Positions 1-64,000 of a stretch of DNA of 64,000 bases are shown here, one piece after another. Both the position numbers and the translations under genes were made by a program. The stretch is from contig NC_089981.1 of assembly GCF_036417845.1 (NCBI RefSeq), positions 23,022,001-23,086,000 of the forward strand, in the 5' to 3' direction. The stretch is from Apteryx mantelli. Taxonomy: Eukaryota; Chordata; Aves; Apterygiformes; Apterygidae. Under the pieces are notes generated by a model that saw nothing but the letters and a program-made list of their open reading frames with translations, had not been told where the DNA came from and ran no database searches. Positions within the stretch are counted from its first letter, which is position 1. Every line of letters starts with the position of its first letter.

Positions 1-3000
1 CGGAAGTGTGCTCCTGGAGCGAGTGGTTCGATGTCGACTTCCCCTCCTCGGGGCCCGGCCAGGGAGACTTTGAAACCTACCAGCACATCAGGGCCACCGG
101 ACAGAAAGTCTGTCAGCACCCTAAAGAGATCCAGTGCCAGGCGGAGGACTACCCCGAAGTTTCCATCGAGCACGTCGGGCAGGTCGTGCAGTGCGACGTC
201 AACTTTGGACTGGTGTGCAAGAACGAAGACCAGCTTGGCAAATTTAAGATGTGCCTGAACTACAAGATCCGTGTCCTCTGCTGCAGCCCAAACCCGCTCT
301 GCCCTCCCACCACCATCACGCCCACCACCAGCCCCACCACCACCACCAGCCCCTGGATCACCACCACCTCCACGGAATCACCCACCACAGTCACAACCTC
401 CACCAGCACCCTCTCCACCTCCCCCAAAACCACACCACCAACCACCACCGTCACCAGCACGCCCACGTCAACACCCACCGTCACCCCCACCACCACAACC
501 TCCACTAGCACCTGTATCTCGGAAGTGTGCTCCTGGAGCGAGTGGTTCGATGTCGACTTCCCCTCCTCGGGGCCCGGCCAGGGAGACTTTGAAACCTACC
601 AGCACATCAGGGCCACCGGACAGAAAGTCTGTCAGCACCCTAAAGAGATCCAGTGCCAGGCGGAGGACTACCCCGAAGTTTCCATCGAGCACGTCGGGCA
701 GGTCGTGCAGTGCGACGTCAACTTTGGACTGGTGTGCAAGAACGAAGACCAGCTTGGCAAATTTAAGATGTGCCTGAACTACAAGATCCGCGTCCTCTGC
801 TGCAGCCCAAACCCGCTCTGCCCTCCCACCACCAGCCCCACCACCACCAGCCCCACCACCACCACCAGCCCCTGGATCACCACCACCTCCACGGAATCAC
901 CCACCACAGTCACAACCTCCACCAGCACCCTCTCCACCTCCCCCAAAACCACACCACCAACCACCACCGTCACCAGCACGCCCACGTCAACACCCACCGT
1001 CACCCCCACCACCACAACCTCCACTAGCACCTGTATCTCGGAAGTGTGCTCCTGGAGCGAGTGGTTCGATGTCGACTTCCCCTCCTCGGGGCCCGGCCAG
1101 GGAGACTTTGAAACCTACCAGCACATCAGGGCCACCGGACAGAAAGTCTGTCAGCACCCTAAAGAGATCCAGTGCCAGGCGGAGGACTACCCCGAAGTTT
1201 CCATCGAGCACGTCGGGCAGGTCGTGCAGTGCGACGTCAACTTTGGACTGGTGTGCAAGAACGAAGACCAGCTTGGCAAATTTAAGATGTGCCTGAACTA
1301 CAAGATCCGCGTCCTCTGCTGCAGCCCAAACCCGCTCTGCCCTCCCACCACCAGCCCCACCACCACCAGCCCCACCACCACCACCAGCCCCTGGATCACC
1401 ACCACCTCCACGGAATCACCCACCACAGTCACAACCTCCACCAGCACCCTCTCCACCTCCCCCGAAACCACACCACCAACCACCACCGTCACCAGCACGC
1501 CCACGTCAACACCCACCGTCACCCCCACCACCACAACCTCCACTAGCACCTGTATCTCGGAAGTGTGCTCCTGGAGCGAGTGGTTCGATGTCGACTTCCC
1601 CTCCTCGGGGCCCGGCCAGGGAGACTTTGAAACCTACCAGCACATCAGGGCCACCGGACAGAAAGTCTGTCAGCACCCTAAAGAGATCCAGTGCCAGGCG
1701 GAGGACTACCCCGAAGTTTCCATCGAGCACGTCGGGCAGGTCGTGCAGTGCGACGTCAACTTTGGACTGGTGTGCAAGAACGAAGACCAGCTTGGCAAAT
1801 TTAAGATGTGCCTGAACTACAAGATCCGCGTCCTCTGCTGCAGCCCAAACCCGCTCTGCCCTCCCACCACCAGCCCCACCACCACCAGCCCCACCACCAC
1901 CACCAGCCCCTGGATCACCACCACCTCCACGGAATCACCCACCACAGTCACAACCTCCACCAGCACCCTCTCCACCTCCCCCAAAACCACACCACCAACC
2001 ACCACCGTCACCAGCACGCCCACGTCAACACCCACCGTCACCCCCACCACCACAACCTCCACTAGCACCTGTATCTCAGAAGTGTGCTCCTGGAGCGAGT
2101 GGTTCGATGTCGACTTCCCCTCCTCGGGGCCCGGCCAGGGAGACTTTGAAACCTACCAGCACATCAGGGCCACCGGACAGAAAGTCTGTCAGCACCCTAA
2201 AGAGATCCAGTGCCAGGCGGAGGACTACCCCGAAGTTTCCATCGAGCACGTCGGGCAGGTCGTGCAGTGCGACGTCAACTTTGGACTGGTGTGCAAGAAC
2301 GAAGACCAGCTTGGCAAATTTAAGATGTGCCTGAACTACAAGATCCGCGTCCTCTGCTGCAGCCCAAACCCGCTCTGCCCTCCCACCACCAGCCCCACCA
2401 CCACCAGCCCCACCACCACCACCAGCCCCTGGATCACCACCACCTCCACGGAATCACCCACCACAGTCACAACCTCCACCAGCACCCTCTCCACCTCCCC
2501 CAAAACCACACCACCAACCACCACCGTCACCAGCACGCCCACGTCAACACCCACCGTCACCCCCACCACCACAACCTCCACTAGCACCTGTATCTCGGAA
2601 GTGTGCTCCTGGAGCGAGTGGTTCGATGTCGACTTCCCCTCCTCGGGGCCCGGCCAGGGAGACTTTGAAACCTACCAGCACATCAGGGCCACCGGACAGA
2701 AAGTCTGTCAGCACCCTAAAGAGATCCAGTGCCAGGCGGAGGACTACCCCGAAGTTTCCATCGAGCACGTCGGGCAGGTCGTGCAGTGCGACGTCAACTT
2801 TGGACTGGTGTGCAAGAACGAAGACCAGCTTGGCAAATTTAAGATGTGCCTGAACTACAAGATCCGCGTCCTCTGCTGCAGCCCAAACCCGCTCTGCCCT
2901 CCCACCACCAGCCCCACCACCACCAGCCCCACCACCACCACCAGCCCCTGGATCACCACCACCTCCACGGAATCACCCACCACAGTCACAACCTCCACCA

Positions 3001-6000
3001 GCACCCTCTCCACCTCCCCCAAAACCACACCACCAACCACCACCGTCACCAGCACGCCCACGTCAACACCCACCGTCACCCCCACCACCACAACCTCCAC
3101 TAGCACCTGTATCTCGGAAGTGTGCTCCTGGAGCGAGTGGTTCGATGTCGACTTCCCCTCCTCGGGGCCCGGCCAGGGAGACTTTGAAACCTACCAGCAC
3201 ATCAGGGCCACCGGACAGAAAGTCTGTCAGCACCCTAAAGAGATCCAGTGCCAGGCGGAGGACTACCCCGAAGTTTCCATCGAGCACGTCGGGCAGGTCG
3301 TGCAGTGCGACGTCAACTTTGGACTGGTGTGCAAGAACGAAGACCAGCTTGGCAAATTTAAGATGTGCCTGAACTACAAGATCCGCGTCCTCTGCTGCAG
3401 CCCAAACCCGCTCTGCCCTCCCACCACCAGCCCCACCACCACCAGCCCCACCACCACCACCAGCCCCTGGATCACCACCACCTCCACGGAATCACCCACC
3501 ACAGTCACAACCTCCACCAGCACCCTCTCCACCTCCCCCGAAACCACACCACCAACCACCACCGTCACCAGCACGCCCACGTCAACACCCACCGTCACCC
3601 CCACCACCACAACCTCCACTAGCACCTGTATCTCGGAAGTGTGCTCCTGGAGCGAGTGGTTCGATGTCGACTTCCCCTCCTCGGGGCCCGGCCAGGGAGA
3701 CTTTGAAACCTACCAGCACATCAGGGCCACCGGACAGAAAGTCTGTCAGCACCCTAAAGAGATCCAGTGCCAGGCGGAGGACTACCCCGAAGTTTCCATC
3801 GAGCACGTCGGGCAGGTCGTGCAGTGCGACGTCAACTTTGGACTGGTGTGCAAGAACGAAGACCAGCTTGGCAAATTTAAGATGTGCCTGAACTACAAGA
3901 TCCGCGTCCTCTGCTGCAGCCCAAACCCGCTCTGCCCTCCCACCACCAGCCCCACCACCACCAGCCCCACCACCACCACCAGCCCCTGGATCACCACCAC
4001 CTCCACGGAATCACCCACCACAGTCACAACCTCCACCAGCACCCTCTCCACCTCCCCCAAAACCACACCACCAACCACCACCGTCACCAGCACGCCCACG
4101 TCAACACCCACCGTCACCCCCACCACCACAACCTCCACTAGCACCTGTATCTCGGAAGTGTGCTCCTGGAGCGAGTGGTTCGATGTCGACTTCCCCTCCT
4201 CGGGGCCCGGCCAGGGAGACTTTGAAACCTACCAGCACATCAGGGCCACCGGACAGAAAGTCTGTCAGCACCCTAAAGAGATCCAGTGCCAGGCGGAGGA
4301 CTACCCCGAAGTTTCCATCGAGCACGTCGGGCAGGTCGTGCAGTGCGACGTCAACTTTGGACTGGTGTGCAAGAACGAAGACCAGCTTGGCAAATTTAAG
4401 ATGTGCCTGAACTACAAGATCCGCGTCCTCTGCTGCAGCCCAAACCCGCTCTGCCCTCCCACCACCAGCCCCACCACCACCAGCCCCACCACCACCACCA
4501 GCCCCTGGATCACCACCACCTCCACGGAATCACCCACCACAGTCACAACCTCCACCAGCACCCTCTCCACCTCCCCCAAAACCACACCACCAACCACCAC
4601 CGTCACCAGCACGCCCACGTCAACACCCACCGTCACCCCCACCACCACAACCTCCACTAGCACCTGTATCTCGGAAGTGTGCTCCTGGAGCGAGTGGTTC
4701 GATGTCGACTTCCCCTCCTCGGGGCCCGGCCAGGGAGACTTTGAAACCTACCAGCACATCAGGGCCACCGGACAGAAAGTCTGTCAGCACCCTAAAGAGA
4801 TCCAGTGCCAGGCGGAGGACTACCCCGAAGTTTCCATCGAGCACGTCGGGCAGGTCGTGCAGTGCGACGTCAACTTTGGACTGGTGTGCAAGAACGAAGA
4901 CCAGCTTGGCAAATTTAAGATGTGCCTGAACTACAAGATCCGCGTCCTCTGCTGCAGCCCAAACCCGCTCTGCCCTCCCACCACCAGCCCCACCACCACC
5001 AGCCCCACCACCACCACCAGCCCCTGGATCACCACCACCTCCACGGAATCACCCACCACAGTCACAACCTCCACCAGCACCCTCTCCACCTCCCCCAAAA
5101 CCACACCACCAACCACCACCGTCACCAGCACGCCCACGTCAACACCCACCGTCACCCCCACCACCACAACCTCCACTAGCACCTGTATCTCGGAAGTGTG
5201 CTCCTGGAGCGAGTGGTTCGATGTCGACTTCCCCTCCTCGGGGCCCGGCCAGGGAGACTTTGAAACCTACCAGCACATCAGGGCCACCGGACAGAAAGTC
5301 TGTCAGCACCCTAAAGAGATCCAGTGCCAGGCGGAGGACTACCCCGAAGTTTCCATCGAGCACGTCGGGCAGGTCGTGCAGTGCGACGTCAACTTTGGAC
5401 TGGTGTGCAAGAACGAAGACCAGCTTGGCAAATTTAAGATGTGCCTGAACTACAAGATCCGCGTCCTCTGCTGCAGCCCAAACCCGCTCTGCCCTCCCAC
5501 CACCAGCCCCACCACCACCAGCCCCACCACCACCACCAGCCCCTGGATCACCACCACCTCCACGGAATCACCCACCACAGTCACAACCTCCACCAGCACC
5601 CTCTCCACCTCCCCCAAAACCACACCACCAACCACCACCGTCACCAGCACGCCCACGTCAACACCCACCGTCACCCCCACCACCACAACCTCCACTAGCA
5701 CCTGTATCTCGGAAGTGTGCTCCTGGAGCGAGTGGTTCGATGTCGACTTCCCCTCCTCGGGGCCCGGCCAGGGAGACTTTGAAACCTACCAGCACATCAG
5801 GGCCACCGGACAGAAAGTCTGTCAGCACCCTAAAGAGATCCAGTGCCAGGCGGAGGACTACCCCGAAGTTTCCATCGAGCACGTCGGGCAGGTCGTGCAG
5901 TGCGACGTCAACTTTGGACTGGTGTGCAAGAACGAAGACCAGCTTGGCAAATTTAAGATGTGCCTGAACTACAAGATCCGCGTCCTCTGCTGCAGCCCAA

Positions 6001-7230
6001 ACCCGCTCTGCCCTCCCACCACCAGCCCCACCACCACCAGCCCCACCACCACCACCAGCCCCTGGATCACCACCACCTCCACGGAATCACCCACCACAGT
6101 CACAACCTCCACCAGCACCCTCTCCACCTCCCCCGAAACCACACCACCAACCACCACCGTCACCAGCACGCCCACGTCAACACCCACCGTCACCCCCACC
6201 ACCACAACCTCCACTAGCACCTGTATCTCGGAAGTGTGCTCCTGGAGCGAGTGGTTCGATGTCGACTTCCCCTCCTCGGGGCCCGGCCAGGGAGACTTTG
6301 AAACCTACCAGCACATCAGGGCCACCGGACAGAAAGTCTGTCAGCACCCTAAAGAGATCCAGTGCCAGGCGGAGGACTACCCCGAAGTTTCCATCGAGCA
6401 CGTCGGGCAGGTCGTGCAGTGCGACGTCAACTTTGGACTGGTGTGCAAGAACGAAGACCAGCTTGGCAAATTTAAGATGTGCCTGAACTACAAGATCCGC
6501 GTCCTCTGCTGCAGCCCAAACCCGCTCTGCCCTCCCACCACCAGCCCCACCACCACCAGCCCCACCACCACCACCAGCCCCTGGATCACCACCACCTCCA
6601 CGGAATCACCCACCACAGTCACAACCTCCACCAGCACCCTCTCCACCTCCCCCGAAACCACACCACCAACCACCACCGTCACCAGCACGCCCACGTCAAC
6701 ACCCACCGTCACCCCCACCACCACAACCTCCACTAGCACCTGTATCTCGGAAGTGTGCTCCTGGAGCGAGTGGTTCGATGTCGACTTCCCCTCCTCGGGG
6801 CCCGGCCAGGGAGACTTTGAAACCTACCAGCACATCAGGGCCACCGGACAGAAAGTCTGTCAGCACCCTAAAGAGATCCAGTGCCAGGCGGAGGACTACC
6901 CCGAAGTTTCCATCGAGCACGTCGGGCAGGTCGTGCAGTGCGACGTCAACTTTGGACTGGTGTGCAAGAACGAAGACCAGCTTGGCAAATTTAAGATGTG
7001 CCTGAACTACAAGATCCGCGTCCTCTGCTGCAGCCCAAACCCGCTCTGCCCTCCCACCACCAGCCCCACCACCACCAGCCCCACCACCACCACCAGCCCC
7101 TGGATCACCACCACCTCCACGGAATCACCCACCACAGTCACAACCTCCACCAGCACCCTCTCCACCTCCCCCAAAACCACACCACCAACCACCACCGTCA
7201 CCAGCACGCCCACGTCAACACCCCCTGTCA
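1..7230 (+). repeat. Tandem array of 14 near-identical 519-bp CysD-linker units
   Basis: Units recur at exactly 519 bp (173 codons). The CSW codon of each copy starts at 9, 528, 1047, 1566, 2085, 2604, 3123, 3642, 4161, 4680, 5199, 5718, 6237 and 6756. In each unit the CysD (CISEVC to NPLC, 103 codons, 10 cysteines) is followed by 70 codons rich in Thr, Pro and Ser. Read by eye, copies differ at only a few places. Copy 1 has a variant linker start and GTG instead of GTC-type spelling in its IRV codons. A Lys/Glu difference follows the STSP motif (Glu in copies 3, 7, 12 and 13). CTCAGAAG occurs only at the copy 4/5 junction. The last linker diverges after about 7218. Confidence 0.95.
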
Positions 7231-7296
7231 CCACCACCACCATCACCCCTTGGACACAATGTTTCTGTAAAATTGGGAATGCCATTTTTTCACCTG
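1..7296 (+). CDS. MUC5AC: MUC5AC central exon (partial): CysD/PTS array
   Basis: This is the 3' part of the large mucin exon, open without a stop from the window edge. The sequence shows 14 CysD domains separated by Thr/Pro/Ser-rich linkers. After the last linker it ends in a TQCFCKIGNAIFSPG segment, equivalent to the TQTCFC segment that closes the central exon in mammalian MUC5AC. The donor is CTG|GTAATT at 7297 (phase 1). The first bases belong to the preceding unit's CISEV segment, so the array continues upstream. Ser/Thr-rich linkers are expected to be O-glycosylated; WSEW in each CysD fits the C-mannosylation consensus WxxW. Confidence 0.92.
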
Positions 7297-10200
7297 GTAA
7301 TTTTACTCATTTTTATTAATCTATTTGGCTCTTTTTATTGGACTGTGTTTTCAATTTTCATCATTTTTTTCCTAGATTTTATTTTAATATTTTCATGGCT
7401 TTTACATGGAAATTTTTTATAGCCTTGTGGGTTGTTTTTTTTCAGTGTTGGCATCTTACTCCTTTTTCTTTCTTTTTTTAGGTGATGTGATTTACAACAG
7501 GACAGACAATGATGGATGTAGCTTTTATGCTATCTGTAGTCAAACATGTTCAGTTGAACGATTTACAGGATCCTGTAATTTTACTACACCTCTAACCACT
7601 ACTTCCCCTGAAACATCTACGAAAACTACATCAATTCCTCTGACTACCACTTCTCCATCCCCAGGTTGTTACTCTAGTACTCACCCTCCCTTAAAGGTAT
7701 GTAATTACTGTGTTATTTTAGAATTTTTGAATTAAAATATGTATTATGTTGACACCAAAAAGAAACATTTTTCATTCTTTAAAATTTATATTTCCAGAAT
7801 GCCAAAATAAGCATTGTTCGTGATGAACAATACACATTCTCATTGCTGCATAATGATATACAATTGTTATGGGCCTTCTCGATAGAATTTTTTGCAAACT
7901 GAGAAAGCAAACAGCAATAATTTTTTCTAGTGATTTTATCGTTAGTAAAACATGCAGGCTTCAAAGCACTCTATTACATAAATAACATACATTTGTGCAT
8001 ACATTCTCTTTTTTTTTTTTCCTAATTGTCTGCGCTGATGGTGAGGTAAAGTGTACGTAGCCAGCACAAAGGGCATTTATTTCCTCCACCTAAAACCTAC
8101 CTTGAAACCCTCACCTCAGGCGAGTTCCTCATGCAGAAGCAATAGCTGCAACTAAGGCTATCGCTCCTTTTCAGTATAAGCCACCTTTTTAATTGTCTAG
8201 AATAGAATAGAATGACCTTGTACTGTCAGTGGAGATTTGCCTTGTAGCCTTTGTTCCAGATCTGAAAAGCAAGTAACAGTTTTGGATCGTCCATGTCATT
8301 GTCAGAAGTATGAATGCCTGTAGTCAATATTACAAATCATTAATACCACAGATTCAAGAGAAGGAACATACATTCCTTTCCAATACCACCATCACTGAAA
8401 ACATTATATACCACTAGATTAAAAACATGGATAAAGTTCATACCTGTTTGTAAACTCCTGTGACAGCAATTTTTGTTCATTTTGCAGCCTGGCCAAATAA
8501 TGAAATTATCCAACTGCTCAGAACTCATCTGTGGGGAAGACAGCAAAGAAAAAGTAAATCCAATAAATTGCCCACCTGTAAAGGAAATCACCTGTGCCAA
8601 TGGACATCCATCAGTGCTGGTACCTGATGAAAATGGCTGCTGTTACCACTATGAATGTCGATGTAAGCATCAGTAAATTAAAGAATTACATTTTTGGAAG
8701 CAAGCAAAACTTTGCACAGAATACATGGGGATTTTTTTCTCTGTATTGCTCTAGAAATTGTGGTACATTCAGTTAAGTTTCTAAATTCTTTCTTCTACAT
8801 TAATTTTAATATTAATCTTCTAAATACTTTCTCTCCATCAGGTGTGTGCGTTGGATGGGGTGATCCTCATTATATTACTTTTGATGGAATCTACTACACT
8901 TTCCTTCAAAACTGTACTTACGTCCTGGTGAAACAGATTGTACCTAAATATGACAACTTCCGTATTTACATTGACAATTACTACTGTGATTCAAAAGATG
9001 GGCTTTCCTGTCCGAAATCGATTATTATTTTCTACAAATCTTCAAATGTGATGCTGACCCGTGAACTAATGAATGGTGTGATGAAGAATGTGGTAAAATA
9101 TACATTTTTTTATTTCTCTAAGTCTGTTTTTCCAAAAGAGAAATAAGGTCCATTGGCCTTACTGATTCTCATTTGTAATACAGTCTGTTAGAATATCATA
9201 TCCCAGAGATGACTAGGACAGAGGCATCACTAGGAGAAAAATATTACACCTATTTCTAGGAATAAAATGTCAGAAACATTAGAAACAGCACTGTACAAAT
9301 ATGAATATATTATGTTCATCCATACGTATATATAAATAACAGGAGGAAACAGACTAATACAGCTGACAGAGAGAAGACAGAAAGAATGTTTGCGCTGTTG
9401 CTTGAGGATTAGTCTTTCATGAAAATTAATACATTGTGTGTTCACTTACTTAAGTAAACACATTACGAAGAAACACAGCAACAGATGATAAGCATGCTTC
9501 TTTTCTGATGGTGAAGACTGGTGAAGACTGGCCCATATCAATTGTATATTCACTGATGGTAAAGACTGGCTGGCTGACTAGGGATTCCCTCCTCTGTATG
9601 GGGAACTTCAGACATTAAACAGAGCCATGGCATGACTCCTCTCCGATCACCTGCTGGGAAGGGAGGTACAGCTAAGAAAAGGGGTGAACGGGGGTGTCCC
9701 CTTGTCCTCATGATCCTAAATTAGTGTTGGTGGCTGGTGAAAATCAGAAGTCGGTTATGCTGCCAGTGTTACCCTGGGGAATTAATTAGTTGGTAAGAGA
9801 ACTCAAATAGGTGGGAGGATATGTTTGTCAACCTGCACTCTGCCCTTGCAGAGCCGCACCAAGCTCTATTTGCTCCAGCCAGAAAGCTATGTGGAAACAG
9901 TCCAGTGATTCCCTGTGAGAGAAAATAGGAACTGACAGTTTTAACTCCTACTTCATCCCAATCCAATGAGAAGAAAGTTGCAGAATAATTCCCAACAAAA
10001 AGTTATTAAGCAAATATGCCACCTTCATTAGCTCGTGTAAGATGGACTGAAAATGGAAGAGCTTAGATTAAAGAATAAATATGACAGCTAAGTAAAAACA
10101 GCACCAGGCACATTTGTCTTCATCTTGAATTGAGAGGACTCTCCCAATGCTAGGGAATGTGCAGCGTTGGGACTATGTGATTTTGTAGGAATTTCAAAGT

Positions 10201-13200
10201 TATTACATAATAATGGTGGGAACATTTTTGCAATTAAAAGAAAACTACCACTAATTTCTATGTGGAAAAATTTACATTAAACAAAATGATGTTATCAATA
10301 AAATACTTCAGTTTAGAATGATGTACATTAGCACACAGTCTGCCCAAACATGGCATATAGAGGCCACTTCATTATTGTTGTTGTTGTTGTTATTATTATT
10401 ATTCTGTCACTCTGGAACAATATAGCCACACAAGCTGAAAATGAATGCAGCATATGTTGTTATTGCAATGAAAACTGTCATTGAATATGATGCATGATGA
10501 ATGAGTTATGCATAATTATAAAGATCAGTAAATACATTATTTAAAACAATCAAATAGAAGCAGCCCTTATTCTGAAGTTTTTTTCTTTTCTTTTAACCCT
10601 ACATCCAGATTTACTTCAATGGAAAGATTGTCCAACCAGTGTTCAAGAAAGATGGCATTTCTATTTCAATGCTGGGCATCAATATGATTGTTGAAATACC
10701 AGAGATTGATGCAACCATCACCTTTAGTGGGCTGATTTTCTCAGTGAAGCTCCCCTTCAGCAAATTTGGCAACAACACTGAAGGACAGTGTGGTAAGACA
10801 GATACATTATTGATTCTTTCTCTACCCTCCCATGGTTATTCTCACCCGCTCTGTTTATGCAGGCTAACCATAGACAGAAATTTTTCAAACAGCAGTAAAA
10901 TGGAATTGAGAACAATTTTGGTCTTAAACTTCTTAAGATCAATAGCTCAATATTACGAACACCTGCTTTTTTGATTTTGGGGTTGGGGGTTTGGTTTTTT
11001 TTTTTTGCCCCAAACTAAATTAAAATTCGTATAAATGTAGAGAAAGCATTCCCTGTGAAGCAGGGCACCTGATACATTTCATGTGCAAATCCCTTCTAAA
11101 TTTGGTATGTATTGTGCACCTCAGATGTGGCTTATGCAACTTACCTTGCTCCTCTCTGATATCTTCCAGGAACATGTACAAATAACAGATCAGATGAATG
11201 CCGCTTGCCAAGTGGCAAGATCATTTCCTCCTGTCCCCAAATGGCTCATCACTGGGAAGTTGATAATGACAACAAATCCTGCCATGTAACACCACCGCCA
11301 ATTGTAACCACACCTCCACCATCGCCTCACTGTAAAACGCCTCTTTGCAAGCTTATCAAGAGCAAGTAAGATAAAAACTGAATGAATTTGCTCTTCCTTA
11401 GCTAGACAAAGCTTTCTCAGTATCTTATGAAATGAATAAGAACTATAGCCCTATCATGTGATCATATCTGAAAATATCAGCTTAATGACAAGATATGGGT
11501 AGTAAAAGGCCTTTGCAAAAGAAACTGCTCTTCTTTAAGGACTTGCAGTCCCAAAGACACCTGAGCAAGGAGAGGAAAAGTCAGCAAATCAGGGATACAA
11601 CAAGAACCAGAATTCATACTCCCTGGGTTTCAAGCACATGGATTTATGTTATCTTTCTCCCTCCCTGCTTTCCAGGCTATTTCCACTAGTATAACTACTA
11701 ACTTAGCTAACTTAAATAAGGACTGAACTTTAAATTTGAACTGGATCTTTAATACAAACAGCAAAGAGCCTGCTAATCAACCAGGCTAACACCAAAAGTA
11801 TCCTTCAATATTTGTGCATTTTGTATAAAACATACAGCTCCAAAAGCACCAGCACTAACAAAGGCCTGTTTCCTACATACCTATTTCCTACACCTGCGTG
11901 AACTACAACCAAAAGCTTGTTCTTCAGCTGGATCATTTATAAAAGCCTCTTGCACATACTTGCTGTAGTGTCTAATAACTTATGAGCTATTAGATGTTTC
12001 CACCTCTTGGGCACTTCTAGCATCCCTTTTTCTTCTACCTAATGCAATTGCCTTCCTCAAGAAACTTCTGGTGTCAGACAAATGAAGAGTTGTGTACACA
12101 TACACAAACATTATGACCATTAGCATCTTTAGAAAAATAGGCTCAAAACAGTTCTAAGGGCTTCAAATTTCCTAACTTTTCCTACCCTGAATCTATCTCC
12201 CAGATTAGTGGCCATTCTTAGAGTTAATTCTGTTTCCTGTAATGTGTGCCTTCTTGAAGGAGAGAACAATGTGCCTTTAAGTAGGAAGGTGCTGTCTGAC
12301 AAGATCTGATTTTATATAATGACTGGTTAACACGAAAGGGTTTTGGTTTCTTTTCTGTCTCAAGAGTTTTTGAACCATGCCATGATGTGATACCACCAGA
12401 CCCATATTTCAAAGGCTGTGTTTTTGATGGATGTCGTGTATCTGATGAGTCGGTACAGTGTTCCAGTTTGGAGATGTATGCTACAGAGTGTGCTGCTAGA
12501 GGTATCTGCATTGACTGGAGAGGAAAGACCAACTTTACATGCCGTAAGTACTGCAGAACTCAAAAATGTATGTGTAAAGCCCTATTAATTAGGGTTCTAT
12601 TCAGTAAACACACCTAACATCTAACACTTGACTACGATATTTAACCTAGAAAAATGTACACAGACATCTTTACCAACGGAAGCCCCAGATGACAAAGGCC
12701 AAGCCAGAAACACTTAAGAACATCTGCTACAAAAAGTATTTGATACCAATTTTTGACCTATTTTCTTCTTTTCCCTTACAGCATACAACTGTCCAACAAA
12801 CACAGTATACAAGGCATGTGGGTCCATTAATCCTCCTACCTGTGACCCAAGGTATGAAAAGACCAGAAAAATTACAACTGCTAATCTTTGTCTTCTTTTC
12901 TATTTACCCAGCCACTATCCTTAGAAAATGGAATTACTAAAAACTTTCATAGTGAAACATATCTCATGAATTTGTATAAATTACTCAAGTTTTAAATATC
13001 TCATTGATCAGCTCTGTGAATCTGCACTTCCTGTTGTACTTCAAAAAATGTAAATTCTTCGTCTCCCTTTTATATGACATTGTGACCTTCAACACATGCT
13101 GCCCTCTCTCCTGCTTTACAGCAAAAACATTGTACTCAAATATATGCATTCCTCCCACTCTAGCTCTGTTGAGCACAGCGGCTATGGTGTAACTGAAGGA

Positions 13201-13896
13201 TGTTTCTGTCCTGAAGGACAGATTTTCATCAGAGAAGACAGCAACATCTGTGTCTCCGAATGCTGTAAGTATTCTGTATTTAGTTTGGGGAATAAATAGA
13301 AATCTGGACTGGGAGTCAACAGAGTTCTGCTGCCATTTTTACATGGTCAGATCACAGGCAAATCAGTTCAGTTTACTTAAGCTCCTTTAGTCTCCCCATC
13401 TAAAAATTGAATAATGATCAATACCCCCTTCTTCCCACCTTCCTTATTTATGTCAGACATAGCAAAATGAAGAAATTTTGTCCTTCATTTCCAAAGGACT
13501 ACTTTGCATATTCAGTTTCTTGTTAGATTTATCTTCACAGTATCTCTATTTGAAACTGCACAGATTTACTCCATTGTGTTCATTTTCAGTAATGTAAATC
13601 TCTATTCTTTTATTTTTTCAGCTTGTAGGGAACCGAGTGGAATATCCAGAAGGGTGAGTATGACAATCAATGTGGTATATCAAGTACAGACAGGGGAAGC
13701 AAGAGGACATTCGGTGCTTCACAAGAACAAAGTTTTGCTTAAGTTTGAGGAGATTTTAGGGTTTTTTTTCAAATGTTTGTTCCTCTTAAGTCTTAAAAAT
13801 AATCGTGAGTTTGATAGCCGAAATCACATGTTACTTCCTGAGACATTAAATGGCAAGTGATGGGATATTCTTTCAATAACCAACACCTCATATTAA

Positions 13897-13935
<39 letters not shown>

Positions 13936-16900
13936 AACAGATGATAGTAGTGGAAACTTGGCATATCTGCTTCTTTTATTTCCATAAATTTGACCAGCTA
14001 AAGTTACTAGAGACAAATGGACAGATGAGTAACAGAGTTTATTTGTTGCTGAAAATGCTGACAAGCTGCATTCTTAGGTTCTCAATTGCACAAAAATTAT
14101 ACAAACTTCTCTCTGTAATCTAATGTGCAAATGAGTATGTGATATGATAACTTCATATATAAAAATACATGCAAATCTCAGTCACTTCTCCTTTACACCC
14201 TTTCTATACTAACTCTTTATACTTGCACCCTTTCATACTAACTCCATAAATAAATAAACATTGATAGATATGTGGACATATTCAGAACTATTAGTGACCT
14301 CCAGGATCTTCTGCTAAATAGTTTCAATCTAAGGATTTCTTATAAAATCTAGACATACTAGAAATATGAAAACGCTGATGTAATCAGGTATCACTATATC
14401 CGTGAATAAGTAAACTATTTAAAAAAGAATGATTTTGTTTTAAATTTATATATAATTTCTTTCTTCTTTCTTTTTTTCTTTTTTATACAGCCAGGAGAAA
14501 AATGGATGAAGGATTGCCAGGAATGTGTCTGTGACAAACATACTCTTAAAGTGCATTGTACAAGAAACGAATGTCCTCCGACAGAAACAGTGCATTGTGA
14601 TGATCCAGGTTATGAGCCTGTTCAGGTACAGCTGCCAGGACATCCATGCTGTACCCAGCCTGCGTGCTGTAAGTACAGTTTGAGTTATTTATCATGATGA
14701 ATATACTGTATGCATTGTGGGGAACTTAAGCAGTAGTTTCTCAGGTTTTTATACTTTTAATTAATCTCATAAAGCTTTTTTTCCCCATCCCACTTCCTAG
14801 AGTCTTCTTGCAGAATATCTACTAGATACCTAAAGAGATCAACTTTAAAGACAGATAGGTTTTACACAGTTAGACACAGAAAAGTAACTAAAAATTTCCT
14901 GTAATTTAACTTTTGGAAGGAAAAAAGAAAACCTTTAATGCCATCACCTAAAACAATGACCAAAAAGTATTCAAAACATCTTCTTTTTCCATGAAAAAAT
15001 TACCATTATCAAAAGTTTATCTTATCTTTAAAATCTCTTAAACTTTTAAAAAATTCTCAAGAGTGTTCCTGAACCTCTGAGAGTCATCAGATTTTCCAAT
15101 TGGTTCAAATTTCTCTTTGGAAATTCTTCTTTCCAGCAATCACCACTCTATTCTTCTCAGGCAATACTTTGTTTTCCAAAGGTTACAGAAAAGCTCATTC
15201 ATTTCAAAAATGGCTTGGCAAATATATTGAGATAGTCATTAGACTAGCCTGTCTACATTTCCATCTGCACCACTGTATCTGCTCCAAGGGAAAACTTCCA
15301 AAGTTCTTGCTCATGCAAAACAAAATCACCTTCATTTAAAATTTCTGATTTCATTATTTTTTACCTTCTGTTACATTACACAGTCTGCAACACTAGCCGC
15401 TGCCCTGAGGTCACACACAAATGCTTAGCGGGACAGGAAATAGTTACCATACAGCGTGGAAAATGCTGTCCTTCCGTTGAATGCAGTAAGTACCGTGCAC
15501 CTTCTTCATATGTTACTCTGAGCTATATTTTAAAGAGTTGTTGAACATAAAAGCCATATAGGAGAAAGATGCAAATTAGCTGTGTTATCACATCTGGACA
15601 ACAAACCAGCAGATTTTTCAGATACTTCTGCTTCTTAAAATTTATACATGCATGTCACTATCTTTCTTCCTTTCTTATTGGACCAACAGGACCTGGTTGT
15701 GCAGTCAACGATATCTTCTATCCAGTAAGTACACAGCAACTCGCTATAAAAATATACCTGCACATAGTTTAACAATGCAACATTTCTGAGACTCCTATCA
15801 TACCCCACATTTTGCATGATAAAACATTATTAATCATTTAATCAAGGCCAGCATATGAACCCCCTTCCTATAGGCAAGAGTATTATCTGCTCTCCTTTCT
15901 GAAGTAACAGAATTTCCCTTCCAAAATGCAAAGCATTGGTGTTATCAACAACAGAAACTCTGGTTAATTAAAACAATCAAAACAGTATTTAAGGATAGTT
16001 TAGCCCATACATAGCTCAGTTTGGTATTGCCTATGACATATGTACACTAAGTAACTTGCTTTTATTGATTAATAATGACTTTTTTTCTGGCTTCCCCTAG
16101 CCTGGAGCTGTCATCCCATCAGGTCCCTGTGAAAAATGCACCTGCTTTAATTCCTCTTACTCAGGTCCTCATCACGCCTTTGTCAAGTGCGAGCCTGTTA
16201 TCTGTGACACATACTGCCCAGTGGTGAGTGCTATTTCGCAATCAGTAATTCCTACCCTGCTCAGTTCAAATAACTGTCAGAGATAAAGTTGGTGTCCTGA
16301 CTCAATACCATTTCCTCTGCATTTCTTTCAAAACAGGGTTACAAGTATACACAGAAACCTGGGCAGTGCTGCGGCACGTGCAAGGCAGTGGCTTGTATAG
16401 TGACCATGGGAGACAATACGACACATGTGCTCAAAGTAACTACCCCTGTTACATTTTGGTGAACTCTGCTAGCCTCTTTGCTCCTTCCTCTCCTTGTCTA
16501 TATCACATTTATTTGCTCTGTCTTTTCTCATGTTAGATTGCAATGCTTGTTGAGACAGACAGACTGCCTCACATGGCTCAAAGAGCACCTTGAGCTACGA
16601 GACTCTGGTTTTAACTGAGGCTTCTGGAAGCAACTATGATACTGAACAACAGCTTTCAGAAATCAAAATAGAAAATACATACATGAAAGTAATGGGCCTT
16701 TATTTGCTTTCAGCCCTGAAAATACAGCACCCATTTTGTTCAAAGAATAATTTTGTTTTTATGTATCTGGAGGCAGTTTTCTGCCCCAAAGAGAGCTTTA
16801 AAACAGAAGAGGTCAGTGAAGCCAGCAGAAATTCTGCCATATATCTGAGTGGGATTAGGACAGACCCCATAAATTCTGATGACAAAAGGGGAGGTCAAAG

Positions 16901-19709
16901 CCATCAAAATGTAAGTTCCTCTTTCCAAATTAGTCCACATACTTATCCCATTCCTACAAAAAGCATGGGAGTATCCAGATAAAAATATAGCCTCTTCACT
17001 TGGTTAATGAAAAAGATTTAAGGCAGTATGATAATATGACAAGTAACTATCAGCTGAGATTCGAGGACATTATACAGTATAACAACACCGCAACAGGGAG
17101 CAATGATAAAAAACTGCATTTTGGGGTTTTGTCTTTATATAAGAAGATTTCTGTTCACTTTTATTTAATTTTGACTACTTTCAGGTTGGAGAAGTCTGGA
17201 AGCCGCCTGGCAAAAACTGTACATTTTACACATGTGAAAAACATGACGATCAGTTCATTCCAGTCATTGTACAGAAAGGCTGTCCTTCCATTTCTGACAA
17301 TTGTGATCCTGTAAGTACTCTTCTACTAATTCTCATGTTTGTTTGAAAAGATCACAGTGGCTTGGCACAGGTGATAATGGGATCACCATGTCCAAAAAAA
17401 AAAATACCTAGCAGAAGCATTATATGCAGTGTAACTCAGATTGTATCCTATCTGAATCTGGTCCCATCAAATTTCACTTCAGAAAGGCAAATCAAGATTA
17501 AAATGGGTGGCATATCAGTCATTGCTGATGCAAAAAGACAGAGCAAGCACTAGAGAAAAGGCCACAGCATACTGTTTTGGATTTCCAAAAGTGTCAAGTA
17601 ACCCAGGAGCAAGAATCTTATTGGAAAATACTTGGATTTTTATTCCTAAATTATTCAAGCTTACAAATTCTTTTTTAGAATTCATTCATTGAGAGCAAAG
17701 GGGAAAGAAAATAAGCTACTTCAATTAGCAAAATAATTCAACGTAATACAGCTCAGGGTAGATCAGAACCAGCCCCTCCTGTGTGGGAAGTGAGCATTTC
17801 ATTAACTATGTTACCTTTGCTGACATAATGCTTCATCTGCACTTTGGTCCCTCAAAATATCCTATGTCTGCTACAAGCTTTATTTCTAAAATCTGACTAC
17901 TGAAGTCTGATGATAGGAAGGCAATTTCAGTCCTAATGTCAGATTGTGAAGAAGTCTTACTAATACTGTATTGAAGTAGCAGTTATGTGCCCTTACTATT
18001 TAGCCCTGCCCCCATCCATCTCAATACAAAGAAGTTTCTGGCACCAGAGAAACTTAGGAAGCAGGGAAAGTCTCTGCTTTAGTGTGCAGATATGAAATCT
18101 GAGTTATCTTATTCTGTTTTCACACTCAAGGATGACGGGGTGTCAGAGGATGACTGCTGCAGACTGTGCCCAAAACCACAGAAAAGTAAGTCATGATCAT
18201 TTTAAGTAAAAGCACAATATATGCCTTATTAAGCATGTTAGTCCATCTTGCATGGTAGATGCACAGACAGAGCAGGTGAATAGACTGAGTTTGGGAGCAG
18301 TGCCTCATATTGGGGTGAGAAAGGAAACAGGGTGTTAAGGAATAGAACGTTTCCAGCACCCACTTCCAGTCCTTTGAAAACATGTATAGGATGAACTTTC
18401 CCATGCTCTGCCATTAAATGTTAGTCTTTTTGTGGCTATTCTCCAACCTTTTGTAGATGCATTCTCTTTGAGGAAAAAGTAAAACCAGTCCTGGGAGATG
18501 GATGCATGTTGACAAGTTGCCACAGCACTACTCTTTATTTCTGCATCGCGCACTGGTGCTGCATAAGGAAAGGGAACTTTTTTCATTCATTGCTAGCACA
18601 AGCAGAGAGAGTCATCGTTTGGCCATAAGCAATTAAAAGAGAACTGCACTGTTACCTAATTTCCTATTTCAGCTCCATTCATCTCAGTTTTCTATTAAGA
18701 ACTCTCTATCATGTACAGATGTCTACTTATATGCACACATATTTTAACATATTTTCTCTTGGTCTGCTGAAACTTCAGCCTGTAAGAAGCACAATACCAC
18801 TACTGTCATCCAGTACCATGGATGTGTATCTCCTGCACCTGTTGAGCTAACATACTGTGAAGGCAGCTGTAATGCTTACTCACGGTAAGTGGTATAAAAG
18901 ATCATTACTCACTCTGCTTGTATACAACTGAACCTATGTTTTTCTATCTTCTACTCATTACACCGGTAACAGAAAGCAAATTGCAAATGCCTTATTAATA
19001 TGTCCAGCACCCACTCAGCCATCAACTGCTTATGTCTGTTGTGCTAACATGAACTTTTAACAGACGTGATGTTATATGAGGTTAATTACCTCATGACTAA
19101 CCAGGTTTTAACAGCTAGACCAATGCCACAATGAATAGACCCAAGTTACTGGCTCATGTAAAAGTGACGTTATCTGTCTCATTCTAGTCTCTGTTTTTGG
19201 ACTGGCTTGATACATGCTCTGGAGTAATTCATTTATGTTTTCTGTGTCCTAATGTAGAGCTAGAAACATAGAACTAGATTTATCCATTTTTACAGCGAGT
19301 AGCAACTTATGTTTCAGCACAATACTCTCAGAATGGTAATATCAAGCAATTGCCCCCCATGCAAATGCACAACTTTTGGTTTTGCCTAGTAAGGGATGAG
19401 AGTGGCGGTGGTATTTCTCACAACATCATTTCTGAATCTTTCTCTTGTGTTGGTCTTGCAATCAGATATTCTCCAGAGGCGAACATGATGGAACATAAAT
19501 GCACGTGCTGTCAGGAAATCAAGACCAGCCAAAGAACAGTGACCCTGACATGCAGTGATGGAACCTACCTTGATTACTTATACACCTACGTGGAGAAATG
19601 CAGCTGTGTGGGCACTGAGTGCATTGTTCAAAACATTGAAAGCCCTACCAACCGCGCCAAACAATCAGTGCAGGAGGCAATGGCCTTGCCAGAGAAAGGG
19701 AAGGTCTAA
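1..19709 (+). CDS. MUC5AC: MUC5AC-like gel-forming mucin, C-terminal part (19 exons, 5' end outside window)
   Basis: This is a secreted, oligomerising mucus glycoprotein. Joined exons: 1-7296, 7482-7696, 8488-8662, 8842-9092, 10609-10792, 11170-11365, 12365-12543, 12782-12851, 13122-13264, 13622-13653, 14491-14668, 15384-15485, 15690-15724, 16101-16223, 16337-16435, 17185-17310, 18131-18185, 18779-18884, 19466-19709. Every junction has GT-AG ends and keeps frame. Domain order is at least 14 CysD units, a short Cys-rich linker, VWD with GDPH, C8, TIL, VWC-like modules and CTCK, ending at TAA 19707-19709. I chose MUC5AC over MUC2 because the D4 segment (CVGWGDPHYITFDG, then a GLSCP motif), the CIDWRG motif in C8 and the GCFCPEG motif in TIL follow the MUC5AC/5B pattern. 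A MUC5B-type gene also lies directly downstream. The gene assignment is from remembered family sequence, not a database search. The N-terminal D domains lie upstream of the window. Confidence 0.87.
7482..7696 (+). CDS. MUC5AC: MUC5AC exon: Cys-rich post-CysD segment plus short PTS linker
   Basis: The acceptor is TTTTTTAG|GTGATG and the donor is AAAG|GTATGT. Encodes GDVIYNRTDNDGCSFYAICS followed by a Thr-rich stretch and GCYSSTHPPLK. This matches the segment just before the D4 domain in MUC5AC and MUC2, where PGD.IY followed by C.FYA.C is typical. Phase 1 in, phase 0 out. The following 790-bp intron has short AT-rich tracts only. Confidence 0.9.
8488..8662 (+). CDS. MUC5AC: MUC5AC exon: VWC-like module before VWD4
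   Basis: The acceptor is TTTTGCAG|CCTGGC and the donor is CGAT|GTAAGC. Encodes NCSELICGEDS, then CANGHPSVLVPDENGCCYHYEC, a VWC-like cysteine pattern with the expected CC pair. The mammalian protein has CANG.P.V...D..GCCHHY.C at this place. Phase 0 in, phase 1 out. Confidence 0.9.
8842..9092 (+). CDS. MUC5AC: MUC5AC exon: first half of VWD4, with GDPH motif
   Basis: Encodes CVCVGWGDPHYITFDGIYY and CTYVLVKQIVPKY, the beginning of a VWD domain. The GDPH codons lie at 8859-8870. In MUC2 and MUC5AC this motif undergoes acid-dependent cleavage between Asp and Pro; that this copy is cleaved is inferred from the motif alone. The donor is AATGTG|GTAAAA. The 1.5-kb intron that follows contains only simple repeats I can name. 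Confidence 0.93.
9093..10608 (+). other. Intron with simple repeats
   Basis: This is the longest intron of the gene-1 part of the window. It contains an imperfect GGTGAAGACTG-type duplication at about 9508-9570 and a TTG/TTA trinucleotide run at about 10371-10402. I recognise no coding segment; the minus-strand open stretch at 9769-9966 has no recognisable motif. Confidence 0.7.
10609..10792 (+). CDS. MUC5AC: MUC5AC exon: second half of VWD4
   Basis: The acceptor is ACATCCAG|ATTTAC and the donor is TGTG|GTAAGA. Encodes IYFNGKIVQPVFKKDG, then ITFSGLIFSVKLPFSKFGNN and TEGQC. The SKF.NNTEGQCGTC block is a hallmark of mucin VWD4 and is completed by the next exon. One N-glycosylation sequon (NNT) is present. 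Phase 0 in, phase 1 out. Confidence 0.93.
11170..11365 (+). CDS. MUC5AC: MUC5AC exon: end of VWD4, Pro/Thr linker, start of C8
   Basis: The acceptor is CTTCCAG|GAACATG and the donor is AGCAA|GTAAGA. Encodes GTCTNNRSDECRLPSGKIIS and MAHHWEV, a short Pro-rich linker (TPPPIVTTPPPSPHC), then CKLIKSK. The short linker is at the position of the variable TTVGPTT-type insert of human MUC5AC. Confidence 0.9.
12365..12543 (+). CDS. MUC5AC: MUC5AC exon: C8 domain
   Basis: The acceptor is CTCAAG|AGTTTTTG and the donor is TGCC|GTAAGT. Encodes VFEPCHDVIPPDPYFKGCVF, then CSSLEMYATECAARGICIDW and RGKTNFTC, with the C8 spacing of cysteines and the CIDWRG motif found in MUC5AC and MUC5B. Phase 2 in, phase 1 out. 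Confidence 0.93.
12782..12851 (+). CDS. MUC5AC: MUC5AC exon: start of TIL module
   Basis: This 70-nt exon encodes PYNCPTNTVYKACGSINPPTC. C.T.TVY..CG is the usual opening of a mucin/VWF TIL module. The acceptor is CCTTACAG|CATAC and the donor is CCAAG|GTATGA. Phase 1 in, phase 2 out. Confidence 0.9.
13122..13264 (+). CDS. MUC5AC: MUC5AC exon: TIL module
   Basis: Encodes SKNIVLKYMHSSHSSSVEHS, then GYGVTEGCFCPEGQIFIRED and ICVSEC. The GCFCPEG motif is diagnostic of TIL modules of this family. The acceptor is TTTACAG|CAAAAA and the donor is TGCT|GTAAGT. Confidence 0.92.
13622..13653 (+). CDS. MUC5AC: MUC5AC 32-nt microexon
   Basis: The acceptor is TTTTTTCAG|CTTGTAGG and the donor is AGAAGG|GTGAGT. 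Encodes CREPSGISRR, the short C..P.G stretch that links TIL to the next VWC-like module. It is needed to shift phase from 1 to 0. It is recognised mainly from frame continuity and the matching segment in mammalian MUC5AC. Confidence 0.8.
13893..13932 (+). repeat. Poly-A / (GA)n microsatellite
   Basis: An A-run continues into about 13 GA dinucleotides within an intron of the first mucin gene. It is a simple repeat likely to vary in length. Confidence 0.9.
14491..14668 (+). CDS. MUC5AC: MUC5AC exon: VWC-type module
   Basis: Encodes PGEKWMKDCQECVCDKHTLK, then CTRNECPPTETVHCDDPGYE and HPCCTQPAC. The C..C.C and CC cysteine clusters are VWC-like. The acceptor is TTATACAG|CCAGGA and the donor is TGCT|GTAAGT. 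The preceding 837-bp intron contains an A-run followed by (GA)n at about 13893-13931. Confidence 0.92.
15384..15485 (+). CDS. MUC5AC: MUC5AC exon: Cys-rich module
   Basis: Encodes FCNTSRCPEVTHKCLAGQEI, then VTIQRGKCCPSVEC. The CNTS.CP start and GKCCP end match the segment after the VWC module in MUC5AC. The acceptor is TTACACAG|TCTGC and the donor is TGCA|GTAAGT. Confidence 0.9.
15690..15724 (+). CDS. MUC5AC: MUC5AC 35-nt microexon, start of second VWC module
   Basis: The acceptor is CCAACAG|GACCTGG and the donor is TATCCA|GTAAGT. Encodes PGCAVNDIFYP, the opening C.....YPPG of a VWC domain. The PG pair is completed by the next exon. Phase 1 in, phase 0 out. Confidence 0.85.
16101..16223 (+). 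CDS. MUC5AC: MUC5AC exon: VWC domain
   Basis: Encodes PGAVIPSGPCEKCTCFNSSY, then HHAFVKCEPVICDTYCPV. C..C.C plus C...C.....CP is the VWC consensus, with two closely spaced Asn residues around an NSS sequon. The acceptor is CCCCTAG|CCTGGA and the donor is GTG|GTGAGT. Confidence 0.93.
16337..16435 (+). CDS. MUC5AC: MUC5AC exon: end of VWC domain
   Basis: Encodes GYKYTQKPGQCCGTCKAVAC followed by IVTMGDNTTHVLK. The CCGTC pentapeptide closes VWC domains in mucins and VWF. The acceptor is AAAACAG|GGTTAC and the donor is CTCAAA|GTAACT. Confidence 0.93.
17185..17310 (+). CDS. MUC5AC: MUC5AC exon: Cys-rich segment before CTCK
   Basis: Encodes VGEVWKPPGKNCTFYTCEKH, then DDQFIPVIVQKGCPSISDNC and DP. 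It matches the PGE.W....C....C segment in the mammalian protein. NCT is an N-glycosylation sequon. The acceptor is CTTTCAG|GTTGGA and the donor is GATCCT|GTAAGT. Confidence 0.92.
18131..18185 (+). CDS. MUC5AC: MUC5AC 55-nt exon before CTCK
   Basis: The acceptor is ACTCAAG|GATGAC and the donor is AAAA|GTAAGT. Encodes DDGVSEDDCCRLCPKPQK. D.CC..C is the conserved closing motif of this module. Phase 0 in, phase 1 out. Confidence 0.9.
18779..18884 (+). CDS. MUC5AC: MUC5AC exon: first part of cystine-knot (CTCK) domain
   Basis: Encodes TCKKHNTTTVIQYHGCVSPA, then PVELTYCEGSCNAYSR. C.....T..I...GC and YC.G.C are the CTCK signature. The domain forms disulfide-linked dimers in the ER in the mucin/VWF family. 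The acceptor is CTTCAG|CCTGTA and the donor is CACG|GTAAGT. Confidence 0.94.
19466..19709 (+). CDS. MUC5AC: MUC5AC terminal coding exon: end of CTCK and C-terminal tail
   Basis: Encodes YSPEANMMEHKCTCCQEIKT, then VTLTCSDG and VEKCSCVGTEC, which complete the cystine knot. A hydrophilic tail of about 35 residues follows and ends at TAA 19707-19709. HKCTCC includes the cysteines that in this family make the inter-chain bond. The acceptor is CAATCAG|ATATTC. Confidence 0.94.
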
Positions 19710-20790
19710 AATGAGAACTAGCAAGAAGAAGCCAAACAAGGAAGAGTTGAACATAGACTAAAATAAACCTTTCAAAAAATACAAAAGTGTCAAAAGCAGC
19801 TAAAATTTTGGATGAACAGATGATATCTTCTGCCTGGCTCCTATATTATTTCAGTTTTCATTCCAATGCATCTTTCATTGCTTTGAGTATCTTTTCTTTT
19901 ACACCTCGAGAGGTACAGCATAAGGTCGTTTTGACATTTGCTGTTTGTTTGTTTGCAGTCTTTCCTGGCTTGAAGCTTTCCCTTGCTGGCATGATATAGA
20001 CTAGATAGGCATAAAATAAACATTACTATGTAGGAAATTAAGTTTTGCTAGCCATTACATTCTGTACCCACTTGAAAATAACTAATCTTTCCACTGACAT
20101 ACACTGACCATTTTTAGAACATTTTCATTTCATTTCATTGAGACAGATCAAAAGCTAAAGTCCGGAAAAGAAAAGAAACAAACAAAACTGTACTTGTCAG
20201 CTTCTTTCTTTTTCTTTTTGCTTTAAGGAAAACTTAGACTGTATAGAAAGCTGTATCTTCTCAAAACTGTAAACTTCAATATTATGAGCAATTTATGATG
20301 GGTATTTTCCCTGTATATTCTTGTGAGAAAGAAAGAAAGAAAGAAAGAAATCCTATCATGAAAAGCTGCTGCACACTATTCTTTGTTTACATAATACCAT
20401 CAGCATAGTAACTATATGAAAATTTGGAATTTTTTTTGTTTGTGGTTAACTGTTTACAGAAGAAGTATATATATATTTTTTTGCCAACAGGGGCATGTGA
20501 AGGATTTTTGTAAACAAAAGTAATAATAATAATAATAATATTATATGTAAATTCTTTCCTAGGAAGCTGAGATTTGTTTTAAAAAGTTGTACCATTGCTA
20601 TTTATTTTATTTTTGGAAAATTGATTTATTGGGCCATTTCCTTCAGAATTTGTTACCCCATTTCTTAGTCTTAGTGATGTTATCTGGGTGTGGTATATTT
20701 TCTTCTTCCATTTTGTTTTGAAATATTGTTTATTTTGTTCCTTATGAAAAAAAGAAATGATGATTAATAAATTTTGAGCATTTTAAAGCT
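19710..20790 (+). other. MUC5AC: MUC5AC 3'UTR
   Basis: This is AT-rich sequence after the stop codon, with a (GAAA)n run at about 20326-20350, a (TAA)n run at about 20520-20542 and several ATTTA motifs. The end is placed about 20 nt after the last AATAAA. AATAAA at 19762 and 20015 could give shorter transcripts. Confidence 0.7.
20766..20771 (+). terminator. Poly(A) signal AATAAA
   Basis: A canonical hexamer at the end of the AT-rich 3'UTR, followed within 20-40 nt by a T/GT-rich stretch suited to cleavage-factor binding. Alternative hexamers lie at 19762-19767 and 20015-20020. Confidence 0.7.
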
Positions 20791-22195
20791 TTTGTATCCT
20801 CTGTCTTTTCACTGAATCCCTTACAAGAGAGTTGCTGGCCCTATAAAATATTTGCTTCCCACTCTACTGTAGCCATTCCTCAAGAGCTCCAGTTAAAAAG
20901 TCAGTCTACACTGTGGTACCTAACTCTCTACAGAGCTTTAATGCTCTTCAGTGCTTTGAAAGGAAGGCACTCAAAAGCATATACTAAAGGTGTTCCAAGC
21001 ACATAACTTGATGCTATCGACTAGAGGGTCTTCAGTAAACAAGCCTATTTTTGAGTCTGTACCTATTTTGTAACTGGAAGTTCTTTACTCAATTGACAAA
21101 AACTATCCAAAGTACTCCAAACCAGTCTCATATTTTAATGCCTATTGAAACATACACAAATCTCAAACAAATCTGCAGTGGCACTATTGTAAATTTGCAA
21201 GTTTTGACAAGTTACCATGCAGCTTTAGCTACATTATGCTTTCAACCAGTGACTACATACCTGCCTGTAAACTGTATGATGCCAAGCAGCATGTTACACA
21301 ATTTACAAATGACTGTTCTAGGATCAATAGAGGGAACAGAAAAAAATTAATGATAAGCTTTTCCTCGCCTACAGTTTGGACAACCTAGTAGAGGGAGTAA
21401 CAGGGTAAGCATGTAGGTTTCTTCAGGTATCCTGCTTAGGCTGCTTTTCTCACCCATTTTTCTTTCACAGAACTATGTCACTCCATAGACCCCTTCACTC
21501 AGAGGTGAGCACCGAGTTCTCCTCAGGGACCACTGGTAACCTCATACTTTCTGCTTGAAAAAGTTTGCCCTACCTCCCAGCTTCCTGTTGGCCAAATTGC
21601 TACTTTACTGTCCATTTTCTGGCTTTTCACAACATCTTTTTGTCCCAGTTCTTAGGCTCTTCTGATTCCCAGTGAGGTCCCAGATGGTTTATTGCTCACT
21701 TCCCTCTTTCCCACCTAACCCACCTGGCCTCCCGGTACAGCACTGATACTGAACTGACTGGTTTGGTGAGCAACAGATTCTCTGGTCTTTCCAGGCAGGC
21801 TGGGGTATAATTCTGCTCCTGCTCATTCTGCAGAAGGGAAGAGAGAATGTCTATTAATAGAAAATAAATTACTGTGTACTTCTTTGGTCCACAACAGCCC
21901 CTTATCCACAGGTAACCCACTGACATATTCTCCACATGCGGCTTCAAAGTCATCAATTCTTTTCCCAAGGAAAGTCTGTATCTCAATATCCCAGCAGTTC
22001 CCCTCCTTCACGGAAAACTCCATGTGTATTAAGCCTGTGCCAGCAAATGCTTGAGGCATCTTACTGAAAGAGGAAAGACTAATACATGGAAGAAGAAGCG
22101 AATGAGACAGACTCATCCTCTGACACATGGGAAGACTGAGAGGTGATCATGACTTAGGGAGGGGGGGCAAAACCAACCTAGGGTTGTGTGACATG

Positions 22196-22252
22196 GGAGA
22201 AGGAAGGAGGGAAGGAAGGAAAGAAAGAAAGAGAAGGAGAGGAGGGGACAGT
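22196..22252 (+). repeat. Purine-rich GGAA/GAAA tract
   Basis: About 55 nt of almost pure purine on the plus strand built from GGAA, GGGA and GAAA steps. This is microsatellite-like sequence in the intergenic spacer. Confidence 0.8.
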
Positions 22253-25200
22253 CCTTGCTCCTGGCATGGGGAAACAAGGAACCCCCATAAGTAGGGGCAA
22301 GGAGCAGAGGCACACAAAACCTGCGGTGGAGGACACACTGGAGACCCTACCTTGGAGCAACTAGGAACCGTCTCACACACACAGCACCAGTGCTGGCAAG
22401 AAGCAGATGGCAACCCTCAGCTGAGGAAGATGAGAACAGGGGTCACAATGCACTTTGGGTGTGGGAGAGCAAGTGGAAGGACTTGCAGGTGCTCCCTGAG
22501 TAGCAGGAAACACAACAAGAAGTTGGTGAAAAATAAAGAGCACCAGTGGGTGGCATAGATTGGCTTTCCAGGTTTCCCTCGTTATTTTCCTTTACATAGG
22601 AATTAACTTTGCTCTGAGTTATTGCTGACACAAATTGGGAATTAGCTCCAGAGGAAATCAATGACTCTTTTCTAAAAATTGTAATGAATGAGATCAGTTA
22701 CATCTCTCGTAAATAAAATTTACTATTTTTCTAATCCATGGATAAGTATTAAAGACAATAAAAAATAAAGTGAAAAAAAGGGATTGGCTTAGTAGCCCTT
22801 TATTGACAGAGGTCAGAATATTGTGCAGGTCACACTTTATTGGTGTAGATAACTAATGTACATTACACCAGCATTAACACTAGAGGGCTCTAGGCTCACA
22901 GTTTACAAGCATATCTGAAAAGGTTTATTTCAAAAAGGTTTCTTTCACAGAGCTCGTTGTGAGCCATATTATAACTGTTGCTTTAGTTTCAAATCATTGG
23001 CATAAATTATGCCCTTGATTAACTCTTGAATCTAAACACATCTGGTCTAAATAACATAGAGAGACTTGTTTATACATCCAAGACAGAACCTGACATGTCC
23101 CATAAGCTATCAGTATTGCTTAATTTTTTTTTCCAATCTGATCATCTTTGGATAAAATCACAGTAGAGAAACCATTCACTTAGCCCACAACTTATCCCAG
23201 CTGTGAAATAAGCATTCAAAGGTTTGGGGTGTAATTTCAATACTGGCTGTAAAGGTCCTTCCTTGGGCATTCACATGCTTTCTCTCCACTCAGAACTTTT
23301 GTTACATAGCCTAACTATTGGATGACCAGTTTATTTTATTTTTTTCCTTTTCTGCACAGTATTCTAAAACTCAGCAGTGTAAACCACTGATCACTAAGAA
23401 TCGATTTGCAACTCCTCCTTGAAACTATGAGTAACATAAAAAATATAACCTGGGTCATTACCTGAAATTCTGAGCCTATTCAGATTTACTATATAGGAGT
23501 CCACGCTGGGTAATTAATTTGACTCTTAAAGCATATGACAGCCAGCTTTTAAGCCATATCACATTCTGAAAACAGCTATGGTAAGAGTTAGGATTGTTCA
23601 TGGCACAATTTGGCCTATTCTCTGATTTTATTTTAGTCTATCTCATGTGATTTTACCTGACTCGGGGAGCAGGGCTGATAAAAGACAAATTGGGAATGGC
23701 AGCCACACTTAACAATAGCAAAACCCAACTGGAAGCAGGGAGTGCTCATTCTCTCCAGGAGATTTTGTTCTACCATTGCAAAAGAGTAGTAGTTCTGTTG
23801 CAACTAGGTGAATTAAAACAGAGCTTTTTCAGATGTAATAGAACAGGATAGTAGTTCTATTATAAAAATTAATAAGTAATAAAACAATTCTAAATGCACA
23901 AGGAAAGCGCATTTTTGCAAATGCAGTATTCATGATTGAGAGACTTGTTTTTGCTTTTTACTCTCAATTTCAAAAAATATCTTCCTGACTCTCAGATTTC
24001 TTTTGGCATTCATTATAACTCTCATTTATAACCACAGTTTAGTTATAAGCAACCAGCAAATGCTTGCACTGTTACAGTGATTGTTGTTACTATTATTCAC
24101 ATGGTTAAAATCTTAAAAAAAAGAAACTTACCCTGTCAGCTTACTCATCTTCTGCTGTTACAGCCATATATGCAAATAAAATCCCACTTTTGCCCACCCC
24201 CCCTTGCTTTAAGAAAGCAAAAGCAGTCCAGGCAGTCAAAAATGGAGCCACAAAACAACAATGCATTTGTCAGGAGCAGACTATAGATATCTCATATGCT
24301 AATTCTCACAAAATGCCCTGGTCAGCTAAATGAGTCTAGCAGCCAATCCTGAAACTATTGCTTCATTACTTGCACCAGTTTAACTGTGAGGATATCCCAA
24401 TGGTTGTTTTTCATTTTCACTGATTTCAAAAAAATAAATGCCAGAAATATTTGAGGTGAACCTGATTGCAAAGCAAACTTGGAACTGCTCTAAATTTTGG
24501 AGGATATCAGATGTGGACTCTGCAGCTGTTCCCTGTCTCAGCAAGCAGCCAGTAGAAAGCTCGCAGTTCCACTTTGATGAACTTTAGGGAGGTTTGGGGC
24601 CAAAGCCGAGCTTTTTCACATGGTTCCATGTCACACCTGAGTCACATGACTGCCAACTGCAACACGGACAAAATATGAGAACTGTCAGACAAAATAGGAC
24701 AGCAGACAATATGAAATCTGCAGAAAAGGTGTAATAAACACCATCAGGGAGATGGTGGGACCTCTTACTATAGCAGAACTAACTTTTCAATTCCCATGAG
24801 TTGGTGGCTGCTCAGTATTCTGGAGAGTGAGATTATTTTACCTGATGCAATTCTATCACTTGCTCAGTTGTTAAAGCTTTCATGCTTTATGAATTCATTG
24901 TAATGGAAATCCAGGTCCATTATTCTTCTATCTGTTATTTTACAGGAAATGAACATTATAATTGCATAGAATTTGTGTTGACTGAAGATAAGTGAGACAG
25001 TACTGAATACCTTGTGGCAAGGTGCAGTTACATAGCATTCATAGTAGAGAATTTGTCACAGTCTACTTGATCTGACCAAAACATGTAAAAAACCTTTGTC
25101 TTTAGCAAGGAAGCTTTGAGATCAATATAATCTATCCCCCAGTAATCCTAGACAGGGTTTTAATGACTAACATTCCAACACACAGTCTTTCAATGTCAGT

Positions 25201-25316
25201 TGAGATTGCATCAAAGGTCAACATAAACCATTCTCAGATTTCAAATGTACTTCTGGCTTTTTTAAAAGCAAAGAAAAAAGTTTGTCAGTCTCTATAAATT
25301 TATATTCTATTCTGTT

Positions 25317-25317
25317 A

Positions 25318-25349
<32 letters not shown>

Positions 25350-25385
25350 CACACACATATACATATATATTTGTGTGTGTGCGCA
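25317..25385. repeat. (TG)n(TA)n(CA)n alternating palindrome
   Basis: Six or seven TG steps, then about nine AT steps, then CA steps form a self-complementary palindrome at about 25317-25358, followed by another TG/GC alternating run. Alternating purine-pyrimidine DNA of this kind can adopt Z-form or cruciform structure. Confidence 0.85.
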
Positions 25386-26539
25386 CAAGCATATACACAT
25401 ACATATAGAAAGATCAGCAAAGTGATATATAGGATGAATTATTCTACAATCCTACCTCCCACTTACCTTTTATCTTCAGTCTGAAATGGTTAGCTGGGCA
25501 GCAGGAACCCAAAGCTTCATATACAGCATGCTAATTCAGAGCAATTACTAACCAGAATTAACAGAAAAGCTTACAATTTTTCTTCAGCCCAGCAAGCTGG
25601 AGATACTGAAGAAAAGACATCACTGAAGCAAGCTTCCCAGCAGAATAGAAGCATTTAGCAGAGAAATCACAAAATCTGGCTTTTTACATAAACCAAGAGT
25701 AGCCTCTTACCCACCTTTGCATCACCACCTTTGTGCCAGCAGCGGTGGGCTGGAGAGAAAAAGAGGAACTCCCACAGGAGAGAGACCAAGGCCTCACTTG
25801 TATCAGTGTAAAAGCAGAGCAGCTCCGATGAAATCAGCACTGTCCCCACTGAATTGCACCCTGGAAAAGACAGGAGACTTTTATCCTTGGAGAGCCACCA
25901 GAAAAGCCAGGGAGCAGAGGGAACATGATAAAAAAGTGCACCTCATGGGAATACTCGATTTTACTGTTTGCCTTTTCGTGTTAAATGCACTATGCCTATG
26001 GCAGGTTTCACAGGGATAACATTTATTTATTAATTTGCACAAAGCCTGGGCCAAAACCTTGCATATGCTAAAACTCCTCCAAGTCCTCCTGTGATACAAC
26101 AGCCCTAAGGGGACTTACCTGCCACAAGGACTTCAGCTGATTAAAAGACCGCATGGTCTCCTCTGTTTGGCCCCCTTGCGGCACTCGCCTGGAATTAAAA
26201 AGAATGCACAACATTAGGATTATGCGCTTTCTTATGTTTACAGTGGCCACAATAAAGAAATGACCATCTTCTGACAGACAAATCCAGTTTTTCAAGTTGC
26301 CAATTCATTTCAAGCAATTTAAGATTAAGCTGATCCGATCTGACCTTGGCAAGCTAAGGATTTGGAAACTGCCGATAAAAAAAAAAGTCGCCAGGGAGCA
26401 AATTGCTTCAACCTAGGGTCTGTGTTTTTTAAAGTTTACATCGAAGACAGAATTAGTATAATGCATGAAAAACAGCTTCTCACATACAGTTGAGTCACCA
26501 GTGCCACTGAACAGCAAAGAGCCAAGCCTCACTGAGCCC

Positions 26540-26930
26540 TCCACCACCCTTCGACGGCCATTTTCACAGCAGCTGCAAATAAACAGGATGGGGTGGAGTT
26601 CAGTTATTTGAAGGTGCCACAGTACGCTTGCTTATTATATCTATTTATCTATTTTTTTTTTATGAGGGAGGGAAGAAAACTGCCATCCACTGTCCTCGGA
26701 GAGACTTTCAGCTCAAAGCATGGCCACCACTGTTGCAACCAGCCGGAGAGGACGCTGCAGGAAGATGGCGGCACCCCTGTGAGGGGCTGCTGCGCCTGCC
26801 ACGCCCCGCCCCGCCCCACCCTGCCCCTAGGAAGCTCAGCAGCGCTGGGACAGGCGGCCATTTTGGGCTCGCCAAGACCATAGGGCCGCTCTTCTTTATA
26901 CGCGCTCTGCTGACCTAAAATGAAAATAAA
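26540..26930. promoter_or_regulatory. CpG-rich block with YY1-like and Sp1-like motifs, candidate orphan promoter
   Basis: In an AT-rich spacer this block is conspicuously rich in CpG between about 26690 and 26905. It holds AAGATGGCGGC (26762-26772), a strong match to the YY1 element of TATA-less promoters. An inverted GCGGCCATTTT lies at 26854-26864 and GACGGCCATTTT near 26553. A run of Sp1-type boxes is at 26802-26817. No coding exon is attached to it. It may start a non-coding RNA or serve as a distal control element; both are inference. Confidence 0.45.
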
Positions 26931-27136
26931 CAACCTGGAGGCTTTTTTTTTTTTCCCTGTCTTCCCCCCACACACCTTTTTTGGGGGTCACAGTGGTAAT
27001 GGGGAGGTCCCGTGACCCGGTTTCATGCTACTTCATCCCCTCCCACCACCACCAGCTGCCACCGAGGGGCAGCCCGGGCCCCCTCCCCCGCAGCCCTCAG
27101 TGATGCTAGATCAAGCGGATGTTTGGGGGTTGTTGG

Positions 27137-27566
27137 CTTTTTTCCTTTTTTTTCCCTTTTTTTTTCTTTTCCTTTTTTCATCTTTTCCCCTTTTCCTTTT
27201 TCCTCCCCTTTTTTCTCCCCTTTTTTCTCTTTTTCTCCTCTTTTTTCTCCATTTTTCTCCTCTTTCTCCATTTTTCTTTTTTCCTCCTTTTCCTTCCTTT
27301 TTCCTTCCTTTTGCCTCCTTTTTCCTCCCTTTTCCTCCTCCTTTTCTATTTTTCTCCTTTTTCTCCTTTTTTCTCCTCTTTCCTCCTCCCCCTTTCCTCC
27401 TCCCCCTTTCCTCCTCCCCCTTTCCTCCTCCCCCTTTCCTCCCCCACCTTTTCCTCCCCCACCTTTTCCTCCCCCACCTTTTCCTCCCCCACCTTTTCCT
27501 CCCCCACCTTTTCCTCCTTTTCTTCTTTCTCCCTTCTTTCCTTTTTCTCCTCCTTTTTTTTTTTTT
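27137..27566 (+). repeat. 430-nt polypyrimidine tract with internal tandem repeats
   Basis: The plus strand is almost entirely C and T with only scattered purines. Its 3' half resolves into four copies of a 14-nt CCTCCTCCCCCTTT unit from 27382, then five copies of a 15-nt CCTCCCCCACCTTTT unit. Long open frames on both strands here are a by-product of the low complexity. Confidence 0.93.
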
Positions 27567-30500
27567 AATCTTTTAATCCCCTCTTGCAGGAACGGGCAGG
27601 CCAAGGCTGCAGGTTTAATTCCCACTTTTCCCACAAAGCTGAAGCGGCTTCTTTCGTGCACCGGTTTTTCTGAGGTGTTACCTGGAGGTTTGCCCCCATG
27701 CGGCAGTGTCACCCCGCAGCCCCAGTTCCTGCCCGCATGCTTTGCGTCTAGCCTCATCCTAAATCTCCGTGTTTTTCCTTGTAGATGGGCCCTTGAGCAA
27801 CGACCGACATCGCAGCTTTCTGCCCCGCAAGGCCTTGGCGGCGTGCAGGCTAACCCACTGCAGCAAGGTAGGGCTCCAGTTGCTTGCAGGATTCAAGGAG
27901 GAGAAGAGGGGAAGGCAGAAAATATCCCCAGCTGCTCCTTGAAGGCGCTTCCTTTCTTTTCTCATCTCTTTCTTTCCACGGGCAAGTTGCTGTCTTACTA
28001 ATGCACCAGTTCTGTCCTCACTTAAATTTCTTGAGGCCGTCTCTTCCTTCTCATTACTTATTCTTCATTTCATTCTTAGTGTCCGTTGTGTCATTCAGCT
28101 TTATGCATATTTGTGCTGATGGTCGCCCTGCATTTCTTCTGTCACATGCGATGGGCCACCGGCTGTTTGATTGTGTTTACTGACAAGTACACGTTTGATA
28201 AAAAATTTCTAAATAGATATTTTCAGCATATTAATTTTTTAAAATAATAACGGGTGTTTATATTTTAAACAAAACCCATAAGCTTTCACTTTTCTGAAGA
28301 TGCTGAAACCATGTTATGAGTGTTCAGGAAATACAGCTAGCTGCTTTCAGACCCATATATGAAGTTTCACAGCTATGCATTTGCTTTATTCACCTACCAG
28401 CACTTGCATAGAAGACCATTGTTCTGTCCCATCAAACTTAATTTTTGTACAATGTAAAAGAAAATCAAATGTTTTGCTTGAGGCAACAGATTATTTTGTT
28501 CCTTTCTCCCTAAAAGTTCTGTGTAATCTAAGATGCAACTCAGATATTTCAGCTGTTAGGCAATCTGCATCAATATATATAAACTTTCATGTTAAGAATA
28601 CTTTGTGGTTAATACACAAGGAACTCCCCCAAAGGTGAAAGGATCTACAGAGAAAATGTAGATTTGTTATCTCCTCAAGTCTGCTCTATCAACCGCTTCC
28701 CCACACCCCTTATTTTCAGTAATCAATCTAGAGCTACTTTTGCCATTACTTCTCTGAAATCTATCTAGTCTTATCTGCCTCAACTGAAGGTCATAGGCAG
28801 CATAAGGTTTCTAGGTAGAGATATGTTTTATTGGCTCGGCCGGTATAATTAGAAAAATTAGGCAAGCTTTTTGGCAGACAAACCTTCAGTCATCTTAAAA
28901 AAAAAAAGTGACTAATTATTTTGCCATCAGAGTGAGTTATTTCTTAGACTTGTCTACCTGAGGAAATGGATGAAATCCAGCCAAATCCTACTCTCCTAGC
29001 CCATTCAGCTGAAGCCAGGAGGACAGGATTTGTGCGGTCAGGACAGAGTTTGGCCCCCAGTCAGCTTCAGGAAAACACTTGCATCATTGACACTTGCAGA
29101 AGAGTTCTGCACTACTTTAGCAATAGGTTTAAAGGCTTGCTTCCTCCACATATTTTTATACCACTACAAACACTCTAAATAAGCTACTGCAGTTCTGTAA
29201 TATGTTTATGTTGCTAGAGGTTAAAGGGACTTGCAGGACTCACTCTCACTAGTTGTACTAGTGCAAGGCTTTTTTTCTTTTTTTTAATTCCAGTTGTACT
29301 GTAGTTTTACATTTACATGTCTCTACACTGCAAGTAAGACACATATATGCAACAACCCATGTAGACAAATTCTAAGCAAAAGCAGCCAGCATTTTATCTG
29401 TAAGCACATCCTAGCAAGGCTCCTGGCCTCTTGAGGACCTGTTCCCAGTAGAGGAATTTGGTCCCTCTGGCATTAACATTGGGGTGGTTGGGGACAAAGG
29501 GGATGGTTGCTTATTTTACTGAATCTGGTTTCTCAGTAGCCTGTTTCAGGATCCTCCACCCGTGTTTGTGACATCATTAGTTGTTAGCAGTGGACAAAGT
29601 CCTCATCCTAACAGGAAAAACTGCTTTGACCTTGAGTTCTGCAAAGGTTGAGAGTAGTCGTCATTTTATCCCTGCTAATAAATCTCCTATTCATTTTCAC
29701 AAAGGCTTAGATATTTAACAGGCGTCACACAAACCGAATCCATACAGAGTAAACAGTCAAACAGAGACTGCCATTGTGGATGAGTTGTACCACCTTCAGC
29801 CTTGTGCCTAGAAATGTCCTTGAGGCGTGGTGTTGGCTCTGCCCCAGCACAATGCCCACGCTGACAGATCAGAGCCTTGTAAAGTAATCATTGGCAGCTA
29901 ACGTAAATCCTCATCAAAAAACGTGCTCTCTGATGAAATGATCACAATGTGAGTAATGGGGATAGTTCAGAAACCACGTGAAGGGTACAGAAGCACAGGA
30001 CAAGGACTAGAAGTTCTGAGTCTAGAGTTTTGTTTGAAAGATTTCCATAAAAATTCATGCAACAGCTTGAGTAACATTCCTTTATAGGAGGGAACGAGTA
30101 GCAAGAAAAATGAGCCTACTTTTTTTCTCTCTCCCTCTGTTATTTCTTTTTCTTACTTCCCTTGTGCTTTTATTTTTGCTTGTTTTTTGATTCCCATCAA
30201 GAACATTCTCATTTTGGGAGTGTGGGGTTTTGTTTTTTGCCTCAGATATTGCCTCTTAGCTCACAGGTGCTCAGCAAAGTTCTTAAGAATTTGTTAAACT
30301 GTAAATTTACCAATAGCCATGCTAAAACAAATGGGATTACTTTGGTCTGTAGTCAGATTACACTTCATGCCCAATTCCATTTTGCGTACTTATTCACAAA
30401 GGTTGTTTAGGCACATATGCATCTCAGAGTAAACTAACACTTTTTTTGGCATTTTTATTAGTCTAACAGCTAAGAATCCTACTCACACAGACCAGGACTT

Positions 30501-33500
30501 TCCTGTGCTAGGTGCTATAATAAACTATGGTCTGAATCTGTTTTTTTTTAAACACGTACATAGCTGCTCTGTTGAACTAGATTAGAGTTTAATTTTGCTT
30601 TCATCTCTCTGCATTGTCCCAGTATTATTTATCCAAATATTTATTATGCCATGGTAGTGCTGGTAGTAGAATGGCATAGGATTAGGGCCTGCTGTGTTAT
30701 ACAAACATTAAACATGAGAATTCTTAGCAATAAAAGGTAGTATAAAGATATGGAAGAGAGGAGAGGGAGACTAGTAATAGGCATCTGAAGTTACATATGC
30801 TATTTATAAAGCTTAAAGGGAAGAGACAACTACCTCGAACTGCGATTTTGCTAGTTATTTCTGTAGTAGTATGGTCCCTGCTCTGCTATTTCTGGGACAC
30901 TAGTTACAGTGTTTGTGCAATGGACAGTTGTCATCAAACTGGAAGGGATCAAAGCTGACTAGGGACAGAACCTTTTCTTAAACTTCAGCAAGCAATGTCG
31001 TTTAAAGGAGACTCCAACCTACAAGGATGTCCGCACACCACCTCCAAGACAAATAAAATTCAGTAGCATGACGTCCTCTCCATGACTTGCCCAGAACAGT
31101 ATTGAAAGGAATTATTTACAAAAAGATGTTTAACTCTTTCAGTCACAATGGCCAACCAGTATCTTTAGCTGAGTTTCATTTAGTTGACCTCCAGGAGTCA
31201 TTCATTTTCTGACTTGCTACCTCACACTCATTCTTAGCTTCTCATTCATCCATACATACCCATTTTCCTCTAGCATCCCTCTGCATTCTGTTTTCTCACT
31301 TATTCTTCCTAGCTATTCTCCCTTCATGATCCCCAAATCTCACTCTCTTCCTCTCTCCCAGGTAGTGCTCTACTTTCTTTCTCCCCGTGGTTTCTGTAAG
31401 ATGAAGCTGCTACCCTCGTGGTCCAGTGCTGATGGCAGCAGCGACAGCAAAGGGAGAAAAGAAAAGGAGCAGTGAAGAAGAGGCTCATCTGCTGGCAACA
31501 GCTGAACTGCTACAGAAAGTCAGAAAGAGATGAAATTGGTCAGTCTGTAAAGACTTTTAAGTTTGCTTCTCCTCTGTGTTGACTGTAACCGTGATCCATA
31601 TGTCCTTTTAAATTAAAAATAATAACAACAACAGAAAACCCTAGAGATAGCCAACCCAAAAGCTCCACATCAGGATTCCCCAAGCCACACATTTGTGGAA
31701 TCTGGTAGGGTACTGTTGGGAATTACCATTTTGTGCTTGCTCAGCTCTTCCCTTGACATCCACCGTTGGCCACAACCACCAATAGAATATTGGCTTAGAT
31801 GGATATCTTTTCTGATGTACTGTGGTCCTCCTTAAGCTAAATGAACAGAATGAAAGTCCATCTCATGGTGGGTAAAACCAGCAACCACTTATCTGCTGTC
31901 CTTATTTTACATTAGCGTTCGGGAAAAAAATCCCAACACATTAGCAAAGCAAACAGATATTTACCAGAAAGGTTTGATTCTGTTTCCTACTATCTAGTTT
32001 TTTGGGTTTTGGTTTTTTTTTCACCCCCACTGAATTACAGAGATGTTGAAAGTTTGACTTGGCATCCATTAAATGCTTTAACACATAATAGAAAAATCCA
32101 GGATCTCTTCGAGCTCAAAAAACCCTAGGGCGGCACCAGAAGCTACATGAACAACTTGAATTCCAATGTTTCCTAGTGAACCGGTGTTTTGCTTTGCAAG
32201 TGTAATTGTCGAAATATCCTTTCTGAACAGAAGGAACCCCCCCCCAAATTCCCCTATGCTGCAACATGTTGACACATTAAACGATGAATCAAGCTATTTC
32301 TTCTTTTGCCTCATTCTGAACAGCTGGATCATTCCAGTTGAAGTATTTCCTCTTCCCTTTCCCAAAAATAATTGACCCAAGTAGATCAAAAGTCTGTAGA
32401 ATGTCAGCTAAATGACAAAATGCTTGACAAAGTCATAAGCAATCGGAAACAGGGTCTTATCATGGAAAATGTAGTTTAATCAATGCTGGCAGTGCTAGAA
32501 GGTAAACGTATAATAAGAACAATTCAGGAAAAAATCCAAACTAGAGTCAGCCTTGTTCTAGCTAAAACATAACTGATGGTTCAAGATAATAATTCATATC
32601 AGTAGATACCCACTCATTCAGCTTCCAGGACCCTGCACGATACATTGCCTGGGGATAGGAAGAGTTTTGCCCGCTTAGTAAGCCAGTCTGTGAAAGGATG
32701 TGATTGTTATCCAGGTATACATTATTAAAGGATTAATAAAACTTGTATCAGCTTCCACAGAAGTCTCTTCATTGATTTCAGTGGGATTTGAACAATATTC
32801 TACATAGATAGCCCCTATTCTTCACAGTTTGGTAAGAATTTGATCTAACGCTAATCACTACAAACAGAAGTGCAAATTATTACATTTTAACAAATTAGCA
32901 TCTTAAGAAAAATATTAATTTGCATATATTTTCATCATCCCTTTCATTCTCTGAATCTCTGGACCATGGAAAAAATATCTCTAGACAGTTCTTCTCCCAA
33001 AGTGTTCTTCACTAAATTGATTCAGAAAATGTTCCTGCCTCTAAATCCACAGGAACAACTTTCCCATATTAATACCAAAGACCATTGAACAAAAAAGACT
33101 TAGGAAAATGACTTGATTTAATAAGTTTTAGTGTAAAACTGACTGAATTACATGCATAAATGCATTTATATTCCTTTCTGTCATGAGCAAATATTAGCTA
33201 AAGTAGTGACTGATTAGCAGTTACGCTGAAAACAGCAATCATGGGAGTTTCCTGACATTCTATTCTACTGTCCTTGGTTTCAAAATATAACACACCAAAT
33301 ATTTTGCTCCATTCACAACCTTTATATGGTTTTAAGCCACAAATATCCTAGCAAATAATTCTAGAGTCAGAAGTTTTCTCAGGTGCATTAATATCTCTGA
33401 TTTACAGAATGAGATTATTCAGTTAATTTATGAGTGGTCAAACTGGAAGCGCTTTCCCAAAGCCCTACTTGTACTTGTCTTTGATCTTGATATATACAGG

Positions 33501-36500
33501 GTATTGCTTCTGTTAGGAGCAAAGTAGCTCAGAATGGAAAAACCCACTGGATTGTCCAGAGTGCATATAAAGCATGCTCAGTGGTTAAGAACAGTATAGT
33601 CTTCACGTTTAAGGTGCGTCTGATAATAATCTAACAACACACTTCATTACATACCAGCGTCCCAAAAGATTACCTGACAGTTGCCATGTTTGTGTTCAAA
33701 CTGAATGCAATGGTAAAACTCCTTACTGACTTAAAAAGGAGCAGAAAAGAATTCATGGTACCTTGAATGTATAAAATGCACCTAGCATGTCCTTGAGTTG
33801 GCAACGTTTGTGGCTTAAAACATCAATTATTATTTTGAAATCACATATTAAAATTATCTTTTGAAGTGACATAGAATCACTGTATCAAGTGCAGGTCTGG
33901 TGTGATATGGACCTATGAAGCACGAAGGATTAAGGTGATGCATTGCATACACTTCCATGTATGGAAGGACACAGCAGGGCAGACATTTGGCTTCATCTGA
34001 GGATCGCTCAATACAATCCAAGAGGTAGGTGGAACACTGCTTCCACAAGTGGAGCCAGAAAGAGTTGGTTCTTTTGCTCAGATTAAAGCAAAGAAAAAAG
34101 ATAAAGATATTTTAATTTGCTCCTAGTGCCAAGATACGAAAAGTCATTGCAGATAGAAGAGCCCAGTCATACCTTCTGCATACCAAAAGCTGGAAAAAAG
34201 AGGTTAGTATTTTTAACTAGCAATTATTAATAATTAGTATTTTTATTCCAGTAGCAACCAGGACTCCAACTATTAGTAAGTTTCTACCATTCTTGTCACA
34301 GCATGTGAATATAGAATTTGTTAGCTCCTTCTTGAGGCATTTGTAATCAAATTACATTGGACAGACCAAATACAGATGGGAAATAAAACACACAAAGTAA
34401 TCTTGCCCAGTGGCATTCTGCAAGGGAATCATAAAGCTGAAAATAAATCCAAGGACTCCTGACTCTCAGCAGTAGTCTCTTTCTATAGGAGACCATATAG
34501 ATATCCTTCCATTGGAAATTATGGCCCCCAGCACACTCCTGCAAGGATTCACGACAGTATTTTGATCCTAAACTAGAGCTAATTTATTTTGTTATCTTTT
34601 CTAGGAATAACATTTTTTGCAAGATACATCAAGATGCTTACTGTAAATTGTGTCTTGTTCACCTCCATACTCAGGCAGAAGTACCCATCTTTTGTTTCCT
34701 AAATACTTCCAGTGAGTTGCAAGTGGTTTGAAACTCAGTTCAACTGTTTTACCTACTCTATCAACAGATCTGTTGGGAGAGCTTTGCAGGTTGTTTAAAA
34801 CACTTCATATGGTCCTAAGCACTGGGCACATGAATTTAAATATTATGCTCAACATATACAATGAACTACACCATCACATGATAGTATGGATATGGGACAC
34901 CCTAAAAAACATGTAATGAAAAGATATGTATCCTCATTTTTTTCTTTATGAAGGAAAGTTTTATGTAATTCTATATGTGACACTATTTAAATGAGCTACT
35001 TTGCATACTTACTCATGACTTAGATGTTATCAAAAGAGTAGAGTTACCAGTTTTTGCGTAGTTCCTTGAGCTACAATAGACTGCTGCTGGGAATTGTGAG
35101 GAGAGCTGGAAAACATGTCTTTGTGGGACAGAACTGTATTTCTTTTTCTCCAATTCCTTTCTCCCAATATTTCTTCTTCTCTTGTCCCCAGATTACACCC
35201 CTCTCCACTTCCCCTTTTCAGAAGGGCAAGACATTGTGTATCTGCAGCCAGAAACAGTGAGTTAGAAGCAGAGACTGCTTCAAAAGTATATACCAGGCAT
35301 ATATCCAGGGATCTTGTTTCTATGCAGGGTGGGAAAGTATGAGACACTGGTGTGGAGGGGCTTATGAAGCAATAGACAGGATGAGTACTGGAGTACAAGG
35401 ACTGGTGCTGCAGGCAGCACAGGTTGAGCTGGGGGGAGGAAGGATGTGTGAGTCAGTACAAACAACTCGGCAGTGCAGAGGAGGCTGTTTGCTATGGGAC
35501 AGCAATTGTGGGATTGAAGAGTTAGGTGTGAGGGCTGCTGTAGAGTATGTGGCTATGTGCACAGAAATGCATCAGCAAAGAAAAATGAGACACTGCTGGA
35601 GAAAATCCACAGCAATGTGTAACCCTTCACACCATTGGCCGCTGTTTCTTGACAGAGACCCAACAAGCAGAGCAGTGAGATGGCAGAGAGACTTTTATCC
35701 CCAAGGACTGGTTTCAGTTAAAGTCTGCCCCTTCTCCATAGCATCCAAGTGCTTCATATCTTCACCTGCAAATTTGAAGAGATCCAATGTACAGGGACAT
35801 GAGTTTGCTAAAGAAGCCTGTGATGGAACAGGTATTTGGACCTCAACATGCAGGATCTCAGGCCAGCTCCTAAACGTTGTATAATCTCCTGTCTGCACTA
35901 AGCCACTTAATATCACACTATCTGCATTTAATCTGATTCTCAAGTTTCTTACCTGTCAGCAGAGTATCTGAGCACCTTTGGCTATAAGATACAAGAATGT
36001 AAATGAGATCAGAATCTGGCTCATTATGTTCAGAAAGCCACAAGAGTAGGTTTTACTGTTCTTAGCAGTGTTTTTACAGATCAGCCAGCATTGTTACTGA
36101 ACTTGGTCCTGAAGTACAGCTGGATTTGGATGAAATGCAATTATCAAAGATGTTGATACTCCCTTCTTCTTCGCTGATGTATGCCAAAGGGATGAGAACA
36201 AATGAAGACTGGTTCATTTCAAATTATCTTTGGGAATTTGAAGCTAGAAGTGAAGAAACAAACTCTCTTACAGCTATCAGGTTTGTTGCCTACAGCAGTT
36301 GCAATATATTCCTTATGGGAAACTAGCAGAGCAGCACACATATACATGCATATACCAAAAGGTAATGATGTGCAAATAATAAATAAAATGGGTGACTTAC
36401 AGCTTCACCCAGAGCAAAGCCTGATCGCATAAGATCCCATCAACATTCTGCTTTGACTGGTCCTTAAATACCATAAGCAGAATGGCAATTAATTTAAACC

Positions 36501-39500
36501 AAGTGTGAGTTGCTATGCATGTTCTTTCTGTTTGTAAGGCAAGATATTTAAAAAATCACCTCAGCAATAAATAGTAACAACAATTAATACAGTTGTATTC
36601 TTGGAGCCTTTCTCTGCAAGTGGAAGCAATCAAACAGGGCAGTGTGAGGAACATCCTGAGTGACAGGCAGCACTTTCCAACCACACTATTCTTGCTTGAT
36701 TTTGAAGTAAAGGATGGTGCTGCAGTCCATGGAAAGCAGAAACTTGCTTGCCCTTACACCTGCTTGGCTTCTTTGTCTGATTAGATTGGGTCAGGAGGAA
36801 GAACACCAAACTCTCATCCATTCTTTTCCTCTCTTATTCTGGCTGCAGAGCACATTCAGAGAGCAGGGGCTGGACTCAGCACCAGGCTGGACTGTTCTGA
36901 ATGGCTAATCCTTACTCCTGTTTTGACAGATAGCATATGGAGAACACCGTGACAGGATAATATAACACATAGGGATTTGCAGCAAAGAAGAAAGAAATGT
37001 TGAGATTTTCTGAGCCAGTGTAGTGTACAGGCTCTCATGTTATGTGATGCAGCCACAGTTACATAGCTCACAGCCCTCTTCTCCGTGGCTGTGGAAGCCT
37101 TTATGATGACTTACATACAGGACAATGCCTCGGTATTCAGAAAACCCTATTTTTGGAAGTGTTTGATGAAACAAGACTGTGTATGTAGAAAGAGGAATAA
37201 AACCAGAACGCTGATTCCCTGTCCCTGAGCAGACAGACATGCATTTAACAATCCCATGGTGATTTTTAAACATTAAAGAGAAACTCCAAATTTGCAGTAA
37301 AAATGAGTAAGGAAAAAAAAAAGACTGATACAGAAATAGTTGGAGGGTAAAAAGGCTTATAGGTGCTCCTACAGCATCTAGGTGTGCTAAGAGCAGACTG
37401 GGAGTACGTGGATGAAATCCTAGAAGATCTCCAAAAAAACTTGCAAACCACAAATATGTCATCTACAAAAGGTGTATTTTCAGTGTGTGTACTCAAGAAT
37501 CTGGAGAAACAATAGATTGCTGTATTGGCAAACCACACAAAATGATTGATTGCTATGACTGTCAAACTTCAGAAAATAATTGAATTCACGATGGATTACC
37601 TTGCTCAAAAGTGCAATGAAATTTTGGAGCCAGGTCATTCACTGACCTGGGCCTCTGTGAGGGCCATAGGAGTGCCAAGGCTGGAGCAAGGGCGGGAGTT
37701 GATATGTGTGGCCAGTGCAGGGGGAGAGGAAATCACAGCAGCTCTGCCTTAGGTGGGTTTGAAGTACTGTCAAAGCCCTTCTTGACTAACAGGGTAGAAA
37801 AGAATATCACAGAGGAGAGAGGCCAGAGGAACCACACTGTGGATGTGTGCACTGATCAAACATCCCCAAACATAGACTCTGTTGTGCACTTGGTAACCCA
37901 CAACAAAACTATCTATGTTGTGCCTTTATTTGCAAACTGGGGATCCTCCAGGAGTCAGTCTGTACAAGACTTTCCTCAACTCTCTATGGGCAGTAGAGAA
38001 AGGAAGAGAGAGCAGATGGGCCATGAATTGAAAAATATGGAATTGTTGCTTGTGTGCACAGCATGGATGCCCAGAGTGTTTCCAGTGATCTAAAGAACAA
38101 GGCAGACAAGGAGGTAAGGGGTGACAGGCCTGACTTCTTATGCAGAAGTTCAGCTGAGTTTTTAGATTCTGTCAGTGCTATAGACAGGAGTCAAACTGAA
38201 AGCCTGGTCCCTGCATGCAGTTTTCAAGCTGAACTTAAAGTTACCTTTCAGTACTGACATAAACTTATTCTGTCACAGGTTGTGGGTACGTGCAGCACTA
38301 ATGAGCACACTCAAATCTGGACAGTTTTTGGTGAAGTACAGAAATGATTCATCAAGTAGCATCAGGAAAGCCTCACAGTACAAGGAAAAATACACCAAAA
38401 TGTGTTCAATGGCAAATTCTGAAGTAGAAAAACAAATGCAAATGAAAACCTGAGAGTACCTTGGAAAAAAATCATGAAAATGATGTGTATAAAGGGCTAT
38501 ATGCAATTACTGAGGCAAGAGAAACAATTATGCCAAAGCTTGTGGAGAAGAAAGACAAAGGGAAAATAGACCATATCTAAGTCACCATCCATGGTTCAAA
38601 GAATCAGATTTTGCTCAGGTGTGATATTAGTATCCCACAGAATAAAGACAGCAACATAAGCTATACTTTCGCTGAACTAAATCCAGGCATGAACCACTCA
38701 CGCACATACATTTTCTCAACTGAAAAAATAGTACCCAAAAACCAAAAGCCTAAAATGCCAAGACAAGGCATTGCAGCTTCCTGGCAGCAAAGCCATTAAA
38801 AGATTATCAAGATATTTTTGCAGGACTGGGAATAGATAAAAAAAAGATTCAGACAGTACAGCTGAGTACTCATAGCATTAAAACCCAAGAGTAAGAGTCA
38901 AGGAGAGAAAGAAGGTGTTGAGCTCACTTTGGATACATATTGACCACATAGAAGCTAAACAGGCAATACACCTGAAAAGAGCTCCTGCACTGAAGCAGAG
39001 AGCTAGCTACCGAATGCAACATTATGAGACTTGACCAGAAAGACTTACTAAATTTGAAAACCACAAGGTGAATGAGTACATTTTGTTACTTCAATTTGAA
39101 GTGCAGAAGAAGCCATTGCTATCAAGGTATTAGGTATGAGTTTCATTTATTTTTCCTGCATCTTTCTTTCCCCTTAGTTAAGGTGAGCAGAGTGAGAACT
39201 GAGCTCTTTCTTGCCTGTCAGTATTTCAAAATTCCAGTTATAGACTCCTTTTCTAAAGCCTTTAAAACACAAGCAAGAAAAGGGAAGACATCATAACTGT
39301 ACTTAAGGTATCTCTCTGCAATTAATGAGCTATGACTACTGTCATGGACAAATCAGCCAAGTTACTTCATTTCCTCCATGCTTCACTAGTCTCAGTTCTC
39401 ACTTGTTTCCCAAGGGAATGATCTAATCTCCACAGGAAGAGTTTTCTTCCACTTCCCATATTTATCTTGCATAAGCAGCTCTAAAGCTCATTTGGAGTCT

Positions 39501-42500
39501 GTCAGTACTACTGTAACAGACTACAGAATGGTAAGAAACATATACAATATGCAGCTCATATAGCATTCACTGTAAGATTTTTAACATTCTCCCCAAAATG
39601 CTTTTCACCATGAGGCTGCGCACAGCTTTGTTTTCCCTCTGAGTTTTCTCAAGTGGTGTGACATTATACTAACCAGGCAAAAGACTGCATCACCTATTCC
39701 AAGAACCAGCAAAGGGTACCTATGGCCAGAGAGTATGTCCACCATATTCTTCCACAGTGGCAGTGCATATATTTACTAAGGGGAAGTCAACAGACTATTT
39801 AGAAAAGGGTGGAGAGCAAGCATGAATCCCTGGGTAGGGCTGGGAAGCACAAACTCTGGTTAGTCAGCTGTAGATCAACAGTAGGAGAGAATTATGGAGC
39901 CTATCAGAGAAAGGTGAAAATAATGTAAGCAGGACAAGCCAAGGAGAGCAACTAGGTCTGGTAAAAGCCAGGTGGGAAGGGTGTGCCGGATCCTCTGCTT
40001 AAGTTAATACCAACTCATTTTACGTTAATTGCAGCACCTGATTGTCACTTTCATTACTCTCCACACCACAATAAATATTCTCTTCTTTTGACTCACCCAG
40101 CTATTCACTCCTTTTCCCAATCCACATAGCAAGTAAGGACTTCACAGGTCTATAGCACAGACAACATTACTGAGGCCCCAGATATCCCTGGTTTGTCATG
40201 CTTGTGAGGAGGCAACAATTCTCAACACTAGTAGACCTGTAATCTGAACACAGAAGAAAGCTGAATTCTGGTTTCATCAGTAGCCTTAATATTACCACTT
40301 CCTAATTTCTGAGTGCTCACCTTTGCCACCCTAGTATTGCATGATCTATTTTCAGGTTTTAGTGATAATATTTATAGGATTTACGATATCCACATTTTTA
40401 GTGAAATTTGAACTTTTACATAAAATCGCTATAATCAATGTCTCTTATTTTGTCTCTTCTTCTTTGTAAGAAGTCAAGAAGAAAAGGCACAGTTGGAAAG
40501 ATTATATCCATTGTCAGAGTTATGGGTCAAATAACATGCTATATTGGACTTACTGTTACAAGAGCTACTGCTAGTGACCAATCCTCTAGTACAGGTTTTT
40601 GATATGAGATCAAAATATAACAGTCAGAAGAGTATAGGCCAGATCCTTAGTTCTTTTAATTCGTCTCCATTAACCTCCTATAAAATGGGCTAGTATATAC
40701 CAACTCTCCAGATCTATCCTAAGTTAATTTCCATGTTATTTGACATTGAGCTGCCAGGGTAAACTGCATTTCACAAAGCATTAAAAACTGAGAAAAACAG
40801 ATGAAAGTGCAGGAAAGAAATGAAAATGCTTTCAATACTTCATCACTGAATATTCCCTCCCACAAACACAAGTGCTTTGTTTTAATGCCATTGGATACCA
40901 TAAATATGGACCGTTAGCAGCTGCATGGTGTACATTAACAATAAAGACAGGTGCTTAACTTTCTGTTATTAAAACACTTTAAAACTTGCTTCTGGGATTT
41001 CTTTCTCCCTGTACAATTGGAAAAGTGAACTTGCTCCTTCCTGCCCAGAGAAGTAGGTTCTTCTCACCGTCATATCTGTGAGATTCCCAATTCCTCCATC
41101 TGCTTCTCTTTTTAATCTACAACAACCACTTGGAGCAACCATCCCTGTTACTAATAAACACCTTTAATTAAATCCTTTTGTTTTTTGCAATAATCTCAAG
41201 TTGATCTACAAATGTGGTTCCCCCAGCAATCAGTCAGCTCTCACATCCTGATAACTTTTTAAATTTAGTAGGCCGTCTTATGGAGTAACCCAAATTTCTT
41301 CTATACCTGTTTTGCTATTTAGCAATTGTTCACTCACTCCCCGTGGTGGAAAGGGAGGAAGAGAAAGAGGTCGGAAAAACCTGAATGCTGGAACACCTAC
41401 TGCTCTTTGGAGACCAGTGCAGTAGCAATCATAGCAATTGCAGATTAGGTGGAGTTTTGAGTAAAATAGATGAACAACATCTTTTGAAGAACACCTACAA
41501 AGACAACTTTCACAACACCTATACAATGCAGATCACTTTTAAATGCTTGCTGAAGTAGCATATTCAAGGTTTATATGTATTGCTCTAGTCACAAAGAGTT
41601 ATGATGAACAAAGACTAAAAACTGCCTAAGAAGAAAAAAGAAGTGCTTGATACCATCATGCTGCTTAGCAGCAACTCTATTGAAAGAGACAGGTCAAAAG
41701 AAAAAACAGTCTTGACTCTACCCCAGGTAGTGAAACCTTCCTCACCTTCCCCAGCTGAGTATTGAGACCACTAATTTCATCCTCAGAAAATTCCTCCCTT
41801 TAAAGGCTGTCTCTCACTCTGTTACACCTGGTAAGAAGCCTCTCTAGGTGTTTTAAAGAAACAGAAGACAATTCTGATCTGTTACTCCCCTTATGCAGAG
41901 GTGAGGCGTAACTGAGATGGGAAGCAAGGTCTTGTCCCTGTGCTGGGGGGCCTTACAAAGTGAGCAAAGATGAGCAGCATTCATTGTACCTTTGAAAGTT
42001 CTTTTTTTCCTGCCTTTAACTCTTTTAAATATTTCTCTTCCTGGCTGAGATGCTGGACCACACCAGGGTAAAATAAATACAAAAATAAGACAATGCACAA
42101 GACACAGGACACTGTATAATATGGTCTCTGCCCTGTATTTTTATGAATGTTTTTATCTTCATGCTAGAAAGACATGACGATCACCACCTTTTCCACTACA
42201 CTGGCTTTTAATGCCACTCAATACTATTAACATTATCTTATGAAGTACAAGGACCTAAACCACTCCCAGGAATACCTTTCCTTGAATGCCATCAACTTCT
42301 GTGTTCTTAAATAAAATCTTCTGTTCATGAATGCTGTACTTACATATTCTCATGATTTTCTGCATTTTTGGCTTTGCTCCAACAGATGTCTAATGCCTGG
42401 AATTCTCTTTCTTAAGTGTTTGCAGTCTGCTTTACTGGAATAATTTTATAATTAGCTTTCAGAGATTAAAAAGAAAAGGATCCACTGCTCAGCTGCGCAG

Positions 42501-43940
42501 GGCACGTCAAGTATGACGAAGAAAACTCTGCCACTTCTGAGCATTATGTGTAGCCCATTGCTATTGGTATATGCACAGAAGTAGCTGAAAGCCTAGCTTG
42601 TTGCACAGCTTGTTTAATTGCTTAAGTGAGACCGGTGTATATTTATTTAAAACATCTAACTGGTCACGTAAACAAGATATCATTTGCTTTCTCTATGTAC
42701 AGGTGAATTTACATTCATTACGAGTACTGGCACAGAATAAAACAACATTCTACGGGCAGGAAATCCAGTCTTTTCTTTTCTCCTGGTTTTCTGAACCATG
42801 AAGATATAAATCTAGGGTGTGTAAACAGCTTACTACAGATTCTGAAGATGTAACTTCATTAAACATCCTGGATATTTTGATAGGGATCATGTTCTGTGCT
42901 ATAGCAGCCTAATATGTTGACCTGAGTACCCTAACCTTGCCACAGTAAACTACCACTGAGTTCAATCCGAAAATTAAATTCAGGTAACACTCCAGAAAGG
43001 TACTCTTTTTGGTTTATTTTATAATAATAAAAGGAGTGTGAATCCAATATATTCAGTGTTAAGCAAAAGTGGAAATAGGGGCAGTAAATGGACTGGAAAA
43101 GACTGACACAATTCATTCAGGAACAACTGAACTGAATATGCTGTTATATTCCCCTGTTCTTTTAGGGAAATATTTTTTAATTTATAATTGCAGGCTAGGA
43201 TTTTGATAGGAGCCCAAGTGAATTGGGCATCTAGCTGTGATCACATTTTGTCTTCAGGACACCTAACTGTCTCCTTCACCTGTTTCAGCAGTAATGACAA
43301 ACATCAGTAGTTCCAAAATTCAGCAGGAGGCTTCAAGAATGCCAGAGATCACTGATCTGAATCTTTCTAAATGTGCAGAAGATAAAACTGCCCCATTTTA
43401 CTCAAAATATGTCATTTCTGCCTCTCTACACATCTTGATATGCATGATTTTTTTTTCTTGCTACTTACTTCTCCTGGCAACCTCTGCTCCCCAGTCACAT
43501 CTCCCAGGTGCCTTGCGCTAACTCCCCCACCAAGCAGCAGTCCTCTTGTTCCATTTTTTACGGTGAAGATTTTTGGATCCATCAGCCACCTTCATTCTTG
43601 TAAACTAGGAGGAGGCTGAAGATGAACTGAGGGCAAATGCATACAGTGATGTGTATACCAAGTGCTGGACTGTGCACTTTTTTGCCAAACTTAACAGCAT
43701 TTTAAAAGAATGGTATCATTAACTTTGAACATTTTCATTCATCTTTAACCATCTTAATGAAAGACTTACAGTCTAAACTAGTTGTCTATTCACCTTGGAA
43801 AGAGAGAAATCTGCACGGAGCAACTCATCCTACCAACCTTTGATACCAACCTAAAACAGAAGGATAAAAGGACATAAAGTAGCAACCCTGGCTGTGTTTT
43901 ATGAAGTATACATTCATTTATGCTTTTGAAATGATAACCC
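27567..43940. other. Intergenic spacer, 3' portion
   Basis: About 16 kb without a recognisable gene. Just after the polypyrimidine tract are two sequences resembling 3' splice sites (CTCTTGCAG at 27589 and TTCCTTGTAG at 27784). Several open stretches of 60-180 codons occur, for example around 35.0-35.9 kb and 37.0-38.2 kb. They overlap on both strands, lack domain motifs and look like chance ORFs. Confidence 0.55.
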
Positions 43941-43946
43941 CGTAAA

Positions 43947-44279
43947 ATGAGAAAAAGCTTACTTTCAGAAAAAAAGAATGTGCTAAACACATTTACTGGC
44001 AGACCTTATATGCATAATTTGTTGCCTGTTTCTCCAAACTGTAGTCCTCATGACTCAATGGATATGAATAGAGTTACCAGGGATGATGCTCAAATAATAC
44101 GATCGTTGTCAGAGGTCATTATCAGTCTAACTTTTCTCTCCCACAAAGCTGGTGTAAGGCTGGCTGACTTGTCAGAAATTACTCCTGATATTTTCTATCA
44201 GAGGCAAAATCAGATTCGGAGGAGAATTCAGAAGCAGATTTCAATGTTTGAGCCCATCTTTAATAAACACAAGATATAA
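43947..44279 (+). CDS. Unidentified 110-codon ORF, possible terminal exon or retrocopy
   Basis: I do not recognise this protein. The ORF is 110 codons ending in TAA. Its second half is hydrophilic and helix-prone: a DMNRVTRDDAQIIRSLSEVI stretch, then a Lys/Arg-rich RRRIQKQISMFEPIF end. Residue use looks more protein-like than other spacer ORFs, and ACTTTCAG at 43961-43968 could be a 3' splice site opening the frame inside it. It lies about 690 bp upstream of the next mucin ATG. It could be a last exon of an unknown gene, a retrocopy, or chance. Confidence 0.3.
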   Translation: MRKSLLSEKKNVLNTFTGRPYMHNLLPVSPNCSPHDSMDMNRVTRDDAQIIRSLSEVIISLTFLSHKAGVRLADLSEITPDIFYQRQNQIRRRIQKQISMFEPIFNKHKI

Positions 44280-44749
44280 TCTGGATAAAGCTGGATTAAT
44301 GTTCGTCAGAACAGTCCCTGATGCTTGCTAGTGCCACACGGAGGGGTTTTCACAGCATGCACTCAGTGTGACTGAATGATAGTGCAGGACCTTTCAAGGG
44401 TATTAGTCTGTTCTTTTTACAAAAAGATTAGCTGCACCAAGAGGCACAGAGTGACTTCCTATTGCTGTGTCCCCACACATGAAGTACTCCACCTCTCCTC
44501 AGATTTAAGAACCTGTTTTTTTGCCAAGGAGGTGCCTAGCATCACTTCCAGTATTGAACAACTTTGAATAGTTACTTGCATGCTACCTGCATAACTGCAA
44601 AGCAACACCAAATTCAATTTGTTCCAAGACCTGTTGTTAGTCCTGTCGTTAGTGGAGGAGGAGCTGTGTTTTATTTCCAGTCAAGTTATGTTTCTTTATT
44701 AGACTGAATCTTAAAAATATATACATACATACATGTATTTACTCCTCCC

Positions 44750-44920
44750 AAAATGCAAATACCATTGGCCAGTTGCTGAGGAAGAAAGAGCATCCTCTGT
44801 TTACCTATTCATCTGCTAAAATCCCCCAAACCCCACCTTTCTAGACTCTCTGAATCAATCCGGGAGTGATGCCAAAGTCATCTACTATATAAGACCAGGA
44901 GAGCACAGGTGAACTACTCC
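44750..44920 (+). promoter_or_regulatory. MUC5B: MUC5B core and proximal promoter
   Basis: TATATAAG at 44886-44893 is a TATA box, implying transcription start near 44915 and a 5'UTR of about 55 nt before the ATG at 44969. Upstream lie an octamer ATGCAAAT (44753-44760), an inverted CCAAT box CCATTGG (44762-44768) and a forkhead core TGTTTAC (44798-44804). Forkhead factors are known mucin-gene regulators in airway epithelium; binding here is inferred from sequence only. Confidence 0.65.
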
Positions 44921-44968
44921 TTCTGACCAACCTTGGACCCGACATCCTTTTGCCAGACTCCACTCAAA

Positions 44969-45041
44969 ATGGGGTTTGGCAGGGGAATACGGGTACCAGA
45001 ATGGGCTTTCCTGTTAGCAGTTTGCTGTATCCATCAGATAA
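44969..45041 (+). CDS. MUC5B: MUC5B exon 1: signal peptide
   Basis: ATG at 44969 opens [20 protein letters not shown], with a short basic N-region and a hydrophobic [10 protein letters not shown] core typical of a secretory signal. The start is supported by the TATA box about 80 bp upstream. The donor is ATAA|GTAAGG (phase 1). A 4.1-kb first intron follows. Confidence 0.87.
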
Positions 45042-48000
45042 GTAAGGACTCATTCACTTCTCTTTTTTATGGGGAAAAGAAAAAATAGTCTATTTAGATC
45101 TATTAATTTATTTTAAAATTTGGACTTATTGTTTCACATCACCAATGTTTGCACTTAGATGAGATTTCTTTGTACTTTTAAATGAGATTTCTTTATACTT
45201 TTTATTTCAATTTTTGTTAAATATTAAATGTCTGCCTATCAGCTGGACTGATTTGATTTAATATTGCCTCAAGCCACTGTATATAACTACATTTGGAGGG
45301 TAGCCTTTAAAATTAAATAAGAAAGAACCATTATTCTTCTCTTAAAATGTTACTTTTTCAATATCGCTTATACCTTTCAAAATCATTTTATTTCTGTTGC
45401 ATTCTATATTAAGATTGATTTTGAATGTTATGTTTTTTTATGAAATTAAGATGCTGCATTTTCCAGTTGCTAGATCAGACCACTGGTCAGTCTTTTCCAG
45501 TATCTTGTCACCTGTCAGGAGCTAATACCAGATTCCGCAAGACTTCTTGCAACGTCCTTTGAAAAGAGAGATTAGAAGGAAGCTCTGTGATATTCTGTGG
45601 CAATGATTTTCACAAACTAATTGTAAACTGCTAATGCATTATATATTATATTTATATAAATTATTGGTTTTTAGTGTGAGAAGGGACTAGCAGATTATTT
45701 GATGCATGCAGTCCATTATTTTCTATGGTTTTTTCTCCTGACAGTGTTATATGCATCAGGGCTGATCTTGGCAGTTTTTATTAAGAGGGGTAGTCCTATT
45801 AAGTCAATGGGACCACTCAAATACAGATTACTTGCATGAGTACAAGCTTGCCAGCTCAGTCTCATTCATGTACAGTAATTACTTTGCCTATGTAAATTTA
45901 ACTTGTGTATTGTTTTCAAAACACTGGCAAGTGCAAATATAATTTTCAGTTACTTTATATTTCATGAAATAAGCACTAAAATACTGGTAAGTTGATTCAA
46001 GCACAAAATACAACAGTCAGAATGTAAGCTTACATTTAGAGTTATGCAATGTCAATCAACAGCATCCTTACCCATTCAGCTACAATGTCCTTGAATAAGA
46101 AAGTTACTTGTACTGTGTAATGCTAAACTGATAAATTGTTTTGGAAAATGAATAGAGGTTAGACCGAGTCCACCAAACTTCTCTTTGCTTGAATCACACT
46201 CTATGGAAAGTATTTCAGATGTCCTGGATGACTACAAAATATTGGCCTAATCCCATGCTACTTCCACAAACATTCTGTGCCTGACTCTATGTCTTAGAGT
46301 CAAATTCTAATTTATATAAATTGATTTTAATGATAATTGCATATGTGGACTGACAGCAGGATATAGACCTGGCAAGGTGCATCCAGAAATATTCTTAAGT
46401 ATTAGTTCAGGTCCCAAATACTCAAATAGTAAATTTCCTTGGACATTCTTGCAAGTAAGATTGTGATACTGAGAGGCACTTACTTTCATAATGATCAACA
46501 ATGTGCATTGTGCAATTGCTAAATAAACTAATGCAGCTAGAATTTCCTTGGAATGATATATTTGCTAAATGAACAAAAGCCCCTGCTATTTCCTTGAGAA
46601 AAATTAACAGAACAAAATACATGTATACACTCTTTCTGCTCTGTTACAAAAGTTCTCATGCTAGAATAAACAAACATTCGAAGTATTTTAAAGACTGTTG
46701 GCTTCTTATATGAATTCAGACTGGATCTATGCCTGTTGAGATTGCTATAGACATACTAGGTGAGAGCCAAAACTAGCCTATTACTAAGACTTGCAGAGGC
46801 ATTTGTTAGATTTTCTCACCTGATCAGTATCTATTATAATGATATGAATATATTTACCTGATGATATTATCTGTGATATTGAGAGACCAACAGAAAATGG
46901 ACAGCTGTCCCTGATGACAGCTACTTCTTTGTACATCACCAGTGGCCACACATAAAGGTAAATGAGAAAAGAGTAAAAGCTCAGGTCCGAAAAGAAAATT
47001 CTGTAGAAACTACAAGGGCTTCTAGAGGAGATTGTGAGGCTGCCCAGAGCCCTCTCCTCCAAAGCCAGCCATCTTCTGGGGGCTTCTCATCGAGTAGGAG
47101 CTTCAATCCCTTCAGACAGGTGTCTTCCACCTCTGGGATGGAGTATGCAACCTGCTGGCATTGTAGCATTTATGTTGGGAAAAAAAAAATCTCCCTTGCT
47201 CCAGTTATTTTTTCGGCAAAGGTAGTTGCCCACCTTTCATGCAGATATCTGGGCTGAGATTTGTCAGTGGAGGAAATACATGACAGTAGAGCTCAGCAAG
47301 GAACTCAAACACCAAACAGGAGCGGCGTTTGCAACACAGCTCTGCCTTCAGTGCTTCCCTCCCTCTGCCTATGTGACTCCCCATTCAATGAGCCAGGTTT
47401 TGGGGATCCGGTTTGAGTCTGTGACCCCTCCCCATCTATTGTATAAGGAAAGAAGGGGCTTAACTTAGGGCTAAATTACACAGACAGTTCCTCTGTGACT
47501 GTGAAATTGCCCAGATACCTAGAGCGCTCAGGTAGATAATCCTGATCAGGATCCAGATATTAGTCATTTCGCTGCCTAAATCCTCTGAGGATTTAGACTT
47601 AGCAAGGTGCTAGTACACGTTAGTAGACATGTTCCAGGCATGGTTATCACATGCTGGCAGGATCCAGTCCTTCACAAAATAAAGTTGTGACCGTTTTACT
47701 TTAATAGGAAACGCTCACCTTTTTTTACTTATAAAAGACAAGAACTTAGAGCACAAATCCCGGAGCTCAGGATTGGTTTTCTTCTAAGCCTGAAAGTGTT
47801 AAGGTCAATATTTCTTATCTCTCAAAAGTCCTTGCTACCACCTCTTCTTGCAACTCTGCCATGCACAGAGAAAAGCTCAAAACTCATGGGGTCAGAAGCA
47901 GAAGAGCCAGAAGGAGAAGCACACTAGGAGTGAGCAAACTCGTCTGAAAGACAGTTTATGTAGTTGATCCATTCACCATTTAACTGGAGGTACAGAAATA

Positions 48001-51000
48001 ATCCTTGAAATGGGGCACAAGAATAGGAGTTTTCTGATGTAGCTGAGTGCCCTAATCATTTGGCCACATGGTCACAGCCTGTTTTTTCCACCTTTGTCAC
48101 TGTCCCATTATTTTCTGCACCATGTCTTAGGTTCAGGTGGGGTAGCAAGCATCCTTGGTCAGATAGACTTACAGCCTGGTGCTAGAGGTCTTCTCTGGTG
48201 AAGACATGAGTTTGAACTGCCTCAGACTGAGAGGAGGATAAAGACCAGGTTTTCTGCTTTTTGGGTGAATGCTCTACTTGGTAGGCTGTTGTATAAAATA
48301 GTGAGGGAATTATCCTCTCCTCTAACAGTTGTGTTTTAAAACAAAAGTATGAGAGTGTCTCATTTTCACATGCCCTGACTGCAGGAACCTGCAGGTTCCT
48401 GAATGGATGCACAGTCTTCCTTCAGCCTTTAGTCAGGCAATGATGCTTAAAATGTGTGGGGCTGTAAAACTGTGCATAGTGTTTCTTTTGGTTACTTCTC
48501 CTGGATTACTGTTCAGTGTATGAGCCCTTCGATTAGCACTCTGAGATGCCTGTTTGCATCCTACTGTCAAGCAAATCAAGATCCCTAACTGAGGGTCTGG
48601 ATTGGCTTCAAAGGTAAAGGCCTTATACTTAAGCCCTAGAGAAACTGATGTATAAATTTCTGTGTCCATTATTGGAACTAGCCCTAAGCTCCTTGTTTCT
48701 TTTAACCTGGTCTGTGTTTTTTCTTATTATTACTTAACTACTGCACAGAAATTTTAATAAATGACTCTTGAAATCTGTGAATTCTTGCTGTAATTTTTTC
48801 CCATATTAGCAATATTTAGTGCAACATTGAAATAAAGGCTGTGATCCAGGCATAAGTCCCTTGCATGAATTTTAAGGGATATAAAGAAAGCATATATATA
48901 AGAAAGGTTGATCTGGATTTCAAACTCTATCTATTTGTAATAGAAAATTTTATTTCTATAATTACATTTTACTTTTCTATTTGGGTCTGATTCATTTTCT
49001 CTGACGTGACAAAGGACTCTTCCCTTTGTCTTACAAAGATATTATACCTAGGTCCTTTGATTCTATCTGAATGCTTCACTTGAAGATTTCAGATATAGGA
49101 TATTTTACTTAACATACTTTTAAAATTTTTTTCACAGAAGTCCAGAGTCAAAGCCAACAGGAAACAGGAAACAACTACCCTGAACTTGTTCAGCAGGAAC
49201 AAACCAGTAAGTTGGTTTATATTGTGTGCATGCGTATTTGTATTTATTTCCTGCATCTCTACTAAATAATAAATACACCAAAAAAACTCTTTAGGATATT
49301 GATGGTAATGTAAAGTAAATATATGTATTTGCAAGCTACTATATATAAAAGAACTGTAACAGTTTTATTAGATACCTATTAAGAAACATACCTGGAATAT
49401 GGTTATAATTGTATAATAATAGGTAACTAAGAAAAGAGATATATGTTCATAGGAGGTGTATGCACATGCACACATGCATGAATATGTATGTGTAAAATCA
49501 AAATGGAATGTAAATGCAGGATATTTTATTCCTTACACACATGGAAATGAAAATCTTTTGGCAAGCTGTACCATCAGTGGCTATTGTTGAGAAATCAATC
49601 TGACATCCCAACTTCATTGATTTTTACCAGTTAAAGATTTGTCATCATCCTGTACAATGGATTTATGGTCATTTCAAAGGGTTTTCACCCCTTAACAGAA
49701 AAATAACAAAGAGGGATTAAAGGGAGTAATCAGACTTTTTATTCCCTCCTTAGAAAGATGAGATGCAATGAGAAGACAACTATGCTTTTGTATTAGTAAT
49801 ATGCTAGTTTAGTATAGCTTAACCCTTTGTATCGTACAGTGTGTCTGAAGCACTCTAGCATGTGGAGCAATGAATTTTTGCCTCTCCTAACAGAATGCAG
49901 ATTTTCATAAAAGGGTCAAAATTACAAGGTAGAAAATGCAAATCATGACAATTAAAAACAAAAAAAGTTCTTATGATTTAACTGTCCTAAAATTGAATTT
50001 TAACCTTACTCAAGACCTAATTAAAACAACAATAGGCTTTACATTGTTTCCCTGGATCAAGCATATTAACTTTCTAGTCTTTTCTAGGTCAATTTTAGGT
50101 GGAAGTTTTAGAATTATTATCCTAGTTTTAATTTTCTTCCTTACTTTTTTTCTAGCCTCTACTAATAATTCATCTAAGGTGAATGTCATCCCACCAATGC
50201 TGACAAATCCAATAATAACACGTAAGTAAATAAAATGTATTTTAAAAGTATCCAATTTTAGGTGATGTAGATGAGAAAGTTAATACAAATAGGGAAAGAC
50301 ATTGGTAAAAGAAATCATGGACTTATAACAGGAAAAAGAGAGAGGCAGGTCATCAAACATGAGATAATATCGAACTGTTAGCTGAAATGTGAATAGTTAA
50401 ATAAAGCTGTAGATGAACATAACTAAAACCATTTATAGGTTTATATAGGATGAATAGTAGACATGTGATGAGTGAAGAATGAATACCCTGTTACTAGTTT
50501 TATAATGGATAGGTGGACAGAAAGTAACAAATAGAGGTAGGCAGGGGAAAATTATTCACTGACAAAATGAAGCTTAGACAAGTTGATATATCATGTTAAG
50601 GCTGGGAAGTTTTAGTCATTTTTACAGCTGGTTCTAAATCCACAGCTTCCAACCTTGCTCACAATGGCCGTGTGTGCAGCACATGGGGCAACTTCCACTT
50701 CAAGACCTTTGATGGGGACATCTTCCGCTTCCCTGGGCTCTGTAATTATGTTTTTGCATCCCATTGCAATGCTGCCTATGAGGACTTCAACATCCAGATT
50801 AGGCGCACAGTGGTGGGAAATACTCCAGCGATTAGTCATATCACCATGAAACTTGAAGGTGTAGCTGCTGAACTAACAAAGGAGGCTGTTACAATCAACA
50901 GCGACAGGTAAGTTTATTCGTGACATTCACATGCTAGCCACAGATGGTTTTCTTAAACTGGCCAAATACTTCCGTGCATTTTGGGGGATGGAAATTATGT

Positions 51001-54000
51001 GTACTTCAACAAATCTGACAATTTTAACCATGTAAATAATGAAATAAGTTGCTATGAATCCATTCCACAGTAAATCAATTCTTTCCTTAGAGACTACCTG
51101 AAAACTAAAAGTTGGATCAAGGTGGGATCCAAATTCAGATCCTCATTTGACTGTTTGGGACCTTTTCATTTTTTGAATGCCTTTCTTTCCACACAACAGT
51201 ATTGCTGAAGAATCCCTACAGATGCTGGATTACACAAGCCATTTTTTTTCTCTTTATCAAACATCTGAGTCAGAAAATACTTAGCATTCCTTCTACCTTT
51301 TCTCAGGGTTCAACTGCCATACAGCCAATCTGGAATTACAATAGAGAAAAGCAACATTTACATGAAAGTAATCAGCAAATTAGGCATTGTGTTGATGTGG
51401 AATGAAGATGACAGTATCCTGGTAAGAACAGCTCCCGAAGACAGAGGCTTCAGGACAGCTTACTTAGAAGCATCTGGTGTTAAATTTTCCATGGGCCTTA
51501 CTTTCATGTGGGACCATTCGCAGATATTGCTTCCATAACTGTGTACACTCAGAGCTTATGCATGTGCACATCAAGTTGCCAAACTTGAAAGAAACAAAGA
51601 TTGTGTATAAAAGGGAAACTAGGTATATAGGTATATAGGCCTAATGTCTAGGTATATAGGCCTAATGTCTATGCATTCAGAGACCATAGAGCTACTCTTT
51701 GGTTAGACCAGACCCCATCTGTTTGGGGTTTACTATTGCCTTCCCATCTCTTACTGCCAAGCAATTCTTCCTTAAGATAGGTTTTCATCCAGACCATCCT
51801 GAAGAAAATTACATGGATTTGCTTCTAGTGGATAGCAGACTTGTGCTTAAAAGTGGGGTGAAAAATCACTTTCATTATACCACTAGCAAACTAGCATTAT
51901 TATAGAAGGACCCACTTACCTCCTCAAATGTCATTTTCTAGTAGAATTCCACTTTCTTAGGACTTCATTTTCACTGTGGATTTGATTTTCTTTCTGAAAA
52001 ATTAGTACAGAGTGAAAGAGGCTGAGAGTAATATATATATTACAATGAAAACTATGTCTGCATGAATAGCTTGGGCTCTACATTTTTAATAAAATCCTAG
52101 CCAACTCTTCATTCTATCACCCAAGTTTGAAGTAGATTGCACAGATCAGAATTTGAATTAGATTGTAGATTAAATTACACAGCTCTGATGAAAAATACCT
52201 AGTCGCAGCAGGTGCAAGTGCTTTCAGTGGTCTTGAATATATTTTAGAATGTGTATACTAACTTCTGTCAACTTTCTCTCCACCATTCTAGCTGGAATTG
52301 AATGAGAAATATGCCAATCAGACCTGTGGGCTTTGCGGAGACTTCAATGGCATTCCAATTTACAATGAGTTCTATTCAAACAGTAAGTTTTTTAAACAAT
52401 AAAAATTGGTTTCTAGTGTCTCCAATATTTTTGGTATTCTTTTAACTCTATCATCAGCATTCCTCTTTCCTGTCCTGCTGAAGGTTTTACCCAGAAGTAT
52501 GATTCAATCTCTGTAGAAAAATATGTAGTACAGAGATCAGATAACCTAATTTAGTATTTTAAGTATATTACTGGTGCTAACAAGTGACTGCATGTTTCTT
52601 GTGTGCCACTGATTTATCTACCTATTCAGCTAACCCCATAGAGATGAGCCAGATTCACACTTACTGGTATAAATAAATATAGAAACATATCCAAGGAAAC
52701 AAAAGGCAATTGTAATATATAGTCAGTACCTTTATTGTTTCAGTTCTGTCTTAAAATTAGAAATGCTTCTAATAATAACAAATTTATTCTGATTTGTGAT
52801 GCCTAGCAAATAGCTTTTTTTCTAGAACTAATGAGCCATTAAGCACAGTGCCACAATCTTGAATATGTAATCCCTTTCCACAAAGTAAATCCATATTTGC
52901 CTGCTGATTTGCATAAAATCTTCTCTTCATCTGTCTCTCCTTTCTCAGCTTGAGCCTTTTCCTAAGCCTTGTCTCACAGCTGTCTCCATTGTCCAAATCC
53001 ATTTAAATCTTCTCTCTTACCTGTATGGGCTGAGTATCATCTGAAAACAGTTTATTGTTTTCCAGTAAAAGTCCTAGTTTGCACCTAGATGTAACAGACA
53101 GAATTGTTTTCCAACGTACTTTTCCCAATGTACTTTTTCAAGGGAGCTGTGCAAGGTAAAATGAGACTGCGATGTCAGTGTTTACTTTGGAAGGAGTGGT
53201 GATTAAATGAAAAGACTTAAGGGAGCTAGCTGCCTTGGCCAGTCTACAACAGAATTCTTGAGAGGAGAAAAATATAAAAAGCAGTTGCATTAAAAAAAAA
53301 ACCTCATTATTAAACTTCTTTTGTACAGGTATTAAGATGACAGCCTTACAGTTTGGGAATATGCAGAAAATGGATGGGCCAACAGAAAACTGCGAAGACC
53401 CTACTTATTCCTTCCCAGATAATTGCACTGATAATTTTGTAAGGATCTTTTTGATTGTTCCTTTGTTTTTCTTTCAAATATATCTGTTCCCTTCTACAGC
53501 CTTGATAGGAAAAAGCCCTAGGGTGACAGTAAATTGAAAAGGGAGGTAAAATTCTATTAAAGAATAATTTAACACAATAACAATACTAAAAAATTGCTCC
53601 TCTCTATTTTGTGGAAGCTGTAATTTTTTTTTCCTCCCAAGGATAACATATGCCAGAAAACATTGAGCAGCTCTGCATTTGCAGAATGTAATGATTTAGT
53701 TGATGTTAGCAAGTACATTACGGCTTGCCAAGAAGACTTGTGCCGCTCTGAGGAGTCTAAGAATGCCTCGTGTATCTGTGATACCTTTGCTGAATACTCA
53801 CGGCAGTGTGCTCATGCTGGTGGGGAGCCTTTGAACTGGAGAAACACAAAACTATGCCGTAAGTATCACTGGAGGTAGCCTTACTTTATGCTCAGTGGCT
53901 AACAAGCAACAAGGTCCCGAATTCTGCTGAGGAGGCATGGGAAATTACAGGCAATTCAAGACTGTATCCTCCAGTAGGTTCCAATATACAACCTCTAGCA

Positions 54001-55349
54001 TGCAGACTTCAGAAAAAAAATGAAGCTTTTAATGCAAAATGTATTAAACACTGTCAAACACTCATGCGGATAGTCTTATTCAGAATTAAAGTGTAATATA
54101 ATTAACTGGGAAAGGGAACAAATAAAGGGGAAGAGAGAGAGAAAGAATGAGGGGTACATGCTGACTTGTATTTTTGTTCCCTTCCTTTTCTCATGGTGGC
54201 TACAGTATTTTTTATCTCCAGTGATAACTGATTGGGTCTTCACAGGTGTTTGGCTGGCTAGCCACTTGTTTACCACCTCCTGCTTGGTAGTGGGGAGTTT
54301 GCACCATTGTAATCTTCACAGAAATTTGCACTGAATTAAATACATACTAGATTATGGGGTGTAGCTGGTGAAACTGAGGTCACCAACATTTCTTCCAAAA
54401 TAAAATTCCCTGTGGTACTATCTGCCCTTCCAATGATACCTAAAAAATCCAAATATACTAAAGCTTTAGGAATGTAACTCCTACATTTCACTAGCAATAC
54501 AGGTGTTCTCAAGAAGGGTGTCTGCAGTAGAAACACAGGCCTTGCTGGCTTATGGGGCCATTATCTTGATATCCCTAGAAATCTAGTCAGAGAGCCACCA
54601 GTTCAGCACCAGACAGTTCTTTTTGGACACAGTCATGTAAAGCAAATCTGAACTGTGAAATATGGATTTGAGTGCAAATTTCAGGGAAGCCTGAGGGTGG
54701 ATCTGCAGTTTGGTGTGGCTTTACCTCTAGCTGTCAAACTTATATGAATGCGTATTTTCATACACAGTGAACTAAAAACACTTTTTACTGAAAAAAATTT
54801 TTCTCCTTTAAAATTTTAGCCAAGACATGTCCTCAGAACATGCAGTACCAGGAGTGTGGCTCCCCCTGCACTGACACATGCACCAATCTCGAACGATCTC
54901 AGTTTTGTGAAGAGCACTGTATGGATGGTTGTTTCTGCCCAACAGGCAAGTCCTTATGTCCTCACATCTCTGATCTCAATGAACAACAGCCTAGCTGTCA
55001 GATTTGGACAGGTTCCATGGGGCTTAAGGCTCCTACAATTGCATTTTTCACAGCTGCAACAAGTTCATTTGTCATTTATCGACTGAAAAAAGGCATCTGA
55101 ATTAATTGCCAGTACATGTGCAACATTCAGAAAACAGGAAAAACAGAACAGCACATACAGATCAAGACCACTCTCAACAAGCTACCTATACTACAATAAG
55201 TCCCTCCTTCAAACCAAGTTGAGCTTAAGAATACAAAAGTTGAACACTGTGCAAGCTGGTATAGTCATACTGTCCTCAGCAGAACTACGCTCTGTTACGA
55301 CAGCTGCAGATCTGTCTCCAAGACCATATTTAGGATTTGTAACAGACTA

Positions 55350-55390
<41 letters not shown>

Positions 55391-58300
55391 TTTATTTCCC
55401 ATGTATGTGAAACACCTCTTTAATTGATCAAGGTGTTTTTCTATTTAGGAACTGTGTTTGATGACATCAACAACTCTGGTTGCATCCCCCTTCAGCAGTG
55501 CCCCTGTATTTATAATGGCAACATCTACGCTCCAGGAACTTCTTTTTCAGCCCAGTGCCATTCCTGGTAACCTCTCTTACTACTCTAACTTGCTGTTTCC
55601 TCTCATTTATTTAATGAGTTTAATGGTTTACGATATTCAATTGCATAATCAATGATCTACCTGTTTATTTTACTGACTGCTACAGTTCCAAAATAACCCT
55701 AAAGAACATACTTTGTTTTATTTAGCAACAGTCTTAACCAGATTTGCACTCTAACTGAAGCTGATCAAAGTAAGGATTTACAATGTTTAGGTTTCTCACC
55801 AGTAACTTAAAATGCTTCCTCTTTGTTTATTTGTTCAAGCATTTGGACTTCTCCAAGGCGAATGAAGTAGCAGTCATTTATGTATCTGCAAATATTTATT
55901 TTCTCTGGATAAAGCAAGGGATGGCACAATGCAACCTTGATTTCCTAATAATTAATCCTCTGCCTGTGCTTTACCATATCACCTCAGAAAACAGATTTGA
56001 TCCGCCTCAGGAGCAGACATGAGGTTACACTTCTGTCAGTTTCTGACACATATGTATAACAAAATAGAAGAGAAATTTTTAATTTGGCATTGTGCCTTCA
56101 TGTTAGCTGCAAAGGACAAGCAATTGCTCATCTAGTACCTGGTGCGACAGAGTCCACCTGTCCAAAAGAGGAAAAAAATTGAATGAGCAATGTAACTGCA
56201 TACCAGAGTCATTCATTCCCTTTAATGCTTTGCATCACACAGTCACAATATTTTGGAAAGTCCTAAACCTAGGTTTACTTTGCATTCAAACTACAACTTG
56301 AAGGGAAAAACAGCAGCAAAATAGCTGAGCCTAATGTTGTAAAGCCTTTTACTCTGGATTACTGTCACTGATTTCAGCTAACTTCATCCTCTCTCTTCCA
56401 GTACCTGTAATGGAGGTCAATGGAGTTGCCAAGACCTGCCATGCCCCGGAATATGTTCAGTAGAGGGAGGCTCACACATTTCCTCATATGATAAAAAACA
56501 TTACAATGTCCACGGAGACTGCACTTATGTCCTCTCTAAGGTAGGCATCAGCAGATATTATGAGGGCATAAAGCCTTAAGCATTTCTAGAAAGAAAGGGT
56601 AATATCAATCAACACTCACGAGACTTACCATTTTTACGAAAGGACATTGAATGGTTTCTTGCTCAACTAGACTACTAGAGCATGTGCTGCCATTCAAATG
56701 AGTTAATTATCTATGGGTCAGATGTTATAGGATATCATGCAACAGTGTGTGGTGGTTACTGGGGAATTTCCAGTTCTGTGACGTAATAATTGCTGAAGAA
56801 CATTGCCTTTTTAAGAATTTGCTTAACCTACATTCTTCCGTGTGATTAATCCTACTCTTTCACTGAGTTGCATATATTTTTGCCATGTTACTGTATTTTA
56901 CAGTATTGGACCAAATGGTTCAATGAGTTCTGAAAAATTACAGTAGCAGTTCTGAAAAATAAAAGGAAAATAATTTCAAATTAATAAGACAAATATTTTT
57001 TCTGGGAAGTTCAAATATAGACAAATCAGTTCAAGTCAAATGATACATTTCATTTAGATTCTGAACATTTTAAAACACTTCTAAAAGTAAATCAGAAGAA
57101 ATAAAGAAATTAAAAGGTAATTTTAATCAAAACATTTCATTACAATAATGTGCAAATGAAATGCCTTGATCTTTTGGGTGCTTTTTCTGTTTATTTGTTG
57201 CTTTTTTTTCCTCCATTTTCACAGTTTTGTAAAGGCCAACATTTTTGTCTAGCATTGCTACCAGCTCCAGAAGGATGAAAAAACAGTAGAATTGAATAAA
57301 AAATCAGGAAGGCATGAATAAAAACTCTGAATTTGGACATCATGAAAGACGCAGAACCAGATTCAAATTCTCTCATTGTTCCTATTCAGTGCAAAAGGCA
57401 AAACTGAATCTTAGACCAAAGAAGGCACAGAATTTGGGAGAGTCTGGATCTTCTCCAGAAACAGAAATACTTTTTCAGAGCTGAAAGGGAATTTGACAGG
57501 GAAAGCTTCTGTAATTAGCCTTTGATGAGATAACTGCTGGCATATTTTTCTCAGCACTGTGAAGACGACACATTCATCATCCTGGGAGAACTACGCAAGT
57601 GTGGCCTGACAGACACTGAGACATGCTTGAAGACAGTGGCCCTCAGCATGAATAAAGGACAAACTGTAAGAAAGCAAAATAACTATGGAGAACAAGTATA
57701 AAAATTGTGGGGAGCAAAGAAGCTAGGCCTTAATCAGTCAGCCTTAATTAGCATTTCTCCCTTGAACAGTCAGCATGTGATAAGTACATGTTATTTTTTA
57801 ATCAATAAATATATTTTATTATGAAAATGAGATAAGTAGTAAATTTGGCTTTGCGCAAGTTCATTGAGAAAAATATTGTATTCATAAACCAGAAGAAAAG
57901 GTATTTTTTCTGCCAATTACATGAAGAAACCATAAGCTTTTAGGTTAGAGGCTGGAAATACAACAGTAAGGGATGTAATTCATCACAAAAATGTGGGGCC
58001 CTGCATTCGCAGAAACCAAGATGATGTAATTCACTAAGAAGGTGAGAAGACTCTTTAAAAATAATTCTTTTATGGCATGGAAAATTAATAAATAGAAAAT
58101 GAAAGGATTGTAAGTGGAACAGGGAGAAGAGGAGGTGAAATCAAAAAAACAACTCCCTTTAACAAATACCTCAGAGTGCACCTGAGTCACACCATTATTA
58201 CCCCTTGAGCCACAGTAATCTTTTACACTGCTGCCTGTTGTTCCTCTTCCTTACCAGCTCATTGTGGCCAAGCCTGATGGTGGCGTGTTTGTGAACTCGA

Positions 58301-61300
58301 TCTACACTCAGCTGCCCTTCTCAGCAGGTATATTTTCTCTAACAGTCTGTAAGTGATAAACTCAGAACTTCCCCTCCACACCTGCTTGTTATTTTACACC
58401 ACAGTAGAGCCGAGCACTCTGAGTTGTTCGGAACCCAGAATGCTCATGCCTTGGTTCTCCCTGGGATATTGCCAGAGTCACACAAGTGCTTTTGAAGCAG
58501 AAGTGTGAAGTTTGGTGTCAGAAAGAAATGTGAGGCCATACAGACATAAGCAAGAGTTTAAACGGAAGCAAACAGTATTTACACTCTTCTGATTTGGTCA
58601 TTGTGAGGATTTCTTCCATCTCACTGCCCAAAGGATTACTTCCTCTCCTGCTTGTTCAGATAGAAATTTGATTTTTGCTGTCTATCTCAGTAACTAATGA
58701 TTCTACCTGATATCTGTAACATCTAGATGCTGATTATTTTCCCTCCCCAGTGAAGTGAGGGCTCCAATGTATGCTATACAAGTTTAGAAACAAGAAAAAA
58801 AAGGGGGGGGGGGTGTTAATGTTCAGCGCCATCCCGTTCTTTCTTCTTATTTTCTCACAAGGAGTAATCTCCAACTATTTAATGTTGAGACAGCAAATAA
58901 AGTTAGCAACTTGGTAGCTGCAAGCAAATTTTGAGTTGTAAATTTTGATTTGTATTTCTGATTCATTTTTAAAAATATTGGCTTTATTTCACATCAGCAT
59001 TTGCAATGATTGCAATAGAAATTCAAGAAGAATAGTACAATGATGCACTGTTTCCAGCATTTGACCTCATCCAGAAAGTGATCATTCTATTTTTCATCCA
59101 TAGCTAATGTCACCATCTTCAGACCTTCATCATTCTTCATCATCCTACAGACAAATTTTGGCGTCCAGCTTGAAATCCAAATCACACCCATCATGCAAGT
59201 GTTTGTGCGGCTTGATCCTATTTTCAAAGACCAGACCTGTGGTAGGTGAATGAAATATAAAAACAACCTCTTGCTTAATGTGTTTGGTCTGATGTAAGCA
59301 GTATAAACTTTTCACTGCTTTTCAACAGGTCTCTGTGGAAATTTCAATGATGTCCAAGCTGATGACTTCAAGGCCATGAGTGGAGTAGTTGAAGGAACAG
59401 CAGCAGCATTTGCTAATACATGGAAAACTCAGGCTTCATGCCCTAATATCCAAAACAGTTTTGAGAACCCTTGTGCACTCAGCATTGAAAATGGTAAGTG
59501 CTTCTTAGAATTTTTCTAATTTTTTTTTTTCATAGCAAAACACTTCTATTGGCAAAAGAAAGCAAAAATAAGAGAATAAAGAATCTTACATGGTAAGTAA
59601 ACGGTAAATGCATGGTAAAAACATAAATTTGAAATCAGAAACACATATTAACAATGAAAGCACTAGGGATAAGTAATGAAGTAAAAGAAGAGTCCAGGAA
59701 ACATAAATGAAGGAAACTATGTGGTCACTGAAATCAGAGAGAGTGTCTAAGCTCACAACTTGGTGTCAGCAGAGTGGATTGCAGGAGTATTTTTGGTAAT
59801 CCTGTATTCAGCCTCTTCAGCAAGTCTGTTTCCATGGTCCTTAGGTCCTAGCAACCCTAGTCCACAAGCTGAGTGAAAAAAGAAAGGAGAGATTTGATGT
59901 AGTTTCAGAACTGGCTTCACAGACCAAGGCAGTGGGGTTTTGTGACTAATGAGATACAAAGGTTAATGTGAATTGGTATGGTTTGTTCTCTTCACAGAAA
60001 AGTATGCTCAGCATTGGTGTGGACTCCTAACCAACAGCAAAGGACCTTTTGCTGATTGCCACTATGCAGTGAATCCCTCAATTTACCACACGGTACTTTG
60101 TTAGACTGTTTTTCCCTTTAGAAACATTAGAAATAGTAGAATACTGACAATCAGTCAGTAAAGGACTGTCCCTGACATGTTTCTTGTATTATGCAATGCC
60201 TGTGTTTTAATTTCAGTATTGCAGCACTTCTTTCTCTCAATGTGTATTTCTGTTTGTGTTGTAACCTTACCTTATTTCAATTAACAGTCTTGGCATTGTC
60301 ATCCTGACCTGCCTGCAAATGCAAAGGCTGCTGCTTACTCCTGAATGGATATAAACATAAAATAGGAAGTTTATGTAAATGCATGTCAAATGCTTGTTTG
60401 AATATTATAGTGAATTGTTGTCTCCCCAGCCTTGTATCTCATTAATAACTACTTGGCAGAGAAAGCCCAGTATCTAATTAAGTAGCATCCTTCTGCTGTC
60501 TGTATCTTGCCCATCTTCCTTCTCACTATGAATCATCTAGATATGGATGCCAGTGAGATGACACAGCTAGACTGTGTACTGTGAATAGACTATGCTATTG
60601 TGCAGCATATTTGTAAATACAGGTTCAGGTAAACATGAAGCTGTTAGGACCACTATTTCCCAATAATAACTGCAGACACCAACTTAATTTCTATTACCTT
60701 CATTCTGCTCTACCAGGAAACTTAGAGGAAGAATGGAAAGTAACAAAGCTATGTTCATATTGTCTGTGCCTGAGTATATCTGAAGAAGGATGTAACGCAT
60801 GAGACCATAAACTTAGCATCCATTTTCTCTGGGTTGACAGTTATACAAGTGTTGAGACTTTATTTTTCCCTGCATTCCTAGAACTGCATGTTTGACACAT
60901 GTAACTGTGAAAAGAGTGAGGACTGCCTGTGTGCGGCTCTGTCTTCCTATGTGAGAGCATGTGCTGCAAAAGGAATCCAGTTGAGCGGATGGAGAACTGA
61001 TGTCTGTTGTAAGTACTGTAATCATCCCCTGTTCTAAGAAAGCCCATCAATAAAACCTATCCATCAAAGATTATTTTATATTGATTTCTAGGCAAACATA
61101 GTAAGCGTTGAGGAAGGGATTTTGATAAGTGCACTCCTAGAAGTAATTTTCTACTGTTCCCTTAGAATCAACCCATTACTAGCAAGAGTGAATACAAATA
61201 GATGGGAGACATAGCTAGCTTAGGAAAGAGACAGCTGTTACAGAAGTGCCTCTACCTTTTTCTGCGCAACTTTGAATTGACTGCAGCTTTACATATCACG

Positions 61301-64000
61301 AGTTATGACAGAGATAAATGTGACATATTAGAATAACAATATCAGTTATACTAACCAGAACACTTGCAAATGAAAGATGTCTGAAGCCACATGCTGGATT
61401 CCACTGACCCAATAGGTCTGTTTCCAGGATACTGGGAGATATTCAAGGAGACATCCTGTCTCATACATCAAAGGTTTAGAAGTCTTGGTGATGAAAGGCC
61501 GTGTCTGATGGAGGTTTCTTTCTGAAATTTAATTTGAAAAAATATTTTCTTGTTTGCATATATCCCTTGACTTACTAATATGTACTGTAGCTTTTGAGGT
61601 CTAGTTCCAAAGGTATTCAGAAATACATTCACATGAAAGATGCAACATAGGCAAAGGAAAGTACAGTAATGTTTATCTGCTGTTTCTACTGCCTACTGTT
61701 TCTTTCTTCCCATCAGAGATTACCATCTGGAATTAACAAATCTCTTCTGTTTTCCTCTTTCAAGCAAAATACACCACCTCGTGTCCCAAATCCCTAAATT
61801 ACAGCTATACCATCCATTCCTGTCAGCCCACTTGCCGGTCTCTGAGTGAGCCTGATGTCACATGCAACATCAAGTTTGTCCCAGTTGATGGTTGCACCTG
61901 CCTAAATGGAACCTACATGGATGATAGTGGCAAATGTGTGCCTGCTAATACGTGTCCCTGTTACTACAGAGGATCTCCCATAACATTTGGGGAAGTTGTC
62001 CGTGAAAATGGGCTTGTATGGTAAGTGGATCTTCTGCAAAACACTCAAGCTATATTGTATATGTATATTTTCTCATTAAAAATATGCTGCATTTAAACTG
62101 CCCTGTGAGTTTCAGTACAGCACTCTCTAATAAACAGTCTTGTCAGCTTTCAGGAATGATGCATATTTCCAGCTTAATAAAGCAATTGTATTTAGGTGCA
62201 TTTTCTATTTAATTCAGAGATTTTCCTTGTATAAAATATATCACTACACCAGCAAGAAGAGATCTTATGAGAAAGGAAATGACAAATAGGGACATAGTCC
62301 CATCTTAAGCTATGATTTTTCCTGTTAAGCAATAATAGATGTTGTATGAAAGCACCCCAGTAGTTGTGCTGAGGGGAAATTCTTCTCTGAGATTCCAAGA
62401 TAGCATTCTGAAATTCCATATATTCCTTGGAATGTACTGACACTTGATAAGCAATAAGTAGCTCTCAACACTTTGTTTTAGAGGGGAAAAAAAAGTTTTT
62501 TCCTTTCTTACAGCACTTGCATCCAGGGCAGACTGAATTGCATTGGAGCACCAAATCCAAATCCAGGTAAAAAAACATCTTGGGCTTGTCTTTCTCTCTA
62601 TACCAGCTTTTGGGTAGACAGAGTCAATAGAATTGATCTTTCTTAATTTATCTTTTAAATAATAGAAGTATTTCTCATTTAGTTATAGTGCAACAGATAC
62701 TATAAAAGGCAAAAATGAACATAGAGGTAATAGATTAATGGCAAGACCTCTTTTAGAAAAAGATTTTTTTTGAAAAACTTTTTTTCCTGGAAATTCACAG
62801 CGCTCTGCTACTAAACAATTAGATTCCCATTTAGCAGACTGAACATTCCTTACTAACTGAAATGTGCACTCCCAAAGAATTTCTAGATATTTCATGCGGC
62901 TACAACTGTGGGATGAACCCTGAGCCATTTCTTACTGCTCTTACTTCTTTCCTTCCTCTAGTTTGTGAATATCCCATGGTCTACTTTGACTGTAGAAACA
63001 TCACTGCAGGAACCACTGGAGCAGAGTGTCAGAAAAGCTGCCATACTTTAGATATGCAGTGTGTAAGTATGTCACAGCTGGATGAGGTGGTGCTTCCAGG
63101 TTTTGTCCATAGTCTTGATGCTACAGTCATTCATTGATAATGCATTTATTCCTCTCTGAATCTACAACATTGATACAAAACGAAACAATAATGGAAGCCT
63201 AAAACTATGTTATGAAGCATGAACAACAGGATCCTTAGATCAAAATATTATAAAGTGATATCTAATTTAATTCATAAGATTAGTGTCAAACTTTCTTCAG
63301 CTACTGCAAGTAACAGTAGTTAGTGAAAACACCTGGGGCTTTGCCATACATATTACTTCTTTAGGAGTAAATTACTGGCTATAATTTGGCTAGCAGCAAT
63401 AATTCTTCCTCATACCACACTGAAGTCTTCTGCATGAATTTCTTGCATACCTAATTATGTTGCTCCATCTAGGTGTATAGCCATGCACCACATGCCACTT
63501 GGTGAATAAATACCACACAAGAGAAATCATATTTCAGTGTAACTCACTAAAACAAACAAACAAACAAAAATATTTACTGTCTTTTTAAACCTCTGTTCAT
63601 TCAATCACAAATCACCCAATACAAAGCGCAAGGTTTCCTCAGCTAACACACATGAAGACATAAGATTCAATGTATTTCAGATTTCACAAACTCCAGCACA
63701 GCAATCAGGATTGGCATGTGAAACATTTATCTTTAACAGGCTGATATTCTACTAAATCAACATCTAATAACTTCTTGTTCTATGGCCTGTGGCTTCAGAG
63801 TCCTCTCTCATTTAAGCTGGACAGAAATAAACTCCATATAAATATTTTTTATGAGAATTTAATCTTCCTTTCTCTACTGTGATGAGTTCATTCTAAAATT
63901 ATGTTTTCCTCTTGACTTTTCCAGTATAGCACACAATGTGTATCTGGCTGTGTGTGCCCAGCTGGGCTTGTGTTAGATGGGAAGGGTGGTTGTATTCCTG
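44969..64000 (+). CDS. MUC5B: MUC5B-like gel-forming mucin, N-terminal part (21 exons, 3' end outside window)
   Basis: Joined exons: 44969-45041, 49138-49206, 50156-50221, 50628-50907, 51307-51421, 52292-52382, 53329-53438, 53642-53858, 54820-54945, 55449-55566, 56402-56540, 57555-57665, 58258-58327, 59104-59241, 59329-59493, 59998-60092, 60882-61008, 61765-62020, 62514-62566, 62962-63062, 63925-64000. They give 865 codons in one frame: signal peptide, D1 (VWD, C8, TIL), D2 (VWD, C8, TIL) and the start of D'. Both VWD domains carry the CGLCG motif. In birds MUC5B is the alpha subunit of ovomucin; equating this gene with it rests on remembered sequence and on its place after MUC5AC. MUC5AC or another 5AC/5B paralogue is the alternative. 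D3, the central CysD/PTS region and the C-terminus lie beyond the window. Confidence 0.87.
45042..49137 (+). other. Large first intron of MUC5B
   Basis: 4.1 kb, mostly AT-rich, with a more GC-balanced stretch around 47.0-47.5 kb. Overlapping opposite-strand open stretches there have no motif I recognise. First introns often carry enhancers, but I see no element that proves one here. Confidence 0.6.
49138..49206 (+). CDS. MUC5B: MUC5B exon 2: N-terminal propeptide-like linker
   Basis: The acceptor is TTCACAG|AAGTCC and the donor is ACCA|GTAAGT. Encodes [20 protein letters not shown] and QT, a Gln-rich polar stretch after the signal peptide. Phase 1 in and out, so skipping it would keep frame. 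Confidence 0.82.
50156..50221 (+). CDS. MUC5B: MUC5B exon 3: Ser/Pro-rich N-terminal linker
   Basis: The acceptor is TTCTAG|CCTCTAC and the donor is ACAC|GTAAGT. Encodes [20 protein letters not shown], with an NNSS glycosylation sequon. At 66 nt and phase 1 on both sides, it too is frame-neutral if skipped. Confidence 0.8.
50628..50907 (+). CDS. MUC5B: MUC5B exon 4: start of VWD1
   Basis: Encodes [20 protein letters not shown], then [20 protein letters not shown] and [41 protein letters not shown] is shared by MUC5AC and MUC5B N-termini and is the main reason for placing this gene. The acceptor is TTTACAG|CTGGTT and the donor is GACAG|GTAAGT. Confidence 0.95.
51307..51421 (+). CDS. MUC5B: MUC5B exon 5: VWD1
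   Basis: The acceptor is TTCTCAG|GGTTCA and the donor is ATCCTG|GTAAGA. Encodes [20 protein letters not shown], then [17 protein letters not shown], the beta-rich middle of a VWD domain. Phase 2 in, phase 0 out. Confidence 0.92.
51621..51670 (+). repeat. 21-bp tandem duplication in a MUC5B intron
   Basis: The 21-nt unit AGGTATATAGGCCTAATGTCT occurs twice in direct succession (51629-51649 and 51650-51670), preceded by a partial copy. It is a small, recent-looking duplication between exons 5 and 6. Confidence 0.9.
52292..52382 (+). CDS. MUC5B: MUC5B exon 6: VWD1 with CGLCG motif
   Basis: Encodes [20 protein letters not shown] and [15 protein letters not shown] lies at 52325-52339. In VWF and mucins this motif is linked to disulfide-driven N-terminal multimerisation, and the following DFNG is part of the calcium-binding loop. 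The acceptor is ATTCTAG|CTGGAA and the donor is AACA|GTAAGT. Confidence 0.95.
53329..53438 (+). CDS. MUC5B: MUC5B exon 7: VWD1-C8 junction
   Basis: The acceptor is TGTACAG|GTATTA and the donor is AATTTT|GTAAGG. Encodes [20 protein letters not shown] and [17 protein letters not shown]. The F.N.QK.DGPTE.C block matches MUC5B-type mucins. Phase 1 in, phase 0 out. Confidence 0.92.
53642..53858 (+). CDS. MUC5B: MUC5B exon 8: first C8 domain
   Basis: Encodes [20 protein letters not shown], then [20 protein letters not shown], then [22 protein letters not shown]...V....Y...C..D.C and C...EYSRQC are C8 hallmarks. The acceptor is TCCCAAG|GATAAC and the donor is TGCC|GTAAGT. Confidence 0.94.
54820..54945 (+). 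CDS. MUC5B: MUC5B exon 9: first TIL domain, followed by a GC-AG intron
   Basis: Encodes [20 protein letters not shown] and [14 protein letters not shown], a TIL module. The only donor that keeps frame with the next exon is ACAG|GCAAGT at 54945/54946, a GC donor with otherwise good consensus. Using the nearby GT at 54950 would break the frame into exon 10. The intron holds a 36-nt A run near its 3' end. Confidence 0.87.
55353..55388 (+). repeat. Uninterrupted A36 homopolymer
   Basis: Thirty-six consecutive A residues lie in the GC-AG intron, about 60 bp upstream of exon 10. It could be a retroposed poly(A) tail or a slipped homopolymer. I found no clear target-site duplication. Confidence 0.9.
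55449..55566 (+). CDS. MUC5B: MUC5B exon 10: end of TIL1 and E-type module
   Basis: The acceptor is TATTTAG|GAACTG and the donor is CCTG|GTAACC. Encodes [20 protein letters not shown], then [25 protein letters not shown]...GC..L..CPC is characteristic of D1 in MUC5AC/MUC5B. Phase 1 in, phase 2 out. Confidence 0.93.
56402..56540 (+). CDS. MUC5B: MUC5B exon 11: start of VWD2
   Basis: Encodes [20 protein letters not shown], then [20 protein letters not shown] and TYVLSK. C.V.GGSHI..YD...Y..HGDC.YVL opens the second VWD domain. The acceptor is CTTCCAG|TACCTG and the donor is CTAAG|GTAGGC. Confidence 0.94.
57555..57665 (+). CDS. MUC5B: MUC5B exon 12: VWD2
   Basis: The acceptor is TCTCAG|CACTGT and the donor is CAAACT|GTAAGA. 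Encodes [20 protein letters not shown] and [17 protein letters not shown], matching VWD strands with FTVL.EL.KCG.T. The preceding 1-kb intron has no recognisable element. Phase 0 on both sides. Confidence 0.93.
58258..58327 (+). CDS. MUC5B: MUC5B exon 13: VWD2
   Basis: The acceptor is TTACCAG|CTCATT and the donor is GCAG|GTATAT. Encodes [20 protein letters not shown] and FSA, the FVN.IY.QLPF strand of VWD2. Phase 0 in, phase 1 out. Confidence 0.92.
59104..59241 (+). CDS. MUC5B: MUC5B exon 14: VWD2
   Basis: Encodes [20 protein letters not shown], then [20 protein letters not shown] and KDQTC. The TC at the end begins the second CGLCG motif, split across the intron. The acceptor is TCCATAG|CTAATG and the donor is TGTG|GTAGGT. 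Confidence 0.94.
59329..59493 (+). CDS. MUC5B: MUC5B exon 15: end of VWD2 with CGLCG motif
   Basis: Encodes [20 protein letters not shown], then [20 protein letters not shown] and [18 protein letters not shown]....DF....[11 protein letters not shown] is strongly conserved in this family. The acceptor is CAACAG|GTCTCT and the donor is AATG|GTAAGT. Confidence 0.95.
59998..60092 (+). CDS. MUC5B: MUC5B exon 16: second C8 domain, first half
   Basis: The acceptor is TTCACAG|AAAAGT and the donor is CACACG|GTACTT. Encodes [20 protein letters not shown], then [17 protein letters not shown]....G.FA.CH..V.P..Y is the C8 consensus. Phase 1 in, phase 0 out. Confidence 0.94.
60882..61008 (+). CDS. MUC5B: MUC5B exon 17: second C8 domain, second half
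   Basis: Encodes [20 protein letters not shown], then [20 protein letters not shown] and VC. C..DTC.C....[18 protein letters not shown] is typical of this family. The acceptor is TTCCTAG|AACTGC and the donor is TGTT|GTAAGT. Confidence 0.95.
61765..62020 (+). CDS. MUC5B: MUC5B exon 18: second TIL domain
   Basis: Encodes [20 protein letters not shown], then [20 protein letters not shown], then [20 protein letters not shown]. Cysteine spacing and the VDGC.C..GTY segment fit TIL2. Two N-glycosylation sequons (NYS, NGT) are visible. The acceptor is TTTCAAG|CAAAAT and the donor is TATG|GTAAGT. Confidence 0.94.
62514..62566 (+). CDS. MUC5B: MUC5B exon 19: end of TIL2/E-type module
   Basis: A 53-nt exon encoding [26 protein letters not shown] closes the second D assembly. 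The acceptor is CTTACAG|CACTTG and the donor is CCAG|GTAAAA. Phase 2 in, phase 1 out. Confidence 0.9.
62962..63062 (+). CDS. MUC5B: MUC5B exon 20: start of D' (TIL')
   Basis: The acceptor is CCTCTAG|TTTGTG and the donor is CAGTGT|GTAAGT. Encodes [20 protein letters not shown], then [19 protein letters not shown].......G.EC..SC...D..C is the opening of the D' TIL in MUC5AC/5B. Contains the sequon NIT. Confidence 0.93.
63925..64000 (+). CDS. MUC5B: MUC5B exon 21 (cut by window end): D' TIL
   Basis: The acceptor is TTTTCCAG|TATAGC. Encodes [20 protein letters not shown], then GGCIP, and runs off the window edge in frame. C.SGC.CP.GLV.D..G.CI is the usual TIL' continuation. Confidence 0.92.

Follow-up and report, generated by a model that had tools for sequence, protein, structure and literature searches.

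The window analysed here comprises 64,000 nt of a contig referred to as C4 (C4:23022001-23086000), in a genome of 1.504 Gb assembled in 408 contigs, and it opens inside the large central exon of a gel-forming mucin gene. Window positions 1..7223 on the plus strand are occupied by tandem 519-bp units, as seen from unit alignment, the open reading frame and matches to PF13330. Each unit encodes 173 residues with ten cysteines, made up of one CysD module and a Thr/Ser/Pro linker. Cutting positions 1-7266 in register yields 14 units, seven of which match the consensus exactly; four differ from it solely at unit position 426 and one at position 2 only. Unit 1 of the window shows five departures from the consensus and unit 14 shows 16, all within its last 43 bases, at the end of the array (about window position 7223). 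The frame is open from window position 3 to 7319. An earlier note on this DNA had described 14 near-identical 519-bp units with conserved third codon positions and Thr/Pro linkers; the in-register comparison bears out both statements, with 14 being only what the window contains, and the linkers, put at about 70 residues, measure 73, of which 51 are Ser or Thr. That note had also regarded the copy number as open-ended at position 1. The contig sequence upstream was fetched and cut, and 20 further units were found directly adjoining the window in exact register. The array thus totals 34 units in this assembly, starting at C4:23011621, and the window holds units 21-34.

As had been proposed for the units of the window, the array lies within one mucin exon. 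All 34 units belong to a single exon of 19.45 kb, from about C4:23009845 to C4:23029296, which is open for 6,482 codons and whose splice sites were inferred from consensus and phase; the acceptor, at C4:23009845, lies 12,156 bp upstream of the window. The exon encodes 37 WxxW motifs, 2,195 Ser or Thr residues and 37 CysD modules, namely the 34 of the array and three divergent ones that precede it in the same open frame and are 41-52% identical to the array CysD. The unique 3' end of the exon (7224..7296, plus strand) runs to a predicted donor, GTAATT, placed after 7296 by splice consensus and phase, and the next exon (GDVIYNRTDNDGCSFYAICSQTC..., 7482..7696, plus strand) likewise has boundaries deduced from the sequence. 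Further along the plus strand, two open stretches carry the first part of the C-terminal VWD domain, VWD4 (8682..9143; PF00094, E 3.5e-17), and its second part (10597..10971; PF00094, E 5.5e-4, just below the curated cut-off). They are followed by an open stretch with a C8 profile match, the C-terminal C8 domain (12300..12614), and, within 18748..19706, by two open stretches (18748-18885 and 19278-19706) with weak cystine knot matches (PF00007, E 1.4e-4 and 1.9e-3), whose scores of 22.6 and 18.9 bits in the two exon pieces are under the 24-bit curated cut-off. Three C8 matches precede the central exon (C4:22992700, 23000402 and 23005596) and one follows it (23034360). Judged by this architecture, the gene would encode a polymerising mucin of the VWD type that carries 37 CysD modules, 34 of which are joined by short linkers, and the array linkers are probably O-glycosylated. 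The window also contains N-terminal exons (C8, TIL, VWD, C8, TIL) from the gel-forming mucin gene that follows, which by position is MUC5B (53624..62021, plus strand); its own array of 654-bp CysD units is located downstream of the window.

Domain and gene identity

The assignment of the modules to the CysD domains of gel-forming mucins was confirmed by profile and structure searches. Three units searched together matched PF13330 with E 1.5e-94, the best stretch covering profile positions 1-88 of 88. Among solved structures the best match of the array CysD was the human MUC5AC CysD 8ov0 (E 4.6e-40, 140 bits; the next, at 96 bits, is also MUC5AC), with 62 of 99 aligned residues identical and nine cysteine columns in common within the aligned part. 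The nine matches from a DNA search with the unit against its own genome were confined to the linker part and did not include the array, probably because common words were skipped; since the array was missed, a PF13330 profile search was used in its place. It matched all 34 array units and gave at least 53 matches in the genome, at least 37 of them in this exon, at least 10 in the next gene, at least 5 in a gene at 22.82-22.83 Mb and at least one on another contig.

The name MUC5AC rests on position, because the D3 sequence cannot tell MUC5AC from MUC5B: in a comparison with solved structures, D3 of the array gene scores 394.5 bits against MUC5AC and 394.7 against MUC5B, and D3 of the neighbouring gene scores 535 and 517 bits, respectively. 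Clusters of C8 matches on C4 mark mucin genes on the minus strand at 22.71-22.73 Mb and on the plus strand at 22.80-22.84, 22.87-22.90, 22.99-23.03 and 23.08-23.09 Mb, the last of which has no C8 match beyond its central exon. An alpha-adaptin match lies ahead of the cluster at 22.68 Mb, in the place of AP2A2, and a CUE match, as for TOLLIP, lies past it on the minus strand at 23.117 Mb. The array gene is therefore placed between the ovomucin gene and MUC5B, inside the AP2A2-MUC6-...-TOLLIP block, and this gene order supports its being the MUC5AC orthologue, in agreement with the earlier assignment. The order of the human mucin cluster is given in PMC9712336. According to the chicken locus description in PMC1552070, Muc6, on the opposite strand, is accompanied by Muc2, an extra ovomucin gene, Muc5ac and a Muc5b without a C-terminal VWD domain; the order here is the same, including the extra ovomucin gene and the MUC5B lacking that domain. 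The ovomucin-like gene is among the features that make a bird the likely source. Chicken Muc5ac contained a large assembly gap in that 2006 account, so that the array is not comparable there, and chicken MUC2 is reported to have four CysDs (PMC3549977).

Variation among the 34 copies

The 34 units comprise seven distinct sequences, the commonest accounting for 15. The mean pairwise difference is 1.34 bases per 519, or 0.0026 per site (33 units); at a neutral rate in birds near 2e-9 per site and year, the copies would on average have been separate for roughly 0.6-0.7 million years. The CysD protein is identical in all 34 units over 104 residues counted from the first cysteine, and its DNA varies at only three sites (2, 155 and 272), all of them silent, which suggests that the CysD protein is probably under constraint. 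Within the linker, position 426 (G/A; K or E) splits 17:17 across the 34 units, site 449 varies without changing the protein, and in two units residues are altered by four sites close together (316-321). Units 14 and 21 have the linker variant ITP, which recurs in the linker preceding unit 1.

A miscount by the assembler, with units falsely added or merged, could be concealed in the runs of identical units, 1-6 and 28-31. The remaining evidence makes an artefact very unlikely. The order of the unit types is non-periodic, with variants specific to position, and no higher-order periodicity was evident on inspection of the unit-type string; exact repeats within the exon reach 3,113 bp at most, and no 3,114-mer occurs twice. 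No N is present in the 264 kb read around the window, the frame is open across the whole exon, and the PF13330 matches listed include no array CysD on a contig other than C4 (at least 52 in the mucin cluster on C4 and at least one on contig C30).

The array differs sharply in base composition from the rest of its exon, with 60.7% GC vs 38.5% in the single-copy part and a CpG observed/expected ratio of 0.58 vs 0.125. At third codon positions, GC (GC3, computed on one representative unit per array) reaches 0.806 in the array CysD, whereas the three divergent CysDs of the exon have 0.319, 0.289 and 0.374. Around the window, 23 of 263 1-kb bins have a GC of at least 0.55, and 22 of the 23 fall in the two CysD arrays. 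Array and single-copy CysDs are parts of the same mRNA, which makes it unlikely that the contrast stems from expression, translational codon use or regional GC.

Comparable contrasts were found in three further genes. The MUC5B-position gene has nine array CysDs in 654-bp units, the eight complete ones with at most four differences from a reference, and its GC3 is 0.728 in the array CysD vs 0.341 in a single CysD. In the MUC2-position gene the repeated unit of 1,707 bp consists of one exon and one intron (inferred boundaries); copies 2 and 3 show 0 and 1 differences from copy 1 per 1,707 bases, and a fourth copy, compared without gaps, stays in register for about its first 225 bases. Its GC3 is 0.565 in the repeat vs 0.318 in the single CysD, and the intron inside the repeat has 56.8% GC and a CpG ratio of 0.51. 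The immediate neighbours of the MUC2 array are intermediate (47.5% GC before, 44.2% after), and the first 0.9 kb of the fetched stretch, ahead of the single CysD exon, has 33.5%. The third gene encodes tandem C8 domains on contig C9, a single locus picked for its visible repeats rather than by survey, with units about 7.83 kb apart. There, 4 kb inside the repeat have 58.1% GC, with one difference per 4,000 bases between two neighbouring copies, vs 39.0% and 39.4% in two 4-kb outside stretches that do not match the repeat. Across MUC5AC, MUC5B and MUC2, GC3 is 0.29-0.37 in all five single-copy CysDs. In the four arrays looked at, raised GC at silent and intronic sites thus follows the repeats and not the gene or the region.

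Selection on codons, RNA or protein could in principle keep the copies alike and GC-rich by itself, and the silence of all three variable CysD sites agrees with it. We give hardly any credence to selection as the sole cause, since the three other CysDs of the same exon and mRNA keep a low GC3 and the intron within the MUC2 repeat is GC-rich as well. Among the minor alleles, changes from G/C to A/T outnumber the reverse by 6:1 in the MUC5AC array and 6:2 in the MUC5B array, in counts that are small, leave out the evenly split site 426 and include five MUC5AC sites forming one linked block. With minor alleles running mostly toward A/T, high GC is not expected from mutation alone, and a fixation bias toward GC seems needed to keep the array at its composition.

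Probable homogenisation and the origin of the array

Identity of this order, the earlier note had argued, implies recent amplification or ongoing homogenisation; the near-identity extends to third positions, as that argument supposed, and the GC signature points to conversion. We consider it likely that this central exon belongs to an avian MUC5AC and that its array owes its uniformity to concerted evolution with GC-biased gene conversion and to selection on the CysD protein. One CysD-plus-linker unit would have been multiplied to 34 tandem copies, and in meiosis the near-identical 519-bp units could pair out of register. Crossovers would then alter the number of units, and non-crossover gene conversion would erase the differences between them. 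As 519 equals 3 x 173, gain or loss of whole units leaves the frame intact, and the number can change without breaking the protein. A preference of conversion repair for G and C would let the array drift to high GC, and purifying selection would maintain the CysD protein sequence.

Signs of exchange come from the MUC5B-position gene, where six of 28 site pairs fail the four-gamete test among eight units, which is evidence that these units exchanged sequence unless mutations recurred. For the MUC5AC array, which has too few variants for a decisive recombination test, we infer exchange; the 17:17 split at site 426 forms 14 runs along the array, an arrangement not separable from random (P = 0.11).

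Near-identity could also stem from a single recent burst, in which an already GC-rich unit was multiplied by tandem duplication with no exchange since, and the difference of 0.0026 per site between units fits any recent origin. In simulations of such bursts, duplication in blocks of up to two units gave at least 14 runs at site 426 in 73% of kept arrays and larger blocks did so in 92-99%; when blocks could reach five or more units the mean rose to 24-27 runs, against which the 14 seen here are rather few. When units were duplicated one at a time, the mean was 2.0 runs and none of the 4,241 of 20,000 simulated arrays kept for allele balance showed 14, and this form of burst was excluded. A burst from a GC-rich founder is possible for the MUC5AC array alone, but it would need repeating in each gene: separate GC-rich founders are required in MUC5AC, MUC5B, MUC2 and the C9 gene, despite the low GC3 of the single-copy CysDs. 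The raised GC of the intron in the MUC2 repeat, the uniformly GC-rich 4 kb of the C9 repeat and the four-gamete failures among MUC5B units also stand against a burst, and we regard it as unlikely.

Concerted evolution with GC-biased conversion may even feed on itself. Birds are not known to have PRDM9, and their recombination hotspots lie at CpG-rich DNA. Biased conversion during exchange between copies could raise GC, DNA so enriched in GC and CpG could draw further recombination, and the array would grow and homogenise as a GC island of its own making. We put this self-reinforcing loop forward tentatively, as a doubtful extension. If it were true, extreme CysD number and mucus stiffness would be partly process-driven, in several mucus genes of the genome at once, and not a product of selection alone.

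Comparison with known arrays and mucins

GC-biased conversion in histone arrays was reportedly described by Galtier in 2003. For rDNA, concerted evolution with GC-biased conversion has been proposed (PMC6562748). Like the copies studied here, the homogenised copies of rDNA and histone arrays are GC-richer than the genome; unlike them, the present arrays are in protein-coding exons and have single-copy versions of the same domain next to them as an internal control. Such a control is rarely available: homologous CysDs of one exon, single-copy vs 34 homogenised, are more than two-fold apart in GC3, and the effect of repeat homogenisation on base composition becomes directly measurable in coding DNA. 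The ends of the 34-unit array are degenerate, as in human mucins, about half of which, MUC5AC included, degenerate more at array boundaries according to a preprint (PMC13345508), which also cites earlier work placing the human cluster in a recombination-rich region.

Human MUC5AC and MUC5B typically have nine and seven CysDs (PMC11912381), which agrees with the nine cited earlier for MUC5AC, and CysD copy number is reported to differ among human haplotypes and apes (PMC11344006). In their central exons, as here, CysDs are split by Pro/Thr/Ser segments within one large exon; unlike them, the present exon has 37 CysDs, 34 of them identical, with array linkers of 73 residues. Many consecutive CysDs are likewise described for the Mucin-5AC of little skate (27) and catshark (19) (PMC11765562), for Oikosin1 (13) and for mucins having up to 25 CYS domains (PMC4431476). 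In the account of PMC11765562 the fish proteins apparently lack the VWD ends and PTS parts of human MUC5AC, whereas the present mucin has VWD/C8 domains, Thr/Ser/Pro linkers and identical copies. That CYS domains evolve in concert is already stated in PMC4431476. With CysD counts of 25-27 and CysD concerted evolution already published, the array is an extreme variant of a known pattern; what is new is the CysD count, the degree of identity and the GC contrast within one exon. The matches listed from the open PubMed Central literature included no paper describing a comparable avian MUC5AC array.

A mucin with 37 CysDs would be expected to form a more densely cross-linked mucus than the human protein with its nine CysDs, and a network different from the mammalian one is plausible. 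Mice secreting a molecule of twelve consecutive CYS domains are reported to have a more robust mucus gel (PMC4431476), and the mean mesh of mouse colon mucus is given as 148 nm without and 118 nm with the 12-CysD string (PMC6861317). That recombinant molecule resembles the array in being a string of identical CysDs (PMC4431476, PMC6861317); it is man-made and secreted beside the mucin, whereas the 34-fold string described here is natural and lies inside a polymerising mucin. As a natural counterpart to the artificial 12-fold string, it offers a system in which CysD number and gel mesh could be compared across birds.

Neighbouring gel-forming mucin genes on C4

Downstream of the window, the gel-forming mucin gene in the MUC5B position contains an array of 654-bp CysD units (C4:23094024-23099800; L023, L024), of which eight are complete, each with at most four differences from a reference. 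In the region past this array (C4:23099740-23100640; L024), the frame is interrupted 3' of the units by a stop at C4:23099903, after which comes a partial, degenerate CysD. A donor-like site of matching phase, CAAG|GTACTG, follows C4:23099732, and, judging from the sequence, the exon could end earlier, at this site. The MUC2-position gene harbors a repeat unit of 1,707 bp composed of exon plus intron (C4:22824286-22829700; L050), and its copies are identical or almost so.

Base composition in and around the window

Among 263 1-kb bins around the window, a single bin outside the MUC5AC- and MUC5B-position CysD arrays has a GC content of at least 0.55. This bin (C4:23143001-23144000, L028; GC 0.688) is perhaps a promoter CpG island. 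A low-complexity, pyrimidine-rich tract occupies window positions 27137-27564 and includes a 15-bp tandem repeat at 27378-27517 (9.6 copies, 97%).

Related and repetitive sequences on other contigs

Stretches on C7, C29, C19 and C31 (L001-L005) match the 519-bp unit of the MUC5AC-position array with 70-77% identity confined to its Thr/Pro linker; these may be PTS repeats belonging to other mucin-like genes. A cytochrome b-like stretch located on a chromosome (C5:76869236-76869688; L029) contains four internal TGA codons, which encode Trp in vertebrate mitochondria, and one TAA, and is probably a nuclear mitochondrial copy.

On the small contig C67 (154724-319007), C8-domain genes recur three times with a spacing of ~43.4 kb. 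At C9:15264450-15334300 (L051-L054) lies a C8-domain gene in which a set of three C8 matches recurs five times with a spacing of ~7.83 kb. Two copies of the C9 repeat differ at one of 4,000 bases, and GC content is 58% inside the repeat versus 39% outside. We infer that the C9 gene is FCGBP-like.
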